A DNA stretch of 64,000 nucleotides from Mucilaginibacter polytrichastri. Lineage in GTDB: Bacteria; Bacteroidota; Bacteroidia; Sphingobacteriales; Sphingobacteriaceae. Location of the stretch: positions 4,698,404 to 4,762,403 of the forward strand of contig NZ_MPPL01000001.1 in the NCBI RefSeq assembly GCF_001911425.1, given 5' to 3'. Positions 1 through 64,000 of the stretch are shown piece after piece; the stretch's first letter is position 1; each line of letters opens with the position of its first letter. The position numbers were made by a program, and so were the translations under genes. The notes below the pieces were generated by a model. The model worked only from the letters and a program-made list of their open reading frames with translations. It did not search any database and was not told the DNA's origin.

Positions 1-56
1 GCACACAGCATATTTTAAACCAGGCAACCGATAACAGACAACCGGCAACAGAATCT

Positions 57-64
57 TATCTTTA
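57..64 (+). promoter_or_regulatory. Probable -7 promoter element of ruvC
   Basis: TATCTTTA six bases before the ruvC ATG matches the Bacteroidota -7 consensus TAnnTTTG except for the last base. No convincing -33 TTG is visible at normal spacing, so this rests on one half of a promoter. Confidence 0.4.
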
Positions 65-69
65 CGCCC

Positions 70-660
70 ATGATATTGCCTGTTAATAAAGAGCGGATTA
101 TTTTGGGGATCGACCCCGGTACACTAGTAATGGGCTATGGCGTAGTAAAAGAGATAGGTACCAAAACAGAGATGGTAAGTATGGGCATCGTTAAGATCCC
201 GGCGGGCGATGACCACATGATTAAGCTGCAGCGCATCTTTGAAAAAACGGTAGCGCTGATCGATATGTATCACCCCGATACCCTGGCTATCGAAGCTCCT
301 TTTTATGGCAAAAATATACAGGTAATGTTAAAGCTGGGCCGTGCACAGGGCATTTGTATTGCCGCAGCACTGTCGCGCAATATCCCGGTTAATGAGTACG
401 CGCCGCGTAAAATTAAGCAGGCTATTACGGGTAATGGCAACGCCACCAAAGAGCAGGTTGCCGCCATGTTGCAGCAGCTGTTGCAGTTTAAAGAAACGCC
501 CGAATTTTTAGATGCCACCGATGGTTTGGCGGTTGCGGTATGCCACAGTTTCCAGAAAATTACTACCGGCCGGGGCAGCAAGATCAGCTACTCGGGCTGG
601 GAATCGTTTGCTAAAGAGAATAAGGCGCGGGTAAATGCGCCTATTAAATTTAAGAAATAG
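70..660 (+). CDS. ruvC: Holliday junction endodeoxyribonuclease RuvC
   Basis: RuvC is the cytoplasmic resolvase that cuts Holliday junctions moved by RuvAB during recombinational repair. The RNase H-like fold is recognisable from IDPG near residue 15, IEAPFYGKN with Glu75, and the C-terminal DATDGLAVA with Asp148 and Asp151, which line up with the four catalytic acids of the family. The segment AITGNGNATKEQV is also typical. The protein is 196 aa, with about 30 residues beyond the usual core end, as is common in Bacteroidota. ATG at 70 follows a TATCTTTA -7-like element. The next gene is convergent, so ruvC appears to stand alone. Confidence 0.97.
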   Translation: MILPVNKERIILGIDPGTLVMGYGVVKEIGTKTEMVSMGIVKIPAGDDHMIKLQRIFEKTVALIDMYHPDTLAIEAPFYGKNIQVMLKLGRAQGICIAAALSRNIPVNEYAPRKIKQAITGNGNATKEQVAAMLQQLLQFKETPEFLDATDGLAVAVCHSFQKITTGRGSKISYSGWESFAKENKARVNAPIKFKK

Positions 661-735
661 CTGTAAAGTGAATGGGTATTTAGTTACTTATTTAAGTAAT
701 ACTAAATAGTGACTTACATGGCACTTACCTACCAG

Positions 736-1158
736 CTATACCCCGTCTTCTTCCTGTATTTCGTTATGTATGGCGGCTTTGATCTTAGCAGCTGTTGCAG
801 CTAATTCCTCATTGCTGAATGACAACTTCGGGCGGGAAAAATCCATATCGCTCACCTTGTTTACAGGGATTAAATGGATGTGCGCATGCGGCACTTCGAG
901 GCCAATTACAGCTACCCCAACTTTGATACAAGGGATGGCTCTTTTAACACCAAGTGCCACAATTTTGGCAAACATTTGCAAGCCGGTATAAGACTCATCA
1001 TCCAGGTCAAAAATATTGTCGACCTCTACTTTGGGTATCACCAATACATGGCCCTCTGCCAGCGGACTAATATCCAGAAATGCCAAAAACTCTTCGCTCT
1101 CGGCAACTTTATGGGCGGGTATCTCGCCGGCTATTATTTTAGAAAAAATGGTGGGCAT
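736..1158 (-). CDS. HIT family (histidine triad) nucleotide-binding protein
   Basis: HIT proteins are small dimeric hydrolases or transferases acting on nucleoside phosphoramidates and dinucleotides. The histidine triad HAHIHL is at residues 91-96, and IPKVEVDNIFDL and GVAVIGLEVPHAH are the usual flanking segments. The N-terminal zinc cysteines of many Hint proteins (CIFCKI) are replaced by TIFSKI, so a non-zinc variant is expected. Length 140 aa is normal. It lies downstream of greA on the same strand with a 103-base gap holding an inverted repeat. The in vivo substrate cannot be told from sequence. Confidence 0.93.
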   Translation of the reverse strand: MPTIFSKIIAGEIPAHKVAESEEFLAFLDISPLAEGHVLVIPKVEVDNIFDLDDESYTGLQMFAKIVALGVKRAIPCIKVGVAVIGLEVPHAHIHLIPVNKVSDMDFSRPKLSFSNEELAATAAKIKAAIHNEIQEEDGV

Positions 1159-1184
1159 GTGGTTGTTGAATTATTTGTTATTAC

Positions 1185-1254
1185 GTTAATGAGTGTATTA
1201 AGAAAGCCTGGCCTTATTTGTTTTAACAACCACTCAATTAATACACTCAATAAC
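1185..1254. repeat. Imperfect inverted repeat between greA and HIT gene
   Basis: Arms at 1185-1200 and 1239-1254 match over 16 bases with one mismatch, separated by 38 bases. It sits between the greA stop and the HIT start on the minus strand, so it may attenuate or terminate read-through. No clean U-tract follows. Confidence 0.4.
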
Positions 1255-1261
1255 TAAAAAT

Positions 1262-1735
1262 CTACCTGCTTATTTCCAGTATCTCGAATTCCATTTTACC
1301 GGCAGGTACGGTAATTTCTATGCACTCACCTACTTTTTTGCCCAGTAAACCTTTGGCAATTGGCGACGCTACAGAAATCTTCCCTGTTTTAATATCGGCT
1401 TCGTTTTCAGAAACCAACTGGTAGCTCATGGTAGCACCGTTTTTAACATTCTTAATTTTAACTACCGAAAGCGCAAGCACTTTCGAAGTATCCAGTTTAG
1501 ATTCATCGAGCAAACGGGCATTGGCCAGCAGCTCTCCTAATTTAGAGATCTTTGCTTCGTGCAATCCCTGGGCTTCTTTGGCTGCATCGTACTCCGCATT
1601 TTCAGAAAGGTCACCTTTATCACGCGCCTCTGCTATGGCTGCAGATATCATGGTTCTGCCCTTAGTTTTTAAGTACTGTAATTCTTCCTTTAAATTTTCT
1701 AAACCTTCTTTGGTGTAGTATGCAACATCTGCCAT
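1262..1735 (-). CDS. greA: Transcription elongation factor GreA
   Basis: GreA rescues backtracked RNA polymerase by stimulating cleavage of the 3' end of the nascent RNA through the secondary channel. The 157-aa protein has the N-terminal coiled coil, including GDLSENAEYDAAKEAQG with the conserved acidic tip residues, and a C-terminal FKBP-like domain beginning around residue 80 (SPIAKGLLGKKVGE and EFEILEIS). Length is normal. ATG start at 1735. The HIT gene follows it on the same strand, and a hairpin precedes it at 1825-1866. Confidence 0.97.
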   Translation of the reverse strand: MADVAYYTKEGLENLKEELQYLKTKGRTMISAAIAEARDKGDLSENAEYDAAKEAQGLHEAKISKLGELLANARLLDESKLDTSKVLALSVVKIKNVKNGATMSYQLVSENEADIKTGKISVASPIAKGLLGKKVGECIEITVPAGKMEFEILEISR

Positions 1736-1824
1736 AACTCACTATTTATTTTAAAACTACTTCTTAATGTCATTAAATAAAACCGCCCTTCCGGCTTTTA
1801 CAGTTACGCAAGGGCTTTAAAAGC

Positions 1825-1866
1825 AAACAAGACTATAACGGCATATTAACCGGCATAGTCTTGTTT
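1825..1866 (-). terminator. Hairpin between the dehydrogenase gene and greA
   Basis: A perfect 12-bp inverted repeat (1825-1836 and 1855-1866) with an 18-base loop lies downstream of the dehydrogenase stop and upstream of greA. On the minus strand a T-rich stretch follows. It is likely a factor-independent terminator, though a greA leader hairpin is possible. Confidence 0.5.
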
Positions 1867-1949
1867 GGTGTAAAACGAAGATAAGCGATTTAAATATTAA
1901 TATCCAAATTTTTTAAATCGCACGCTGTTACACTGTTTTAATCAAACAG

Positions 1950-2885
1950 TTATTGGTTGGCATATGTTTTTAATTTTTCTACCAGTACCTCGCTAATTTT
2001 GCGGTACGAGTCAAATGTCCACCCGGCTATGTGCGGGGTTAGCAATACCTTGCCCGATGTACGCAACTCTTGGTACCAGGGCTGCTCGCCCAGGGCGGGG
2101 AATTTCTCCACCTCCAGTACGTCTAGCCCGGCGCCTAAAATTTTACCTTGCTTTATGGCATTTAGTACGGCCTGGGTTTTTACAATGGGGCCGCGGGCGG
2201 TATTTAAAAAGAATATCGGCTTGCGGAAATGGAAAAGGTATTCATCATCAACCAAACCCTTAGTCTCCGATGTTAGCGGCACGTGGATGCTCAGCACATC
2301 GCTGTGCTTTACAATTTGCTCCATGCTTACCTCGCGGGCAAAACTATCGCTAAAACCGGTTTTATATTTATCAAACGCAATTACATCAACCCCAAAGCCC
2401 GATAGCCTGCGGGCAAAGCTGCTGCCCATAAAACCATAACCAATAATACCTACCGTTTTGCCCTTCAACTCGTAACCCCGGTTTGCTTCGCGGCGCCATT
2501 GGCCGGCACGCACCTCGGCATCGGCACGGCTAAAGTTATTCATTAGTGATAGCAGCATCCCAATGGCCTGTTCGCCAACGGCATCGCGGTTACCCTCGGG
2601 CGCATTAAGCAGGGTGATGCCTTTTTCGCGGGCGTATGGCTCGTCAATATTATCCATACCGGCACCGGCACGGGCTATAAATTTAAGATTAGGGGCGCTG
2701 TCGATGATCTCCTTACTCACCTGAAATTTTGAACGGATGGCCAGCCCTTCATATTCGGGCAAAACGGCCAATGCTTCGGGTACGGTAATATGGGGTTGAT
2801 AATTACAGCTGAAACCCAGTGCTTGGGCACCCTCCATAAAAGCGGGGTGCAAATCATCAACAACGAGGATGGTTCTATTATTCAA
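1950..2885 (-). CDS. D-2-hydroxyacid dehydrogenase (phosphoglycerate dehydrogenase-like)
   Basis: NAD-dependent oxidoreductase of the D-isomer 2-hydroxyacid family, which reduces 2-keto acids or oxidises D-2-hydroxyacids such as 3-phosphoglycerate. The Rossmann motif GYGFMG is at residues 149-154, the substrate and catalytic Arg is in NTARGP (Arg231), and the catalytic His is in LTPHIAG (His285). The 311-aa length fits the short form without an ACT regulatory domain, so if it is a serine-pathway enzyme it lacks that feedback module. The start codon is TTG at 2885, with no better in-frame ATG before conserved sequence. The exact substrate is not determinable. Confidence 0.9.
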   Translation of the reverse strand: MNNRTILVVDDLHPAFMEGAQALGFSCNYQPHITVPEALAVLPEYEGLAIRSKFQVSKEIIDSAPNLKFIARAGAGMDNIDEPYAREKGITLLNAPEGNRDAVGEQAIGMLLSLMNNFSRADAEVRAGQWRREANRGYELKGKTVGIIGYGFMGSSFARRLSGFGVDVIAFDKYKTGFSDSFAREVSMEQIVKHSDVLSIHVPLTSETKGLVDDEYLFHFRKPIFFLNTARGPIVKTQAVLNAIKQGKILGAGLDVLEVEKFPALGEQPWYQELRTSGKVLLTPHIAGWTFDSYRKISEVLVEKLKTYANQ

Positions 2886-3076
2886 GGCGTGTTATTTTAC
2901 AGAGGGGCAAAAATAGTGGAAACCTTGATAATTAGTGCATAGCACAAAAAAGATGCGAATTTATTGACAGAGTATGCTGCCACGCTGAATACCGCCGCGT
3001 ATCCACATATTTTAAGTTATATAAATTTTATCCCTTAATAAAGCTATATATTTTTCTTTTCGACAAATTAAGATAA

Positions 3077-3112
3077 TATATTTACAGACCGACAGATTAG
3101 TCGGTCTGTAAA
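3077..3112 (+). promoter_or_regulatory. Palindromic operator over the aldo/keto reductase promoter
   Basis: Perfect 13-bp arms (3081-3093 and 3100-3112) flank a 6-base spacer. Less perfect pairing continues outward through AGATAATAT/ATATTATCT. The left arm overlaps TATATTTA (3077-3084), a plausible -7 element, and the right arm ends 13 bases before the ATG at 3126. Such long palindromes are typical TetR-family sites, and a TetR gene lies next to the reductase, so autoregulated repression is the likely reading. Confidence 0.75.
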
Positions 3113-3125
3113 TATTATCTTAGAT

Positions 3126-4145
3126 ATGAAATATAAAATGCTAGGAGATACCGGCTTACTGGTATCGCAATTTTGTCTCGGAACTATGACATTTGGAGAT
3201 CACCCCATTTTCAAAGACCTCGGCGGTTTAAATCAGGAACAAGCTAACACATTAGTGAAACAGGCTGTCGATGCGGGGATTAACTTTATTGATACAGCAA
3301 ACGTTTACGCCGCAGGGCGCTCAGAAGAAATTACCGGACAAGCGATTAAAGATTTAGGTATACAGCGGGATTCGTTGGTACTTGCTACCAAAGCGAGGTC
3401 AGGTATGGGCCCCGGCCCTAATGACAAAGGCCTGTCACGTAAGCATCTCATGCAGCAGGTAGATGCCAGTCTAAAGCGCCTGGGTACAGATTATATTGAT
3501 CTTTACCAGATACATTCCTATGATGCACTTACACCCATTGAAGAAACATTGCGTGTAATGGACGACCTGGTGAGGAGTGGAAAAGTGCGTTACATCGGTG
3601 CAAGCAATGTGCCTGCATGGCTGCTTTCCCAAGCTTTATCTTATTCAAAGTATAATCATATTGAAAAATTCATTTCATTGCAAGCCTATTATACCATTGC
3701 AGGACGGGATCTGGAAAGGGAGCTGATACCATTGTTAGAAGTTCAAAAAGTTGGCTTAATGGTTTGGAGTCCGCTTGCCGGTGGTTTTTTAAGTGGTAAA
3801 TATTCCCGCTCCGGAGAGTCGGATTCTGGTAGAAGAAATACGGTTAATTTCCCTCCGATAAACCGCGACCGGGCTTTCGATATACTGGATGTGCTACATC
3901 CAATGGCAGAATTGAAGGGTGTTACTGTAGCTCAGCTTTCTTTAGCCTGGTTATTACACCAGCCTGTGGTAACCAGTATCATTGTAGGTGCGAAAAAGCC
4001 GGAGCAGCTGAGTGATAACTTAAATGCAGCAAATGTAAAGTTGAGCGATGACGAATTAAAACAGCTGGACGAGATCAGCAAGTTACCTGCTGAATATCCG
4101 GGTTGGATACTGGAATATACTAAGGCAGATCGTACTTTGTCTTAA
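3126..4145 (+). CDS. Aldo/keto reductase
   Basis: NADPH-dependent oxidoreductase with a TIM-barrel fold, reducing aldehydes and ketones. The tetrad is visible as Asp56 and Tyr61 (FIDTANVYAAGRSEE), Lys89 (ATKA) and His130 (YQIH). The C-terminal cofactor segment is TSIIVGAKKPEQL. Length 339 aa is normal for the AKR family with an N-terminal LGDTGLLVSQFCLG strand. The gene sits directly behind a large palindrome and 37 bases ahead of a TetR regulator gene, so the pair probably forms a ligand-inducible detoxification unit. The inducer and substrate are unknown. Confidence 0.95.
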   Translation: MKYKMLGDTGLLVSQFCLGTMTFGDHPIFKDLGGLNQEQANTLVKQAVDAGINFIDTANVYAAGRSEEITGQAIKDLGIQRDSLVLATKARSGMGPGPNDKGLSRKHLMQQVDASLKRLGTDYIDLYQIHSYDALTPIEETLRVMDDLVRSGKVRYIGASNVPAWLLSQALSYSKYNHIEKFISLQAYYTIAGRDLERELIPLLEVQKVGLMVWSPLAGGFLSGKYSRSGESDSGRRNTVNFPPINRDRAFDILDVLHPMAELKGVTVAQLSLAWLLHQPVVTSIIVGAKKPEQLSDNLNAANVKLSDDELKQLDEISKLPAEYPGWILEYTKADRTLS

Positions 4146-4182
4146 TTACATTATAATTAAGTTTAATTAACTTTACACCTTG

Positions 4183-4752
4183 ATGAATACTGCGGAAATA
4201 ACGAAAAAGGAAAAAGTAATTTCCGCTGCTATTGAGCTTGTTGTAGCTAAAGGGTTCAACAAGGTCTCGACCGCAGGTATATCAAAAATCGCCGGAGTTG
4301 CTACAGGTACGATGTTCCATCATTTTAACAGTAAAGACGATATTATTATTACGGCCTATAAAACGGTTAAACGTAGTTTTATTGCTCAAACAACTAGTTG
4401 CCAAAATGAAAACAATGTAAAGGAAGACTTGCAGTCTATGTGGAATAACCTAATTGAATGGTCATTAAATCATCAGGATCAATTCAGGTACATGCAACAA
4501 TTTATTAATTCTCCGTATTACAGTAAAGAAATCATGTCACAGGATGATACATGGACGTCTTTATTAGATTGGTGGAAAGCGGCCATTAAAAGCGGGCAAA
4601 TAAAAGATATCCCCGTTGAATTTCTCATCAAAATATTCAGTACTGTATTATATAGCACAATAGATTTTTTAATATACCACCCTGATAAAAAAGGCGAATA
4701 CTTAAAATACTCTTTCTTGATGTGCTGGGATATGGTAGGTGTGGCCCGTTAA
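4183..4752 (+). CDS. TetR/AcrR family transcriptional regulator
   Basis: One-component repressor. The N-terminal helix-turn-helix spans roughly residues 5-52, with the diagnostic VSTAGISKIAGVATGTMFHHF recognition region, followed by a helical ligand-binding domain rich in Trp and aromatic residues. Length 189 aa from the ATG at 4183; a TTG one codon earlier is less likely. It is co-directional with the aldo/keto reductase after a 37-base gap, so both are likely transcribed from the palindromic promoter at 3077-3112 and the regulator probably represses its own operon. A terminator hairpin follows. Confidence 0.92.
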   Translation: MNTAEITKKEKVISAAIELVVAKGFNKVSTAGISKIAGVATGTMFHHFNSKDDIIITAYKTVKRSFIAQTTSCQNENNVKEDLQSMWNNLIEWSLNHQDQFRYMQQFINSPYYSKEIMSQDDTWTSLLDWWKAAIKSGQIKDIPVEFLIKIFSTVLYSTIDFLIYHPDKKGEYLKYSFLMCWDMVGVAR

Positions 4753-4777
4753 AACTAACCCATTAAATATTTAACTT

Positions 4778-4817
4778 ATTAAACTAAAGAATCGGAGATT
4801 CGGTTCTTTAGTTTAAT
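4778..4817 (+). terminator. Hairpin terminator after the TetR gene
   Basis: Perfect 14-bp arms at 4778-4791 and 4804-4817 around a 12-base loop, located 26 bases after the tetR stop. The stem is AT-rich and ends in T-rich sequence. Confidence 0.6.
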
Positions 4818-4918
4818 ATATCTATTAAGTTGCCCAACTTAATGAGATTGCCCTACAAGGCACAGCCAGGCTTAGCCACCTTTTTCGGGGCTAGCCAATC
4901 TGGTAAACACGTATGGGG

Positions 4919-5164
4919 TTAATGATTAATTTTAACGCCATACCGGGTTTTAAGATCATGCGATGCATGACCGCGTGAATGAGAGTTTCCGTTTTCGATA
5001 TCCCTTAAACCCGCTTCGATACTGTTTTTTACAGCATCGGGCAGGTAATGATAAAAGTCGGCGCTGTTGCGCTTTAATACCGCTTTTATCTCACACAATA
5101 CGTCGGGATCATTTACCTCCAACAGCTGCTTTATCAACTCTAATTTTTCGGCTTGTAGGTCCAT
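4919..5164 (-). CDS. Antitoxin-like small protein (no toxin partner seen)
   Basis: An 81-aa acidic, helical protein starting from ATG at 5164 (TTG at 5170 is also in frame). The pattern of an N-terminal Lys/Leu-rich helix, then a KNSIEAGLRDIENGNSHS-like stretch and a short basic tail resembles small antitoxins of RelE/ParE-type modules in Bacteroidota. No toxin-sized ORF flanks it: the neighbours are a TetR terminator and a secreted-protein gene on the same strand. It may be an orphan antitoxin or a relic. A perfect 17-bp inverted repeat directly upstream could be its autoregulatory operator. The family assignment rests on pattern only. Confidence 0.55.
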   Translation of the reverse strand: MDLQAEKLELIKQLLEVNDPDVLCEIKAVLKRNSADFYHYLPDAVKNSIEAGLRDIENGNSHSRGHASHDLKTRYGVKINH

Positions 5165-5169
5165 ATCCA

Positions 5170-5207
5170 AATATACATAAAAACAAGGCGTTGTTTTTAT
5201 GTATATT
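5170..5207. promoter_or_regulatory. Perfect 17-bp inverted repeat (operator or terminator)
   Basis: Arms at 5170-5186 and 5191-5207 are perfectly complementary with a 4-base GGCG loop. It abuts the antitoxin-like gene start and follows the stop of the gene at 5242-5970. It could be that gene's terminator, an operator for the small gene, or both. Confidence 0.6.
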
Positions 5208-5241
5208 AATGAAATAACAAACTGAATTTTAGCCGATTAAT

Positions 5242-5970
5242 TTACTTCTTCAACACAACCGCGCCTGCCTTTATATAAGGCTTCAGCTGGCTATAGGGTA
5301 CCAGTAGGGTGCGCTGCGGTTCGTGGTCGTGCGTATCGCGGGGCAAAACATCGTCAGATTTAAAGAGCACGCCTTTGGTGGTAAAAACGTAGTTGCTCAT
5401 TATCATCTTGGTGGTTAAGGCGTTTAGTGTATTCATCAAATCGTCGTACACCTCTGTTTCAATCTCGTCTTCGGGTTTAAGTTCCTTGTCTGCTTCTATA
5501 TTTTGCTTTAGTTTTTTCTTATACAATACGGCAAAGTGGTCTGCCCCGGCATCGGTAAGCTCGTTGGTCAATGGGTAAGGTTTACCGGTATGCACATCCA
5601 GAGTAAACCATTCCTGGTAGCTATCCGGGTGGTCGCCCATGGTATCGTAATAAAGCATAATAGATATGACGTTATCATTGGCAAGAGCAATGTCGTAATA
5701 TAAACTGATAATGCCGCATCCGCAGCCATTATATTTGGCAGCAAGCTCTTCTATTTTATCGCCATTAAATATGTTTTTGTCTGATAGCGCCTCTTTAAGG
5801 GCGGGGTATTGCTCTGATACTACCGGGACGTGCAAACTATCCTTTTGGTCCTTATAATTCAGATAAACAATTTTGGTACCTGTGATGATCTTGTTATTTG
5901 GCTTACCACTCTGTGCCCGGCAAAAAATGGAGGCCAGGCAAAACGTAATTAATAACAAGCGGTTTTTCAT
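5242..5970 (-). CDS. Secreted protein, DUF3298/RsiV-like C-terminal region
   Basis: A 242-aa exported protein. The N-terminus is a Sec signal peptide with probable cleavage after CRAQ around residue 20. The body contains CGCG near residue 83, a DSYQEWFTLDVHTGKPYPL segment and a C-terminal YSQLKPYIKAGAVV. That layout (a long beta-rich domain in which Leu-Thr-Asn-Glu-Leu is followed by a C-terminal VPYSQLKPYI) recalls the DUF3298/DUF4163 proteins related to RsiV. It overlaps rsmA by four bases (ATGA), so it is translationally coupled downstream of rsmA. Function is unknown. Confidence 0.75.
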   Translation of the reverse strand: MKNRLLLITFCLASIFCRAQSGKPNNKIITGTKIVYLNYKDQKDSLHVPVVSEQYPALKEALSDKNIFNGDKIEELAAKYNGCGCGIISLYYDIALANDNVISIMLYYDTMGDHPDSYQEWFTLDVHTGKPYPLTNELTDAGADHFAVLYKKKLKQNIEADKELKPEDEIETEVYDDLMNTLNALTTKMIMSNYVFTTKGVLFKSDDVLPRDTHDHEPQRTLLVPYSQLKPYIKAGAVVLKK

Positions 5971-6746
5971 CTGTTGGCGGTAATCATATTGGTTAAGTCT
6001 ACAAAATTGGTAACAGTTAACCGTTCGGCACGCAGATCCAGCAATGGCTCTTCGGTCATTTTTTCTTTGTTGATCAATGATGATAATGCGTTGCGCAATG
6101 TTTTCCTCCGTTGGTTAAAGCCTGCCTTTACCACCTGCCAAAATAGTTTCTCATCACAATTAAGCGTGGCAACCTCGTTACGGGTTAGCCTGATTACGCC
6201 CGATAAAACTTTAGGCGGCGGGTTAAATGCCCCGGCTTTTACCGTAAACAAATATTCTACCTTATAATAAGCCTGCAAAAACACGCTTAGTATGCCATAC
6301 TCTTTACTACCCGGTTTAGAGGCACAGCGTTCGGCTACTTCTTTTTGAAACATGCCCACTACCTCAACAACCTGGTGGCGGTTATCCAGCACCTTAAACA
6401 GTATTTGCGACGATATATTGTAAGGGAAATTACCAATTATGGCAAAATCATTTTTAAATATCGTGCCGAAATCCATCTCCAGGAAATCGGCATTAATAAT
6501 GCGCGATGCCGCTGTTGGGTATTGTTTCAGCAGAAAATCGTACGACTCGGTATCGATATCAATAAGATAGGTTTCGTATGCTGTTTGTTGCAGTAATACA
6601 TCAGACAGGATACCCATACCCGGGCCTACTTCCAGTACCTGTGTGTAACCACGCGTTGGATTTAATCCGTTTACGATACGGGTTGCAATGTTTTTATCAG
6701 TCAGAAAGTGCTGACCCAGGTGCTTTTTGGCTCTGACCAATGACAT
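5967..6746 (-). CDS. rsmA: 16S rRNA (adenine1518/1519-N6)-dimethyltransferase RsmA (KsgA)
   Basis: RsmA dimethylates two adjacent adenines in the 3' hairpin of 16S rRNA late in 30S assembly, using S-adenosylmethionine. Motifs are KKHLGQHFLTD at the start, the SAM-binding VLEVGPGMGILS, the catalytic NFPYNISS (the usual NLPYNISS with Phe), and PPPKVLSGVI. I prefer the ATG at 6746 (259 aa), which begins MSLVRAKKHLG as in homologues. An ATG at 6779 would add 11 unconserved residues. The secreted-protein gene overlaps its stop by four bases. pdxA is divergent. Confidence 0.96.
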   Translation of the reverse strand: MSLVRAKKHLGQHFLTDKNIATRIVNGLNPTRGYTQVLEVGPGMGILSDVLLQQTAYETYLIDIDTESYDFLLKQYPTAASRIINADFLEMDFGTIFKNDFAIIGNFPYNISSQILFKVLDNRHQVVEVVGMFQKEVAERCASKPGSKEYGILSVFLQAYYKVEYLFTVKAGAFNPPPKVLSGVIRLTRNEVATLNCDEKLFWQVVKAGFNQRRKTLRNALSSLINKEKMTEEPLLDLRAERLTVTNFVDLTNMITANR

Positions 6747-6788
6747 ACTCGAGTGGTTATTTGAGGCAAAGTACGGCATATTTAAGCT

Positions 6789-6865
6789 TTTGTAGTTAAT
6801 ATTGCCGTTAAAATCTTTTATTTGTAGTTGATAAAGTGGTAACTCTTTAACGGCGTAACTACAAA
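6789..6865. promoter_or_regulatory. Three TTTGTAGTT motifs in the rsmA-pdxA intergenic region
   Basis: TTTGTAGTT occurs at 6789-6797 and 6821-6829, and in reverse orientation at 6857-6865, spaced by about 32 bases. The spacing and orientation suggest a regulator site between the divergent genes, but chance is possible in AT-rich DNA. Confidence 0.3.
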
Positions 6866-6889
6866 ACTATCGGTGTAATTCTGTAAGTA

Positions 6890-7945
6890 ATGAGCGAAAA
6901 AATAAAAATAGGTATCAGTATTGGTGATGTAAACGGCATAGGGCTCGAGGTAATTATTAAAACTTTGGCCGATGCACGCGTTTTTGATTATTGTACACCT
7001 ATTGTTTACGGGCATACTAAAGTGGCTTCATTTCACCGCCGCCTTAGCAATGTGCACGATATGAATTTTAACGTCATCAGCAGTGCATCACAAGCTGTAC
7101 CCAAAAAGGCAAACATGATTAACTGCTGGGAAGAGGATGTGAAGATAGAAGTTGGCGTTAACAACGAAACTGGTGGCAAATACGCTTTTTTATCATTGCA
7201 AAAAGCAACCGACGATTTAGTGAATGGCGAGATTGACGCGCTGGTTACTGCGCCTATTAATAAAGAGAACATCCAGAACGATAACTTTAAATTTCCGGGC
7301 CATACCGAATATTTACAGGAGCGCGATAATGCGGCCGAATCATTAATGTTTTTGGTGAGCGATACCCTGCGCGTTGGCGTGGTTACCGGGCACATACCAG
7401 TAAGTAAAATTGCCGAAAGCATTACAGTTGAAAAAATACTGGCCAAACTGAAGCTGATGAATGCTTCGCTGCAAACAGATTTCTGGATTCGTAAACCTAA
7501 AATTGCCGTGCTGGGCTTAAACCCGCACGCAGGCGATAACGGGCTGATTGGTACCGAAGAGCAAACCGTTATTATACCGGCTATTGAAGAAGCCCGCGCC
7601 AATGATATCCTGGCTTTTGGCCCCTACCCTGCCGACGGCTTTTTTGCCAACGGAACCTATATGCAGTTTGATGCCGTACTGGCCATGTACCACGACCAGG
7701 GCTTAATTCCGTTTAAAACCATCGCTTTCGAATCGGGCGTTAACTATACCGCCGGATTAAAATTTGTACGTACCTCGCCCGATCATGGCACCGCTTATGA
7801 TATTGCAGGTAAAAATATGGCATCAGAAATATCTTTCCGCGAAGCTTTATTTACAGCCATCCATATTGTTAAACACAGGCAGGAAACAGCCGAGCTTAAC
7901 GAAAATCCATTGAAGTTTACTAAGCTAAGCCGCGACCGGGATTAA
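6890..7945 (+). CDS. pdxA: 4-hydroxythreonine-4-phosphate dehydrogenase PdxA
   Basis: PdxA oxidises 4-phosphohydroxy-L-threonine to 3-amino-2-oxopropyl phosphate in the DXP-dependent route to pyridoxal phosphate. It is NAD-dependent and binds a divalent metal. Hallmarks are GDVNGIGLEV near the start, APINKENI, FPGHTEYL with a metal-binding His, LNPHAGDNG, and MYHDQGLIPFK near the C-terminal third. Length 351 aa is normal. It is divergent from rsmA. An inverted repeat at 7979-8010 follows the stop. Confidence 0.97.
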   Translation: MSEKIKIGISIGDVNGIGLEVIIKTLADARVFDYCTPIVYGHTKVASFHRRLSNVHDMNFNVISSASQAVPKKANMINCWEEDVKIEVGVNNETGGKYAFLSLQKATDDLVNGEIDALVTAPINKENIQNDNFKFPGHTEYLQERDNAAESLMFLVSDTLRVGVVTGHIPVSKIAESITVEKILAKLKLMNASLQTDFWIRKPKIAVLGLNPHAGDNGLIGTEEQTVIIPAIEEARANDILAFGPYPADGFFANGTYMQFDAVLAMYHDQGLIPFKTIAFESGVNYTAGLKFVRTSPDHGTAYDIAGKNMASEISFREALFTAIHIVKHRQETAELNENPLKFTKLSRDRD

Positions 7946-7978
7946 CTGCCCCGATTGTTTTTTAACTTACAACATACA

Positions 7979-8010
7979 GTTTTAATGTAAAACTGCGTTT
8001 ACATTAAAAC
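7979..8010 (+). terminator. Perfect 13-bp inverted repeat after pdxA
   Basis: Arms at 7979-7991 and 7998-8010 with a 6-base loop (ACTGCG). It lies between pdxA and the next co-directional gene. It may terminate pdxA, although an operator for the downstream gene cannot be excluded since it is only 30 bases from that start. Confidence 0.5.
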
Positions 8011-8039
8011 AAACATACCCGTTAACATCTATCTACCTA

Positions 8040-9221
8040 ATGAATAATGTTTACAACCGGGTAAGGTCAATAGATGCGTTCCGCGCAGTAACGATGTTCC
8101 TGATGATCTTTGTTAATGATCTGGACGGAATACCCAAGGTGCCCAGCTGGCTAAAACACGCCGGCGATAACGTTGATGCACTTGGCCTTGCCGATACTAT
8201 TTTCCCAGCCTTTTTATTTATAGTAGGCTTATCAATCCCTTTCGCTTTCGAAAAGCGGATGAAACAGGGCGATACAAAAATTCCGCTGCGCATAATTACC
8301 CGCTCATTTGCCCTGATACTTATTGGCTTTTACCATGCCAATATGGAAACCTATAATGAAGCCACTGCCCTGCTGCCCCAGCCTGTTTGGGAAAGCCTGC
8401 TTACCATTAGTTTTTTCTTTATTTTTCTTGATTATAGTGAAATCACGCCCTTTAGGCGCTACTTATACCAGGGCTTCGGTATTGTGCTGCTTATTGTAAT
8501 GTCGCTGCTGTACAAAACTACAGACCCGGGCCAAACCTGGCTGCATTTAACCTGGTGGGGTATATTGGGGTTAATTGGCTGGTCGTACCTGCTGTGCAGT
8601 CTTATCTACTACTATTCGGGCGGGGCGCTCTGGATCCAGGCTGCGGCATGGATCTTCTTCCTGTTCTTTAACCTCGACTTCCATTTCGGTATGCTCAACT
8701 TTTTAAGCGGCGTGCAAAAATATGCCTGGTTAGCCGGCAACGGTGCTATGCAGGCCTTTACCATGGCCGGCATCTTTGTTTCTGTGATGTATATCCGCCT
8801 TAAGCAAAGTGAGGATATTAAGCTGCTTTGGGCAGGCATCATTTTGCTGGCTGTTATTCTTTTTAACCTCGGTTTTATTGTACGTTTCTTTAGCGGAGGC
8901 ATCTCTAAAGCGCACGATACACCATCGTGGGTGCTCATCTGCACGGGCATCAGCCTGGTAGTATATGCCTTTTTTGCCTTTGTGGTAGATTTTAAGCACC
9001 AGTACAATTGGGTAAAAATTATAGAGCCCGCAGGCAAGCAAACCTTTACCTGTTACCTGGTGCCGTTTATATTTTATCCCATTTACCAGATGACCAACCT
9101 GGGCTACCCCGAATACCTTAGCGAAGGTATAGGCGGGCTGATCAAATGCCTGGTATTCTCCTTCCTGATGATCTGGCTTGCCGGGTTGCTGAATAAGATT
9201 GGGATCAGGTTAAAGATCTGA
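8040..9221 (+). CDS. HGSNAT-like membrane acyltransferase (DUF5009 type)
   Basis: A 393-aa polytopic inner-membrane protein with about ten hydrophobic helices. It opens with RVRSIDAFRAVTMFLMIFVND, the signature of the bacterial relatives of heparan-alpha-glucosaminide N-acetyltransferase (DUF5009/DUF1624), and contains the conserved FPAFLFIVGLSIPFAFEKR loop and a late KQTFTCYLVPF helix. Relatives move acyl groups across the membrane onto amino sugars. The substrate here is unknown. It follows pdxA after 94 bases but probably has its own promoter. The downstream gap carries a palindromic repeat. Confidence 0.85.
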   Translation: MNNVYNRVRSIDAFRAVTMFLMIFVNDLDGIPKVPSWLKHAGDNVDALGLADTIFPAFLFIVGLSIPFAFEKRMKQGDTKIPLRIITRSFALILIGFYHANMETYNEATALLPQPVWESLLTISFFFIFLDYSEITPFRRYLYQGFGIVLLIVMSLLYKTTDPGQTWLHLTWWGILGLIGWSYLLCSLIYYYSGGALWIQAAAWIFFLFFNLDFHFGMLNFLSGVQKYAWLAGNGAMQAFTMAGIFVSVMYIRLKQSEDIKLLWAGIILLAVILFNLGFIVRFFSGGISKAHDTPSWVLICTGISLVVYAFFAFVVDFKHQYNWVKIIEPAGKQTFTCYLVPFIFYPIYQMTNLGYPEYLSEGIGGLIKCLVFSFLMIWLAGLLNKIGIRLKI

Positions 9222-9260
9222 GTTTGGGTTGATTGGTGAGTAAGTGATTTATTTAATTGC

Positions 9261-9439
9261 AGTCGCTCGGCTCGTTCGCTGCCGCAAGCGTCCCGCTTGT
9301 GGCACACCTGCTAAGTAGTTAACATAATTATTATACGACTCCACAAGCGGGACGCTTGCGGCAGCAAAAGGGGAACTACAACTGCTAACTTCGGCCAGAG
9401 GCCGTAAAATATCTGTCACTCGGCCAGAGCCGAGCGACT
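9261..9439. repeat. Nested palindromic intergenic repeat element
   Basis: Outer arms AGTCGCTCGGCT (9261-9272) and its reverse complement (9428-9439) enclose perfect 25-bp inner arms (9278-9302 and 9341-9365). A further small hairpin CGGCCAGAGGCCG lies at 9392-9404. The region is gene-free and sits between convergent genes. The architecture suggests a REP/MITE-like mobile palindrome, and it may also act as a bidirectional terminator. Confidence 0.75.
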
Positions 9440-9457
9440 GGTTAATGTTTTTATTTT

Positions 9458-9970
9458 TTACAAATACCTTTCCCGCAACACATTTAAATGATGCAGCTCA
9501 TGCCCGGCCATGGTGTACAATAATGCCCGTATAGTAATGGTATAACCGGTGGCATTACCCCTCACAGCAATTTCTTCGGGAGTTAAATTATTAATGAGGT
9601 ATAAGTTACCGGCACGTACGGTTTTAAATTCATCGGCCAGGCTCTCCAGGGTTCTGCTATTAGAGTGTGAAGTTTCTTCGTAGGCATTTTGGTCAAAACC
9701 AGGCATCTTTTGTGTTTCGCCACGGGCGAAACATAACAAACGATAGGCGAAAATCCGCTCGGTATCAATCATGTGGTTTAATGCCTGCTTAACAGTCCAC
9801 TTGCCTTCGGCATAGGCGTAGTCTCCCTTTTCGGCCGGTAGCTGCATAAAAAATTGATACGTGCTATCTTTTAGCTTGTTCAGCAGTTCAATAACATCAC
9901 CATAATTACTGGCCAGTTTTACATAACCGGCCTGCATGGTAGCATATTCATTTGGTTCTGGAGCATTCAT
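9458..9970 (-). CDS. DinB-family protein (copy 1 of a tandem pair)
   Basis: A 170-aa four-helix-bundle protein of the DinB/YfiT superfamily. These are usually metal-dependent (three His) thiol-transferase-like or unknown-function proteins, and are not the DNA polymerase of the same name. Seen here are KWTVKQALNHMIDTERIFAYR in the middle and GHELHHLNVLRERYL at the C-terminus, which carry the conserved His residues. The neighbouring gene at 10051-10557 is a clear paralogue in the same orientation, so a local duplication is likely. Role unknown. Confidence 0.87.
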   Translation of the reverse strand: MNAPEPNEYATMQAGYVKLASNYGDVIELLNKLKDSTYQFFMQLPAEKGDYAYAEGKWTVKQALNHMIDTERIFAYRLLCFARGETQKMPGFDQNAYEETSHSNSRTLESLADEFKTVRAGNLYLINNLTPEEIAVRGNATGYTITIRALLYTMAGHELHHLNVLRERYL

Positions 9971-10050
9971 CTTTGAAAGTATTATTGATCTTTCAAAGAT
10001 AGCTTAATTTGTTGCAGCCAAACTTCAGCCGGCTACTCTCCACTCTGCTG

Positions 10051-10557
10051 CTATAAATACCGGTCGCGTAAAATACCCAGGTGGTGCAGTTCGTGCCCGG
10101 CTATAATGTACAGCAATCCGTTTACGGTCATAAAATAACCATTGGCACTGCCTGTTAGTGTAAATTGCTCGGGGGTAAGGCTATTAAAAAGATACATATT
10201 GGCTTCGCGGGTGGCTTTAAACTCATCGGCCAGGCTTTTAAGGCTCCGGCTTTCATAATCAAATGCCGCTACATACTCTTCCTGGTTAAAGCTGGGCAGC
10301 TCTTTCTGTTCCTGGCGGGAGAAGCAAAGCAGCCGGTAAGCAAAGATGCGTTCACTATCAATCATGTGGCCCAATACCTGCTTAACGGTCCACTTACCTT
10401 CGGCATAAGCAAAGCTTGCCTTACCGCGCGGTATCTGGATCAAAAACTCGTATGTGCTGTCTTTTAGCTTATCCAGCAGTTTCACAATATCGCCGCGGTT
10501 GCTGGCTGCTTGTACATACTCTGCCTGCATGGGCGCGTATTCATGGTAAGGGTGCAT
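10051..10557 (-). CDS. DinB-family protein (copy 2 of a tandem pair)
   Basis: 168 aa, aligned end to end with the gene 80 bases downstream: both share the EYA(T/P)MQA start, GKWTVKQ, H-M-I-D-(T/S)-E-R-I-F-A-Y-R-L-L-C-F and the C-terminal AGHELHHL. The putative metal-binding His residues are kept in both copies, so neither looks dead. The gene is divergent from the M3 peptidase gene. Substrate and role are unknown. Confidence 0.87.
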   Translation of the reverse strand: MHPYHEYAPMQAEYVQAASNRGDIVKLLDKLKDSTYEFLIQIPRGKASFAYAEGKWTVKQVLGHMIDSERIFAYRLLCFSRQEQKELPSFNQEEYVAAFDYESRSLKSLADEFKATREANMYLFNSLTPEQFTLTGSANGYFMTVNGLLYIIAGHELHHLGILRDRYL

Positions 10558-10690
10558 TCATATAGTGATTGTGACAATTGCTTTATACCATCAAATATAA
10601 ATTATAATTTTATCGGCGCGATGCTTTCTATGCAATATTGAATAAATAAGCGCGTCTCTTAATTTACCAGTTAACAACTTAATACAAAAT

Positions 10691-12832
10691 ATGAACCTGA
10701 AAAAACTTTCCTGCCTGCCTGCACTCGCATTGCTTGCAGTAACAGGAGTATCCTGCAAACACTTAAGTACTGCAGGTGCAGATAACGGCGAAGCAACCAA
10801 TCCCTTTTTTGAGGCGAGTAAACTATCCCTGCAAGCACCAGATTTTACCAGGATAAAAGATAGCGATTACCAGCCGGCTTTAGAAGAAGGCATGAAACAG
10901 CAACAAGCCGAAATAAGCAAAATTGCCGATAACACCGAAGCCCCTACTTTTGAAAACACCCTGGTAGCCATGGAAAAAAGCGGCCAGCTCTTAAATCGTG
11001 TAAATGGCGTTTTTAACCTGGTAACCAGCGCCAACACCAACCCGAGCCTGCAAAAGGTACAGGAAGAAGAAGCGCCCAAAATGGCAGCCAATAACGATGC
11101 GATATTTTTAAACACCAAACTGTTTAAACGGGTACAGGCCATTTACCAAAAACGTGATGAGCTAAAACTAGACCCGGAATCGAAACGCTTGGTTGAATAT
11201 TACGAACAGAAATTTGAACTGGCCGGAGCCAACCTTTCTGACGGCGCAAAGGACACGCTAAAGAAATACAACCAGGAAGAAGCTGGCCTGAGCGCCAAAT
11301 TTACCAACATGGTACTGGCTGCAAATAAAGCAGGTGCCCTGTTAATAACCGACAAAGCAGAACTTGCCGGGCTGTCTGACGCCGAGATACAGGCAGCGGC
11401 TGATAATGCCAAGGCTGCCAAGCAAGATGGCAAATGGTTGTTATCCTTACAAAACACTACGCAGCAGCCGTTATTACAATCGTTAAGCAACCGTGCTACC
11501 CGCCAGAAACTATTTGAGGCCTCATATAACCGTGCCGAAAAAGGCGACGCCAATGATACCCGCAAAACCATTGCCCGCATTGCCGAGCTACATGCTTTGG
11601 CTGCCAAATTATTAGGCTTTAAAAGCTATGCCGACTGGAAGCTGCGCGATCAGATGGCCCAAAGCCCCGAAGCGGTTGAACAATTCTTAGGCAAATTGAT
11701 TCCGGCTGCTACGGCCAAAGCAAAAGTTGAAGCAGCCGATATACAGGCGGTGATAGACCAACAAAAGGGCGGCTTTAAACTAGCCCCGTGGGACTGGAAC
11801 TACTATGCCGAGCAAGTACGCAAAGCCAAATACGATTTGGACGAAGACCAGATTAAACCATACTTCGAGCTGGATAAGGTTTTAAAAGATGGTGTGTTTT
11901 ATGCTGCTAACCGGCTTTACGGCTTAACCTTTAAAGAGCGCAAGGATCTGCCCGTTTACCAGCCCGATGTACGCGTATTTGATGTTTTCGACAAAGACGG
12001 CAGCCAGCTGGGTATTTTCTATTGCGATTATTTTAAACGCGATAACAAGAACGGTGGCGCATGGATGAGCAACATTGTAGGCCAATCGAAATTACTGAAC
12101 CAAAAACCGGTAATTTATAACGTTTGCAACTTTACCAAGCCAGCCGCAGGCAAACCGGCATTAATTAGCGCAGATGACGCTAAAACTATGTTCCACGAGT
12201 TTGGGCATGGCTTGCATGGCTTATTTGCCAATCAGCAGTACCCAACCTTGGCCAGCCCTAATACCGCGCGCGATTATGTGGAATTTCCATCGCAGTTTAA
12301 CGAACACTGGATGATGGACCCTAAAGTATTTGCACACTTTGCCGTGCATTACCAAACCGGCGCACCTATGCCGCAAGCATTGGTTGACAAAATTAAAAAA
12401 GCAGGCACCTTTAACCAGGGATATGCTTTAACCGAAGCCCTGGGCGGCGATGCCATCGATATGGCCTGGAACACATTGGGCGCAGATAACGCCAAACAAG
12501 ATGTAGATAAATTTGAAGCTACCTCGCTGCAAAAAGCCGGGCTTAATTTATCAGAAGTTCCGCCGCGTTACCGGTCTAGCTATTTTCTACACATCTGGTC
12601 TAACGGTTATGCTGCAGGTTACTACGCCTACGCATGGACCGAAATGTTGGATGACGATGCCTTCTCCTGGTTCCAGGAAAACGGTGGTTTAACGCGAGCC
12701 AACGGTCAGCGTTTCCGCGATATGATCCTGTCTAAAGGCAACACCGAAAACTATGGTGATATGTTCAAAGCCTTCCGCGGCCACAACCCGGACATTAAGC
12801 CGATGCTGGTTAGTAGAGGGTTAGTGAAATAG
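10691..12832 (+). CDS. M3-family zinc metallopeptidase (peptidyl-dipeptidase Dcp-like lipoprotein)
   Basis: A thimet-oligopeptidase-family zinc peptidase that trims short peptides, most like Dcp, which releases C-terminal dipeptides. The zinc site is HEFGH at residues 502-506, inside TMFHEFGHGLHGLF, with the third ligand expected in EFPSQFNEHW about 25 residues later. The N-terminus is a lipoprotein-type signal with VTGVSC around residues 17-22, so it is probably membrane-anchored in the periplasm. At 713 aa it is full length. It stands alone: divergent from the DinB pair and followed by a strong terminator. Confidence 0.94.
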   Translation: MNLKKLSCLPALALLAVTGVSCKHLSTAGADNGEATNPFFEASKLSLQAPDFTRIKDSDYQPALEEGMKQQQAEISKIADNTEAPTFENTLVAMEKSGQLLNRVNGVFNLVTSANTNPSLQKVQEEEAPKMAANNDAIFLNTKLFKRVQAIYQKRDELKLDPESKRLVEYYEQKFELAGANLSDGAKDTLKKYNQEEAGLSAKFTNMVLAANKAGALLITDKAELAGLSDAEIQAAADNAKAAKQDGKWLLSLQNTTQQPLLQSLSNRATRQKLFEASYNRAEKGDANDTRKTIARIAELHALAAKLLGFKSYADWKLRDQMAQSPEAVEQFLGKLIPAATAKAKVEAADIQAVIDQQKGGFKLAPWDWNYYAEQVRKAKYDLDEDQIKPYFELDKVLKDGVFYAANRLYGLTFKERKDLPVYQPDVRVFDVFDKDGSQLGIFYCDYFKRDNKNGGAWMSNIVGQSKLLNQKPVIYNVCNFTKPAAGKPALISADDAKTMFHEFGHGLHGLFANQQYPTLASPNTARDYVEFPSQFNEHWMMDPKVFAHFAVHYQTGAPMPQALVDKIKKAGTFNQGYALTEALGGDAIDMAWNTLGADNAKQDVDKFEATSLQKAGLNLSEVPPRYRSSYFLHIWSNGYAAGYYAYAWTEMLDDDAFSWFQENGGLTRANGQRFRDMILSKGNTENYGDMFKAFRGHNPDIKPMLVSRGLVK

Positions 12833-12847
12833 ATCTAATCGTATTAT

Positions 12848-12893
12848 AAAATCAAAGAGGGCGGCATTATCAAATGTCGCCCTCTTTGATTTT
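12848..12893 (+). terminator. Strong hairpin terminator after the M3 peptidase gene
   Basis: A perfect 16-bp stem (12848-12863 and 12878-12893) with a 14-base loop, ending in TTTT. The A-rich start of the stem makes it potentially bidirectional. Confidence 0.85.
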
Positions 12894-12894
12894 A

Positions 12895-13015
12895 TACTCT
12901 ACTCCCGTCATGCTGAACTTGTTTCAGCATCCCACATGCTAAGTATGAACCATAATAAGTCTGCTACCTGTCCCGTGAGATGCTGAAACAAGTTCAGCAT
13001 GACGGGAATAGAGTA
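12895..13015. repeat. REP-like palindromic repeat (TGCTGAACTTGTTTCAGCA type)
   Basis: Perfect 29-bp arms (12903-12931 and 12979-13007) around a 47-base spacer, with flanking TACTCTA/ATAGAGTA extending the symmetry. Each arm is itself partly palindromic around AACTTGTT. Arms of this sequence are familiar as abundant intergenic repeats in Bacteroidota and other genomes. It ends only 3 bases before the stop of the histidine kinase gene. Confidence 0.75.
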
Positions 13016-13017
13016 AA

Positions 13018-14259
13018 TTACGCTATTACCGGCTCTTCTACTTCCTTGGTCATGCTCTTCAACACAATGCGGAAGGTGGTGCCTTTACCTAGTTCAGAGT
13101 CGCGCACAAAGATTTGGCCGTTATGGTAGTTAACCACCATCCGCTTGGTAAGCGAGAGGCCTAAGCCCCATCCGCGTTTACGGGTGGTGTAGCCGGGTTT
13201 AAATACGGTTTCGAACTTGGTTCTGGGGATGCCTTTGCCTGTATCGGTTACATCAATATAAACCTGTGTTTTGGCTTTACTCTCCGATATCTCTACCTTA
13301 ATGCTCCCGGTGCCTTCTATGGCATTAACGGCATTTTTAAGCAGGTTTTCAATTACCCAGTCAAACAGCGGCACGTTGAGCCCGGCCATTAGATTTTGAT
13401 TACCGGCCATTTCAAAGGTGATCTTATTACTCACCCGTACCCTGAAATAATCTACAAAGTCTTTAACAACCTCATAAACCGAGTGGATTTCCAGTACCGG
13501 TTTCGAGCCAATTTTAGAGAAACGATCGGCCACAATTTCCAATCGCTTCACGTCGTTCTCCATTTCGGCAATCAGCGGGTCGTCTTCGGCATTAAACTTA
13601 TCCTTCATCAGCTCAATCCAGGCCATTAATGAGGAGATGGGCGTACCCAACTGGTGGGCTGTCTCTTTAGCCAAACCAACCCAAACCTGGTTTTGCTCAG
13701 ACTTGCGCGATGAGTTAAATGCCGTATAAGCTATCAATAAAAATATGGCAATTACTGTAAGTTGTATATAAGGAAATATGCGCAACTGGGTAAGCAGCAA
13801 CGAATCTTTATAGTAAACCAGCCAGTAATTGTTATGAAAAATAACAATTTTAATAGGCGCATGCTGGGCTTTCATGGCTGCCAGCTCGTCTTTAAAATAC
13901 TTGGGATCGTACTTGGGAAGCTTTTTATCCTTAATAAATCCGGCCGAGGATACCTCCTGGATAAAGGTCTTGGTGGTATCAAGCCCTTTCGATAATTTAA
14001 AATCACCTTTCTCATCTACAATAATGGCCGGTACAGATAGGCTATCCCTAACCGAAAATACGTAGTTCAGAAAATCGTTATCATCCGAAGAAAAAACCTG
14101 TTTCATACTCTGCGCCCATACCTGGGCACGCGTACGTTCTGATTTTACCAGGTTCCTAACCAAATAATTGGTGTACAACAATGATCCGCTGGCAATAACC
14201 ACAGCAAATGCAAGCAATAAGTATTTCCAGCGTTTTCTTTGTTCGTAGGGGTTCACCAT
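13018..14259 (-). CDS. Membrane sensor histidine kinase
   Basis: A 413-aa kinase. A first transmembrane helix lies around residues 12-32, then an extracytoplasmic sensor region to about 160, a second helix around 163-182, a dimerisation/phosphoacceptor helix with AKETAHQLGTP (His202), and an HATPase domain with NLLKNAVNAI, DTGKGIP and GWGLGLSLTKRM. No response regulator gene is adjacent, so its partner is elsewhere. The HQLGTP form of the H-box is frequent in Bacteroidota orphan kinases. The signal it senses is unknown. gltX is divergent. Confidence 0.92.
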   Translation of the reverse strand: MVNPYEQRKRWKYLLLAFAVVIASGSLLYTNYLVRNLVKSERTRAQVWAQSMKQVFSSDDNDFLNYVFSVRDSLSVPAIIVDEKGDFKLSKGLDTTKTFIQEVSSAGFIKDKKLPKYDPKYFKDELAAMKAQHAPIKIVIFHNNYWLVYYKDSLLLTQLRIFPYIQLTVIAIFLLIAYTAFNSSRKSEQNQVWVGLAKETAHQLGTPISSLMAWIELMKDKFNAEDDPLIAEMENDVKRLEIVADRFSKIGSKPVLEIHSVYEVVKDFVDYFRVRVSNKITFEMAGNQNLMAGLNVPLFDWVIENLLKNAVNAIEGTGSIKVEISESKAKTQVYIDVTDTGKGIPRTKFETVFKPGYTTRKRGWGLGLSLTKRMVVNYHNGQIFVRDSELGKGTTFRIVLKSMTKEVEEPVIA

Positions 14260-14293
14260 ATCTATATTTCAAATTACGTAAAAATATTTTGTA

Positions 14294-14409
14294 GTCCGAA
14301 AGTGAGTTAGACCGCAAGTCCGAAAGTATCTTTAACGTAGATTTTATTCTTTTTGCCTACTTCTTGTCAAAAAATCTTATGGACTTCCCGACTTACGGAC
14401 TTCCCGACT
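14294..14409. repeat. Short direct repeats upstream of gltX
   Basis: GTCCGAAAGT occurs at 14294-14303 and 14318-14327, and GGACTTCCCGACT at 14381-14393 and 14397-14409. The two families are roughly reverse complements of each other. They fill the histidine kinase-gltX gap and argue against coding use of this stretch. Confidence 0.5.
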
Positions 14410-14416
14410 CATTTCC

Positions 14417-14424
14417 TATCTTTG
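14417..14424 (+). promoter_or_regulatory. -7 promoter element of gltX
   Basis: TATCTTTG is an exact match to the Bacteroidota -7 consensus TAnnTTTG and ends 8 bases before the preferred gltX ATG at 14433. This position supports the shorter gltX start. No TTG at -33 is obvious. Confidence 0.6.
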
Positions 14425-14432
14425 CGCCCGAT

Positions 14433-15953
14433 ATGAGTGACCAGAAAGTAAGGGTGCGTTTTGCACCAAGCCCAACCGGTGGTTTACACCTTGGCGGTGT
14501 ACGCACCGTGCTGTTTAACTACCTGTTTGCAAAGCAGCACAACGGTACTTTTGTTTTACGGATTGAGGATACCGACCAAACCCGCTACGTTGAGGGTGCC
14601 GAGCAATATATTTTAGATTGCCTTAAATGGTGCGGCTTGCACCCCGATGAAAGCCCTGTTACCGGCGGCCCATTTGCCCCGTATCGCCAAAGCGAACGCA
14701 AAGCGCTTTACCGCGAATATGCCGAACGCCTGGTAGCACAAGGTCATGCTTACTATGCCTTTGATACCCCGGCCGAGCTGGAACAAAAACGTAAAGAGAT
14801 CCCTAACTTTCAATACGGACTGGCGCATCGTAACGAAATGCGCAACTCTGTTTCTTTAAGCGAGCACGAGGTTGATGCCCTGTTGGATGCCCATGCCCCG
14901 CATGTGATCCGCATTAAAATACCCGAAGACGAGCAAATCAGCTTTAATGATATGATCCGCGGTGCGGTAAGCTTTGATACCAACTTGGTTGATGATAAAG
15001 TATTACTAAAAGCCGATGGTATGCCGACTTATCACTTAGCCGTGGTGGTCGACGATTTTCTGATGAAGATTACCCATGCTTTCCGCGGCGAGGAATGGTT
15101 GCCAAGCGCACCCGTACACTTACTGCTTTGGAAATACCTGGGCTGGCAAGCGCAAATGCCCCAATGGGCACACTTGCCTTTAATATTAAAACCCGATGGC
15201 CACGGCAAACTGAGCAAACGCGATGGCGCACGCTTAGGTTTCCCGGTTTATGCTATGAACTGGTACGATGCAAAATCGGACGAATTAACCCCGGGTTTCC
15301 GCGAATTAGGCTTTTTGCCCGAAGCATTTATTAACCTCCTGGGAACCCTGGGCTGGAATGATGGTACCGACCAGGAGTTGTTTACGATAGACGAACTGAT
15401 CGAAAAATTCTCGATAGACCGCGTAAGCAAAGCCGGTGCAAAATTCGATTTCGAAAAAGCGAAATGGTTCAATGCCGAGTGGATAAAGCGCAGCTCTGCC
15501 GAAAGTTTAGCACCCAAAGTTAAAACGGTATTGGAAGATAAAGGCATTATCGTAACCGATGATGCTTACTTATTAACCGTAATTGACACCATTAAAGATC
15601 GCGTTGTTTTACTGCCCGATTTTTACCAGCAGTCGGCCTACTTTTTTGCCGTACCTGCCGAGTACGACATCAACTCCGTAAAACCAAAATGGACCGACGC
15701 TAAAACCGATTTCTTTAACGCATTAGCAGAAACTTATAAAGCCGCCCCCATTTGGCAACCCGCCGAACTGGAAGCCACCTTTAAAGCATTGGCCGAAGAA
15801 AAAGCACTGAAGATTGGCGATGTGATGCTGCCTCTCCGTATTATGCTGGTGGGTGGTAAATTTGGCCCCCATGTGTATGATATTGCTACGCTGCTGGGGC
15901 AAGATGAAACGGTGAAAAGGATTGGATTGGCTTTGGAAGCTTTTACAGCATAG
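14433..15953 (+). CDS. gltX: Glutamate--tRNA ligase GltX
   Basis: Class I aminoacyl-tRNA synthetase that charges tRNA-Glu (and possibly tRNA-Gln, for later amidation). The HIGH-type signature is in FAPSPTGGLHLGG, the KMSKS-type loop is GKLSKRDG, and the anticodon-binding helical domain fills the C-terminal third. I choose ATG 14433 (506 aa, beginning MSDQKVRVRFAPSP). An ATG at 14364 is open, but it would translate repeat DNA and the -7 promoter element. Terminator hairpin at 15994-16016. Confidence 0.96.
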   Translation: MSDQKVRVRFAPSPTGGLHLGGVRTVLFNYLFAKQHNGTFVLRIEDTDQTRYVEGAEQYILDCLKWCGLHPDESPVTGGPFAPYRQSERKALYREYAERLVAQGHAYYAFDTPAELEQKRKEIPNFQYGLAHRNEMRNSVSLSEHEVDALLDAHAPHVIRIKIPEDEQISFNDMIRGAVSFDTNLVDDKVLLKADGMPTYHLAVVVDDFLMKITHAFRGEEWLPSAPVHLLLWKYLGWQAQMPQWAHLPLILKPDGHGKLSKRDGARLGFPVYAMNWYDAKSDELTPGFRELGFLPEAFINLLGTLGWNDGTDQELFTIDELIEKFSIDRVSKAGAKFDFEKAKWFNAEWIKRSSAESLAPKVKTVLEDKGIIVTDDAYLLTVIDTIKDRVVLLPDFYQQSAYFFAVPAEYDINSVKPKWTDAKTDFFNALAETYKAAPIWQPAELEATFKALAEEKALKIGDVMLPLRIMLVGGKFGPHVYDIATLLGQDETVKRIGLALEAFTA

Positions 15954-15993
15954 GCTTCAGAAGTAAGATACAAGAACCAGGAAACAAGATATT

Positions 15994-16019
15994 AAAAGCG
16001 GCGATGAGCCGCTTTTTTT
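15994..16019 (+). terminator. Terminator of gltX
   Basis: A 9-bp GC-containing stem (15994-16002 and 16008-16016) with a 5-base loop, followed by a T-run. This is a classic factor-independent terminator 41 bases after the gltX stop. Confidence 0.85.
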
Positions 16020-16028
16020 GTTATTTGA

Positions 16029-16156
16029 TCCCCTTATTGCTATCGCAAGTTTTCAACTTGTGACGAATTATGTGTCAACATTTCACCTTACGTAAGGAAG
16101 CTTAACAAGTACATATCACAAGTACGCTACGCTAAACTGCGATATCGGGGGCCTGA
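16029..16156. repeat. Imperfect palindromic intergenic element
   Basis: The segment is roughly symmetric about 16091: CCCC...TATCGCA...ACTTGTGA on the left recurs inverted on the right as TCACAAGT...TGCGATATCGGGGG. A perfect 12-bp palindrome CCTTACGTAAGG (16086-16097) lies at the centre. No coding potential is evident. Probably a degenerate REP/MITE-like repeat. Confidence 0.5.
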
Positions 16157-16208
16157 CCTTGCTGTAGCACGCTTAACTTACGAGAACTGTGGCTTACACA
16201 TTATCGTA

Positions 16209-17081
16209 CTATTCTTTAAAACAATCAGCAGTTACATTTAAACTTAAATAACCCCCTATTTTCAACCAACCCGATTGGCTTTTATCCCGAAACAAAATTG
16301 ATTTCGAGGATGACGGTACCGCCGAGATATTAAACGACTTCTTTGCAGGGTCGTCGCCCGGTTCACTTTTTAGCCATTGAATGGTTATGGCCACCTGGTC
16401 TAATCCTTTTAAATAGATCTGGTATTTGCTCAGGTCCACATTTACCCATTGCTGCCTCATCTGTTCTACATCAAACAATATATCGTCTTTAATAATCAGG
16501 GTGTCCGGCAGATTGTCCTTAACGCTGTAGATATTTAGCCGGAACTTCACATTTTTGAAATGATTAAATACCACATGCATATTGAAAGTCTGCAGCTCAC
16601 AGTTTTTATCCATTTCCATCACCGTCCCAATTTCTTTTCCAAGTTCATCGCTGGTATGGTTTCTTTCTGAGATCATCCGGGTGCTCATAAAAGCCGAGCT
16701 GCCGGTACGGCCGAAAGTTTTTGTTTTAAATTTGAGGGGCTTAACTGTTATTTCATTCAGCAAAAAAGAAACCTGGCTTAATTTAATTATTTGAGGCTCA
16801 TTATTTAGCCCGCTATATGCAAGGTTAGCTACCTGGTAACCCACAGAAGATACCAGGATCTGGTCGTTCTGGTTAATACTGTCTGTTGGTATTTGAAAGT
16901 TAAAGTGCCCGCTTTCGTCTGCCACGGTGCCAAAACTTTTGTTCTTAACGCCAATGGTGGCAAAAGGTATTGGCTTGTCGTTTTTAGCATCTATTACTGT
17001 TCCCCGAAGTTTAATCTGCGCAACTGAAGTGAAGCCGAATGGCAAAATTAATAAGCAAATAATATACAGGATTTTTTTCAT
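16209..17081 (-). CDS. Carboxypeptidase-like regulatory-domain protein (secreted)
   Basis: A 290-aa exported protein with a signal peptide cleaved after about SVAQ (residue 22). A CarboxypepD_reg-like beta-sandwich follows at about 24-105 (LRGTVIDAKNDKPIPFATIGV and VSSVGYQ), the same module that starts TonB-dependent SusC receptors. The remaining 180 residues are not recognised but look beta-rich. Proteins of this build are common in Bacteroidota and are presumed to be envelope-associated. No TonB-dependent barrel follows, so it is a stand-alone protein, not a fragment. Confidence 0.8.
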   Translation of the reverse strand: MKKILYIICLLILPFGFTSVAQIKLRGTVIDAKNDKPIPFATIGVKNKSFGTVADESGHFNFQIPTDSINQNDQILVSSVGYQVANLAYSGLNNEPQIIKLSQVSFLLNEITVKPLKFKTKTFGRTGSSAFMSTRMISERNHTSDELGKEIGTVMEMDKNCELQTFNMHVVFNHFKNVKFRLNIYSVKDNLPDTLIIKDDILFDVEQMRQQWVNVDLSKYQIYLKGLDQVAITIQWLKSEPGDDPAKKSFNISAVPSSSKSILFRDKSQSGWLKIGGYLSLNVTADCFKE

Positions 17082-17210
17082 ATTGGCTTAGGTATAGAGG
17101 TTATAGTAGCAGTACGATATTTGTTAAAAAATTACAGGCTAAGCTAACTAAATGCTTTTAAGTTTATACTTTTTTTCAGGTATATTGGCTTCCTTAAATC
17201 TTATATCACC

Positions 17211-18265
17211 TTGTTAGTTAAAACCTTTGGCAGCGCTGTTTACGGTATCGAAGCCACCACCATTACCGTTGAAGTTAACATTGCTGCCGGTACCAAATTT
17301 TTCATAGTCGGCTTGCCCGATAATGCCATTAAGGAAAGTTATTACCGGATAGAATCGGCCCTTAAAAACTGCAATTACCGCATGCCGCGCCAGCAGGTGG
17401 TGGTTAACATGGCCCCGGCAGATATCCGTAAAGAAGGTTCGGCTTATGATCTCACCATTGCCACGGCAGTGATGGCCGCATCGGGCCAGGTAGAGGTTGA
17501 AGAACTCGATAAGTACATTATTATGGGTGAGCTATCGCTGGATGGCACGCTACAACCTATAAAAGGTGCACTGCCCATTGCCATACAGGCCCGCAAGGAG
17601 GGCTTTAAAGGATTCATCCTCCCTAAACAAAATGCCCGCGAGGCGGCCATTGTAAATGACCTTACCGTTTACGGTGTAGAAAGCATCAAACAACTAGTCG
17701 ACTTTTTTAACGGCGACCTTAAACTGGAACCCGAAATAGTAAACACCCGCGACGAATTTTATAACAGCCTCAGTAATTACGATAGCGATTTTAGCGAAGT
17801 AAAAGGCCAGGAAAATATTAAACGCGCCTTAGAAATTGCCGCAGCAGGCGACACAATGTGATATTGATCGGCCCGCCGGGGGCAGGTAAAACTATGCTGG
17901 CGCGGAGGCTGCCTTCTATATTGCCACCGCTGAGTTTGCTCGAAGCTTTAGAAACCACCAAGATCCATTCTGTAGCCGGTAAGCTTTCTGTTGCCGATGC
18001 ATTGGTAACGGTACGGCCATTCCGCTCGCCCCATCATACCATATCAGACGTTGCCCTGGTAGGCGGCGGTACCAATCCGCAGCCGGGCGAAATTTCGCTG
18101 GCCCATAACGGTGTATTGTTTTTAGATGAGTTACCCGAGTTTAAACGCAGCGTACTGGAAGTAATGCGCCAGCCGCTGGAAGAGCGCCGCATATCCATTT
18201 CGCGCGCCAAGTTTACGGTAGACTATCCATCCAGCTTTATGCTGGTGGCCAGTATGAACCCCTGA
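17211..18265 (+). pseudogene. comM: comM/yifB Mg-chelatase-like AAA+ gene, frameshifted and interrupted
   Basis: YifB/ComM is a hexameric AAA+ helicase that promotes branch migration in natural transformation; full length is about 510 aa. The N-terminal part (TTG 17211 to 17861) runs from LVKTFGSAVYGIEA to [10 protein letters not shown], then a one-base deletion near 17850 puts the reading into a stop. The next frame (17858-18265) continues exactly where expected with [16 protein letters not shown] (Walker A), LFLDELPEF (Walker B) and ends at [10 protein letters not shown] followed by TGA. Homologues continue CPCGYYNHP. The last matching base is about 18264, where an integrated element begins. 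No 3' remainder exists in the window. The gene is therefore non-functional here. Confidence 0.9.
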
Positions 18266-19727
18266 AGTTGCGTTGACTTGTTTGCGCAGACCCAGGAAGG
18301 TATGCAAGTGCAATATTAATTGAATCCTCTCCTATAGTAATATGCTCAGTTACTGTTTCTGCAATCGCTCTTTTTTGAGAAAATGCCATATCTGTCCACT
18401 CTGTATATAAAGATTTAGCTTCATTTAGCACAAAATCACTTGACTTCAACTGTATACGCCTAAAGTCTATTTCAGCCTCTAATACTGGTATTGATTCATC
18501 AAGTTGAGTAACCTGTATTTCATAAGGCTTATATAAATTGGCAAAGTGATCTTTATTTAAATCTTCGTTCAGTCTAAGATTCACCAAGTCGTCCATTTTC
18601 TTGCGAAGTTGCGCCCGTTTCTTAACCGCTGACGAAAGTAGATCTTCTTGTTTACTTATTTCAGCTTCAATTTCCTCTAGAAACAACTGAGGGGTTATTC
18701 CACCGAGATATTGTTTTAAGTGATGTTGGTAAATCTCGTTCATTACCGCCTCATCAATGCTGTTTTTACAGACCTTACAGGTAAACTTCTTTGCTGTGCT
18801 AAAAATATACATTGGTTTACCACAATGACATTTGACTATACCAGCAAGAAGATATTCAGAAGTCCTACCAATTTTGGTTCGCTTCTGCCTTTGTTCGTCA
18901 AGAATAGCATTACATTCCTGCCATAATTGTTGGTTAATTATAGCGGGGCATGGAACCTGAATCCATTCATCTTCAGGTTTTACTTTCCATTGTTTTCCAT
19001 CACCTGTGCTTTTAGTATAATTAGCGAGGCGCACACCCTTCGCTGTTGTATCTCGAAGAAGACGATCCACAGTAGTGTCGGAAAAGTACGCCCCGTTACG
19101 GGTTCGATACCCTAAAGAGTTTAATTTCTCGGCAGTCGTCTTTTTCCTTTGACACTCGATAAAAATTTCATACATAAGTTTACGTATCGGTGCTTCTTTA
19201 TCATCTACTATCAATTGTTTATTATCCCATTTGTATCCGAAGCTTGCTTGCCCACCAAGAGGTTTCCCCATTTCTGCCCTGATAGGTACAGATGCAGCAA
19301 CTCTACTAGAAATTTCCTCCCGTTCCCATTGGGCCATTGCTGAGATTATGGTAAAAAATAATCTACCCGCTGGGGTACTCGTATCTATTTGTTCAGCCAA
19401 CGAGATCAAATCAGCTCCTTCAAGCCTGAAAATTTCAGCAAACTCTAATAATTCCTTCGTGTTGCGCGCCAATCGTGCCAGTTTGGAAAATACCAAACCT
19501 GATATGTGTCCCCTTCTGATGTCTTTAAGCATTCGCAGTGTTTCTGGATGCTCCATTACCGTTTTGCCAGATATGGCGTCAAGTCTGTATACTTCTGCAA
19601 CATGCCAATCTTTTGATTTGACATAATACCTTGCCCGTTGTTCATGATGTTCAGGACTTTCATCCTTTACTTGATAATCCGTCGAAACTCTTATCCAAAT
19701 ACCAACTCTCTTTTGCTCCGTTTTCAT
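18237..19727 (-). CDS. Large serine recombinase (site-specific integrase)
   Basis: A 496-aa serine integrase. The resolvase catalytic domain has IRVSTD with nucleophile Ser15, then SKLARLARN, then the recombinase domain to about residue 285, a zinc ribbon (Cys300, Cys302, Cys317, Cys320) and a coiled coil at about 350-425, the order expected for large serine recombinases. Its 3' end crosses the junction with comM: residues 489-496 and the TAA stop are antisense comM sequence, so the protein tail would differ in the excised form. It presumably catalysed insertion of the element into comM. It is preceded by a small regulator-like gene 17 bases upstream. Confidence 0.94.
18257..18266. other. Left junction (attL-like) of the integrated element in comM
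   Basis: comM-like sequence AACCCCTG stops matching the family at about 18264: the next base makes TGA where family members have TGC (Cys). Recombinase-side sequence begins at once. The crossover must lie within or just before AACCCCTG. The matching right junction is not in the window, so the core dinucleotide cannot be fixed. Confidence 0.7.
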
Positions 19728-19744
19728 TTCTTAAAAGCTATATA

Positions 19745-20227
19745 TTACTTTAATAACGAGGCCTCCCTGCGCTGCCATTCAAAAATATGTCTTCTAGCGT
19801 CCGAAAGGCTAAATATGGCTTTTCGCTTTGCTGCCTCAAGATCATTTTGCCATGATGGCCACGGATGACTATAACCTGTCGTTCGATGAACGATACTGAT
19901 ATGCCAGCGCCCTTTGGTCTGAGCAGAGAGCGTAATGGTAAAGTCTCCAGCTTTAGCATTATAAGTCCCCGGTGACAGATTGATCCAATCAATTTTCGAG
20001 TTTCTCTCATCTTCCAAATGCTGTAGATAAGTCAGCATATTAACAACCACCAGCATCTCACCAGAAATTGCAGTATCTCCTGCAGTCATACGTTGTATGC
20101 TGCGAATAATTGCGTCATTATTTCGATGATCACCCCAGGCACGCATACGGCTCGCCAATTCAACTGGCGTAAGTCCTAACTCATCTATTTGATAGCGAAA
20201 ATATCCTGCGTTATCATAAAAATCCAT
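19745..20227 (-). CDS. Small regulator-like protein upstream of the recombinase
   Basis: 160 aa from ATG 20227. The N-terminal 60 residues are helical with LGLTPVELASRMRAWG followed by DAIIRSIQRMTAGDTAISGEML, resembling an XRE-like helix-turn-helix. The C-terminal part (KGRWHISIVHRTTGYSHPWPSWQ, then basic helix) is unassigned. The position 17 bases ahead of the integrase on the same strand suggests co-transcription, and a role as an integrase regulator or directionality factor is possible but not shown. A perfect palindrome lies upstream at 20256-20270. Confidence 0.65.
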   Translation of the reverse strand: MDFYDNAGYFRYQIDELGLTPVELASRMRAWGDHRNNDAIIRSIQRMTAGDTAISGEMLVVVNMLTYLQHLEDERNSKIDWINLSPGTYNAKAGDFTITLSAQTKGRWHISIVHRTTGYSHPWPSWQNDLEAAKRKAIFSLSDARRHIFEWQRREASLLK

Positions 20228-20255
20228 ATTCAATTCAGTTTATGGCGACAATTAT

Positions 20256-20270
20256 ACGACATTATGTCGT
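20256..20270. promoter_or_regulatory. ACGACATTATGTCGT palindrome upstream of the integrase operon
   Basis: A perfect 15-bp palindrome with a single central base, centred 36 bases upstream of the small regulator start at 20227. The position suits an operator for a dimeric HTH protein, possibly the gene's own product. Confidence 0.5.
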
Positions 20271-20770
20271 AACAAACAATGCAAAATAGGATAATTTTGT
20301 AGCAACCGGTAATAAATAGCCAATCACCTCTTGATCTATAATTATAAATGCGTCCTTGATATACCATTTTAATTGTTAGTAGATGGAATGCTCGAAGTAA
20401 AATTGGCGATACGATATCATCCCTAAGCCTAATATTCATTTTAACAATTAAAAGGGAAGCGGCAAATGTCCAATTTACATAGTGATTAGAGAGTATTGTA
20501 GGCGCAAAAACATTGTTGAAACCACTAATCGTTTTAAATAAATGTTTGATTTCCTCAAGTGAATCAATGTTTCATTAAGCTTCCAATAAAAATGATAATG
20601 TTCATTTATCATTTATTGATAGCAAGAATAAGGCGGTACTAATTAAACTATCGGACTGGTTGACTTACGGATTTTCATATTATGTGTATGCCGCTTATCG
20701 GAATCCCAATAAATTATCCCCCTCTCTGAATCAATTGTTCAGTCATGGGATGTTCTATACTTAATAATTA

Positions 20771-20800
20771 AAAGCCACTTACAATTTGGTAAGTGGCTTT
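20771..20800 (-). terminator. Hairpin terminator after the YozE-domain gene
   Basis: A 12-bp perfect stem (20771-20782 and 20789-20800) with a 6-base loop, 50 bases beyond the stop of the minus-strand gene at 20852-22087. Confidence 0.7.
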
Positions 20801-20851
20801 AACATTGATCCGATTTCAAAACTCATTCAACATCCGGGCGTTGACTCTTGA

Positions 20852-22087
20852 CTAAAATGTAATGTGATTTATACATGCTAACTCTGGCGTACTTCGTACT
20901 TCATCCAGCTTAACGTTGTGTTGATCACCAGCACTTTTTAAAGGACGCTCTATTTTAAACGTATAAGAAAATTCGTCTGTTTCAAGCACTGTAACCGGAA
21001 TAGCTTTTCTTCCCTCCCAGGAAATCCATGCCTTGTCGCCGGCGACAAATTGTTCGATGGTTCGTTTGCTGTGATGTAGCGGCTTGGTGTTTTTCACAAA
21101 TACGATGGCTCGTGGGTCGTGCTTTTTCGATACCGGTTTTAGGCTACCTTTACTGGGCTTCGGCGATTGTTTTCTTTTTAGAAAGGCTTTGTAAGTTTTC
21201 CAGGCCTTTTCCAACGTCGCCCGCGCGCCCATAGGTGCGTTACTAAGCTTTAAATATTCGTCGTAAGCTTCTTCGCCATCATAGTTGGGCCAGTTATCCG
21301 TCCGATCCTTAAAGCCACGTTTTTGCGCTAAATCGCCAAGAGGTGAATCCCTGTTTTTCTGCTTTGCTAACCATTCTCCGAAGGTTGGTTCAGGCGCTGC
21401 AGGTGGTGGAACATCATTAAAAAATGGTGCACTGCTAATGATGCCGTGATAAATATCCCTCATTTTCACGATGGCTGCATCTAAGGTTTCGGCCTCAGCC
21501 GAATGATGATCCGCCAACACATAGCCGATATGGCACGCCACCCGCCTAAGCTGGAATACGTCAACAACGCCGCGCGTAACATTCCTCATTGAGGATAGCG
21601 TGAGACTTGGCGAAACGTATTCGCGAAAAACGGCTATGGCCACCTCGCCATTATGAAATTCTAATTTCACGCCTTCTCGCTGAACGGCCTGATCCCTGTA
21701 AAATAAAGGCTTTGACTGGATATGCTGATCCGCCAATGCTTTCCCCAGGTATTCCAAAGTCGGCCATATCTTGTGTAAAATCCATTTCTCATCATAAAGG
21801 GGCAGGTAAACGCCCTCCGCGATGTCATCAGGTAAATTTTCAGGGAGCCCTTCAAGTTTTGTGCGCCGTTCTTTAATGGGTGCCGTTGGCGTGAGAATTA
21901 GCAGGTTGGCCTCTCTTAAATTAGTAATCGGGCATTTGTTGTCGGCCAGCAAAGCCGCGCGGGACGAATACCCCATATAGGCCGCCACCAATTCATGCGC
22001 ATGGGACGACTTTAGCTGGATACCGTAATTGTTTTGAGTGAATGTGCGCAATGAGTCCGCGCAACGTTTTGTGATGTCAAGTTGCAT
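20852..22087 (-). CDS. Hypothetical protein with a YozE SAM-like domain
   Basis: 411 aa. The N-terminal 60 residues contain LKSSHAHELVAAYMGYSSRAALLAD, a short motif seen at the start of many Bacteroidota mobile-element hypotheticals. A central segment around residues 245-310 (FGEWLAKQKNRDSPLGDLA, then W...EEAYDEYL, ALEKAWKTYK-like) matches the YozE sterile-alpha-motif-like fold. A basic linker follows, then a small beta-rich C-terminal domain (GDKAWISWEGRKAIPVTVLE) resembling an SH3-like barrel. This combination could bind nucleic acid or partner proteins, but no function is known. It is single, with its own terminator, and divergent from the HEPN gene at 22399. Confidence 0.65.
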   Translation of the reverse strand: MQLDITKRCADSLRTFTQNNYGIQLKSSHAHELVAAYMGYSSRAALLADNKCPITNLREANLLILTPTAPIKERRTKLEGLPENLPDDIAEGVYLPLYDEKWILHKIWPTLEYLGKALADQHIQSKPLFYRDQAVQREGVKLEFHNGEVAIAVFREYVSPSLTLSSMRNVTRGVVDVFQLRRVACHIGYVLADHHSAEAETLDAAIVKMRDIYHGIISSAPFFNDVPPPAAPEPTFGEWLAKQKNRDSPLGDLAQKRGFKDRTDNWPNYDGEEAYDEYLKLSNAPMGARATLEKAWKTYKAFLKRKQSPKPSKGSLKPVSKKHDPRAIVFVKNTKPLHHSKRTIEQFVAGDKAWISWEGRKAIPVTVLETDEFSYTFKIERPLKSAGDQHNVKLDEVRSTPELACINHITF

Positions 22088-22398
22088 AGCAATTTCCTGT
22101 TAAAGGCTGGACTTGCCGGTGCCGAGAGTGTTTAAAGACAACCTATGCCAGCGGGTTAACGAAAATTTGCTGTTTATCAGGCTTGTCAAAAAATTGAATT
22201 AGCCTCGCGTTTCAGTCACTCACAACTGAGGCGCTCGATTCCTTAATCGAATGTAGCAGTAAAAATTGAAAAAAACAAGAGGAGGTATTTAAAAGCTATA
22301 CGGACAACTTACCGCCATGGCAGCCAAAAGAGGTTTATTAAATATTAATGGATAATTTTACTATTTAACCGCGAATTATCGCCCGATTATCATTTACG
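22088..22398. other. Divergent intergenic region, no gene seen
   Basis: About 310 bases between divergent genes. The only structure seen is a short hairpin, TCGATT/AATCGA, at 22235-22250. It presumably holds both promoters. No ORF with plausible composition was found. Confidence 0.4.
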
Positions 22399-23385
22399 AT
22401 GGCAGAAGATATAAAAATGGATTTTCCGTTGAGGCCCGAGAAAGAAGGATTGATGGAAACGATCACAATTGTACCCGTGGTACAAGATAACCCGGAAGGT
22501 GAACTGAAAGTCTATACGCATTTGCGAAACTTCAAGGTGATGGGAACATTATACAGCATTCCGCCGATTTGGAACTCACAGATCGTTGCGGGTAAACTGG
22601 AAGGTGGCACCACACTATTAAAAGCCAGTGAAACGGAATATCAATCGTATGATATGGAAGTAACCGGCGCAAGAAAATTCACCGTTCATCTGAACCAATT
22701 TAAACAACTCTCGTCCGTATCCTGTACCATCGCCGCGAAAAGCTGGCAGGAGGCGTTGCAGGTTTTTCATGACATGATTGATCCTTACCTCAGCCTGATG
22801 TCCTGGCGGTATCACGTACCCTTAGTTTTATCAAACGTCAATGGTACGGATACCGAAACTACCTATCAATACGCGAAATTTATCCAGTCCATACCAGAAA
22901 AGCTCTTTTCACTGACGCAGGAGCCTGTAGAACGTTATACTGAGCATATCGCAGCGCTATTTTCCTTTCATCGGGAAATGGTCAATTCCACCAGCGGGCC
23001 CTACCGGTTATTATGCATCCATAAATGCCTTACCCTTGTCAATCAATTCAAGTCGGTGACCCACGATGAGGTCAAAAAAATGGGATTGGATCTCAAGCAA
23101 TATAAAACCGAAACGGAAGTAAAAATAGAAGATAACGAGATCAATAAATCCGTATGGCCTGAAACGATTGGATGGAACTTGGGGAGGTTACTCGCGGATA
23201 AACTCCGGCCGATGCGAAATAAGATCGCACATGAACTGGATGAAGGCGATAAGTATGCAAATCCCGATAATGGCCTTTTCCAGGAGCAAATCAGGGATTA
23301 TGCCGATGCCGCGCTGCCATTGATGCGGTTGCAGTTCAAAAAAATTATAGATTATAGGGTGAAATACCAGGTGATTACAAAATAA
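22399..23385 (+). CDS. MauJ-like protein with a HEPN-type RNxxxH motif
   Basis: 328 aa. The last third is helical and carries RNKIAH (Arg273 to His278), the R-x4-H pattern of HEPN-domain ribonucleases and of RiboL-PSP/MauJ-type proteins. The N-terminal half is beta-rich and unassigned (NFKVMGTLYSIPPIWNSQIV). Proteins of this layout occur in accessory islands of many bacteria. A role as RNA-cutting effector or sensor in defence is an inference from the motif and from the neighbours: a caspase-like gene convergent downstream and a second HEPN-type gene 690 bases on. A hairpin at 23387-23406 follows its stop. Confidence 0.6.
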   Translation: MAEDIKMDFPLRPEKEGLMETITIVPVVQDNPEGELKVYTHLRNFKVMGTLYSIPPIWNSQIVAGKLEGGTTLLKASETEYQSYDMEVTGARKFTVHLNQFKQLSSVSCTIAAKSWQEALQVFHDMIDPYLSLMSWRYHVPLVLSNVNGTDTETTYQYAKFIQSIPEKLFSLTQEPVERYTEHIAALFSFHREMVNSTSGPYRLLCIHKCLTLVNQFKSVTHDEVKKMGLDLKQYKTETEVKIEDNEINKSVWPETIGWNLGRLLADKLRPMRNKIAHELDEGDKYANPDNGLFQEQIRDYADAALPLMRLQFKKIIDYRVKYQVITK

Positions 23386-23386
23386 T

Positions 23387-23406
23387 GGCGATGTCGTAAC
23401 ATCGCC
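23387..23406. terminator. Hairpin between convergent genes
   Basis: A perfect 8-bp stem GGCGATGT/ACATCGCC with a 4-base loop starts one base after the stop of the HEPN-type gene and lies 19 bases before the stop of the convergent caspase-like gene. Likely a shared terminator. Confidence 0.6.
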
Positions 23407-23424
23407 AGGATATAAGTGTGTTTT

Positions 23425-23991
23425 TCAACAGCCAATATATGCGAACGGCCTGATCGGTGGTTCCGACCCATCGGATATGGCGTCATTTTCCTGGGTAATA
23501 GCCGAAACAACACTATCGGAATTAATACACTTATTATAGATATTGATATTTTGCATAATCGCCTGGGGGCTGCGTTCCGTTGTCGAAAAGATGGCCGCGT
23601 GATAGATATCACGGTGGGCATATTTCAGAAACATTAAAGGTTCGCTGTAACAGGTGAGGCTGGCATTAATGATAAGCCTTCCCCCGCATTTTTGGTTGAT
23701 CGCGGTTAAAGGCTCGCCAAAAATACTCCAGGGAAACTTAAAATCGCTGTTTTTTCCAAAATATGATCTGTCTATATTGCCGTGCGCCAGCAAATGGATA
23801 AGTACGCCTTCTTCCGGTGCGCCTTTGGCTATTATCTTTAAAATATTAAGAAAATCCTGCTCGTCTTCCGGTGAAATAAGCGTTGTGGGGGCCTGGCTTT
23901 TACAATATTCCTCCAGTTCGCTGGCCAGGTTCAGTTCAGGTAAAAAATCGATGATGATAATATTGGTAATTATTTGGCTAAATAAAATCAT
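23425..23991 (-). CDS. Small caspase-like (CHAT/C14 fold) protein
   Basis: 188 aa from ATG 23991 (a TTG at 24021 is in frame). The sequence alternates predicted strands and helices, with a His in GVLIHLLAHGN (His70) and, about 44 residues later, a Cys at the end of a hydrophobic strand in LIINASLTCYS (Cys114). This HG...strand-C order is the catalytic dyad arrangement of caspase-like peptidases. The protein is small and lacks repeat sensors, so it could act as the effector of a partner. It is divergent from the HEPN-type gene at 24074 with only 82 bases between starts. Fold assignment is by pattern and needs structure prediction. Confidence 0.5.
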   Translation of the reverse strand: MILFSQIITNIIIIDFLPELNLASELEEYCKSQAPTTLISPEDEQDFLNILKIIAKGAPEEGVLIHLLAHGNIDRSYFGKNSDFKFPWSIFGEPLTAINQKCGGRLIINASLTCYSEPLMFLKYAHRDIYHAAIFSTTERSPQAIMQNINIYNKCINSDSVVSAITQENDAISDGSEPPIRPFAYIGC

Positions 23992-24073
23992 GTGACATTT
24001 TGAAAGCTCAAATTTCGGCAATCCTTATTAATATCTTTGAAAAAAATGCCTGAACCCCACAGCCTATAATAAT

Positions 24074-25027
24074 ATGAATTACACAGACTTTAAAAATAAC
24101 GATAAACTGGTTGACAAGCTTTTAGCGAAACTGGGCATATTGGAATGGAAAACTATCTTTTTCGATGTAGACCTGGAGCCGGACTACGATATTCTAAAAT
24201 ATCAGAAGGATTACGCCGATTACTATTTTAAAAATAGCTTATCCTTCGAGGGCCGGTATCAATATGTACTTGATGCAGAAATCGGGAGCTTTAACCTGTA
24301 TCCTTACGAGGTATTGAAATATATAAGTGAGGAATCGGGTATAGCATTGCCCGATGATTTTGAAAATGCCCAGGTTGTTAAATTTTTGGAGGAAGTGTCA
24401 GCAAGTGATCGTGATCAACTGGTTGATTTTGGATGGAAGCCGGAAATAGATCAATTAAACCTATACTGCCTGCGGATCAGCCACATTGAAAACAATACAA
24501 AAGCCATCGTTTATGAAGGCGGCTATATGGGTTTACTGACCGATTTCGGTGGTGACCTTACATTGTATGCAGATATTTCGCTTAAAGTCGTTCCATTCCT
24601 GGATAGGGCGCCAAACCAGTTTTACAAAACCTTGGTAGCCGAAGCGTATCTGCTTTTTATGCAGCGGAATTATAAACTCGCTGCCTTCACGCTTTTCTCA
24701 GCCTACGACAATTTTGTAAACGATAAATATGGCAATCCCTATGAAGAAATTCGGCTAAGAGAAAAACTTAAAGCTGTATTTAAAGACCGGTTTGCAGCAT
24801 TGGAAAAACATAATATCTACACACAGATCAAGCGGCAGATAGATGATTTTGAAAAAGTCAGGAACAGCATCGCGCATGGAACGAATACTGATGATATTTC
24901 ATTTACTGAGGTAAAAGATTCGTTCATCATCATGCTTTCACTTTTCATCAGCTATGAGTTCAGCTTTTCGGATTTTCAAACCATCATCGATGATATTTTG
25001 GCATCCGGTATCGATAAGCAATTTTAA
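24074..25027 (+). CDS. HEPN-domain protein
   Basis: 317 aa. The C-terminal 130 residues are helical, with LAAFTLFSAYDNFVNDKYG, then RQIDDFEKVRNSIAHG, giving the HEPN R-N-x3-H motif at residues 263-268. HEPN domains are often metal-independent RNases in toxins and anti-phage systems. The N-terminal 190 residues (YQKDYADYYFKNSLSFEG...) are acidic and not recognised. Its stop is 31 bases from the stop of the convergent nuclease-like gene, so it sits at the end of the MBL/protease operon. The functional link is inferred from position only. Confidence 0.6.
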   Translation: MNYTDFKNNDKLVDKLLAKLGILEWKTIFFDVDLEPDYDILKYQKDYADYYFKNSLSFEGRYQYVLDAEIGSFNLYPYEVLKYISEESGIALPDDFENAQVVKFLEEVSASDRDQLVDFGWKPEIDQLNLYCLRISHIENNTKAIVYEGGYMGLLTDFGGDLTLYADISLKVVPFLDRAPNQFYKTLVAEAYLLFMQRNYKLAAFTLFSAYDNFVNDKYGNPYEEIRLREKLKAVFKDRFAALEKHNIYTQIKRQIDDFEKVRNSIAHGTNTDDISFTEVKDSFIIMLSLFISYEFSFSDFQTIIDDILASGIDKQF

Positions 25028-25058
25028 TTGATGAAGCAGGACGTAATGATACTTATTC

Positions 25059-26606
25059 TCAAAAATCACTGGAAAGGATCAAGTTATCCCAATCAAAATA
25101 CCGGTAGGTTATCGGGATCTCGAAGCGGCTCCTTAAATAATCAAGGTAAACAATCGAATCGTCATCGGGCCTTCGGTCACCTACTACAATAATATTTTTC
25201 GCACGCTCCACACCAGGGTAATAAGCATATTCCATGACCTGCCCGATGGCGTTGCGGATGCTTCGCTTTGGGCTGTCGGTTTTGATCTCGAAGTAATCCC
25301 AGGTACCGTCATGCTTAACGGCCTTGATATCTACGCGGCTCTTTTCTATATAAACGTGTTTGTAGTCGTATTTTTCGTCTGTACGTAAATGGGCAACTAT
25401 GGCATTTTGCATACGGTCATGATACGGATCGTATTCCTGATCCATATTGAATGTTCTTTTTCTTTTGTCCGTATTTTTGAATTTGCCTTCATCTTCTTCA
25501 TCCGGCTCGACCGGGTTCATTGCAGGTACCACTTCGCCCCGGTAGCCCAGCAGTTTAAACCGGTCGGTAGTTACGTTATCGTCTTCGTAAGAAAGTTCCT
25601 CGGGTTCTTTATCCTGTATAATATCACTCAGCTTAAACCGCACATTAAAAAACAAATCAGGTTTGTTCCGGTTAAATTCGGCGACATCTGCTTCAACCCG
25701 TTCCAGGGAAGTAGCCATTTCATCCAGCCAGTCATTGTCTTTGTAAATTTTAAAAGTGGCTGTTGAATCCGCCTTCGTTATCCCTTCGCAGTTCCTGATG
25801 CACCCGATGTAAAAATACTGCCGCAGGTCATTTTGGCTATATAGGTGTACATTATAAACTTTCCCTGCATGTTTCTCCGTCTTGGATTGAAAACCCCGAA
25901 TGAATCCGTAGTGATAGCCATTGATCAGCCGTGACCGGTCAAATAACCATTCTTCATATCCAAAGCCATATTTACCTTCATGCGTATTCAGGTCATCGGA
26001 TTTGCCGAGCCAGCCGGACGGATATTGCCAATTATTGGTGTTCCATGAAAGCCGGGTAATTTTATTGGTTTTGGCAAAGACGATTTGTTTATTGCGCAAG
26101 GCAATTACCTTCATCCCATATTTCTGAAATTCTTCCAGTGTAACTTTATGGATTAGCGGTGGTTTTTCACTATCGATCAGCTTGTCAACCTTTGGCTTAA
26201 ATTTCTTGATGTAATAATCAAAATGCTCCAGGTATTGGTCATTGTCCTTGCCGGGAAACATTTTGAACCATTTATACTTAGTACCAGGGCGATCAAGACC
26301 TGGTTCAAGTTTTGCTACTTTCTCTAAAAATGGAACAGTTTCCTCGGCACCCTGCCCAGACAATTCAATGTAGCAGCTCCTGTCGGGCAGCACCACAAAC
26401 CCGATGCAGTTTACCCGCTCTTTCCAATCAACTCCGCTCCACAGGCTTACATAAACGTAATCTTCATTACCTAAAAACCAGTAACCCTTATCCATCCGTC
26501 CGTCATTGTTGATCTTACGGGGCATGAAAAGCAAATTGGGATCTACCTTACGGAGCTTAACTAAATGGTCAAGGATCTTTTCGTGAATTTTGGCAATGGA
26601 TGGCAT
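25059..26606 (-). CDS. Protein with C-terminal PD-(D/E)xK-like nuclease domain
   Basis: 515 aa. The C-terminal 110 residues hold SRVDIKAV, followed after a turn by WDYFEIKTD, then a helix with AIGQVMEYAYYPG, a close fit to the PD-(D/E)xK nuclease core (Asp, then Glu-x-Lys, then the Q/E-x3-Y helix). The N-terminal part up to about residue 150 and a central GYGFGYEEWLFD...YHYGFIRGF segment are conserved-looking but unassigned, perhaps ligand or modified-base recognition. It is last in a minus-strand array, 30 bases after the RES gene. It is probably a DNA-cutting effector or a type IV restriction-like enzyme, an inference from the domain. Confidence 0.6.
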   Translation of the reverse strand: MPSIAKIHEKILDHLVKLRKVDPNLLFMPRKINNDGRMDKGYWFLGNEDYVYVSLWSGVDWKERVNCIGFVVLPDRSCYIELSGQGAEETVPFLEKVAKLEPGLDRPGTKYKWFKMFPGKDNDQYLEHFDYYIKKFKPKVDKLIDSEKPPLIHKVTLEEFQKYGMKVIALRNKQIVFAKTNKITRLSWNTNNWQYPSGWLGKSDDLNTHEGKYGFGYEEWLFDRSRLINGYHYGFIRGFQSKTEKHAGKVYNVHLYSQNDLRQYFYIGCIRNCEGITKADSTATFKIYKDNDWLDEMATSLERVEADVAEFNRNKPDLFFNVRFKLSDIIQDKEPEELSYEDDNVTTDRFKLLGYRGEVVPAMNPVEPDEEDEGKFKNTDKRKRTFNMDQEYDPYHDRMQNAIVAHLRTDEKYDYKHVYIEKSRVDIKAVKHDGTWDYFEIKTDSPKRSIRNAIGQVMEYAYYPGVERAKNIIVVGDRRPDDDSIVYLDYLRSRFEIPITYRYFDWDNLILSSDF

Positions 26607-26636
26607 GAGGTGATAGGTTTAGAATAATTAAATCGG

Positions 26637-28073
26637 TTATTCGTCGAGTAAAGGGCCGCGCATAAAACTAAAACGAAATACTTTATGTGGTTCAGTACTG
26701 ATTTTTACGGCCTTTACAATATGGATCGTCACGGATTCCAAATCAATTTTGAGGGTAAACGGGCGTGAATCATATCCAGGATTTAGGAAATCATAAAGAT
26801 CTTCTTCCGGTTCTGCCGGTTCCTCATCTTCCGGCAATACTTCCGTTACTCGAAATGAAATGTATTCGTTTTCACCATCGTATTCGGAAAACTCCACTTC
26901 TGTTTCAGCCCCTTCAGGTACTTTTATTTCTTCTACCCTGGAGGCTTTATTAAACAGCACAACATTAGGTCGGTTACCCTCGACCTGCGCCGATTTGAAA
27001 ATAATGCCATCAAATTTAAAACGGGGATCTGTAGCAAGGAAATCCGCAATTGCTTGTGTCGGCAGGTATTCAAATAACTCATCATCCGGCATGACGGGTT
27101 GCGTCACCCGTTCAGCAAGGTTACTTAAAAAAATGAACCGCGATAACTCCCTTGGGTAAACTGCATCAAAAATGCTCCCTTTAAGGGCTACGTCCAATAG
27201 CGCCGTCAGGTCAAGCACTTTTAAATTCCTGAGCAACGTAAAACTGGCGACAGCTACCTGTGAACCGACCGGGGGCCGGACTTCCGCCAGCGCAGTTTCC
27301 TCGTCCACTGCACCGTAGAAAACAGAAATACCACGTGCATTCATTCTGCCATCATTAGCCAGTAAGGAGGGTGGTGAACCGAGCTGCATTTCCGGCCTTA
27401 CTAAAGCTTCTCTTAATTTTTCATTAGATTGAAATATACGGGCGCGAAATAGAGTAGGTATCGCCGTTCCGGGGCCGATTGTTGTCACAATCGGCCGCTT
27501 ATCAAAGGCAACCATTTCTTCAAGGCCCGAAAACACATCGGCCAAATGCCTGGCGCCGGCTTGGTTAAAATACCGGCTTTCTGTTTTTAAGCTGGCTACG
27601 AAGTCGTCCCATTCTTTTTGCCAGCTATCATCATTGTAATCAATCCGTTGGTAGTAGCTACCACTTTGGTAGCCGCTCTCCATCTGCATCTCTGCAGCTT
27701 CCCTGTCGGCGTGCTCATCTTCCAGATACTGTTGAATATCATAGGCAACGTCATTTTCTGACATTAATGCTTCTGCAATCACATACTCCACCGGATCGCC
27801 GTGGCGCTCCCAATTAAATGTCGATTCGGAATCGTTGTGCAGGACTTCCTCAAACCTGTCCATTTCATCTGCAGTACGTTTGTAAAATAATTCAAAAGCC
27901 TCGTGAACACGGTGAGCCACATGGCTGATCGGATATCCTTTTCGGGAAGTTTTACAATAGGCACATTTCTTCATTTTTCCAATGCGCGACATTTCCTCGC
28001 TTAGAAATTCATCGCCAATGCACTTGAAGCAAACGTGTTTTAGTCCTATCGTATCGTCGTATGGAAAGCTCAA
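26637..28073 (-). CDS. RES-domain protein with zinc-finger/HEPN-RES N-terminus
   Basis: 478 aa, TTG start at 28073. The N-terminus has a four-Cys zinc site (Cys15, Cys18, Cys37, Cys40) followed by a helical region, as in HEPN/RES N-terminal domains. From about 195 to 370 comes a RES domain: LFRARIF with the conserved Arg, then RMNARGISVFYGA and ETALAEVRPPVG with the conserved Glu. RES proteins of toxin-antitoxin modules consume NAD+, so an abortive-infection-type effector is plausible. The C-terminal about 100 residues are acidic and unassigned. No antitoxin (Xre-like) is adjacent. The protease-NTPase gene lies 77 bases upstream and the nuclease-like gene 30 bases downstream. Confidence 0.75.
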   Translation of the reverse strand: MSFPYDDTIGLKHVCFKCIGDEFLSEEMSRIGKMKKCAYCKTSRKGYPISHVAHRVHEAFELFYKRTADEMDRFEEVLHNDSESTFNWERHGDPVEYVIAEALMSENDVAYDIQQYLEDEHADREAAEMQMESGYQSGSYYQRIDYNDDSWQKEWDDFVASLKTESRYFNQAGARHLADVFSGLEEMVAFDKRPIVTTIGPGTAIPTLFRARIFQSNEKLREALVRPEMQLGSPPSLLANDGRMNARGISVFYGAVDEETALAEVRPPVGSQVAVASFTLLRNLKVLDLTALLDVALKGSIFDAVYPRELSRFIFLSNLAERVTQPVMPDDELFEYLPTQAIADFLATDPRFKFDGIIFKSAQVEGNRPNVVLFNKASRVEEIKVPEGAETEVEFSEYDGENEYISFRVTEVLPEDEEPAEPEEDLYDFLNPGYDSRPFTLKIDLESVTIHIVKAVKISTEPHKVFRFSFMRGPLLDE

Positions 28074-28150
28074 TTGTTATAAGGTTAAGTGGATGATAAA
28101 GTTAGTAAAATAACCATCGCTTAATTTTTCATCACATTGCCATTTATAAA

Positions 28151-31100
28151 TTATCTGTATTGCAATAACTCCTCTTTAATCATATAGGCTTTAGTAGATT
28201 CCCTTTTGATAAGCAGGTCAAGAATAAATAAGAAATCTTCAAGGTTTTTTTTGCTCGATTTGATTTGCTTGCCAAAATTATAAAAGGCCCGCTCTATGAA
28301 CTTTTCCAATAATTTAGTTTTTGCAATGGGTGCCTTATCCGACATTAGCATAGAGGCAGTCCACGCAATCGAATCCGGCATGAAATTTTTCATGCCTACG
28401 CCCGATATAAATTTGAATGAGGAATTAATATCATTAAATCCATATAGCGTTATAAATTCACCGTAAAAACCTTTTTTGCCGTTAAGTACGTGCCATTCTG
28501 AACTTGCTTCGGTCCAGTCAATATCAAGCAAAAACAGGCGTAATAAGAACGGCTTTAGGGTTGAAATAATGAAGTCTCGCATTTCTGACCATAGAATCCA
28601 AAAACGTTCTATGGGTTGGTCGTCGTTATACCAATTGTTAATAGAGGAAATGTGCTGCTGAATTAATTCGCGAACGTAATTGTTTTTCGCTTTAATGTTT
28701 AAAGTATCGTCTTCAATTAGGGTTTCGTTTAGAAGTTCCTTGAATAATGCTTTTGCAGTAATATCAGGTTGACTTAGGATAAACCTTGCATAAAATTGTT
28801 TAAACGCACTTCTGCTCTCTGAAAAATCATCCTTCTCCCTCAATTTAAGGTCGGCAATAAAATCAAGATGCATCTTCTTTGTGTTGCTGATAAACTTGTG
28901 CACTTCAGGCAAAGAATTGTTAGGCGAAATCATTTGCAATGACCAATCAAATTGCCAATGCGTACTAATTTCAAGTGTGAAAATATCCGGGATAATATGC
29001 TTGTTTTTTTGTTTGGCCACGGTTAAAATAAGTTCTTCTTTCCAACTTTCATTGTCAATTGGTTTAACTTCTGGTATAAAGTGACTGTCAAGATCCCATT
29101 CTTCATCGAGATAGCCAAAAGCTCTTTTAGAATTATTTGCCCTTTCTAATTCAATGTACTCCAGCAGACCATACCAACAGCTTAATGCAAAAGATGGAGC
29201 TATCTTCCATAAATTAATTGATATTCCCAGAAGGAAATGAGCTTTCGCTGTTCCATCAAATCGGGCAATAAGTAACTTAAAAATTAAAGCTTTTATCTCG
29301 ATCTCCTCTTTTTTTGTCATTTGTTTTTTCAGAAGAAATGGGACAGCATATAACACCGGGTTTTGATCATATATATTTAAATCGATATCCATGAAATCAC
29401 GTTTGATCAACGTCTTTTCTGCACCGGCTTTAACATGAACAAAACACCATTCTTTTTCTTCCTGTGATAGGGTATCATAGAACGTTTTCAGACCAATTGC
29501 TGCAAATACGCCTGGCGAACTCATAAAGGAGTTGCCGTTTTTAGGTAATTGTAAAAAGTCGAATCCCAACTTCCAATTCTCATAGGTATGCGTTTCTTTC
29601 AAGGGGCCATTATAAACTTCCGAAGCCCAAACACCGCCAAATATTGGAAACAGCCCCACACTATTCTTATAATCTTCTACCATTTCACTTACACCCTCGT
29701 CGTATTCCGGAGTATAGGCTACATAATTTTCATAACCAGGAAGGGCGACGGGTTTAAAGGAATATTTCCGACTGTCCATGTCATACAGTGCCTTTCGCCA
29801 TATAACATCATCTGGTCTGGCCACCTCCCACATTTTATCAATCTCTGCAAACAAAAGCTGGTTATAGGTCTGAATGTAAAACATATAATCAGCAACAAAT
29901 TGGATCATTCCCCTGTAAAATGAAGTACGATGCTTCCGTTTTGAAGCAACTTTTCTTTCTTCGACTAAAAACTTATCATCATTGTAATAATCAAGATTTA
30001 AGAGATCGGAGTTGTGGCGCGTCGAATCCCATTCAAAAAATTCCCGAACGCCGAATAGTTTTACCGAGGCTTCATCAAGTAAATTCGGATAGGCTTGAAT
30101 AATGCTTGAAACAACCCCTAAAACTGCAACATTATTAGACTGGGAAATTAATTCAGCTATAATTTTTCTGCACTGAACATAGCTATTCACTCCTTTAGCA
30201 GCAAGGTCAAACAGTCCATTTTCAAGAGCCATTAACAAAGATTGAATAACCCTATTATCCCCATATCTTCCAGCGTACATTGACCAGTACCGAAAACTTC
30301 CGAAATAGACTTTTTCTTCCTGATCGATAGTAGCAGTTATCAGCTGGCGATCTTCATCTGTACGAAATCTACCTTCCTGATTTTTTGCAAAAGCTTTATT
30401 CAAAAAAGGTATTAAAAACTTAATAGCCTTATCAGGATGATGCAGAAACATCCAGTAGAAAAATGTCTGATAGCCGCTGGCCATACCGTAATGATATTCT
30501 ATATTTTCATCAAGTCCGTAATAATCGGGGCCTTTCTCAGGTTTTATCATAGACATAAGGCTGCCTGGCCGGTGGACTTTCTCCTTTTCCCGCCATTCTT
30601 CCTGGGCTATTTCTAATACGGTATCTGGAAAAAACCGACAGATTTGGTCACTTACAACGCCATCAATAAGGTAGTAACGAATGTCGCGCAGTAACGATTG
30701 GTTTACCCAAAAACCAGTTTCTGTTTTGGGCAGCGCTAAGGCTGCTTCTACGATTTCACGAGTCGCATCTAAATTATCCTTAGTCAAACTAAATAATAAC
30801 CGGATGATCTTAAATTCTAAAGATTCACTTGCGTGGTTACGTCTTGGGTGATCCAGCAACTCGTAGTATTTTTCCAGAAATACTTTCAATAATGACGAAG
30901 CACTCCCGGCCGAACGTGGAAGTTTATTGGGGGCAAAAGCAGGGAGTTGTTTCCCCCACGATTGAATAACAAACACTGCCTTCATCATCAACGCAGGATC
31001 GTCTTTGATTTCTGTAACATGGGACGCCAAAAAAACTATCATTGTATCCCAACCCGAACCTACCGGAAAATTGTCATCAAAATTTGAATTGGCATTATTT

Positions 31101-33067
31101 AACGTCTTACACGCGGCCTGAAGAAGATTTATATAATGTTGTACCAGGTCGCCTTCGTTTGCCAATAATTGAGTTTCGACTTGTTGAAACAGGGCTCCAG
31201 CATAACTTGACCTAAGGATTGAAATAATTAGTTCATCCTTCCAGGCGGTAGGAGCATTAGGATCGGACAGCAGCGTATTGGTAAACTCATTTGCATCATC
31301 GCTTTCATATTTATACAGCTCCTCTAACCATAACCGGAAGGCCCTACGTATGGCCGGACTATTGCCAAGCGACTCAATAAATTTAATTGGCGACTCCGAC
31401 TTTTGCCGAAGTAATTTTATTACTCTGATTAAGGCCCAGTCTTCCAAAATATCATGAGAGGGTGCAAATCTATTTGCAAGTTCTCCTGCCTCGACTTGAA
31501 GGATATTGTCCTTAACAAGCGCCTCAACGAGATCAGCGGGTTGTGATGTATCTGTAAATAATGTTAGTTCTAAAGCCCGCTTAAGCGATATTGATTGAAA
31601 TACAAGTCCCCGTCGCACATCCCCGGCCTCAATAATATATTGCCACATTAACTTCTTAAAAGTTATTTCGTCAATATCTTCTACATTGTTTAGTTGAGGA
31701 AAGATGCGAACTGCTTTATCTAAGTAATAGGGCGTTCTTAATAACCTGGTTAATTTATGATTTGAAAACAAGGGCGTCATTTCAGGAAGTCGCTCCTTAA
31801 TGATATTAAACTCATCTTCGGTAAATTCATTTACTCTGGTGTAAATATCAGCCCTCGGTAATTCATAGTGATAGGTGACCTTGAATTTTTGTAATAAATA
31901 TTCCCTGATTGTCACTACGATCTGTATTTGCGGATTGTTCTTTTGTAAAAAAAGAAGATCCATAAATGCATCATCGGCACCCAATTCAACCAACTTCTCA
32001 AAACTCTCGATCCATATTATTACCTTTTTACCAGCAAGTTGACTGTTTAAAAGATCATTTAACTGTGATTTATAGCCCGCTTTGAGCAACGTTTCATTGA
32101 AGGTGTTACTTTGTAATAGGTCTGCGGCAAATGCCAAGACCGTTGCTTTGCCATCTTTTTCAAGCTCCGATATTATTGCTTTGGCCGCTGCTGATTTTCC
32201 AACGCCAGGGAATCCATGCAGGACGGCTATTTTATGAATCTGAAGATTTTCTAAAGCTTGTTTGGTATCACGTTTAATAGTTATTTCAGCAACCGTGTCT
32301 TTAGTTTTCCGGTAAAGAGATTCTTTAAATTGGCCAGCAATCTGGTATGATGCGATTACATCCGCATTTTTCTCCGGTTGAACAGTTGGGATAGGCATAT
32401 AACCTGGAGGTATCAATCGGTTAAGTGCAGCTATCTTTGTTCCTATAAAGTGATTCTTTTCTTCATAGGTGTGAATTATGCCGTAAAGAAGCTGTACGTT
32501 ATTAATATTCAAAAAATAGCCGCTACCTGACAAGCCACTAACGTTATCTAACGCCTTTTGTAAATAAGTATCGAGAGGATCAACGGCATCTGCAATAAAA
32601 AGAAGTGGTTTGTCCTTTATATTCTCAATAAAATTAGCTTCAAACGGACGATCTTCGTCGCCCTGGTTAAAATCTGCAAAACCTCGTAAACTACCTTGAT
32701 CGCTTTTTTCGGCAGACTCTATACATTCGTAAAAAAAACTTTTACCTATTAAATTGACAATCTTAGTTTTTGGTAATACCAATAAAGCAATGTCTAACTC
32801 ATTTTCCGGCGAACAAACAACTACGTCAGTATCTGAAAGCTGAAACTCATGGAATTCAAATGTTGCTGCATTAAATAGTTTTTCGAGCTTAATATCACTC
32901 GGCACAAATGTTTTATCAAAATCTTCACCCGCTAAACAATGTTTGGCAGTGAACACATACATATATTCCACTTCGTCTGATGGAAAATACAACAGTGCAG
33001 TACCCGTCACACCATTACATTTTATTTTAACAGTTGCATTTTGGCTTATGTATTCATTCGCTGTCAT
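28151..33067 (-). CDS. Trypsin-like protease fused to a STAND-type NTPase, 1638 aa
   Basis: Residues 1-220 form a trypsin-like serine protease: His43 (TAKHCLAGE), Asp92 (NELDIALLVL) and Ser180 (SGLSGSG). A P-loop NTPase follows with Walker A GFPGVGKS (285-292), Walker B VIIWIESFE (349-357) and a sensor-like VVTIREYLL. About 1200 further residues are helical, consistent with a repeat-type sensor arm, ending in a Lys-rich tail. This order (protease effector, STAND switch, long sensor) is the plan of antiphage STAND proteins. The MBL-fold gene overlaps its start by 14 bases, so the two are coupled. Target recognition and the protease substrate are unknown. Confidence 0.85.
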   Translation of the reverse strand: MTANEYISQNATVKIKCNGVTGTALLYFPSDEVEYMYVFTAKHCLAGEDFDKTFVPSDIKLEKLFNAATFEFHEFQLSDTDVVVCSPENELDIALLVLPKTKIVNLIGKSFFYECIESAEKSDQGSLRGFADFNQGDEDRPFEANFIENIKDKPLLFIADAVDPLDTYLQKALDNVSGLSGSGYFLNINNVQLLYGIIHTYEEKNHFIGTKIAALNRLIPPGYMPIPTVQPEKNADVIASYQIAGQFKESLYRKTKDTVAEITIKRDTKQALENLQIHKIAVLHGFPGVGKSAAAKAIISELEKDGKATVLAFAADLLQSNTFNETLLKAGYKSQLNDLLNSQLAGKKVIIWIESFEKLVELGADDAFMDLLFLQKNNPQIQIVVTIREYLLQKFKVTYHYELPRADIYTRVNEFTEDEFNIIKERLPEMTPLFSNHKLTRLLRTPYYLDKAVRIFPQLNNVEDIDEITFKKLMWQYIIEAGDVRRGLVFQSISLKRALELTLFTDTSQPADLVEALVKDNILQVEAGELANRFAPSHDILEDWALIRVIKLLRQKSESPIKFIESLGNSPAIRRAFRLWLEELYKYESDDANEFTNTLLSDPNAPTAWKDELIISILRSSYAGALFQQVETQLLANEGDLVQHYINLLQAACKTLNNANSNFDDNFPVGSGWDTMIVFLASHVTEIKDDPALMMKAVFVIQSWGKQLPAFAPNKLPRSAGSASSLLKVFLEKYYELLDHPRRNHASESLEFKIIRLLFSLTKDNLDATREIVEAALALPKTETGFWVNQSLLRDIRYYLIDGVVSDQICRFFPDTVLEIAQEEWREKEKVHRPGSLMSMIKPEKGPDYYGLDENIEYHYGMASGYQTFFYWMFLHHPDKAIKFLIPFLNKAFAKNQEGRFRTDEDRQLITATIDQEEKVYFGSFRYWSMYAGRYGDNRVIQSLLMALENGLFDLAAKGVNSYVQCRKIIAELISQSNNVAVLGVVSSIIQAYPNLLDEASVKLFGVREFFEWDSTRHNSDLLNLDYYNDDKFLVEERKVASKRKHRTSFYRGMIQFVADYMFYIQTYNQLLFAEIDKMWEVARPDDVIWRKALYDMDSRKYSFKPVALPGYENYVAYTPEYDEGVSEMVEDYKNSVGLFPIFGGVWASEVYNGPLKETHTYENWKLGFDFLQLPKNGNSFMSSPGVFAAIGLKTFYDTLSQEEKEWCFVHVKAGAEKTLIKRDFMDIDLNIYDQNPVLYAVPFLLKKQMTKKEEIEIKALIFKLLIARFDGTAKAHFLLGISINLWKIAPSFALSCWYGLLEYIELERANNSKRAFGYLDEEWDLDSHFIPEVKPIDNESWKEELILTVAKQKNKHIIPDIFTLEISTHWQFDWSLQMISPNNSLPEVHKFISNTKKMHLDFIADLKLREKDDFSESRSAFKQFYARFILSQPDITAKALFKELLNETLIEDDTLNIKAKNNYVRELIQQHISSINNWYNDDQPIERFWILWSEMRDFIISTLKPFLLRLFLLDIDWTEASSEWHVLNGKKGFYGEFITLYGFNDINSSFKFISGVGMKNFMPDSIAWTASMLMSDKAPIAKTKLLEKFIERAFYNFGKQIKSSKKNLEDFLFILDLLIKRESTKAYMIKEELLQYR

Positions 33068-34118
33068 CTTTCTTAATTGGTAAAAAGGTTAAGGTATATC
33101 GATTAGAATCATTTGCAATGTATAAACAACTGAAATTATATTTAGCATAAGGGTCATCATCCACTGCGAAAAGGTTTTTTATTTCATCTGTTTTGCTGCT
33201 GAAGATAAAGTTAAGATGCTTTTGCCGGGTTTTGCCGGTAAGAATCCGTGCCAAACATTCTTTATCGGGATGCTTATTGCTTACGCCATTTGCTGTAAAC
33301 AAAAAATTAGCTGTATTAATCATTTCAAGCAATTCAGGGCTGGTATTGGCTTTGCTGCCGTGATGAGAAATTTTTGCAAATTCGATATTTAACGGATTTT
33401 CTTTAGAATAACCCAAAGCCATTAAAGAAGTTACTATATCAGATGGATGGCTATCAGCAAGGAATAAAGCTTTCAATCCTTGATATTCAAGCAAGAAAGC
33501 TATTGAACTTGCATTAACTGGATCACCATCCTCAGAAAACGCTTTTCCATCAAAATCTTCTATTTTTTTATTGTGGTCGCTTTCGCTTCTGCCGACTTTC
33601 CCGTTTAATTCTTCTTTACTCCAAATGCCTTCAACATTGGAAAGTTTCTCAGGTGTTGGCGATAGGATAGTCAATTTAAGACCTGATAAATTTACTTCAC
33701 CGCTCGCAGTAGTTATTTTTTCATTTGGCAAATTCCCTAACCCGGCCAAATAATCCCGAAGATCTATTCCTTGTTGTACACCAATTTTGCCGTTAGTTTT
33801 TGGAACAGGAACACCTGTATAATTGAACCAATAGCTTTTCATGAGTGCACTTTTGTCATGAATTTTATTATCTTGTACAAAACTCAGAACAGCGCCTATA
33901 TGATCGAGATCTATGTGGGTGATAGCCCATAGGTCAACGGAAAGTCCACCAGCAATCATATCCTTTAATAGGGGGCCGAAACCCATTTTATAGGCATATC
34001 CATAGCCACCATCTAAGAAAATATGGTGCCTTTTATCATCATCTCCTAAAAAATTAATCCAAATTGCGTCTCCAGCACCTACGTCAAAAAAATTAAAGAT
34101 AAGTCGATATTCATCCAT
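33054..34118 (-). CDS. MBL-fold hydrolase (ComEC-like metallo-beta-lactamase domain)
   Basis: 354 aa, soluble, no signal peptide. The metal-binding motif is THIDLDH (His68, Asp70, Asp72, His73), preceded by the LDGG strand and followed by LFLADSH and a late ISHHGSKANT, which together mark the ComEC/Rec2-like branch of the MBL fold. Members can be nucleases or phosphodiesterases. The gene overlaps the protease-NTPase gene by 14 bases and is first in the minus-strand operon. MBL proteins occur with trypsin-like proteases and STAND NTPases in AVAST-type defence loci, as I recall. Confidence 0.85.
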   Translation of the reverse strand: MDEYRLIFNFFDVGAGDAIWINFLGDDDKRHHIFLDGGYGYAYKMGFGPLLKDMIAGGLSVDLWAITHIDLDHIGAVLSFVQDNKIHDKSALMKSYWFNYTGVPVPKTNGKIGVQQGIDLRDYLAGLGNLPNEKITTASGEVNLSGLKLTILSPTPEKLSNVEGIWSKEELNGKVGRSESDHNKKIEDFDGKAFSEDGDPVNASSIAFLLEYQGLKALFLADSHPSDIVTSLMALGYSKENPLNIEFAKISHHGSKANTSPELLEMINTANFLFTANGVSNKHPDKECLARILTGKTRQKHLNFIFSSKTDEIKNLFAVDDDPYAKYNFSCLYIANDSNRYTLTFLPIKKDDSE

Positions 34119-34456
34119 AAACCTTTTTTAACCAATGCTTTAATTGATCTTAAAAGGATTAATCATTAACTGTGCCCAATTAATTTTATGCCAGAATGTC
34201 TACCAATAGTATTTGAAAGTGAAAATAACCGCTAAAATGTTAATATAAAAATTCTATCGATTCTTTCAATGGAATACTAAAGCCATTTTGGTAATTTAGA
34301 TACGACATTCTTACAAACCCATAATTAACTGTTAGTCTGATCGTGCTGGAACAATCGATCGATAAATCTGTTTTCTCCTATATAGCTCCAAATATCAATT
34401 TGGCACCAAATCCAAACCAGCTATAATTATATCTTTACATCTGTTTTTAGCATCAC
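34119..34456. other. Divergent promoter region of the defence-like operon
   Basis: About 340 AT-rich bases between the divergent MBL-fold gene and the second caspase-like gene. Only a 10-bp palindrome ATCGATCGAT (34354-34363) stands out. Both promoters should lie here. No ORF accepted. Confidence 0.4.
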
Positions 34457-35248
34457 ATGGGTACAGTTTTATTAAAATATAATGGTGTTGTAGTTATCCA
34501 ATCGTTGCCGGATAACGAACCGCAAACCGGCCGCGATTTATTTGACTCTATTATTTCCCGTCGTTGTTCTTTAACGGGTAAGGGTAGTTATTTCTATAAT
34601 TCATCGACCCGTCAAGAATTTTTCAACGCGTTGGACGAGGTTTGTGCCAATGTGGTACATGATGAATTATTTCCAATAATCCATTTTGAAATGCACGGCA
34701 ACCCCATGGGGTTGGTAATGAAAAACGGCGAAAAAATCACGTGGAAAAACTTTCAAGATCACTGCCGGATGATCAATGTACAAATGCACAATCAATTGAT
34801 GATCTCCCTTGCAGCTTGTTGCGGCTGTAACATCTGGGAGATGATAGATATAAAGCGACCGGCACCATACTGGGGCTATATCGGGCCTAGAGAAGAAATT
34901 CTTGTTTCCACGCTCATAGAGGATTTCACTGACTTTTATGATTTACTGTTGAGTACCGAGAACATGGACCAAGCCATGTCTCAGTTAACAGTAAACGGCA
35001 CACGAAATCAATATTTCTTTTTAAGCTGCAAAGCTATTTTTGAACGTTTCATCGAACAGCATTTTGAAAACAAGCCTATAGATAAGAAAGCTACTTTTCA
35101 CCGTTTAAAAAACGAAACAAAGCAAAACTTACCATGGTTAAACCGTTCGCAGCGGCGAAAACAACTTAAAACAAGTATTAGTAATTTGAACCGGGCTGCC
35201 TTTATTGCGCAATTAAAGAGAACGTTTCTTATGTTGACGGACCAGTGA
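34457..35248 (+). CDS. Caspase-like (CHAT/C14 fold) protein, second copy type
   Basis: 263 aa. A predicted strand PIIHFEMHGNPMGL carries His80-Gly81, and after GEKITW and a helix the strand LMISLAACCGCN carries Cys121, Cys122 and Cys124. This is the His-Gly then strand-Cys layout of caspase-like peptidases. The C-terminal 80 residues are basic and helical. It does not align closely with the other caspase-like protein at 23425, but the two share the dyad order. It is divergent from the MBL/protease/RES/nuclease operon and may belong to the same defence locus (inference). Confidence 0.5.
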   Translation: MGTVLLKYNGVVVIQSLPDNEPQTGRDLFDSIISRRCSLTGKGSYFYNSSTRQEFFNALDEVCANVVHDELFPIIHFEMHGNPMGLVMKNGEKITWKNFQDHCRMINVQMHNQLMISLAACCGCNIWEMIDIKRPAPYWGYIGPREEILVSTLIEDFTDFYDLLLSTENMDQAMSQLTVNGTRNQYFFLSCKAIFERFIEQHFENKPIDKKATFHRLKNETKQNLPWLNRSQRRKQLKTSISNLNRAAFIAQLKRTFLMLTDQ

Positions 35249-35447
35249 GCCGCGTCCTTTATTAATTCGACAATGCCGGCGCCCTTTCATCCTACCTATT
35301 GACAACCTCTAACAACTTCTTCGCTTCGATCAACAATATTCTGAACGGTTCACCTCATCTGTCGCCCTTAAACCTCATATTTTGAAACGTCAATTTGCCA
35401 ATATTTGACTGATGGCACAAAGGTGTTATTAGACAGTGCGAATAATA

Positions 35448-35738
35448 ATGGATAACTATTTATTATCAAAGTTTGTAACTTTAGGAATGGTTGAAGACGT
35501 CCCATTTTTTGAAATAAAATATGAAGGCAAGGCTGTTCGTGTCAGCGAGCATAATATCGCCGAGCAGAGGGTCTTCCATGTCGATCTTCCCTTGCACGGC
35601 AAGGCACTGATCTTAACAGTGACTGAAGGGCCGAAAGGCCGGTTTTGGACATCGCTGCCCGAAGGCCGGCAGGTAGAGGCGGAAAAGGTTGGCCCTTTAA
35701 TTGCACGGTATTTTAAGAACAAGAAAAATAAAACTTAA
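35448..35738 (+). CDS. Small hypothetical protein upstream of the SRAP gene
   Basis: 96 aa from ATG 35448 (GTG 35436 is also in frame). A compact beta-rich sequence, ILTVTEGPKGRFWTSLPEGRQ, with no signal peptide and a basic tail. It ends 4 bases before the SRAP gene start, so the two are probably co-transcribed. I do not recognise the family. A role in DNA-damage tolerance is suggested only by position. Confidence 0.6.
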   Translation: MDNYLLSKFVTLGMVEDVPFFEIKYEGKAVRVSEHNIAEQRVFHVDLPLHGKALILTVTEGPKGRFWTSLPEGRQVEAEKVGPLIARYFKNKKNKT

Positions 35739-35742
35739 GCGT

Positions 35743-36654
35743 ATGTGTTACTACAACGGGCAGAAAGTTACCAGGGCTGAATTCATCAAATTGAAGTCGC
35801 TCGCAAAAGCGGTGAGCCGCTATAATTTCTTAAATGTTGGCGTGCATAACGGTTTTAATTATGCGCCGTGTGCGATATTGGTGCAAACCGAGGATGGTAA
35901 AGATTTCGAGATAGAGCAGGCCGAGTGGGGTTATGTGCCTGGCTTTATAAAAACGCGGGCGGAAGCCAATATTTTCCGGGCAAAGTACACCACGCTTAAC
36001 TTTAAGTCGGAGAATATGTTCGTCAAAGAGGATGGTAAACGTTCAATGTGGGCCGATGCAGCTAAGAACCGTCGTTGCCTAGTACTCTCAACGGGTATCG
36101 TAGAATCACGGCATGTTCCCAAAATTGGCAAAAAGGGACAGGAACTCAAAGAAACGATCAAATATCCTTATAACGTACAGGTAAAAGGACAGGAGTATTT
36201 TTTTATGCCGGGCTTGTACAATGAGTGGCTTGACCCGGAAACTACTGAGTTTGTAAATACTGTTGCCATTGGGATTACTAAGGCCAATGAGCTCATGAAG
36301 CAGATTCACAATACTAAACTGCGCATGCCGACGATCTTAACGGAGGACCTAGCCTGGGAATGGTTGATGGAAAAACCTAATGAAGAAAGGCTGCAGCAGA
36401 TCGCGCGCACTCAGATTCCATCCCGCTTACTGGATTATTGTACGATCGACCCGGATTATCGTAAAACCATGGAGGCGACACCGCGGGATTTTTCGGAACT
36501 CGCCGCATTGGATACCACTTACCTCTATCGAGAAGAGTTGGAATTCGACCATTGGCCGGCAGCGTCATTTGAACCTGAACCACCGGCGGATGAAGCGGTT
36601 ATAAGCGAACAAAAGGTGTTGTCTGGACGTCCGGGAAATTTAACACTGTTTTAA
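35743..36654 (+). CDS. SRAP-domain protein (abasic-site shield, YedK/HMCES family)
   Basis: 303 aa. SRAP proteins attach covalently to abasic sites in single-stranded DNA through the cysteine exposed after Met removal. The ATG at 35743 gives M-C-Y-Y-N-G, so Cys2 is in place; an upstream ATG at 35701 would bury it and overlap the preceding gene. Other family marks are the WGYVPGF segment, NIFRAKY with the conserved Asn/Arg, RRCLVLSTGIVESRH (Glu pocket) and the late H-N-T-K-L-R-M-P. A C-terminal extension of about 60 residues is variable. It is convergent with dnaE2, 6 bases apart, so a repair-gene cluster is evident. Confidence 0.92.
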   Translation: MCYYNGQKVTRAEFIKLKSLAKAVSRYNFLNVGVHNGFNYAPCAILVQTEDGKDFEIEQAEWGYVPGFIKTRAEANIFRAKYTTLNFKSENMFVKEDGKRSMWADAAKNRRCLVLSTGIVESRHVPKIGKKGQELKETIKYPYNVQVKGQEYFFMPGLYNEWLDPETTEFVNTVAIGITKANELMKQIHNTKLRMPTILTEDLAWEWLMEKPNEERLQQIARTQIPSRLLDYCTIDPDYRKTMEATPRDFSELAALDTTYLYREELEFDHWPAASFEPEPPADEAVISEQKVLSGRPGNLTLF

Positions 36655-36660
36655 TTAATA

Positions 36661-39600
36661 TTATTTAAAATTCCGGCTTTTCGGAAAGGGCTTCTTTAGG
36701 TCTTCTGCACTTATCGCGTTATCAAAATAAGCATCGGCATAAGGATCGACCTTTTTAGCTGCGGTGGAATTTTTAAGCTGGCGGGCCTCCGCAGCCTTGT
36801 CATCGGTTAACTGCCCGAGCAGCCGCGAGTAGTCATAACACTTTGTTACGATCAAATGCGTGCTACCGCCTTCCTGTTGTACACGGCCTTCGACGCAAAG
36901 GACGTCAGAATATAGGATCTCCTTTGTAAATTTTTTAAAATTCTGCTTAAATACAACCAGGTTGCAGGTGTCTTCCTCATCCTCCAAAGTGATAAAGCAT
37001 ACGCCTTTAGCCGTGCCCGGGCGCTGGCAGAAAAGCATGATCCCTGCCAGCCGGACATACTGCCCGTTAGCAGCTTGCTTCACTTGTTTAGTGTTCAGCG
37101 CGCGCAGTTTTTGTAATTGCGGCCGGAGGAAACTGAGCGGGTGCGCCTTGATTGATAGTCCTGTCGTGGCATAGTCCTGCAATACATGCTCAGACAACTG
37201 CATCAAGGGCAATTGCAATTGCGGCTCATAGGCGCTGTTGGATGCCTGCCCGGCAAATAAGCCGATGGGCCGGTCTTTCAGAGCCTCGGCTTCCCAAAGT
37301 GCCTGCCTGCGGTCCAGCCCGATGGAACGAAAAGCATCGGCTTTAGCCAGCAGGACAATTCCTGCCTGTGACACACCGGCTTCCGCCAGCTGCTCCATGC
37401 GGGTAAAGGCTTGCGTCCGGGCCGCTGTCAGAAAATGGCTGTCTTCTTCCCTTAAGCCCTTAACCTGCCGGAAGCCAAGGCGTAGCGCGCAGAATTTGCC
37501 TTTGGTTTCTTTCAAGGTATAATCCCATTCGGAATGGTTGATGTCAATGTTACGTAGCGAAACGCCGTGCTTGTAAGCATCGCTCACCAGCTGCGCGGGC
37601 TGATAAAAACCCATTGGCTGGCTGTTGAGGATCGCAGCGGCGAATACATCAGGGTAATAGCATTTGATCCAGCAGGAAACATAGACCAGGTGGGCAAAAC
37701 TAATGGCATGGCTTTCCGGGAAACCGTAGCTGCCAAAACCCTCCAGCTGCTTAAAGATCCTTTCAGCAAATTCGCGACTATAGCCGCGGGCGATCATGCC
37801 GCCGATCAGTTTGTGCTCAAACTTGGTCACCAGGCCGTTAAACTTAAAAGTAGCCATGCTTCGGCGCAACAGGTCGGCTTCAGTCGGGGTAAAGCCCGCC
37901 GCCACGATGGCCAGTTCCATCGCCTGTTCCTGAAAAAGCGGGATGCCCAGCGTACGTTCCAGTATCGCTTTGATCTCGTCCGATTCGTAGGTGACCGGCT
38001 CCAGGCCCTGTCGCCTACGAATATAGGGATGCACCATGTCGCCCTGTATCGGGCCGGGGCGGACGAGCGCTACCTGGATAGCCAGGTCGTAAAAGTTTTT
38101 AGGCCTTAGCTGAGGTGCCATGACCATCTGCGCGCGGCTTTCCACCTGGAAGGTTCCGGCGGTATCAGCGGCGGTCACCATCTCAAAAACTTTCGGGTCA
38201 TCCTGCGGGATATTGGCCAGCGTCAGGTCAAGCCCGTGATGTTTTTTCGCCAGATCAAATGCCTTTCGGATTGCGGTCAGCATACCCAGCGAAAGAAGGT
38301 CCACCTTCATGAAACCCAGCGCATCTATATCGTCCTTGTTCCACTCGATATTGGTTCGGTTGATCATGCGCGCATGGAAGACCGGGCACAGGTCGCTCAA
38401 TTTTCCCTGTGTAATGACAAACCCGCCGGTATGTTGACCGAGCTGGCGCGGGAAACCGATGAGCTGACCCGTCAGCTGGATTACTTTCCGTAAGTGCCGT
38501 TCTTTCGGGTTCAGTCCGAGCTTAATGATCGTCTCTTCATCGATATGCTCATCCGCCAGTTCCCCGAATGCTTTGGATAATTTTTTAACCGTATCTACCT
38601 GCAATCCCATTGCACGGCCTACATCCTGGATCGCGCCCTTGCTTTGCAATACGGTTACGGTCGGCAGGATGGCCGCACGGTCACGGCCAAAACGTCTGAA
38701 TACGTATTGCATGACTTCTTCCCGGCGCTCGTGCTCGAAGTCCACATCGATATCCGGTGGCTCTGGCCGGTCATCAGACATAAAGCGCGAGAACAGCAGC
38801 CGGTACTTCATCGGGTTTACTGGCGTGATGCCCAGGCAATAGCACATCGCCGAATTCGCCGCCGAGCCACGGCCCTGGCACAGGATTTTTTGAGAACGTG
38901 CCCAGGCGACGTAATCGTGTACGGTTAGAAAATATTTGGCATGACCGCGGCGCTTCACAAAATCCAGCTCGAACCTCAGCTGCTTTTCCAATTTAGGTGC
39001 CAGTGTTTCGCCAAAGAATTCGTGTGCGCCTTTAAAAGTGACCTCGGCGAGGTAATCATCGGCGGTCATCCCTTCAGGCACCAACTCATCAGGATATTCG
39101 TATTGTAAACTCTTTAAATCGAAGTTGCAAGCGTCCGTTATCTTTTGAGTGTTGACTATAGCATCAGGATAGGCATGGAACAAGCGTTCCATCTCTTTTG
39201 CTTCTTTTAGGTAACGCTCCGCGTTCTGGTGCAGCAGATAACCGGCATTAAATATGGTACGTTTCGCCCGTACACAGGTTAGCACGTCTTGCAGCTCACG
39301 ACGCGACGGATCATGATAATGCACATTATTAGTCGCGACCAGTGGGACATCCAACTCGGACAGCAGGAACAGCCGTTTCGCATCGCCGTCAGCAAACGTC
39401 CGGCTGGCAGCGAGGTATAAGTTCTTTAGATTTTGCCGGTATTCGGCTGCCTCGTTTTTGAACTTTTTGGGCAGCTCGAATTCGGCGGTAATGCTTTGCG
39501 GCGGAATGATCACAAAGATGCTGCCTTCACTGTACTTGTAAACGTCGGCCTTATAGAGAAAACATTTTTCTTTTTCAGCCCGCAGGTTCCCTATAGTAAG

Positions 39601-39873
39601 TAATCCCGAAAGTCGTGAGTAAGCCGCCTGGTCGGTCGGATAAGCCAGCAGGCTGGGGCCGTCCAGCAGGTCAAGCTGTACAGCCGGGATAAATTTGATG
39701 CCGCGGTCTTTAGCCACCACGTAGGCGCGGACAACACCCGCAAAAGTATTCCGGTCGGTGAGGGCTATAGCCGTGTAACCCAGGTCAGCCGCCGTATCGA
39801 CGAGTTCCTCCGGATGGCTGCCGCCGAGCCGGAAGCTGAAATTGCTCGTGACCTGCAGCTCCGCGTAACTCAT
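36661..39873 (-). CDS. dnaE2: Error-prone DNA polymerase III alpha, DnaE2 (ImuC)
   Basis: 1070-aa C-family polymerase that carries out mutagenic translesion synthesis with ImuA and ImuB. An N-terminal PHP domain (YAELQVTSNFSFRLGGSHPEE, first 260 residues) is followed by the palm with the catalytic PDIDVDF (about residues 372-378), a helix-hairpin-helix region and a C-terminal OB-fold. Length is typical of DnaE2 (about 1050-1100), shorter than replicative DnaE. ATG at 39873 overlaps the imuB stop by four bases, so translation is coupled. It is the last gene of the imuA-imuB-dnaE2 operon. Confidence 0.95.
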   Translation of the reverse strand: MSYAELQVTSNFSFRLGGSHPEELVDTAADLGYTAIALTDRNTFAGVVRAYVVAKDRGIKFIPAVQLDLLDGPSLLAYPTDQAAYSRLSGLLTIGNLRAEKEKCFLYKADVYKYSEGSIFVIIPPQSITAEFELPKKFKNEAAEYRQNLKNLYLAASRTFADGDAKRLFLLSELDVPLVATNNVHYHDPSRRELQDVLTCVRAKRTIFNAGYLLHQNAERYLKEAKEMERLFHAYPDAIVNTQKITDACNFDLKSLQYEYPDELVPEGMTADDYLAEVTFKGAHEFFGETLAPKLEKQLRFELDFVKRRGHAKYFLTVHDYVAWARSQKILCQGRGSAANSAMCYCLGITPVNPMKYRLLFSRFMSDDRPEPPDIDVDFEHERREEVMQYVFRRFGRDRAAILPTVTVLQSKGAIQDVGRAMGLQVDTVKKLSKAFGELADEHIDEETIIKLGLNPKERHLRKVIQLTGQLIGFPRQLGQHTGGFVITQGKLSDLCPVFHARMINRTNIEWNKDDIDALGFMKVDLLSLGMLTAIRKAFDLAKKHHGLDLTLANIPQDDPKVFEMVTAADTAGTFQVESRAQMVMAPQLRPKNFYDLAIQVALVRPGPIQGDMVHPYIRRRQGLEPVTYESDEIKAILERTLGIPLFQEQAMELAIVAAGFTPTEADLLRRSMATFKFNGLVTKFEHKLIGGMIARGYSREFAERIFKQLEGFGSYGFPESHAISFAHLVYVSCWIKCYYPDVFAAAILNSQPMGFYQPAQLVSDAYKHGVSLRNIDINHSEWDYTLKETKGKFCALRLGFRQVKGLREEDSHFLTAARTQAFTRMEQLAEAGVSQAGIVLLAKADAFRSIGLDRRQALWEAEALKDRPIGLFAGQASNSAYEPQLQLPLMQLSEHVLQDYATTGLSIKAHPLSFLRPQLQKLRALNTKQVKQAANGQYVRLAGIMLFCQRPGTAKGVCFITLEDEEDTCNLVVFKQNFKKFTKEILYSDVLCVEGRVQQEGGSTHLIVTKCYDYSRLLGQLTDDKAAEARQLKNSTAAKKVDPYADAYFDNAISAEDLKKPFPKSRNFK

Positions 39874-41372
39874 GGGAAATAACCGTGAATAAACCAGCGC
39901 CGGGTCTGTCCGGGCAGATCGTTAGGGGTGCCGAACAGCCAGTAGCGCATGCCCTCTTCATCCTCAGCCACATAATAGTCCCGGTACCCCCCGTCCTCGA
40001 TCCACCATTCATGGCTGATCCTTTCCGGCCCGTCGGCGTTCACAATGATATGCCGCTCGTGGCGATAGACAAATTGCCGGGGCGCATAATCGGGTGTCAG
40101 TGCCATCGCTTCGATAGATTCAGGTGGTTCCAGCAACTGTACGGGGCGGATTCTATCCTCGGGCCAATCACTCTCCGGGGTTTGCGTCAAGTCGGTTGTA
40201 TTACCGGCAGCACGTTCCGGCCAGTGGTGCTCCTGCGGGAGGTAGCGGTGGATACGATCTTTGCCAACACGGGCGCCTACATTGTCGAGCAACTCGGCCA
40301 CCTGTTCGCTGTCCGCCGCCGGTTTGCCGTTCCAAAGTAAGCTTTGCTTATCGCTGGCCGGCTCGGTTTTAGGTGCGTCCAAAATAAACAGCTCGATTCC
40401 CAGGCCCGGAGCGACCTGGTCGAATTGCAAGGCAAACAATTTAAAAATATGGTCGGTGCGCTGGCTCGGATGGTTGGTGCCAATGGTTAACTGTCCTGAT
40501 TTGCCGTCGATGCGGCAATATGTTAATACTGCGCTGCGCAGGCCAAGGCCTTCGCCATAAAGCCGTTTGCACAACGTATCGATCAGCGCGTGTACGGTTG
40601 TCTCTATGATTTCTCGGGTGCTTATGGGTTCCAGCAAAGCGATCCGGTCACTGTAGGGCACCGGTTCTTTCAGCGGCAGCAGGAATTCCGCTTCCTGACC
40701 GAGCGCCTGGTAAAGCCGCAGTACCATATTGCCGCCAAAGCGTCGTTTCAGTACTGATTTCGGCATGTGAATAAAGCCGCCCACTTGGTAAAAGCCGAGC
40801 TGATTGAGTTTGACGAGCAATTCGAGGCTAAGGCGCAAAGAAGCCGGCGGCAGCGGCATGAGCGCATTACGCTGGCCACCCTGTGGTACGATCAGGCCTG
40901 ATTCGGCGCACCGGGCAACCGCCCAGGCGCATCCGATAGTATCGGCCATGCCCGGACGAATGGTATAACCCAAGCCGCGTAGCCGGCCGACCATATCTTT
41001 CAAAAATTCGGCTTCCCCGCCCTTCAGGTGCGTACAGCCGGTTACATCCAATAGTAAACCGTCCGGCGGATCGACCATTACCAACGGCGTATAGCGCAGG
41101 CACCATTCGGCCAGGCCTTTCAGTAATTTAATGTTCCGGCCGGGTTTCGTTTCAAAAAGCTGGATGCCAGGCGCGATCACTCGGGCATCGGCGGCGGTAA
41201 TTCCAGATTTGATCCCGCAAGCTTCAGCAGCTTTGTTTATAGCAGTAACGAGCATCCTGCCGTGATCCGGCTCGGTAAAAGCCATGGGCAACTCCCGGAG
41301 CGACTTCAGGCGGATCGCCTCCCGGTCGGTCAGTAAATATTTGAACCATATGGATACCAAGCGCTTAGGCAT
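39870..41372 (-). CDS. imuB: ImuB, Y-family polymerase-like scaffold
   Basis: 500 aa. ImuB is the hub of the mutasome: it resembles Y-family polymerases but usually lacks catalysis, and links DnaE2 to ImuA and the beta clamp. The N-terminal strand reads RLVSIWFKYLLTD, where active polymerases have an Asp in the corresponding IxxDxDxFYA motif, and PDGLLLDVTGCTHL replaces the SIDEAYLDVT segment, so the acidic catalytic set appears lost. A helix-hairpin-helix and little-finger region follow. It overlaps imuA by 8 bases and dnaE2 by 4. Confidence 0.92.
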   Translation of the reverse strand: MPKRLVSIWFKYLLTDREAIRLKSLRELPMAFTEPDHGRMLVTAINKAAEACGIKSGITAADARVIAPGIQLFETKPGRNIKLLKGLAEWCLRYTPLVMVDPPDGLLLDVTGCTHLKGGEAEFLKDMVGRLRGLGYTIRPGMADTIGCAWAVARCAESGLIVPQGGQRNALMPLPPASLRLSLELLVKLNQLGFYQVGGFIHMPKSVLKRRFGGNMVLRLYQALGQEAEFLLPLKEPVPYSDRIALLEPISTREIIETTVHALIDTLCKRLYGEGLGLRSAVLTYCRIDGKSGQLTIGTNHPSQRTDHIFKLFALQFDQVAPGLGIELFILDAPKTEPASDKQSLLWNGKPAADSEQVAELLDNVGARVGKDRIHRYLPQEHHWPERAAGNTTDLTQTPESDWPEDRIRPVQLLEPPESIEAMALTPDYAPRQFVYRHERHIIVNADGPERISHEWWIEDGGYRDYYVAEDEEGMRYWLFGTPNDLPGQTRRWFIHGYFP

Positions 41373-42090
41373 AGCGCTTGGTTTTTTCTTTTTGTGGTGT
41401 TTCGATAACTGGCATAAACTGCTTGTCCTTCCATTCTACATTCCAGCTGCCTGGATTACCATTCTTTACTTTCAGCAGTTCAACTTGCCAGCGCGGATGT
41501 CCAACGCCTGGCATGCCGGGCCTGAGCTGGCTGCGCAGTGGCCTGACCGTCCAGCGCGCTATGCAGGCGGTCGTGTTTAGGTGCTTGACGTCCTTGCGCA
41601 GGATAAAGCCGGTGACCTGGCTTTGCTCAATGGCCAGTTGTAGCCGCCGGGATTCCATAAAGCTGAGCAGCCGCGTTTCGCAGATCACTGCTGCGATGCC
41701 ATTACACTTCAGCGCTTCCTCAGTCACCCACAACACATCCTTTTCGCGGGCTACGTCGACAAATATGATCCGGTCGGGATTGACCCCGAAGCGTTTAAGC
41801 GCCGGCGGATAGATCCGACGGGTATAGCTCACCCATACACATACGCCGCCTTTTTCGAGCAGCGTCTGCATAATACCGGCGATAAAGCCGCCGATAGCCG
41901 CCGTAAATTCCGGGCGTGTGCTGATAAATTCATGCAGGGCACCGGTTGGGAACATTTGGTTCGGGAAGGCGCTTTCAATCGGCCCTAATGCGAAAGCCTG
42001 CCGTTCCTCCGGTGCAATCGGGCGAAAGCCTTCCCACCCGAGGAGGTCCTCCCGAAGCTTAGTAATGATCTCTTTTTTTGTCGCTGTCAT
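41365..42090 (-). CDS. imuA: ImuA, RecA-like mutasome accessory protein
   Basis: 241 aa, RecA/SulA-like. ImuA supports DnaE2/ImuB-dependent damage-induced mutagenesis. Visible features are GALHEFISTRPEFTAAIGGF at residues 48-67, GVCVWVSYTRRIYPPAL and the strand AAVICETRLL. A canonical Walker A (GxxxxGKT/S) is not seen, as in other ImuA proteins. The basic C-terminal tail KEKTKRYA is typical of a clamp- or partner-binding end. It starts at ATG 42090, 12 bases after the upstream small gene, and overlaps imuB. Confidence 0.9.
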   Translation of the reverse strand: MTATKKEIITKLREDLLGWEGFRPIAPEERQAFALGPIESAFPNQMFPTGALHEFISTRPEFTAAIGGFIAGIMQTLLEKGGVCVWVSYTRRIYPPALKRFGVNPDRIIFVDVAREKDVLWVTEEALKCNGIAAVICETRLLSFMESRRLQLAIEQSQVTGFILRKDVKHLNTTACIARWTVRPLRSQLRPGMPGVGHPRWQVELLKVKNGNPGSWNVEWKDKQFMPVIETPQKEKTKRYA

Positions 42091-42102
42091 ATCCTTTACA
42101 TT

Positions 42103-42462
42103 TTAAAGATCAAAATTGAATTCCGGGAAGCTCATGCCGGCCTCCCGGTTATACTGGCGAATCGCCGCAGCGATTACATTAAATTCTTTAGTGCTGAAGA
42201 GCTCATCGTCGTCAGTGATAAAGGCCTGCGCCTGTTCGGGATAATGAATGGCCTCGTAATAAGTTTCCAAATCCTGCGGGCTTACCGGTAGTTGCAGATC
42301 TTCATATTCCAAGTTGACATACACAACGGCCCTTCGCTCAGCAGCGGTGATATCATAACGACAATACCCGTCAACGTCCGCAAAGTTTTGCAGCTGCTCT
42401 ACCGCGATGATGAGCGGCTTATTGTCTAATTCGAGTTCAAGAAAAAACGGCACCATACTCAT
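42103..42462 (-). CDS. Small hypothetical protein, first gene of the mutasome operon
   Basis: 119 aa from ATG 42462 (TTG 42465 also in frame). Acidic, mixed alpha/beta: FFLELELDNKPLIIAVEQLQ, then DVDGYCRYDITAAERRAVVYV, YEAIHYPEQAQAFITDDDELF. It lies 12 bases before imuA and shares the divergent promoter region with the inverted repeat at 42476-42510. I do not recognise the family, but its location in Bacteroidota imuA operons suggests an accessory role in damage tolerance. Confidence 0.6.
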   Translation of the reverse strand: MSMVPFFLELELDNKPLIIAVEQLQNFADVDGYCRYDITAAERRAVVYVNLEYEDLQLPVSPQDLETYYEAIHYPEQAQAFITDDDELFSTKEFNVIAAAIRQYNREAGMSFPEFNFDL

Positions 42463-42475
42463 CAAATTTGGGACT

Positions 42476-42510
42476 ATAAAGTTATGCTAATATTTTTAGC
42501 ATAACTTTAT
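42476..42510. promoter_or_regulatory. Perfect 15+15 bp inverted repeat at the mutasome promoter
   Basis: Arms at 42476-42490 and 42496-42510 are perfect reverse complements with a 5-base AT spacer. The repeat lies between divergent starts at 42462 and 42543. A DNA-damage-responsive repressor site is the natural guess for an imuA operon, but the sequence is unlike the E. coli or Bacillus LexA boxes. Confidence 0.65.
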
Positions 42511-42542
42511 CTTTTTTACAATTTTTTATTCACATTTGTTTG

Positions 42543-42923
42543 ATGAAAAATAAGTTGTTCCACGATTTGCCCAAAACGGTGAGAATCAGCACCGGGAAAT
42601 GGCTGTATATCCTGCCAAATAAAGGAGGAGGTTATTTGCTCTATGATCCCATTAATGAAAAAGAAATGGGCCGCATTCTGATGAACGATGCCGATCAATG
42701 GATCTACGATGGAGAACAACTGCGTGTTTACGAAGCGGAAGAAGTGGCCTGCACGATCACGGGTCATGAAAAAGAAATGGAAGAATTATTAAAAAGCCTG
42801 AAGGAAAGTGATGAAGCAATTATGTTTTTTTTCTCAGGCAGGTCAAAGCAAGGGCCTGCCCAAAGAAATGTTGGAATACAAGCCAGCGCTTCAGGTGCGG
42901 TAACAGGTCATATACCGCTTTAA
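42543..42923 (+). CDS. Hypothetical protein divergent from the mutasome operon
   Basis: 126 aa from ATG 42543. The first 60 residues are beta-rich (KTVRISTGKWLYILPNKGGGYLLYD), followed by acidic stretches NDADQWIYDGEQLRVYEAEE and KEMEELLKSLKESDEA. The last 30 residues are low-complexity (SASGAV) and may not be native. No family recognised. It shares the 42476-42510 repeat as its promoter region. It overlaps an antiparallel ORF at 42820-43104 by 104 bases, so one of the two ends is doubtful. Confidence 0.55.
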   Translation: MKNKLFHDLPKTVRISTGKWLYILPNKGGGYLLYDPINEKEMGRILMNDADQWIYDGEQLRVYEAEEVACTITGHEKEMEELLKSLKESDEAIMFFFSGRSKQGPAQRNVGIQASASGAVTGHIPL

Positions 42924-43104
42924 GGTGTCGTGTTTCCCGGCGACCCTCAGAATTCCCCCTCAACCAGTTCCCAAGCAAGCATAGCATAAATACGGTCAAC
43001 GATACCACAATCGATATCAGATACTTCAAGGTCGTATCATTATGTAGTAAGTCAGGTGCAAGAAGAGAAGCAAGAGTGTTCACGATGACCGGTTTTGTGT
43101 TCAT
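42820..43104 (-). CDS. Possible small membrane protein, weak
   Basis: 94 aa with one clear transmembrane helix (IVVSLTVFMLCLLGNWL) at about residues 31-47 and a cytosolic-looking basic remainder. The antiparallel overlap with the gene at 42543 is 104 bases, which is unusual for real gene pairs. The helix is the only sign of reality. Confidence 0.3.
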   Translation of the reverse strand: MNTKPVIVNTLASLLAPDLLHNDTTLKYLISIVVSLTVFMLCLLGNWLRGNSEGRRETRHLKAVYDLLPHLKRWLVFQHFFGQALALTCLRKKT

Positions 43105-43202
43105 TTAAATACGCGATAAGATCGGACTTTCCACACTTAGACTATCGCCAAGGGATAAATGAAATCAAGCCAACTGACAAAAAGGTTTAACTAACTTAGG
43201 GA

Positions 43203-43685
43203 ATGGATTTCATCATCGGAAAAGTTTACGAGGTGGCCTGTGCGGAACTGCGCTGGGATGACGGACGCATCTACGTTATACCGGTCATTGATCATTATCA
43301 TGCCGATCCCCAGTTCGGATTCCCTGATGAACATTACCATATTGATGGCCGTTTTGAAATGGAACCACGTATGCACCATCAATTACGCGTAGCAGATGGC
43401 CGAACTTCGGCCGTAATCGTCAAAGAATGCGGGCTCTATGAATTGATCAGAATTTTTAAAAGACCGGTCAAATGTACTGGTACATCTACCGGGTTACAAC
43501 TTCCGGAATCCGGCGAAAATGCAGCGCTTTATCAGCACTGGTATGAAAGCTACGTTGGCAAAATATGTAAAGGTCGTCGCTGCCCGCACTTCGGAGTGGA
43601 GATGCTGGAAACGGAGGGCAAACTTGTATGTCCCATGCACCATCTGGTTGCTGATCGTCATAGTTTGAGAGTATTACCCTTATAA
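43203..43685 (+). CDS. Hypothetical protein with a Rieske-like cysteine/histidine motif
   Basis: 160 aa. The C-terminal third has RRCPHFGVEM, then 9 residues, then LVCPMHHL, i.e. C-x-H ... C-x2-H, close to the C-x-H(15-17)C-x2-H ligand pattern of Rieske [2Fe-2S] clusters but with 13 residues between the pairs. A second view is a zinc site. The N-terminal two-thirds (YEVACAELRWDDGRIYVIPVIDHYHADPQF) are beta-rich with several His. No electron-transfer partner adjoins. Overlap of 6 bases with the DUF1810 gene stop at 43680 means convergent ends. Confidence 0.55.
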   Translation: MDFIIGKVYEVACAELRWDDGRIYVIPVIDHYHADPQFGFPDEHYHIDGRFEMEPRMHHQLRVADGRTSAVIVKECGLYELIRIFKRPVKCTGTSTGLQLPESGENAALYQHWYESYVGKICKGRRCPHFGVEMLETEGKLVCPMHHLVADRHSLRVLPL

Positions 43686-44096
43686 CTGTTGCAAGGTAGC
43701 CTTATCCGTTTCTCCCTGAAAATATTTACCAATGACAGCTGCAAAAACCGGATCTGAGCCGGGAACCTGGGCAAAAAGCGTCATCGATGATCGCAGCTTT
43801 AAATCATCGGGACTGCCCATAACCTGATTAGCATTATTCGATTTAAGTTCCAGCAAGGCACCGGCAATCTCTTTCAGGCGCTTACCCAAAACCGGGTGTT
43901 CCAAATAAGCGACCGCTCCCGGCAAATCACTGATCGCATACCGCTTAGACATCTCACTAAAACCCAAACCGCCAATTTGCGGAAAAATATACCATATCCA
44001 GTGGCTGCGTTCACGCCCGGCCTTAATTTCCGATAAAGCGGTAGCATAGTCCCTTTGCTGGGCATCTAAAAAAAGTTTCAGGTTATCGCTACTCAT
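43680..44096 (-). CDS. DUF1810 family protein
   Basis: 138 aa from ATG 44096; an ORF start at 44126 adds only basic residues (KKKKRK) that overlap the gene upstream. The DUF1810 family signature is clear: FLDAQQRDYATALSEI, the RSHWIWYIFPQIGG segment, and KLRSSMTLFAQV. Members are small cytosolic proteins of unknown function with scattered distribution. It overlaps the small upstream gene (44089-44280) by 8 bases and forms a two-gene unit. Confidence 0.88.
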   Translation of the reverse strand: MSSDNLKLFLDAQQRDYATALSEIKAGRERSHWIWYIFPQIGGLGFSEMSKRYAISDLPGAVAYLEHPVLGKRLKEIAGALLELKSNNANQVMGSPDDLKLRSSMTLFAQVPGSDPVFAAVIGKYFQGETDKATLQQL

Positions 44097-44280
44097 CTTT
44101 CGCTTTTTCTTTTTCGAGATTTGCAAAATGCGCCCGCGCCTGTTTCAGCCCGGTGGCAATGGCTTCGCCTTCGTTACCAGTGGTCTTCAATACTTCGTTG
44201 GCGATCTCAGTCGCTTTGTCCCTAATCTTTTTAGGTTGATTTTTATAAGAGGGTGGGTAATCTCCGTTGTGCCAGGGCAT
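44089..44280 (-). CDS. Small ChaB-like protein
   Basis: 63 aa, PWHNGDYPPSYKNQPKKIRDKATEIANEVL and EAIATGLKQARAHF. It has the short helical build of ChaB-like or related small basic proteins, with a Pro-Tyr rich start. Function unknown. It is upstream of the DUF1810 gene with an 8-base overlap. Confidence 0.6.
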   Translation of the reverse strand: MPWHNGDYPPSYKNQPKKIRDKATEIANEVLKTTGNEGEAIATGLKQARAHFANLEKEKAKDE

Positions 44281-44315
44281 ATCTCTACTTTTTCTTAACC
44301 AACAAGGTGGTAGGC

Positions 44316-44660
44316 TTATTGTTTAATGTTTGGTACGATCCATGCAGTGAATAAACATGCTGCACGAAAAGACCATTGATCATTTATTGACCATCCACGA
44401 AATTTACCACGAGCCAGATGTGCGGAGTTATGCACGCGGGTTTGAAATTTTGGCGAAATATCCTGAAGCGAATTGATCGAAGTACCATCGACCATCGAAA
44501 AATCAGGCTTGCCGTTTTGCAGCAAGTCGGCAAAATCTTGGTAAGGTGATAGGTTTACTTTGATAACCTTTTGCATTACTTCTCCCCACTGCAGCACTTC
44601 GCATACAGAATACACTTTATTATTTCTTGATTGCATCTCCATTACCACCGCCAAGAACAT
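44316..44660 (-). pseudogene. Possible 5'-truncated gene of unknown function
   Basis: 114 codons from the first ATG. Codons upstream of that ATG in the same frame also read as plausible protein (LLKAFKLKPGFNGTPE) until an in-frame stop near 44713, with no start codon, which suggests loss of the 5' end. The body, SVCEVLQWGEVMQKVIKVN, is not assignable. Treat as a remnant or an unusual hypothetical gene. Confidence 0.35.
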
Positions 44661-45011
44661 TTCAGGTGTGCCGTTAAAACCGGGTTTAAGCTTGAAAGCT
44701 TTTAAAAGAAATTAAGTAATCCCATCGCCTTGAGTTTAAGTTAATGAATACTATAACCTAAAGTTAAGCAATATTGTAGCACATTGTCAATAAGCACATT
44801 ACCTCCCAATTCATTTATAGTTAGTTTTTCAGGAGCCTCATAATATTCAATCTGAATACGGGACTAACGCCAGGTCAAATTCTCTATTTCCACATTGTTT
44901 AAAATAATTGCCGTTCCGCCGGAAGCTGCGGCCGCGCTCTCCGCTCTATCTGCCGGGGACGGCAGGATAATGCTTCCGATCGCTAACGGATGACTTCGCT
45001 GAGAATATTTA

Positions 45012-45081
45012 GGCAGACGTCGGCGGGGCAGCCTCGGCCGGAGCAACCACCGGCAGGGCATGCCCCGCCAACGTTTCTGCC
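45012..45081. repeat. Imperfect GC-rich inverted repeat
   Basis: GGCAGACGTCGGCGGGGCA (45012-45030) pairs with 45061-45081 after allowing a 2-base bulge and one mismatch, leaving a 30-base loop with a further GCCGG/CCGGC pairing. It is one of two large hairpins upstream of the PRTRC cluster. Confidence 0.55.
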
Positions 45082-45143
45082 CGGGTACCTCTTTTTTCCT
45101 GTTGCTGATTCCTTTGAGGTTTAGGACCCATTTAGGGTTTTCC

Positions 45144-45308
45144 GCTTTTGACCTCTGCTTGAGGCAAATTTACCCCTCTTCAGCGGGCAAGGCCATGTGA
45201 ATGCCGTCAAAATATTTTCCCCTGGACGGGGTAAAATTTTTTGTATGGCGGCAGCCTTGACCCGCTCACCCCACGCGCAAGTGATTTGCCTCTATCAGAG
45301 GCCAAAAG
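45144..45308. repeat. ~165-bp nested palindrome upstream of the PRTRC cassette
   Basis: Outer arms of 26 bases (45144-45169 and the complement at 45283-45308) agree at 23 positions. Inside lie AGCGGGCAAGGC (45182-45193) against GCCTTGACCCGCT (45254-45266), then GCCGTCA against TGGCGGC, then CCCC/GGGG around a 5-base loop at 45223-45227. One long imperfect hairpin results. Candidate structured RNA, origin of transfer or non-autonomous mobile palindrome. Confidence 0.65.
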
Positions 45309-45379
45309 CTAAGGACTGCCAAAGACGCCTTTGAAAAAAAGTTAAAGGAAAAAAAAGCAAAAACCAAAAAAGTAACAAA

Positions 45380-45808
45380 ATGGAAAAAGAACTAACGTAC
45401 AGCATTCAGCCCCTGCTTGAAGAAAAAGAGGGTAGTATTTCAGGGCCAAGGTCGCCAGCATTATTTGCAAAAGAAATGGCTGCACAGGTCGGTTTCAAGT
45501 ATAACCGCCTTGCCCGTTTATGGCTTGCGGACGAACGCATCAACCAATGCCGGGAGGACGGCGGGTTAACAGGTCACGATACCTTAATCATCGGTGCCGT
45601 TTACAAAGACAATGTTTGGCTAAGCCTGTGGGTAGATACGGGCGTAGGCGGTGTGGCTATCGCCTCGGCTTTCCGCTCGGACGGCAGTATCGACTTCGTG
45701 GAATTATACCGCCAGCAACCCTACGTCAGCAAGCTGAGCCAAAAACAGGTTGGCGAAATCTTCCAGTCCGTATTCAACGACCCTACCCAAATCAATATCA
45801 AATCTTAA
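45380..45808 (+). CDS. Hypothetical protein at the head of the PRTRC cluster
   Basis: 142 aa. No signal or membrane segment. Contains GPRSPALFAKEMAAQVGF and the strand pair DTLIIGAVYKDNVWLSLWVDTGVGGVAIA. I recognise no family. It is co-directional with the PRTRC genes and begins 70 bases after the nested palindrome, so it is probably the first gene of the cluster transcript. Confidence 0.65.
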   Translation: MEKELTYSIQPLLEEKEGSISGPRSPALFAKEMAAQVGFKYNRLARLWLADERINQCREDGGLTGHDTLIIGAVYKDNVWLSLWVDTGVGGVAIASAFRSDGSIDFVELYRQQPYVSKLSQKQVGEIFQSVFNDPTQINIKS

Positions 45809-45820
45809 TCATCTACCGCC

Positions 45821-46036
45821 ATGAAAATTCTCACCAAAATAAAAAGCCTGTTAACGGCATCAACCAAGCAGGATGATACCGTTGTCCTTTATTCCCAAAA
45901 CCTCAAAGTGGTTTATAAGCACAATGACATCGGTGTTTCGACAGACTATTACCACCGGGGAACAAGCGAGCCATTCCGAATGGATCAGGTATGGTTTTCA
46001 GATGTGCCAGTTCAATCAACACCTAATCACGCTTAA
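45821..46036 (+). CDS. Small hypothetical protein
   Basis: 71 aa, 12 bases after the preceding gene and ending just before the next start. Beta-rich, VVLYSQNLKVVYKHNDIGVSTDYYHRG. The close spacing supports it being real. No family recognised. Confidence 0.5.
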   Translation: MKILTKIKSLLTASTKQDDTVVLYSQNLKVVYKHNDIGVSTDYYHRGTSEPFRMDQVWFSDVPVQSTPNHA

Positions 46037-46037
46037 C

Positions 46038-46409
46038 ATGACACGCTCTAATATTCATATCAAACTTACTAACGGCAAGGTCTTAGACTGTGTTGCCGAT
46101 AGCAGCAGCGCACCCGAACAGGGATGGATTGTCGAAAACCTGTTATTGCCCTTGCTTTCCCTGAACGATGCCGAAAAAGAACTGGCCATGCTCACCGCGT
46201 ATTGCGCCATGAACGAAAAACGGGCGAATGCTACCTATCGCTATATCATCAGCCTGACCAGTAAAACCGTTCATTTTTTCGAGGAAACCTACGACTACAA
46301 AAAAGACAAGTTCCGTTTAGGCGATGACCTGACCGACCGTTACCAGACCTATATCGAAAGCCATCAGGCGTTGGGCGAGTTGCTTAACGAAATCAATACT
46401 TCAAAGTAA
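46038..46409 (+). CDS. Small hypothetical protein
   Basis: 123 aa from ATG 46038, one base after the previous stop. A longer frame from 45873 overlaps the upstream gene out of frame and is rejected. Sequence starts TRSNIHIKLTNGKVLDCVADSSS, then a helical middle LNDAEKELAMLTAYCAMNEKR and DLTDRYQTYIESHQ. No family recognised. Part of the PRTRC-cluster transcript. Confidence 0.55.
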   Translation: MTRSNIHIKLTNGKVLDCVADSSSAPEQGWIVENLLLPLLSLNDAEKELAMLTAYCAMNEKRANATYRYIISLTSKTVHFFEETYDYKKDKFRLGDDLTDRYQTYIESHQALGELLNEINTSK

Positions 46410-46420
46410 TCCCCATCCAC

Positions 46421-46993
46421 ATGAAAACGATACAACTGAATTTATACCATTTCAGCGAACTCAGCGAGAGGGCGCAGAAAAAAGCACTGGCCGACCATCA
46501 GGACTTCAATGTGAGCCACAGTTGGTGGGACTGGCTTTACGCAGATGCGGAAGAGGCGGGATTAAAAATAACAGGTTTCGACCTTGACAGGGCTTGTTAT
46601 TGCAATGCCGAATTTATCCATGATGCCATTTACACCGCCACACAAGTACGCCTTAATCATGGTGAAAAAACTGAAACCATGCAGGTGACCGTGGCTTTTT
46701 GGGAACGCCGTGACCATACCGTTAATACTTGGACAAGGGATGTGCATGGCGAGTTAGAAAATGCGGAAGAACTGGACACCGCCCTTGACAGCATCGAGGA
46801 CGATTATCTCAAAGCTATGAGCATTGCTTACCTGCGGTTACTTGACAAGGTGTACGACGAATTAACAAGTGATGGAGCCATTGCCGAGAGCCTGACCGCA
46901 AATAAGTATTGGTTTACCTCAGACGGCAAAATAGCGACAAGGATAGACAGGCTATCCACAGAAAAAGAACCAAGCACTGCATCAGGAAATTAA
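46421..46993 (+). CDS. Phage/plasmid-type hypothetical protein
   Basis: 190 aa. KTIQLNLYHFSELSERAQKKAL and GLKITGFDLDRACYCN at the N-terminus, YLRLLDKVYDELTSDGAI at the C-terminal side and a final NKYWFTSDGK are reminiscent of small proteins found in phages and plasmids (antitoxin- or regulation-like), but no firm family name. Spacing of 11 bases from the preceding gene. No toxin partner seen. Confidence 0.6.
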   Translation: MKTIQLNLYHFSELSERAQKKALADHQDFNVSHSWWDWLYADAEEAGLKITGFDLDRACYCNAEFIHDAIYTATQVRLNHGEKTETMQVTVAFWERRDHTVNTWTRDVHGELENAEELDTALDSIEDDYLKAMSIAYLRLLDKVYDELTSDGAIAESLTANKYWFTSDGKIATRIDRLSTEKEPSTASGN

Positions 46994-47010
46994 GACCTCA
47001 AAAGAAAATT

Positions 47011-47256
47011 ATGAGTAAGCACCTGTTAAAATCTCACATCACCATTGTGGACTACGCCGAGCATAAAAAGGTATATCCGCAGGCAGTTTACAAGGCCATT
47101 TAAGCGGGAAAGATCATACCGGATCATGTTGGCTTGTCACGTATCCGAATGATAGACCTTAGAATTTACGGGGACTTTCAATTTGAGGTACATAACCCCG
47201 ACAAAACACCCCTGCTTAATTGGTACGAGAATAGAAAAAATAAGAGATCACACTAA
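47011..47256 (+). pseudogene. Small DNA-binding/excisionase-like gene with an in-frame stop
   Basis: From ATG 47011 the frame reads SKHLLKSHITIVDYAEHKKVYPQAVYKAI, meets TAA at 47101-47103, and continues sensibly with AGKIIPDHVGLSRIRMIDL to a final stop at 47256 (81 codons in all). Replacing TAA by a sense codon restores a single small protein that looks like a MerR/excisionase-type HTH. It lies in the PRTRC cluster 17 bases after the previous gene. Either a nonsense mutation or a sequencing error. Confidence 0.6.
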
Positions 47257-47267
47257 CACGAAAATTT

Positions 47268-47849
47268 ATGAAAACGAACTTCTTTGAAAATATCGCCAAC
47301 CTGAACGCCCCCGGCATTTGGACAATAGGCATCCAAAATGATGAAAACGGCAACTTTACCGTATCTGCCTTATACGCCCCCTTTAAATCCAACGAACCCG
47401 CCACGAAAATGATTGCCCCCCTCATTCACAGGGGTACGGTTACCGATATGGACGAAGGTTTTTTTGACGCAACCGTAACGCAGGTGGAAGCCCTAAAAGG
47501 GCTGTACAGCAATATCAAAGCTTTGACCGCAAGCGTAGATACTGCAAAGAAAAAATTAGGACAGGGAAGCAAACCCCAACCCGTAAAGGCAAAAACCAAT
47601 GAGGAAGCGAACGAAATTGAAGTGGGCGAACCCAAAGTATCTGCCGAAGACAAGAAACGAGCGTATACCGATGCTATCCGAAAAGTGGTGGAACTGAACG
47701 ATGCCTGCAAATATGAGGATGCCCTCAACATCCTGCCATTGGTAGCCGACTACCCCGAGAAAAAAGAAGAACTGGAGAAAAGGCGCACGGATTTGGAACG
47801 CAAAAAAGTACAGTACGCACAGGCATTAACATTATTTAATGAGGCTTAA
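47268..47849 (+). CDS. PRTRC system protein E
   Basis: 193 aa. Begins KTNFFENIANLNAPGIWTIGI, then TVSALYAPFK and APLIHRGTV, which match my recollection of the PRTRC E family, followed by a Lys/Glu-rich linker and a helical C-terminus. PRTRC (ParB-related, ThiF-related cassette) genes occur on plasmids and integrative elements; E has no assigned biochemical role. 12 bases before the C gene. Confidence 0.8.
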   Translation: MKTNFFENIANLNAPGIWTIGIQNDENGNFTVSALYAPFKSNEPATKMIAPLIHRGTVTDMDEGFFDATVTQVEALKGLYSNIKALTASVDTAKKKLGQGSKPQPVKAKTNEEANEIEVGEPKVSAEDKKRAYTDAIRKVVELNDACKYEDALNILPLVADYPEKKEELEKRRTDLERKKVQYAQALTLFNEA

Positions 47850-47861
47850 AAATACCGCATC

Positions 47862-48080
47862 ATGTTACAGACCACACAACTCGAAAGAATATTTATCCAT
47901 AAGGACAACGGGCAGGAAGTCCGTTTGACCGACCCCAACGACACCATGAACCCCGATATGGTACTAAACTTTTACACAGGTACCTACCCCATCCTGACCA
48001 ACGCCCGAATTGTCGGGCCTGAAATAAAGGATGATTTCATACAGTACCGCTTTGAAAGCACAATGGGTACAAAAGGTTAA
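47862..48080 (+). CDS. PRTRC system protein C
   Basis: 72 aa. The line LERIFIHKDNGQEVRLTDPND with a following MNPDMVLNFYTGTYP and TNARIVGPEI is the typical PRTRC C pattern. Small, ubiquitin-like in some members, which would suit a ThiF-type E1-like enzyme as partner (inference). 12 bases after E. Confidence 0.85.
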   Translation: MLQTTQLERIFIHKDNGQEVRLTDPNDTMNPDMVLNFYTGTYPILTNARIVGPEIKDDFIQYRFESTMGTKG

Positions 48081-48091
48081 ACTGCAACATC

Positions 48092-48268
48092 ATGGAAACC
48101 AACAAAATTAAAAGAAAAGTAACAATTATAGAGGAGAACACACAATGGAAACTGCACCAGCTATTCGGAGCGTTTATTCAAAAGTTAGACCGCTTGCCCG
48201 ATGCAAGGGAAGTACAGCAAAACCCGCTAAGAAGCGCACCAAAGGAACGCACCGTAATGGTTTTTTAA
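48092..48268 (+). CDS. Short ORF that may be the split 5' part of the PRTRC F gene
   Basis: 58 codons, METNKIKRKV...TQWKLHQLFGAFIQKLDRLP...KERTVMVF, ending in TAA right at a run of six T (48261-48266). Composition is protein-like, unlike the overlapping first 38 codons of the F frame, which read as a basic, off-frame-looking string. The -1 frame after the T-run continues as F (LTHSFRPFLSLPF). One missing T would explain the split. Confidence 0.5.
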   Translation: METNKIKRKVTIIEENTQWKLHQLFGAFIQKLDRLPDAREVQQNPLRSAPKERTVMVF

Positions 48269-49257
48269 CGCATTCGTTCCGCCCGTTTCTCAGCCTGCCC
48301 TTTGCCCATCACGGGCAGGGCGAACGGGAGTTTTTCCAGTCATTGGAAAACCTCTGCCAATTGTACCAATGGCAAGCCCCCGATGTTTCGGCCTTGCCAT
48401 TCCCGCAGAACGTTTCGGCAGTATTGGAAAAACTGTCGGCGCAGCGGTTTGACGGCGCATCGGTTATGCTTTTGCAGGACAAAGGATGCCCCGCCAGACT
48501 GGCGACCGTCAAAACCTACAACACTAATTACTGCCTGTATTATATTCCCGTTCGCCCATTTTGGCGGATGAAAAATGAACCGTGCAGGCAAGCCTGTTTT
48601 GAATTGACACAGACGCTTTTCGCCTACCTGTATCAAATCGCAGGTGTGCCTTATTTCCGTGAGCCGGGCTATTTGGACAACACTTATGACAGTTTGGAGA
48701 ACTGGATCAATGAGATTGACGATGACGGCAACGAAGATGAGGAGGAAGAAATTTTTAGAAAACGCCAGTTTGCCGAATTTGAACTTATGAAACAGGCAGG
48801 TGACCTGTTATTGCCTGACATTAAAAAGCCCCTTGATTTAGCATCATGGGAAAAACAGCTTAACGGGTTTTCAGCATCCGATAAGTACGGCAAAGACCTG
48901 CGGGAGGTGGTATATGAATTTTTTAAACTGGTTAAGGATTACCCGACCCGTGCTATAAAGGATAGTATGCACTATGAAATACATGAAAGAGGGGAAGATG
49001 ACTACGATATCTATTGGGAGAACTATATTTCCTTTTACTGGAGTGGCAGGGACAGCCTTGAAAATATGCTTTATGAAATGGTGAACAACGAGTTTCAGGA
49101 AGCAGGCTATCAGGAAGAACCGATTGCCGTACAATGGTTTGACACTCCGCAGGATAAACCCCGCCATGACTTTGATTTTGAAACCCGACTTTTTTCCCTG
49201 TTGAACGAATTGACAGGCATCCTAAATGAACTCGACAATGAAGAACCTAACCGATAA
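48145..49257 (+). CDS. PRTRC system protein F (start uncertain)
   Basis: 370 codons from ATG 48145. The protein from FRPFLSLPFAHHGQG onward fits PRTRC F, including the acidic stretch DDDGNEDEEEE and a helical C-terminus. The first 38 codons are probably not translated in this frame (see the overlapping ORF at 48092-48268): the true gene may begin at 48092 and need a -1 shift or a corrected T-run. It overlaps PRTRC B by about 30 bases. Role in the cassette unknown. Confidence 0.7.
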   Translation: METAPAIRSVYSKVRPLARCKGSTAKPAKKRTKGTHRNGFLTHSFRPFLSLPFAHHGQGEREFFQSLENLCQLYQWQAPDVSALPFPQNVSAVLEKLSAQRFDGASVMLLQDKGCPARLATVKTYNTNYCLYYIPVRPFWRMKNEPCRQACFELTQTLFAYLYQIAGVPYFREPGYLDNTYDSLENWINEIDDDGNEDEEEEIFRKRQFAEFELMKQAGDLLLPDIKKPLDLASWEKQLNGFSASDKYGKDLREVVYEFFKLVKDYPTRAIKDSMHYEIHERGEDDYDIYWENYISFYWSGRDSLENMLYEMVNNEFQEAGYQEEPIAVQWFDTPQDKPRHDFDFETRLFSLLNELTGILNELDNEEPNR

Positions 49258-49960
49258 TTTCAGCCACCTCTATCAGCCTGTAAAAACACTGCTGATCTAT
49301 ACCAAACATACCGAAGAAGATACGACCAGTGTTTATGTCGAGAGTTACGACATTGGTAAACTTGGCAACCCGATAAACGCCCACCCATTGACCGTTAAGG
49401 AAATGTTAGGCCTGAGCGCCATTTTTCAATCTGCACAGGAGTTTAAGACTAATTTTTTGAGGTGCAGGGGAGTGATGCCGAACAAGGTGTTGTATGTCAA
49501 TCCCGAACAGGCAGGCTACGCCGTTTGGTACACCCCGCCACAGGAAGTGCCCTTGTATTTTGCGAATGCTTTAGGCATCAAATCGGGAAAGGGCAAAGTT
49601 CCCGCAATGGTGTGGAAAGCAGGCAGGGAGGAATTATGCGTGTACGCCCTGAAAGGGCATCGCAAACCCGTAGCTAATACCGTCCTTCATCATGCGCCAT
49701 TTTTCAATGTTGCCACCGATGGTAAGGTTTGCATGGGTACGGTGCGCATCAATATCGGACAGGAAACCCGACTGGAAGAATTTACGGCACTATGGGAAAA
49801 ATATTTTTGGAACAGCTATTTCAGCCACCTCATGGGGGAGTTCAACCCCGTAACCGAGAACATTGTGCAGTTATGGCAGCAGCAGGTCGCCACCGACCGT
49901 GTGTTTCCCTGCCAGCTTTTGAAACCCACCCGCTACACCCTTAAAAACCTGTTCGTATGA
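49226..49960 (+). CDS. PRTRC system protein B
   Basis: 244 aa from ATG 49226 (ATG 49238 is an alternative). Conserved stretches for the B family: KVLYVNPEQAGYAVWYTPPQ, KVPAMVWKAGR and VLHHAPFFNVATDGKVCMGT. It overlaps F upstream and the ThiF gene downstream by four bases (ATGA), so F, B and ThiF are coupled. Function unknown. Confidence 0.85.
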   Translation: MNSTMKNLTDNFSHLYQPVKTLLIYTKHTEEDTTSVYVESYDIGKLGNPINAHPLTVKEMLGLSAIFQSAQEFKTNFLRCRGVMPNKVLYVNPEQAGYAVWYTPPQEVPLYFANALGIKSGKGKVPAMVWKAGREELCVYALKGHRKPVANTVLHHAPFFNVATDGKVCMGTVRINIGQETRLEEFTALWEKYFWNSYFSHLMGEFNPVTENIVQLWQQQVATDRVFPCQLLKPTRYTLKNLFV

Positions 49961-50850
49961 AAACTCAAAAACTGAAAGCGGTAAAATCCGCAGTACATAT
50001 CGTAGAAAAGTCCCTGCTGAACCCTTATAACCCACTGATTGTTAACCTGATCGGTGCAGGCGGGACAGGAAGCCAGTTTCTGACTGCACTCGCAAGAATT
50101 AACCATGCGCTCATCGCCCTGAACCATCCCGGACTGATGGTGCGGGTGTTCGACGATGATAAAGTGGAAGAAGCCAATTTAGGGAGGCAACTTTTTTCAA
50201 CGGCAGAACTCGGCCTGCACAAAGCCGTTGCACTGGTAAACCGCATCAACCTGTTTTTCGGCACAAACTGGAAAGCCATACCCGAAAAATACAACACGAA
50301 AATCCTTAAAGAAGAACCCGACTTGGGTATGGCGGAACTAACCATATCCTGCGTAGATACCGTGTCTGCAAGGTTTGAAATTGCCGACCTATTATCTAAA
50401 ATATATGCGAGCAGGAAACATGCCTATCACCATCCACTCTATTGGATGGACTTCGGCAACAGCAGGGACACAGGGCAGGTCGTTCTTTCTACCATTGCCG
50501 AGATACAGCAACCCGCATCCAAAAAATTTGAGGTGGTAAGCAGGTTGCCCTTAGTCACCCATGAGTTTAAGGAGTTACTGGAAAGTGCCGAAAAGGGCGA
50601 TAACACGCCAAGCTGTTCCTTAGCGGAAGCCCTTACCCATCAGGATTTATTCATTAATTCCGCATTGGCAAATTTAGGGGCATCCCTGCTATGGCAGTTA
50701 TTCAGAGAGGGCATGTTATTCAACAGGGGCTTTTTCCTGAACCTCAAAGACTTCAGGGCGACACCGATCAAAGTGACGCCGAATGCCGATAACACTATTG
50801 AATTGCCGAAACGGAAAAGTTCAAACACCAAATCGCTAAAAGCAGCCTGA
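49957..50850 (+). CDS. PRTRC system ThiF-family (E1-like) protein
   Basis: 297 aa. Adenylating enzyme fold: ATP-binding GAGGTGS at residues 33-39, then VFDDDKVEEANLGRQLF with the Asp, Asn and Arg of the E1/ThiF site, and a later CVDTVSARF. ThiF-type enzymes activate a C-terminal carboxylate of a ubiquitin-like partner. The partner could be PRTRC C (inference). No JAB-domain PRTRC A gene, the usual fifth member, was found. Downstream small genes overlap or adjoin. Confidence 0.88.
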   Translation: MKTQKLKAVKSAVHIVEKSLLNPYNPLIVNLIGAGGTGSQFLTALARINHALIALNHPGLMVRVFDDDKVEEANLGRQLFSTAELGLHKAVALVNRINLFFGTNWKAIPEKYNTKILKEEPDLGMAELTISCVDTVSARFEIADLLSKIYASRKHAYHHPLYWMDFGNSRDTGQVVLSTIAEIQQPASKKFEVVSRLPLVTHEFKELLESAEKGDNTPSCSLAEALTHQDLFINSALANLGASLLWQLFREGMLFNRGFFLNLKDFRATPIKVTPNADNTIELPKRKSSNTKSLKAA

Positions 50851-50851
50851 T

Positions 50852-51034
50852 ATGAAGATCATAGATTTAGACGGCAAGATCATCAAAGTGGAAAATCTCG
50901 ACCTTGCCTTGCTACAGGCGGATGATTACCGCCATTACCGTGTGACGATACCCACCGAAAGCGACTTAGACCGCTATGCCTATTGGGAGGATGTTTACCA
51001 AAAACTATTGAAACTTAAAACTGAACAATCATGA
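50852..51034 (+). CDS. Small hypothetical protein after PRTRC ThiF
   Basis: 60 aa, one base after the ThiF stop and overlapping the next gene by four bases, so it is in the same transcript. KIIDLDGKIIKVENLDLAL and DDYRHYRVTIP; acidic. No family recognised. Confidence 0.6.
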   Translation: MKIIDLDGKIIKVENLDLALLQADDYRHYRVTIPTESDLDRYAYWEDVYQKLLKLKTEQS

Positions 51035-51234
51035 GAACCTTCATTTATTTAATCTGCACTTGTTTGATTTCAACGGGTGCCTACTTCGCTTCGTTGAACA
51101 GCCAGCATTATATCTACGGGATAGCATTCGCATTTCTGATGTGGACATGGTTTCTATGGGGCTCCGACCGCCGAAGCAGAAAAGCAGCTGAAAGACGGGA
51201 AATGTACCGTGACCGCCTATCTAACCGAAAGTAA
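51031..51234 (+). CDS. Tiny membrane protein A
   Basis: 67 aa: two hydrophobic segments (TFIYLICTCLISTGAYFA and IYGIAFAFLMWTWFLW) and a basic tail. ATGA overlap with the gene upstream. A clear relative is encoded on the opposite strand at 52725-52883. Function unknown. Confidence 0.65.
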   Translation: MRTFIYLICTCLISTGAYFASLNSQHYIYGIAFAFLMWTWFLWGSDRRSRKAAERREMYRDRLSNRK

Positions 51235-51246
51235 AACCTAACCGCT

Positions 51247-52383
51247 ATGGTAAAGATAAAGGAGGGATATGTAATGTCCCAAAGGGAACGTGAAGAATAC
51301 GAACGGCAAAATGCCCTGCCCCGCAAGGGTTCGGGGCGGGTAGACTATTATTTCAAACCGCAGACCAAATACCCGCCACGCATCTACGTTTTTATGGATG
51401 CTGACCTGTGGCGTGACCGCAACCGCAGGCCGATGGGACTGCACACAGCATTCCCTTTCCTGAGCAGACCGATGACAAAAGGGGAAATTGAATACCATCA
51501 TTTCGACTGGCGGTTATGTTATCACCAGTACGAAGATTGGGAGAGGCTCATCTATGCCGAGGAAAAGGAAGCCGAAGATTTGGATTTGGAAAATGAGGGG
51601 GCAGGAACTGACTTCTTAAAGCGGTTAAAATCCTTTCGCTCAAAAATCCCGCTGAAAGCGAACTTGGGGGAACTCCCGCCCGACCCGCCCGAATTACAGG
51701 CGGATGGGGAAACGGTTTATTTACGGGAACTGATTGACAGCGGGAATGCCCTGAATGCCGCAGAGGTCGGTAAGTTGCTTGACGACGAATTAAAAACGCA
51801 GCAACGGCCTGCGGTACTGATCGCCCTGCGCCAGCTTTACCAAAACTTCGGCAAGCAAGAAGATCATCAAAATGAACTAACCGAACAAAGCATCAGACGC
51901 AAAGTCGAATTACAACAGCAGCGTGCCCGCCGCAATTTTGTAAGGCGGGTATATGCAAAAAACAAGCTGTTCGCTTTGGAAGAGATACTTATAAAATATC
52001 CTGATTACACTACCGATATGCTTTGCGCAGACCTGCACATCAAGAGAAAAGCCGATAAGCGAAAGAAGCATAAGCCCATTACCGACCTCCGCCGTTGCCA
52101 GTTGGAAAAACTGGCGCACCTGCTAAGATACGGGCAACTGAATGATAAAGCGTATAACAACACTTGTAACCGTATCGCCATCCTGCAACATGCGCATAGC
52201 TTGCGCCTGCCCGTGCCGCTCCTGGTTAATTTACAGCAGGAAGCAGTTGTTTACAGTTTCCCGTGGCAGATACGCGAGGGCGTGGTAAAAGATTTCGTGG
52301 CATTGGCCAACAAACCCGGCATGACTCATCAAGTACTTGAGGAACACCATAACGAAATGGTACGCTCGAATCATAGTTATTAA
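51247..52383 (+). CDS. Hypothetical protein, PRTRC cluster
   Basis: 378 aa. Strongly basic and helical, with ARRNFVRRVYAKNKLFALEEIL and KRKADKRKKHKPITDLRRCQ, and a proline-rich stretch ELPPDPPELQ. It could bind nucleic acid (inference). The N-terminal half has a Trp/Tyr-rich block DLWRDRNRRPMGLHTAFPFL. No family recognised. It is 12 bases after the tiny membrane gene and ends the PRTRC-side transcript together with the next small gene. Confidence 0.6.
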   Translation: MVKIKEGYVMSQREREEYERQNALPRKGSGRVDYYFKPQTKYPPRIYVFMDADLWRDRNRRPMGLHTAFPFLSRPMTKGEIEYHHFDWRLCYHQYEDWERLIYAEEKEAEDLDLENEGAGTDFLKRLKSFRSKIPLKANLGELPPDPPELQADGETVYLRELIDSGNALNAAEVGKLLDDELKTQQRPAVLIALRQLYQNFGKQEDHQNELTEQSIRRKVELQQQRARRNFVRRVYAKNKLFALEEILIKYPDYTTDMLCADLHIKRKADKRKKHKPITDLRRCQLEKLAHLLRYGQLNDKAYNNTCNRIAILQHAHSLRLPVPLLVNLQQEAVVYSFPWQIREGVVKDFVALANKPGMTHQVLEEHHNEMVRSNHSY

Positions 52384-52402
52384 CGTAAAAAAAAATGACA
52401 TC

Positions 52403-52633
52403 ATGAAAACGATAAAATTAAATACAGCTAAAATTATTGCTGCCGACTGGCATAGCGGCCAGTGGACCGCATTATATGCCTTTGCCTCCAGTGGCGAAGT
52501 CGCCGCGGCTCAGGAACCCCTTTGCCTTGCGGAAATTGAGGAAAACCTGAATAACAGCCATACCAGCCCCAAACAGGTTCAGCGGTTGCAGAAATTAAAA
52601 GCATATATTGAATACGCTAATCGAAAAGCCTGA
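52403..52633 (+). CDS. Small hypothetical protein
   Basis: 76 aa from ATG 52403; a longer frame from 52337 overlaps the upstream gene and is rejected. KTIKLNTAKIIAADWHSGQWTALYAFASSGEVA with a helical tail. Starts 19 bases after the previous stop. No family recognised. Confidence 0.5.
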   Translation: MKTIKLNTAKIIAADWHSGQWTALYAFASSGEVAAAQEPLCLAEIEENLNNSHTSPKQVQRLQKLKAYIEYANRKA

Positions 52634-52724
52634 GAAATAGCAGCTTTATTTAATAACTCCTATCTTTTCTTGTAGGCTATTATTCGCGCAAAGGATATAG
52701 GGTTTATATGCCCATGAGCTATCT

Positions 52725-52883
52725 TCAGCTTTTTCTTGATCTTTTGTACCAGCGCCAGAAAAACAAAATCCAGATACCAAAGGCGATCAAATAAGGCATA
52801 GTTGATGCCTTTTGGTTAAAGGCCGCCATAAACGCGCCTACCGAAATGAACGCGGTTATAATCAGATAAATAAATGTTTTCAT
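52725..52883 (-). CDS. Tiny membrane protein B (52 aa)
   Basis: ATG at 52883 to TGA at 52725, 52 codons. It reads MKTFIYLIITAFISVGAF, then ASTMPYLIAFGIWILFFW, then RWYKRSRKS. The start, the two hydrophobic helices and the KRSRK end align with the protein at 51031-51234 (both begin M-(K/R)-T-F-I-Y-L-I and end in R-R-S-R-K or K-R-S-R-K). The match on opposite strands is hard to explain by chance, so this is a real small gene that length filters miss. Confidence 0.7.
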   Translation of the reverse strand: MKTFIYLIITAFISVGAFMAAFNQKASTMPYLIAFGIWILFFWRWYKRSRKS

Positions 52884-52954
52884 ATCATGCCATTTTTTAA
52901 TTAACCCTCCCGGCTTTGTATTGGGTATTTCTCCAAACTTGAACTACCACAATA

Positions 52955-54088
52955 TTATTTTTTCAAATTTATAGGAGGTTCAAAAGCATTACCTTCTTCC
53001 ACATAAACCAAAAACTCATTGACCATGGCATCTAAAAATTTAGATGGGCGGGTGGACTTACGCATTTTGATCTCTGCAAACCGGTGTGAATATCTGGCCA
53101 GGTCAACGCCGAACGCGTCCTCAAACCATTTAACCAGCGCAGCTATCGTGATGAGGCTTCCCCGTGAGCGCATATAAACATAAAGTCCATAAGCGAGTTC
53201 AACAAGATCTGATTTTTCCGAAGGCCACTTGGTTAATCTTTTATTGAGTACAGGTTTAGATCCGTTACTAACCTGTTGCTCACTCAATTTGAGCTGTTTT
53301 AGATTCAAGCAGCGTAAATGATTTAATTGTGCATCTATCCATCGGATTTCTGTCGTGAGCAACGCCTGGAGCTTACTCGCTACGGATTCACTGCCTTTAA
53401 TAAGTGGTTCCACGGGTCTTAAAATAATGATCTCCAATCTGAGTTGTTTCGCTTTTAAACGTTTTTTGAGCGGATGCAAATGCCCATCTTCCATAGCCTC
53501 TATATTTTGCAATTCATACATGTTGAACAAATAGTCTAAGAAAGCAGGGTGATTGAAATCTGTTGCGATCAGGTGATCAACCAGGTCTTCAGTCGTTTTC
53601 GGTGTATGACTTCTTAGCCAATTGGCTAATGAATCGAGATATTTCATACTGATCAACGACGGCCCGAAATTACCGGATATGTCTTTTAATGCGGATTTAA
53701 GCCTACTTGATAGTTCCGATGCCACCTCCAGCTTGTCTAATTCGAGGGCGACAGCACCTGCTGATTCGATCAGGGCTATTTTCAAAACGGTTCGGCGGTA
53801 CTTTTCAGGTCTTACATGATCAGCTAATAGCGCACTCAATTTGTCCAGTAAAACGCGTAAAAAAGTCTGCCTCCTGTTCCTTTTATAACGTTCATAAATC
53901 CGGTCGCTTAATACAACGACAGCATTCAGGATGGAGGCTTTGTTATCTTTTTCAAAATTCAACTCAAACTGTATTCGCCAACAAAGTTGGTCCCACGCTT
54001 CTATGTAATTGCTTTTTTCCATAATTTGCTCACTGGAATATTTGACGTTTTCCCAAAGGTCAAACAGTTGTATCAATTCGTTGGTCAT
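52955..54088 (-). CDS. RteC-family regulator of a conjugative element
   Basis: 377 aa. The C-terminal 110 residues match RteC-family proteins: LVELAYGLYVYMRSRGSL, WFEDAFGVDL and the basic MRKSTRPSKFLDAM helix. In Bacteroides conjugative transposons RteC is the last link of a regulatory cascade that switches on excision genes. The N-terminal half is helical with no other domain seen. No RteA/B two-component pair adjoins. This gene is the best single marker that the surroundings form an integrative conjugative element. Confidence 0.8.
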   Translation of the reverse strand: MTNELIQLFDLWENVKYSSEQIMEKSNYIEAWDQLCWRIQFELNFEKDNKASILNAVVVLSDRIYERYKRNRRQTFLRVLLDKLSALLADHVRPEKYRRTVLKIALIESAGAVALELDKLEVASELSSRLKSALKDISGNFGPSLISMKYLDSLANWLRSHTPKTTEDLVDHLIATDFNHPAFLDYLFNMYELQNIEAMEDGHLHPLKKRLKAKQLRLEIIILRPVEPLIKGSESVASKLQALLTTEIRWIDAQLNHLRCLNLKQLKLSEQQVSNGSKPVLNKRLTKWPSEKSDLVELAYGLYVYMRSRGSLITIAALVKWFEDAFGVDLARYSHRFAEIKMRKSTRPSKFLDAMVNEFLVYVEEGNAFEPPINLKK

Positions 54089-54213
54089 AGACGATAATTT
54101 GCTTTTGATAGATTAATTGTGAAGCAAATTTCACGAGGTAATATCCCACTGACAATGAGCCTTTATACTCATTTCTCATTATAGGGGAAAACCACTACAT
54201 GCCGTTTTTTAGT

Positions 54214-55134
54214 TTATGTTGGGAATAATTTTTTAATTAACGATACCTTGTTTCGCACGCTGGTTTTCTCGTAAATGTGTTGAATGTGGTTCTCGACTGT
54301 TTTGCCGGCAATAAATAATCGATCTGAAATTTCCTTGTAGGTTAGGCCCTGTTTAACTAACAGTACTATTTCAATTTCCCGGTTAGTCAATTTGTAATAC
54401 CGGCACATTTCTTCAAACACCTCGGTACCTGAACCTTGCCTGGCTAATTCCAATAATCTGGAATATTCAACACGGGCACCCGTAATAGATTTCCAAATAA
54501 ATAGTACCGTAATCCCGATGATACCGGTATTAGTGCATAATACTTCAACCAACTGGCTGCTTTCGACCATACCGAAAAATGCCAGGGAGGCCCAGGGTGT
54601 GACCGCGGCATACATGACGATTTCTTCCAGATATTGATTGTGATTCCTTTCCGTTTCATGTTTTTCGCGAATAGCTTTAAACATTACCCATAAAAGGACG
54701 AATGCATAAATAAACGGTACGATCATACCGTAACGGATGTCAAGGCTTAGGTTCCCATTGATGGCATAGTCCAGCACAAAAAAGATCACGTAGGGGAGAA
54801 ATAAAAATAAGGGGACGCCAAAAAGCGCGTGCCATCGCAGCTTTTTGAGATCGAACGCTCTATAAAAATAATAAGGAAAATAGGAAGCCATCAAAAAACC
54901 GCTGCCATAAGCAACCATTTCCTGAATATCCAGCGGGATCTTAATTTTCGGATCAGGAAAAAGACCACCGGTAATATTATAAAAAAGCATCAGCCCAAGC
55001 AGGATCAGGTACCATTTGCGCTGCAAATCTTGGGGACGAAAAAGGTAATAGAAAAACTGGAAAATAAACATGCCCGTTTCCAGCAAAATAAAAATAAAGG
55101 TTACAATGTGGATTTGCGTACCGAAGACGAGCAT
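54214..55134 (-). CDS. Membrane-anchored LuxR-type regulator
   Basis: 306 aa. Six or seven hydrophobic helices fill residues 1-215, followed by a LuxR-type HTH at about 245-300 (LTNREIEIVLLVKQGLTYKE, TVENHIQHIYEKTSVRN). This makes a one-component, membrane-embedded sensor-regulator, without kinase or receiver. It is the third gene of a minus-strand operon, 2 bases after the GNAT gene stop, so it is likely co-made with the alpha-oxoamine synthase. Likely DNA sites are the inverted copies at 57074-57146. Ligand unknown. Confidence 0.85.
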   Translation of the reverse strand: MLVFGTQIHIVTFIFILLETGMFIFQFFYYLFRPQDLQRKWYLILLGLMLFYNITGGLFPDPKIKIPLDIQEMVAYGSGFLMASYFPYYFYRAFDLKKLRWHALFGVPLFLFLPYVIFFVLDYAINGNLSLDIRYGMIVPFIYAFVLLWVMFKAIREKHETERNHNQYLEEIVMYAAVTPWASLAFFGMVESSQLVEVLCTNTGIIGITVLFIWKSITGARVEYSRLLELARQGSGTEVFEEMCRYYKLTNREIEIVLLVKQGLTYKEISDRLFIAGKTVENHIQHIYEKTSVRNKVSLIKKLFPT

Positions 55135-55136
55135 GA

Positions 55137-55718
55137 TTAGTCTTTATCCGATTTTCGTTTGAGAAAGTAAAGGGTATAACCGAGGTCTAACTGATGATAT
55201 ATTGAAAAGCCGAAGCTTTCATACCAGGGAAGATTTTTAAGTGTAGATGTTTCCAGGTAAACAGGCAAGTGCTTGATATCAGCAAGTTCTATAGTTTCCT
55301 GCAAAAGGGTACTGCCTAAACCGGAGTATTGAAAATGCGGATCTACGCCGATGAACCAAAGATAGGCCATCGGTTGCTTTGGCTGGACGTTTTTAATCTG
55401 ACCCTCCCGATTTATCGCTTTACATATTCTACTGATACCAATTGCCGTAAAAATCAATTTTACATCCAGCCAAAGCGCATAAAAAGTGGTTTTTTTCAGG
55501 TGTGGGTATAAATACAATGCACATGCCTTGTGGTCATCAGACAACAATATCACACCAAATTCGAGGCACATGTTAAATGAATATTCCATGAGTGCCTTGA
55601 TCCGTTTAATTTTATCATCATCCTGCTTTACTATAAAATTAACGCTTTGGTTATTCTCAAATGAGCCACATAATATTTCTACACAGAGATCCCGGTCTGC
55701 TAAAGTTGCCTTAACCAT
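55137..55718 (-). CDS. GNAT-family N-acyltransferase
   Basis: 193 aa. The acetyl-CoA-binding part is recognisable in YLWFIGVDPHFQYSGLGSTLLQE (the Q/RxxGxG/A-like segment is Q-Y-S-G-L-G-S), followed by LPVYLETSTLKNLPWYESFGF, common to GNATs. Sits 20 bases after the oxoamine synthase stop and 2 bases before the LuxR-type gene, so the three are one operon. Acyl acceptor unknown; a product of the synthase is possible (inference). Confidence 0.85.
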   Translation of the reverse strand: MVKATLADRDLCVEILCGSFENNQSVNFIVKQDDDKIKRIKALMEYSFNMCLEFGVILLSDDHKACALYLYPHLKKTTFYALWLDVKLIFTAIGISRICKAINREGQIKNVQPKQPMAYLWFIGVDPHFQYSGLGSTLLQETIELADIKHLPVYLETSTLKNLPWYESFGFSIYHQLDLGYTLYFLKRKSDKD

Positions 55719-55738
55719 ATCAAAGATTTAGTAAATAG

Positions 55739-57028
55739 TTATTGGGAGTGTTTATTTGATATTTTTAATACCTGGTCTACTTCATGAAATGCTTTTAACA
55801 CCTTATCCAAATGAACTTTGGTATGTGTTGCCATAACATTCATCCTTATCCTGGCATTTTTTTCGGCAACAGCCGGATACATGATCGGATTGGTATATAT
55901 ACCTGCTTTAAGTAGCAGCCGCCCAGCTTCTAACGTTTTATGTATGTTGCCTACTTTGACCGGGATAACAGCTGAAGCTGTTGTGCCAACATCAAAGCCG
56001 GATTCAACCAGTCCCCTTTTAAGGTATTTGATATTTTCCCATAATTTGTGCCTCCAGACAGGTTCTTCATCAATCAAGTCTATGGCCTTCATAATCCCCA
56101 TGACTGCCGGTGTTGCCGTAGTTGAAAAAAGGTGCTGCCGCGATTGAAATTTGAGGTAGTTAATAATTTCAGGGCTTGCGATTACGTAACCGCCGATATT
56201 ACCGAGGGCTTTACTAAAGGTGCCGGTGATAATATCAACTTTATCAAATGCATCGAACATTTCAATAACTCCCCGGCCAGTATCACCAACCACGCCAATA
56301 CCATGGGCATCATCGACCACCAGGTAGGCACCATACCGGTGTGTCAGGTCTATGATTTCATCAAGTTTGGCAATGTCGCCATCCTGGCTATAAACGCCAT
56401 CAATGATCACGAATCGCGTCCGGTATTTATGTTGCGCGTTTTTAAGTGCGATTTCCAAGTGTTCCATGTTATTATGCATGAAACTTTTTTTGTTAGTGCT
56501 CAGGCAGCCTTCATAAACGCTCGCATGAACATCTTTATCCAGGATGGCCAGATCATTTTTGCTTGGATTTTCCTGATCTTCATGTAACAAACATTGTAGG
56601 GTTGCACTGTTTGCCGTATAACCGGTCGTATATAGAATCGCGTTCTGCCGTTTATAGAATTGGGCGATTTTATTTTCCAGTTGCTGGTGATAATTAAAAT
56701 GTCCACCAATAGCTGGGGATGCGCCAGAGCCCGTCCCGTATTTTTGAACACTCTCTATAACGGCGTCTTTTACTTTCGGATGCTGACTAAATCCAAGGTA
56801 ATCGTTAGATACCAGGCATATACACCGCGTGGTGTGGGTATCACCCGGCAGTTTCAGATCCATTTCAGGTCCTACAGGCGAATGAGATTCTAGACGGTAA
56901 TTTAAGTGTCCGTTTGCTTCAAGAAAGTTCAGGTATTCCTGAAAATCCATCGCGGTGGTGTAAACGTTTTGGCCGGCAATGCTCTCAAAGCTTTTAAAAC
57001 TGGCCGTGGCAAATTCTATGGTTGGCAT
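55739..57028 (-). CDS. PLP-dependent alpha-oxoamine synthase family enzyme
   Basis: 429 aa. The family (AONS, KBL, ALAS, SPT, CqsA) joins an amino acid to an acyl-CoA with CO2 loss. Evidence: SNDYLGFSQHPK, the internal aldimine Lys273 in GTFSKALGNIGG, DDAHGIG (Asp239-Asp240-Ala-His242) and a GSGAS loop around 101-105. The long N-terminal start at ATG 57028 (FKSFESIAGQNVY) is normal for this Bacteroidota branch. It heads the synthase-GNAT-LuxR operon and lies downstream of an inverted repeat pair. Substrates unknown: a fatty-acid biosynthetic or signalling product (compare CqsA) is possible. Confidence 0.88.
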   Translation of the reverse strand: MPTIEFATASFKSFESIAGQNVYTTAMDFQEYLNFLEANGHLNYRLESHSPVGPEMDLKLPGDTHTTRCICLVSNDYLGFSQHPKVKDAVIESVQKYGTGSGASPAIGGHFNYHQQLENKIAQFYKRQNAILYTTGYTANSATLQCLLHEDQENPSKNDLAILDKDVHASVYEGCLSTNKKSFMHNNMEHLEIALKNAQHKYRTRFVIIDGVYSQDGDIAKLDEIIDLTHRYGAYLVVDDAHGIGVVGDTGRGVIEMFDAFDKVDIITGTFSKALGNIGGYVIASPEIINYLKFQSRQHLFSTTATPAVMGIMKAIDLIDEEPVWRHKLWENIKYLKRGLVESGFDVGTTASAVIPVKVGNIHKTLEAGRLLLKAGIYTNPIMYPAVAEKNARIRMNVMATHTKVHLDKVLKAFHEVDQVLKISNKHSQ

Positions 57029-57073
57029 AGGAATAGATGTATATAAATATCTAATATATAGCCCAAAAACTTA

Positions 57074-57146
57074 CAAAAACGTGAGTTGATAAAGTATTTT
57101 TTAATTTTTGAATAAAATATTAATTTTTAAGTAACTCACGTTTTTG
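57074..57146. promoter_or_regulatory. Perfect 14-bp inverted repeat pair upstream of the oxoamine synthase operon
   Basis: CAAAAACGTGAGTT (57074-57087) and its reverse complement (57133-57146) are 45 bases apart, and lie 46-118 bases upstream of the synthase ATG at 57028 and 134 or more bases before the divergent Crp-like gene. The layout suits two binding sites for one regulator. Confidence 0.6.
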
Positions 57147-57279
57147 CTCTAAAAAGTTATTTTATTTTGCATTAATGAATAAAATCTTCCGTCATTATAT
57201 CGCGGTAACCCTAAATATACTTGGCAAATCGTCTTAATGTTTAAGTGGATAGCCGATAATAGCTCCTTATAATGGCTCA

Positions 57280-57861
57280 ATGCAACGTATTATGAATACA
57301 GAACCATTATTTAATCTATTAAACAGTGTTACTGAGTTATCAGGAGCGTTTAAAGATGTCCTTATCGGACACCTTAAAGAAGAAAAAATTAAAGCTCACC
57401 AGATCATCCATGCGGCAGGGCAAACAGAAAATCGCTTATGGTTCGTTGAAAGCGGATTTGCACGCAGCTATTATTTTGACCAGACAGGCAAAGAGCATAC
57501 CTTGACCTTTTATACAACCCACGATGTAATCTTCTCTTACAAGGGGTTCTGGAAAGAAACTACAGATTATTATCTAGAAGTTGTTTCCGAATCAAAACTC
57601 ATTTCGTTGTCCTATGAATCATTATGCAATTTAATTGATATATATCCCGAAGCTTGGAAGTTAGTAACCGTTTTTATCAGGCAACGGTATTACCTCGACC
57701 TTTTCAAAAGCAGGCTCATGACCTGGAGCGCTGAAGAACGGTACGCCCAGTTCCGTAAAGCAAGCCCAGAAATATTTCGTCTCGCATCCGTAAGGCTAAT
57801 CGCATCCTATCTTAATATGACTCGCGAAAACTTAAGCAGGCTAATGGGTAAAGATTTGTGA
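57280..57861 (+). CDS. Crp/Fnr-family transcriptional regulator
   Basis: 193 aa (ATG 57280; ATG 57292 is an alternative). The N-terminal cyclic-nucleotide-binding-like beta-roll spans about residues 25-120 (LWFVESGFARSYYFD and VIFSYKGFW) and the C-terminal HTH at about 165-190 (RLIASYLNMTRENLSRLMG). Residues that bind cAMP in Crp are not obvious, as usual for this Bacteroidota branch. Divergent from the synthase operon and co-directional with the kinase gene 126 bases on. Target genes not known. Confidence 0.85.
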   Translation: MQRIMNTEPLFNLLNSVTELSGAFKDVLIGHLKEEKIKAHQIIHAAGQTENRLWFVESGFARSYYFDQTGKEHTLTFYTTHDVIFSYKGFWKETTDYYLEVVSESKLISLSYESLCNLIDIYPEAWKLVTVFIRQRYYLDLFKSRLMTWSAEERYAQFRKASPEIFRLASVRLIASYLNMTRENLSRLMGKDL

Positions 57862-57987
57862 TTGAAACCACCATTTTCATTACAAAAACTTGTAATCCAT
57901 GTCCCAGAAACCGGTGATCTAAATCACCGCAATTAGAAACCTGCCAATCTACCTTTAGGAAGTAATCTACTTAACATATTTCAGGAA

Positions 57988-59370
57988 ATGGAAAAGGCAT
58001 TTACTATCCAGCTTGTCGCTTATGCACCGATTCTAAAAAGTTCGGGTATCAAGTTTAAAGAGGATGAGAAAACCCTGATGGTCGGTAAGCCGTCAGGTAA
58101 GGCTGGTTACGCAATCTTGATTAGTTCCCGTACGTTGGATGCGCCAAAGTTGCTGAAGGAGATTTTGCCTATCCTAAAAAAAACCAAAGCGGCATACCGA
58201 ATTATTAAAAGCCAACATGACCAATATCGGCTTAACGCAGGCGCTTTTGGAGAGGAGGAAGCTGGCAAAGTCATTACAATTTTCCCTGATGATATAGACG
58301 AGGCTAAAGACATAGTGAATAATCTTAAAGCAATTACTAACGTTTTTAAAGGTCCTGTCATCATTAATGCGCAGCGCGTAGGGGAGATTATTTACATTCA
58401 ATCAGTCACTCAAAATGCGACGCAGGAGATTACTCTCTTTATGCCCAGTCTAAAGTATTTCCCTTTCGAACTAAACAAGCAATATAGACAAAAGAAAAAT
58501 CGCCTGGGACTTATCGGCAAAGCTTACCTACCAGTACAACTGATTAGAAGTGCGGCAAAAGGTAATATCTATAAGGCAATTAATTTACGGCATCTAAAGC
58601 TCGATTGGTGTTTGATAAAACAAGGTAAACCTGTAGCACTAGACGACCATTTTGACCGTGATATGAGTGACCGGCTTATTTGGCAAAAAAAAGTTCTTGA
58701 CGAATTAAAAGGTAAGGTTTATACGCCAGATGCCATTGACCATTTTAGTTCCAATGGATATCATTATTTGGTTTTCAATTATGCTGAAGGAGACTCGCTC
58801 GGTAATGTTATAAGGGGGCATTTGGCAGGAAAGAAATGGATTGAGTTAAACGATGAAAAGAAATCGCTATTGCTGGGATACTTTTTACAAGCTGTAACTT
58901 TAGTAAAAGAAATACATGAAGAAAATTTTGTACACCGGGATGTTACAGACAGCAATTTTATATTGTTAAATGATGGAAAAATTTGTGTTATAGACTTTGA
59001 ACTTAGCTATTCGTTAATTACAGGCCAACCCAACCCGCCATTTCTGTTAGGCACCTTTGGTTATGTAGCACCGGAGCAAGTACAACATGCAGTTCCTGAT
59101 AAAAAAGAAGACATCTATTCTCTCGGGGCGCTACTTTGTTTTGTTCTGACCGCCTGTAAAACCTGGGAATTCATTACACCCAATCATCAGCAATTAAAGG
59201 CAAAGTTATCGCGCTTAACCAACGAACGAGTGTTAATTGATTTGATTATGAAATGCCTGAGCAATAGCCGTTCTGAAAGACCTACAGCGGATATCCTGAT
59301 TGCAACCTTACATCACAGATTAAAAAATTCAAATAACTTAAACCATGAAAAAATACCAATGGCTGTATGA
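57988..59370 (+). CDS. LanKC-like lyase-plus-kinase protein, no cyclase domain
   Basis: 460 aa. Residues about 40-140 resemble the N-terminal lyase-like part of class III/IV lanthionine synthetases (KVITIFPDD, FKGPVIINAQRVGEIIYIQ). Residues about 180-455 form a protein kinase with Lys211, FVHRDVTDSNF (Asp318, Asn323), VIDFELS with the DFE of LanKC kinases in place of DFG, and GTFGYVAPEQV. The LanC-like zinc cyclase, normally another 400 residues, is absent. It overlaps the MauE/DoxX gene by 26 bases, and a Thr/Cys-containing secreted peptide follows. A peptide-modifying role is suggested, not proven. Confidence 0.7.
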   Translation: MEKAFTIQLVAYAPILKSSGIKFKEDEKTLMVGKPSGKAGYAILISSRTLDAPKLLKEILPILKKTKAAYRIIKSQHDQYRLNAGAFGEEEAGKVITIFPDDIDEAKDIVNNLKAITNVFKGPVIINAQRVGEIIYIQSVTQNATQEITLFMPSLKYFPFELNKQYRQKKNRLGLIGKAYLPVQLIRSAAKGNIYKAINLRHLKLDWCLIKQGKPVALDDHFDRDMSDRLIWQKKVLDELKGKVYTPDAIDHFSSNGYHYLVFNYAEGDSLGNVIRGHLAGKKWIELNDEKKSLLLGYFLQAVTLVKEIHEENFVHRDVTDSNFILLNDGKICVIDFELSYSLITGQPNPPFLLGTFGYVAPEQVQHAVPDKKEDIYSLGALLCFVLTACKTWEFITPNHQQLKAKLSRLTNERVLIDLIMKCLSNSRSERPTADILIATLHHRLKNSNNLNHEKIPMAV

Positions 59371-59797
59371 GCTGATTATTTATTTAATGGCTTTATTATT
59401 CCTTTATACCGCAGCAAGCAAACTTATGGATATGCGTTATTTTATTCGGGCCGTCCACAGGCAGCCGTTTCCGAGGGCCGCAGATCCGTTCTTAATAATC
59501 GGGGTGCCAATAGTAGAACTCATTACAGGTTTCGCGCTGCTCGTTGTGAAAATGAGAAAATTTGGTCTCATTTCCTCAGTTACACTGATGTTTGTATTCA
59601 GTATTTACGTCGGCCTTGCTGTATTTCATGTCTTTAAAAAAGTTCCCTGCGGATGCGCAGGGGTGTTTCAAAGTATGGGCTGGCCTGAACATCTGGTGTT
59701 CAATATTGCATTCCTGGCACTTGCCATTATTGGACTGAAATTCCATGTTATTCAAAAAAGAAATATTACAGTCGGAAAAGGACAACCGGCTATTTGA
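59345..59797 (+). CDS. MauE/DoxX-like redox-associated membrane protein
   Basis: 150 aa with four transmembrane helices. Contains the N-terminal ALLFLYTAASKLMD, an extracytoplasmic VPCGCAG motif (two Cys) at about 98-102, and the family signature SMGWPEHLVFNIAFLALA. MauE/DoxX proteins deal with disulfides or electron transfer in the membrane. Overlaps the kinase gene by 26 bases. In many Bacteroidota, MauE-like genes sit beside a small secreted peptide and TlpA/SusCD genes, as here. Confidence 0.85.
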   Translation: MKKYQWLYELIIYLMALLFLYTAASKLMDMRYFIRAVHRQPFPRAADPFLIIGVPIVELITGFALLVVKMRKFGLISSVTLMFVFSIYVGLAVFHVFKKVPCGCAGVFQSMGWPEHLVFNIAFLALAIIGLKFHVIQKRNITVGKGQPAI

Positions 59798-59880
59798 AAA
59801 TATTCTATGCGCAACGAATCAGGGCAAAGCTGAAAACCTGCGAAAAGAGTAAGCAAAAAATTAAACTAAATTTTCAAGTT

Positions 59881-60183
59881 ATGTTAAACAACAAAAAAAG
59901 CTTTTTACAAAAAGCTAGAATTGCGATGGTAGCTATTGTAACTATCATGAGTCTTGGTGGTGCGTATGCAATGAACGCACCCAAACAGCAAGCTGGTACT
60001 ACCTGGGGTGTAGTGGCAACACTTTCAAATGCTTATCAAGTGGCGGCTATTACAGCTCATTCAACTTGCACAACTATACCTGCGAAAATTTGCAAAATTC
60101 TGTCAACTACCGCTCCTGATGCTAATCATGAGATTCCAAAAGCTGATGCAACGGTGGTGCAACGTGGCAATTTTGTTCAATAA
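59881..60183 (+). CDS. Small secreted Thr/Cys-containing protein (DUF6520-like)
   Basis: 100 aa from ATG 59881 (a longer frame from 59794 is less likely). Residues 11-30 form a signal peptide ending in GGAYA. The mature part has just two cysteines (Cys63, Cys71) in STCTTIPAKIC and many Ser and Thr. It resembles the short secreted proteins (DUF6520) next to MauE genes in Bacteroidota. It follows MauE by 84 bases. It could be the substrate of the kinase/lyase protein upstream, but the signal peptide argues for export by Sec. Confidence 0.6.
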   Translation: MLNNKKSFLQKARIAMVAIVTIMSLGGAYAMNAPKQQAGTTWGVVATLSNAYQVAAITAHSTCTTIPAKICKILSTTAPDANHEIPKADATVVQRGNFVQ

Positions 60184-60187
60184 AATC

Positions 60188-60225
60188 TTTAATACGGAAT
60201 CAGCTTTGGCTGATTCCGTATTAAA
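60188..60225. terminator. Bidirectional terminator between the peptide gene and the TlpA gene
   Basis: A perfect 17-bp stem (60188-60204 and 60209-60225) with a 4-base TTTG loop, 4 bases after the peptide gene stop and 16 bases before the convergent TlpA gene stop. It isolates the two transcripts. Confidence 0.85.
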
Positions 60226-60240
60226 ATAATTCATTTTATT

Positions 60241-61800
60241 CTAATTCATGGCTGCGGCAATTAAAGCGCTCATTAGAGATTTTTCGTCCCTCAAAGATTT
60301 ATCCATTTTAAAAATTTTTTGATGTTTGTCAATGATAATTGGCCGTGGATAACCATAAACTTGGTAGAACTTAATTACATCATTCAATACACCTCCACCA
60401 TTTGTGTATAGATTTATTGCGGACGATGATGTGTAAATGCCTTTTTTAATGCTATGTTTCCAAAAATCAGCATCTTTGTCAATGGATATACTGATAAAAA
60501 CGTAATTAGAATCTCCACGGAACTTTTCTTCTATTTTTGATAACACATCTTGATAATATCCTACACAATTTTCGCAGCCAGTATACCAAAAATCAACAAA
60601 TACTACTTTTCCTTTAAAGTCGGAAAGTTTAACTTTCTTTCCTGCTGAATTAGTGAGGCTGAAATCAAAGGCTGGTTTACCAACTTGAGCAAGTAACGCA
60701 TCGTTCAATTCTTGTTTTCCTTTTAAAGAGGTGATATATTTTGCAGCCTTTGTACTGTAAGTATTGAAGTCCAAAAAGCCTCCCAAATTCGATTTAATTA
60801 CTAAAAGGAACAATTTTTCCCGAACATAACTATCACTAATATTTGCCAATATTGATGCAGAGCTATCTGGTATCCATTTTTTATTTTTTACTGTTACTAT
60901 AGTTCGATATTTATCCAATTCTGCAACCCAGAAATCGCTACTTCCTTTAAGACTGCCCTTATCAAATTGTGTCCAAGTTTTAAGATCGGCTTCATTATAA
61001 TCCTTTAAGAACCGGTTTATTACATTATTAGATGCATTCTTGTACTGATATTTAAAATAGTAACGAAGCATAACAGCTTCAAATGCCTTATTATAAAATA
61101 ATGCATGAAGTCTTAGTTCTTCATAAGCTTGATGGTCTAGTTTCAAGCTAAAAGTTTCTAAATAATCCAGTTCGCGTTTTGCATCATGAAGTTCACCATT
61201 ATTTAGATTATAAGTTGAATCAGATAAAAAGTAGTCCCGTGGAAAATCACGGTGATATTGTATCGAATCAATTGTATATCGAGTTTTAAATTTCAATGTT
61301 GACGAGCCCGAGAATTGCAGATTAAAATTATTTCTAAATGATTTTGTGGGGGTAAACTCTGGTGTTTTCTTGGCGGTAATTGTTACAACATCTGAAGGTT
61401 GGAAAAAATAATTTTCAAAAATGTCCAATTTCAGTTCATCTTTACTCAATCCGTCCTCGATAAATACGTTTTTACTGTTTAGAGAGAACAAGGTAACTGA
61501 CGTACCTGGCATTGGCCCGCGTTTTGAAACTTTGAATGAAAAAATGTAAACACCGGGAGATATCGAGGCAGCTATATATTTGTTAGATTCATCTGTAAGT
61601 ATGTTTATTGGGCTTGGTGTTTTGGCGACAAAAAGCTCTAATTTTTGGTCTCTTTCAGCTTCAGGATAAAGAACAGTTAGCTTTACCGTCCCTGAGTCTA
61701 AATCGATTGCGCGTATTTTTGCAGTTGCATTGTTAAATGTTATAGTTAAAGCTAAAAATAGTATGCTCCAACATAAAGTAATACTTCTCATAATTATCAT
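60241..61800 (-). CDS. TlpA-like thioredoxin-fold secreted protein
   Basis: 519 aa. Signal peptide at the N-terminus. The first 350 residues are a beta-rich and then helical domain of no clear family. From about 385 to 519 there is a TlpA/AhpC-TSA-type thioredoxin domain with the active-site CENC at about 409-412 (VFVDFWYTGCENC) and a cis-Pro YGYPRPIII. Such proteins keep periplasmic thiols reduced. It overlaps the SusD gene by four bases, so the operon runs SusC-SusD-TlpA. Confidence 0.88.
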   Translation of the reverse strand: MIIMRSITLCWSILFLALTITFNNATAKIRAIDLDSGTVKLTVLYPEAERDQKLELFVAKTPSPINILTDESNKYIAASISPGVYIFSFKVSKRGPMPGTSVTLFSLNSKNVFIEDGLSKDELKLDIFENYFFQPSDVVTITAKKTPEFTPTKSFRNNFNLQFSGSSTLKFKTRYTIDSIQYHRDFPRDYFLSDSTYNLNNGELHDAKRELDYLETFSLKLDHQAYEELRLHALFYNKAFEAVMLRYYFKYQYKNASNNVINRFLKDYNEADLKTWTQFDKGSLKGSSDFWVAELDKYRTIVTVKNKKWIPDSSASILANISDSYVREKLFLLVIKSNLGGFLDFNTYSTKAAKYITSLKGKQELNDALLAQVGKPAFDFSLTNSAGKKVKLSDFKGKVVFVDFWYTGCENCVGYYQDVLSKIEEKFRGDSNYVFISISIDKDADFWKHSIKKGIYTSSSAINLYTNGGGVLNDVIKFYQVYGYPRPIIIDKHQKIFKMDKSLRDEKSLMSALIAAAMN

Positions 61801-63206
61801 CTTGGATTTTGAGTTAAATTTTCGAGTGTCAATTCATCTTGCGGTAAGGGTAGCACGTACCGTTTGTCATTAGGTTGCAGTGTATAATTAGTTCCCTGAT
61901 AGGTTCTTTTTATTGTGACAGCAAATTGGGGATCTTGATTCAATCGTCGTAAGTCTTCCCATCTCATGTTTCCTGTGTATGCCAATTCCTTACGTCGTTC
62001 CAACAGAATTTTGGACAATAAGGCCTTTGGATCATTATTAGAATATGGAATATATGAGGCTGTTGTAAGGCGATTTTGTAATAAAGTATTTAAGTCTGAG
62101 GTAGCAGATTGCAAGTCACCATTCCTGATGGCACTTTCCGCACGGATCAAATAAATCTCTCCATTTGCGATACCACAAAAATTTCCGCCTTTAGCTGAAA
62201 AACTTCCTTTTGCTTTAAATAATCCGGTAGCTCCGTCCTGAACATAAAACGCAGTTTTTCTTAAGTCGCCATCAACATAGGAGTTATAGAAATCAGGTGC
62301 AACGCGACCCGTCACCGTTGAGTTTAGAAATACCACTGAAAGACCATAACAATATTCGTAAAAGATAATTTCGGGATTTCCTTTAGCAAATGACGGGAAA
62401 GGATCGGACGAAGTGATCTTCAAGGAATTAAAATTCAATAGCGTATTATCCGTCTTAAGCGCGGCATCCGCAAATGAATAGGCGTTAACATAATCACCCA
62501 TCGATAAGTAGATTTTCGCCAACAAAGCGTTAGCGGCGTTGCTATTAGGTCTCGTTTTGTAAAGTGAAGTGCTGGGTAGCAATGAAACTGCAAGTTTCAA
62601 GTCGTTGGTCATTTGATCATAACATTGCTGAACCGTCCCTCGATCTACCTTTCGTGTAACGTCAGAGGTCACCCTTAATGGAATCCCTGGATCGGAACCT
62701 GCTGATGCTTTTTCATAGGGCCTACAATAGATTTGCGAAAGCTGATAAAAGCCATAAGCCCTAAAAAATAAGGCCTCGCCTTTTATTAATTTGGCGGTAA
62801 GCGATAAATTTTCGGCAGAAGAAAGCTTGTTTAATCCATCCAGTACAACATTGGCATATTCAATTTGCTGATAGTCACTTAGCCAATCCTGAGCAGATGT
62901 CCCCTGATATATATCCTTTGCCCACAAATAAGTATTCCTGTTCACTGGAGTTTCTCCGTCGAGATTTGTATCAGGAACATAAAGATTGTCAGATCCCACC
63001 AAACCGATGATCGATCCGGAGTTATTAAAAATCGTCGAATTATCTAAAACCGCCTGGAAATCCTGAAGCGTTTGTGGCGACACATCAGATTTATTATTTT
63101 TAATGTTTAACCAATCGTCCTGCTTTTTGCAAGAGAGAAGACATGTGCATAGGAAGCCGATGCAAATAATCCTATGAATATATTTTTTAAATAGTATGTA
63201 TTTCAT
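61797..63206 (-). CDS. RagB/SusD-family outer-membrane lipoprotein
   Basis: 469 aa. N-terminal lipobox LLSC at Cys26. SusD-type TPR helices are visible (FFRAYGFYQLSQIYCRPY, ANALLAKIYLSMGDY) and the C-terminal RRKELAYTGNMRWEDLRRLN and LPLPQDEL are family marks. SusD binds oligosaccharides or peptides at the cell surface and docks onto the SusC transporter encoded just upstream. The start is 9 bases after the SusC stop, and the gene overlaps TlpA by four bases. Confidence 0.93.
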   Translation of the reverse strand: MKYILFKKYIHRIICIGFLCTCLLSCKKQDDWLNIKNNKSDVSPQTLQDFQAVLDNSTIFNNSGSIIGLVGSDNLYVPDTNLDGETPVNRNTYLWAKDIYQGTSAQDWLSDYQQIEYANVVLDGLNKLSSAENLSLTAKLIKGEALFFRAYGFYQLSQIYCRPYEKASAGSDPGIPLRVTSDVTRKVDRGTVQQCYDQMTNDLKLAVSLLPSTSLYKTRPNSNAANALLAKIYLSMGDYVNAYSFADAALKTDNTLLNFNSLKITSSDPFPSFAKGNPEIIFYEYCYGLSVVFLNSTVTGRVAPDFYNSYVDGDLRKTAFYVQDGATGLFKAKGSFSAKGGNFCGIANGEIYLIRAESAIRNGDLQSATSDLNTLLQNRLTTASYIPYSNNDPKALLSKILLERRKELAYTGNMRWEDLRRLNQDPQFAVTIKRTYQGTNYTLQPNDKRYVLPLPQDELTLENLTQNPR

Positions 63207-63215
63207 AATTGGAGT

Positions 63216-64000
63216 TTAAAAGTTTGCGTTAAATCCGAGCGCAATGGTAAATGGATTAGGAATCGAATGATAAATAGTATTCACAATATCAGGGTCTATT
63301 CCATATTTGTTCGCACGCCAAATAATGCCTAGATTACTTGCATAAGCAAAAACCTGTAGCTTACTGAATGGCAATTTTCTTATTGACATTTTTGTTAAAT
63401 CATAAGCAAGCCTTAAATCCAACAACCGGATATTGTCAGCGTTATCAACCAAAGCACTGCTGTATTGATAAAATGTATTGCGGCTGTCGTTTGAAGGATA
63501 AACTATCGACGGAACATTGGTGATCTTTTCATCCCCCTGTTTCTGCCATCTTTGCTCATAGTCAATATTTTGGCTGTTTGATTGTAATAAAATTTCGGCC
63601 GCATTTAAGTTAGTCGACGGCCTGCGGAAAACATAGCCGAATTCAAATCCAATATTCGCTGAAAGCGTTACACCGTTGAAAGTAAAATCATTCCTTAAAG
63701 ATCCATAAACAGTCGGGCGTGCAGAACCATTATACTTAAGACTGTCAGGATTGAAATTATTTATAATCGATGCATAATCTTTGCTTATCTTACCATTCAG
63801 ATAACCTTGCGGGTCTCCATCAGCCGGGTCGAGTCCTGCCCATTTATAACTGTAAATTCCATATACAGCATGTCGAACAACGGGAATCCCTATTTTTGAC
63901 TGAAAACTTGCATTACTAAATTGGGCATTGTAGGTATTTACTTTATCTCTTAAAGTGCTAAAAAGTAATGTAGTATTCCATTTAAAAACACCGGTGATAT
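63216..64000 (-). CDS. SusC/RagA-family TonB-linked receptor, 3' part
   Basis: The frame is open from the stop at 63216 upstream; I translated it to about 63640 without a stop. It reads like the C-terminal beta-barrel of a SusC receptor, e.g. DNADNIRLLDLRLAYDL, FSKLQVFAYASNLGIIWRAN and the last strand IPNPFTIALGFNANF ending in Phe, the outer-membrane insertion signal. The rest of the gene lies outside the window. With SusD and TlpA it forms an uptake operon. The nutrient is unknown. Confidence 0.88.
   Translation of the reverse strand, partial: ITGVFKWNTTLLFSTLRDKVNTYNAQFSNASFQSKIGIPVVRHAVYGIYSYKWAGLDPADGDPQGYLNGKISKDYASIINNFNPDSLKYNGSARPTVYGSLRNDFTFNGVTLSANIGFEFGYVFRRPSTNLNAAEILLQSNSQNIDYEQRWQKQGDEKITNVPSIVYPSNDSRNTFYQYSSALVDNADNIRLLDLRLAYDLTKMSIRKLPFSKLQVFAYASNLGIIWRANKYGIDPDIVNTIYHSIPNPFTIALGFNANF

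Follow-up and report, generated by a model that had tools for sequence, protein, structure and literature searches.

The window analysed here, a stretch of 64,000 nucleotides that corresponds to positions 4698404-4762403 of its contig (C1, in a genome of 5.84 Mb), contains an interrupted copy of the comM (yifB) gene. The 5' part of that gene (17211..18264, plus strand) extends to the codons for S-M-N-P plus the dinucleotide TG, and a large serine integrase gene (18237..19727, minus strand; 496 aa in its integrated state) runs toward it on the opposite strand. The TG at 18263..18264 (CA in the integrase orientation) is the crossover dinucleotide, and the adjoining left attP half-site (18265..18289, with the arm AAGTTGCGTTGACTTGTTTGC...), which mirrors an arm at the right end of the element (L003:10180-10204), also encodes the last element-coded residues of the integrase. 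The integrase gene contains no stop codon before the core, and its stop, together with its last 8-9 residues, lies in antisense comM DNA; in the family as a whole, the integrated-state integrases end 4-24 codons inside comM. Upstream of the integrase is a 162-aa ORF (19745..20233, minus strand) that lacks a Pfam match, and for which no counterpart was found in the other loci compared.

The left part of the element fills the remainder of the window (18265..64000) and continues to C1:4842205. The initial annotation had proposed that comM is the integration site of a serine integrase, cut after S-M-N-P, and that a 3' part beginning CPCGYY should lie beyond the window; that part starts at C1:4842206, on the same contig and 125.5 kb from the 5' part, and corresponds to the single match of the PF13335 profile in this genome (C1:4842369). 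The sequence across the left junction is ATGAACCCC-TG-AAGTTGCG, and that across the right junction (L003:10205-10206, equivalent to C1:4842204-4842205) is ACATGTA-TG-CCCCTGTGG. Joining the comM flanks yields one frame (...SMNPCPCGYYNHPEKECV...) that restores S-M-N-P-C-P-C-G-Y-Y and matches the intact comM of relatives, in which there is no continuation into the recombinase, and related elements are inserted at the same codon. The proposal is thus borne out, as is the accompanying estimate that the element exceeds 45 kb, its size being 125,538 bp (C1:4716668-4842205). The core suggested at the same time, AACCCCTG, had to be abandoned: TG represents the only bases common to attL and attR, intact comM contains two copies of CCCCTG, and TG is the only centre of symmetry for the attP arms. 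The CCCCTG that flanks both junctions comes from the C-P-C coding of comM (AACCCC-TG-CCCCTGTGG), and not from a duplicated core. TG is likewise common to both junctions in all 43 attL/attR pairs that were assembled from the family, and their arms match in inverted-repeat form at 11-18 of 25 positions (mean 15.1, against a mean of 7.0 when shuffled). A second and separate frameshift in the comM 5' part, near 17858 (window 17830-17870), causes it to be read as two ORFs, and could have arisen by decay once the element had inserted or be an error of sequencing; the interrupted gene may therefore already be decaying.

A parallel to the AbaR islands of Acinetobacter, which had also been drawn, holds for the target gene comM and goes no further than that. 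AbaR islands move by Tn7-like transposition with a target-site duplication rather than by a serine integrase, whereas the element described here has a TG crossover and inverted-repeat attP arms.

The cargo of the element includes a gene for an Avs4-like STAND NTPase protein (28151..33067, minus strand; its Avs4 match, at E 4.3e-117, falls far below the curated cut-off), genes resembling those for DNA polymerase III alpha and ImuB (IMS family; 36661..41372, minus strand), and a protein kinase gene. Near the right end lie genes for a relaxase (PF03432, MobB-like), a MobC-like coupling protein, TraG, TraK, TraM and TraN (the matches to TraM and TraN fall just under their NCBIfam cut-offs, and those to MobB and MobC well under theirs), as well as an M23 peptidase and a ParA-like protein. 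Because these predicted Mob and Tra genes lie inside it, the element is best called an integrative conjugative element (ICE). It has MobB-, MobC-, TraG-, TraK-, TraM- and TraN-like genes in common with the CTn-type conjugative transposons of Bacteroidota, but differs from that type in its large serine integrase; CTnDOT has a tyrosine integrase. Related elements that are contained on a single contig span about 16 to 160 kb, which indicates that the integrase module travels with different cargo. In some relatives a small basic ORF, a candidate directionality factor, is found upstream of the integrase gene (L140:2675-2827 and similar), and the corresponding ORF of the window's element is located at its opposite end (L003:9501-9758).

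The integrase carries resolvase and recombinase domains (PF00239, 1.9e-30; PF07508, 1.8e-16) in one protein, which identifies it as a large serine recombinase; a match to the recombinase zinc ribbon (PF13408) scores 14.2 bits, below its cut-off of 25.3, and Cys pairs are conserved in the family alignment (A2). These catalytic and recombinase domains are common to the integrases of TP901-1, A118, Bxb1 and phiC31, for which structures have been solved. In those systems attP presumably lies outside the integrase gene, and among the matches listed for them no XRE tail spanning attP was evident.

The arrangement at the two ends of the window's element is different. An ORF for an XRE-type helix-turn-helix (HTH) protein (L003:9771-10202, minus strand), located at the right end and outside the window, begins at the core, and when the element is joined across TG, as it would be in an excised circle, the integrase and the HTH ORF form one frame (...QTSQRN-F-IHVLPCLRYEGK...IGEHIRKKRIELKLLQ...). 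The same in-frame join was observed in all 43 pairs with both ends at comM, and in a further element inserted in reverse orientation (G447), for a total of 44/44. The codon phase of the core is 2 in 41 pairs, 0 in two (L104 and L213, in which both halves of the gene are shifted together) and 1 in G447. The joined tails extend for 86-221 aa, and 42 of the 43 that were scanned match HTH_3. As a control, the frame needed for the join was found to run from the core for at least 85 codons (median 149), and runs of at least 60 codons in the other two frames occurred in 2 of 86 cases; at loci beside the N-terminal part of comM, the integrase frame is open through the core in 52/52. The 43 paired integrases fall into 21 groups at 70% identity, and the 43 cases are therefore related rather than independent.

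Of these pairs, 26 come from searched genomes, 18 of them on one contig and 8 on two contigs and paired by genome only; several GenBank genomes hold more than one attR, and pairing there is uncertain. Loci placed outside the 43 include two with an intact comM instead (L177, L182), six with no match to the C-terminal part of comM (L186, L197, L203, L206, L219, G442), one that has no XRE domain and a core other than TG (L192), one in reverse orientation (L212), and additional copies of attR in G783, G787 and G805, which are also in frame (one with a tail of 68-70 aa). In two of those last genomes (G783:C2, G787:C53/C1), several comM 3' fragments and HTH halves lie within a few kb, as if insertions had piled up.

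Serine integrases that insert into protein-coding genes are common, and in some phages attP overlaps the 3' end of the integrase gene for a short distance; an unremarkable explanation would be that an ordinary ICE with a serine integrase has inserted into comM and that its integrase frame by chance meets no stop before the junction. An in-frame join in 44/44 pairs over 86-221 codons, with an HTH_3 match in nearly every tail, strongly disfavours that explanation and leaves it with hardly any probability. As judged from the joined sequences, the attP of this family is instead embedded in its own integrase gene.

The same architecture was encountered in an unsplit state. One 3,947-bp contig, titled Deltaproteobacteria, encodes a continuous 693-aa fusion of integrase and HTH domain around an intact attP (GGCAACGCAACTT-CA-CCCCTGCGTTGCC; L195), and a terminal repeat was sought in that contig and was not found at the lengths tried. 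In one genome (G306) two related elements are arranged in tandem in one comM (G306:C24:50600-105700, L085-L087), and at their inner junction the second integrase is fused, unsplit, to the HTH of the first element; in two further cases the fused tail is short (L193) or the fusion is interrupted by a contig end (G325:C25). An AlphaFold model of the 693-aa protein places the core at residue 488, within a low-confidence linker (473-510) between the integrase and the HTH helices. The pTM of that model is 0.32 and nine tail-only rows of its input alignment (A3) were misaligned to the N-terminal half, and for those reasons only local confidence was used; the modelled position of the core suits a linker that could be cut without harm to either part.

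In a sample of 301 genomes from the same family, 21 contain 23 near-full-length relatives (48-100% identity), and in 16 of those 21 the integrase adjoins a comM that is interrupted at the same codon. In the other five (G043, G317, G205, G180, G024) no comM lies beside the integrase; comM is intact in four of them, and in the fifth (G205) the comM C-terminal part was looked for and was not found. HTH tails occur far from the integrase, on its contig, in four of those five (G043, G205, G317 and G024), which suggests that the split is independent of comM; a tail was looked for in G180 and none was found. A search of 149 genomes of the genus found relatives in 19, at comM in 18, and a sample of 395 genomes of the phylum found them in eight: five at comM in the usual orientation, one in reverse orientation (the G447 element described above), one with the HTH half alone beside comM (G573) and one in which three copies lie elsewhere than at comM, which is intact (G364). 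In the G573 case (G573:C285; L130, L254), which is in reverse orientation, the comM N-terminal part and the HTH tail are joined in a single open frame of 523 aa.

A wider search of genome contigs (genome_contigs) confirmed 341 relatives, of which the best 80 were kept. Among these best 80 of 341, 52 lie beside the comM N-terminal part at the same codon, two beside the C-terminal part, three are fused to the HTH, one stops at a contig end and the remaining 22 lie elsewhere; their titles include Pedobacter, Sphingobacterium, Chitinophaga and Niastella, along with metagenome-assembled genomes named for Ignavibacteria, Armatimonadetes, Acidobacteria, Planctomycetes, Deltaproteobacteria and others, some of which may be mis-binned contigs (archaeal names occur in two titles). 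A common second target was considered for the 22 loci counted as non-comM, and was rejected when neighbouring ORFs proved to be common to only three pairs. Of those 22, one (L172) turned out to lie at comM, with a contig end beside it, and another non-comM locus (L181) has kept its attP arms and has a broken tail. An intact copy of comM appears to lie inside three elements (G292:C23:31439, L068; G805:C23:556012, L241; L177:1394-2929), and the last of these reads AACTCG-TG in place of the usual attB AACCCC-TG, a difference that might spare the copy from the integrase. In a separate case (L059, G054:C16), a distant serine recombinase with about 25% identity lies beside comM cut elsewhere; comM may be a target for more than one family of integrases.

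A plasmid search with the fused protein returned at least 5000 records, with no fused copy among the matches listed; one record covers 80% of the query, and the first 15 of the matches listed are at 22-26% identity. A phage search returned 781 records, all below 60% identity, and eight among the matches listed are at 23-27%; one of the phages, Dulem virus 37, carries its XRE gene apart from the integrase and upstream of it, a layout unlike the present fusion. Among the best 80 loci kept from viral contigs, two are at 44% identity, and both lack comM and an HTH tail; the others reach at most 46%, over short stretches, or are lower.

Whether the tail is a maintained part of a protein can be judged from its pattern of substitution. 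In 12 close pairs, where synonymous change is high and the dN/dS values are therefore rough, the HTH part gave values of 0.08-0.18 in seven and was saturated in five, and the linker gave higher values (0.13-0.57 in the ten pairs that were computable). The low values for the HTH part are those of purifying selection and show that the tail is maintained as protein. Purifying selection on the integrase half is strong, and the distances of integrase and tail co-vary (Mantel r 0.69, 0/2000 permutations), as would be expected from co-inheritance alone.

The fusion is a prediction from sequence, and separate translation of the tail is conceivable. The HTH ORF might be an independent gene that starts near the right end and encodes a regulator or directionality factor, the shared frame being a relic of an old fusion or a constraint of the att arms. 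In keeping with such a gene, an in-frame start lies between the core and the HTH in many tails (TTG in 34 of 43, ATG in 17 of 43), an ATG lies upstream in antisense comM for 22 of 43, and the HTH part evolves faster than the integrase. The position of the start is not conserved, however, and 26 of the 43 have no ATG before the HTH; moreover, separate genes need no common frame, yet every one of the 44 pairs is in frame, and across three different core phases. An independent HTH gene is for these reasons unlikely.

The interpretation that is preferred, and that is considered probable, is that the 125.5-kb ICE entered comM by means of its large serine integrase, that the integrase gene in which attP is embedded was split upon integration, and that the HTH module serves the circular state. 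According to this proposal, the excised form would carry a single gene for a protein of about 640 aa, comprising a catalytic integrase, an attP-carrying linker and an XRE-type HTH tail. Integration, at a crossover TG that falls between the codons of S-M-N-P and C-P-C-G, would cut that gene in two: the half at attL retains every serine-integrase domain that was recognised and terminates after a few codons of antisense comM, and the HTH half stays behind at attR. Full-length Int-HTH would then be made only from an excised circle or a tandem array, so that the protein itself would report whether the element is free or integrated.

Serine integrases integrate unaided, and their excision needs a directionality factor. 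The HTH would be attached to the integrase in the state in which the element can only integrate, and missing from it in the state in which the element can only excise, and is for that reason unlikely to be a fused excision factor; by the same logic it would more likely be a module for integration or for control of the integrase gene. Most likely it would promote or restrain attP x attB recombination, regulate the integrase gene, or both, and the HTH-less integrase would be the form available for excision, assisted by a distinct directionality factor. Such a role is a prediction, and one consideration against it is that serine integrases in general integrate with no additional domain. There is about an even chance that integration acts as a molecular switch in a widespread family of bacterial serine integrases: removal of the HTH module by recombination would cause free and integrated elements to make two different integrases, and the attachment site itself would thereby encode state-dependent control of the direction of recombination or of integrase synthesis.

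The closest known precedents are found in archaea, where the 'suicidal' integrases of the SSV type also carry attP within their gene and are split on integration; a 2021 review, in the portion available, describes such integrases as exclusive to archaea (PMC8371274). On the description in that portion, the two systems share the location of attP and the split (the latter in 44/44 pairs here), but the SSV-type enzymes are archaeal tyrosine recombinases whose catalytic part is separated, whereas the present integrases are bacterial and of the serine type, keep the catalytic half whole and lose an HTH tail; their target, the protein-coding gene comM, also differs from that of the SSV-type integrases. 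By analogy, the split might disable the present integrase as well, such that the element would be trapped until a related element supplies the full-length enzyme in trans. The position of attP, as given for SSV-type integrases in the same portion of the review (PMC8371274), and the occurrence of tandem arrays and of several elements per genome (as in G306) are consistent with such a fate. Nevertheless, the integrated form retains its resolvase and recombinase domains and a known serine-integrase length, where the SSV-type split separates the catalytic part, and strong purifying selection acts on the integrase half (though selection on the circular form could explain that); a trapped element is thus a possibility to be held only tentatively, although a more credible one than an independent HTH gene.

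A second comparison is offered by mycobacteriophage BPs and its relatives, in which, as far as the available parts of two papers describe it, integration-dependent immunity relies upon an attP within an element gene whose product is altered at its C-terminus (PMC4557955, PMC9262239). As described there, the split gene is that of the repressor, the integrase is a tyrosine recombinase, attB overlaps a tRNA gene, and an ssrA-like tag leads to degradation of the long form; in the present family, attP lies within the joined integrase frame and it is the integrase itself that is split. An LAA-like end was sought in the 43 fused tails, and none recurred. Among the matches listed in PubMed Central, which covers few subscription papers, there was neither a bacterial or serine self-splitting integrase nor a comM-targeting serine integrase in Bacteroidota.

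If the preferred reading holds, in which integration splits an integrase gene that houses its own attP, the self-splitting design would also exist in bacteria and among serine integrases, in a form that leaves the catalytic half whole. The family would then offer a direct and testable answer to the question of how an element with a serine integrase may sense its own state, free or integrated. It also adds a recurrent cause of comM loss, and its integrases, given their conserved target codon in comM, may prove useful as tools for Bacteroidota.
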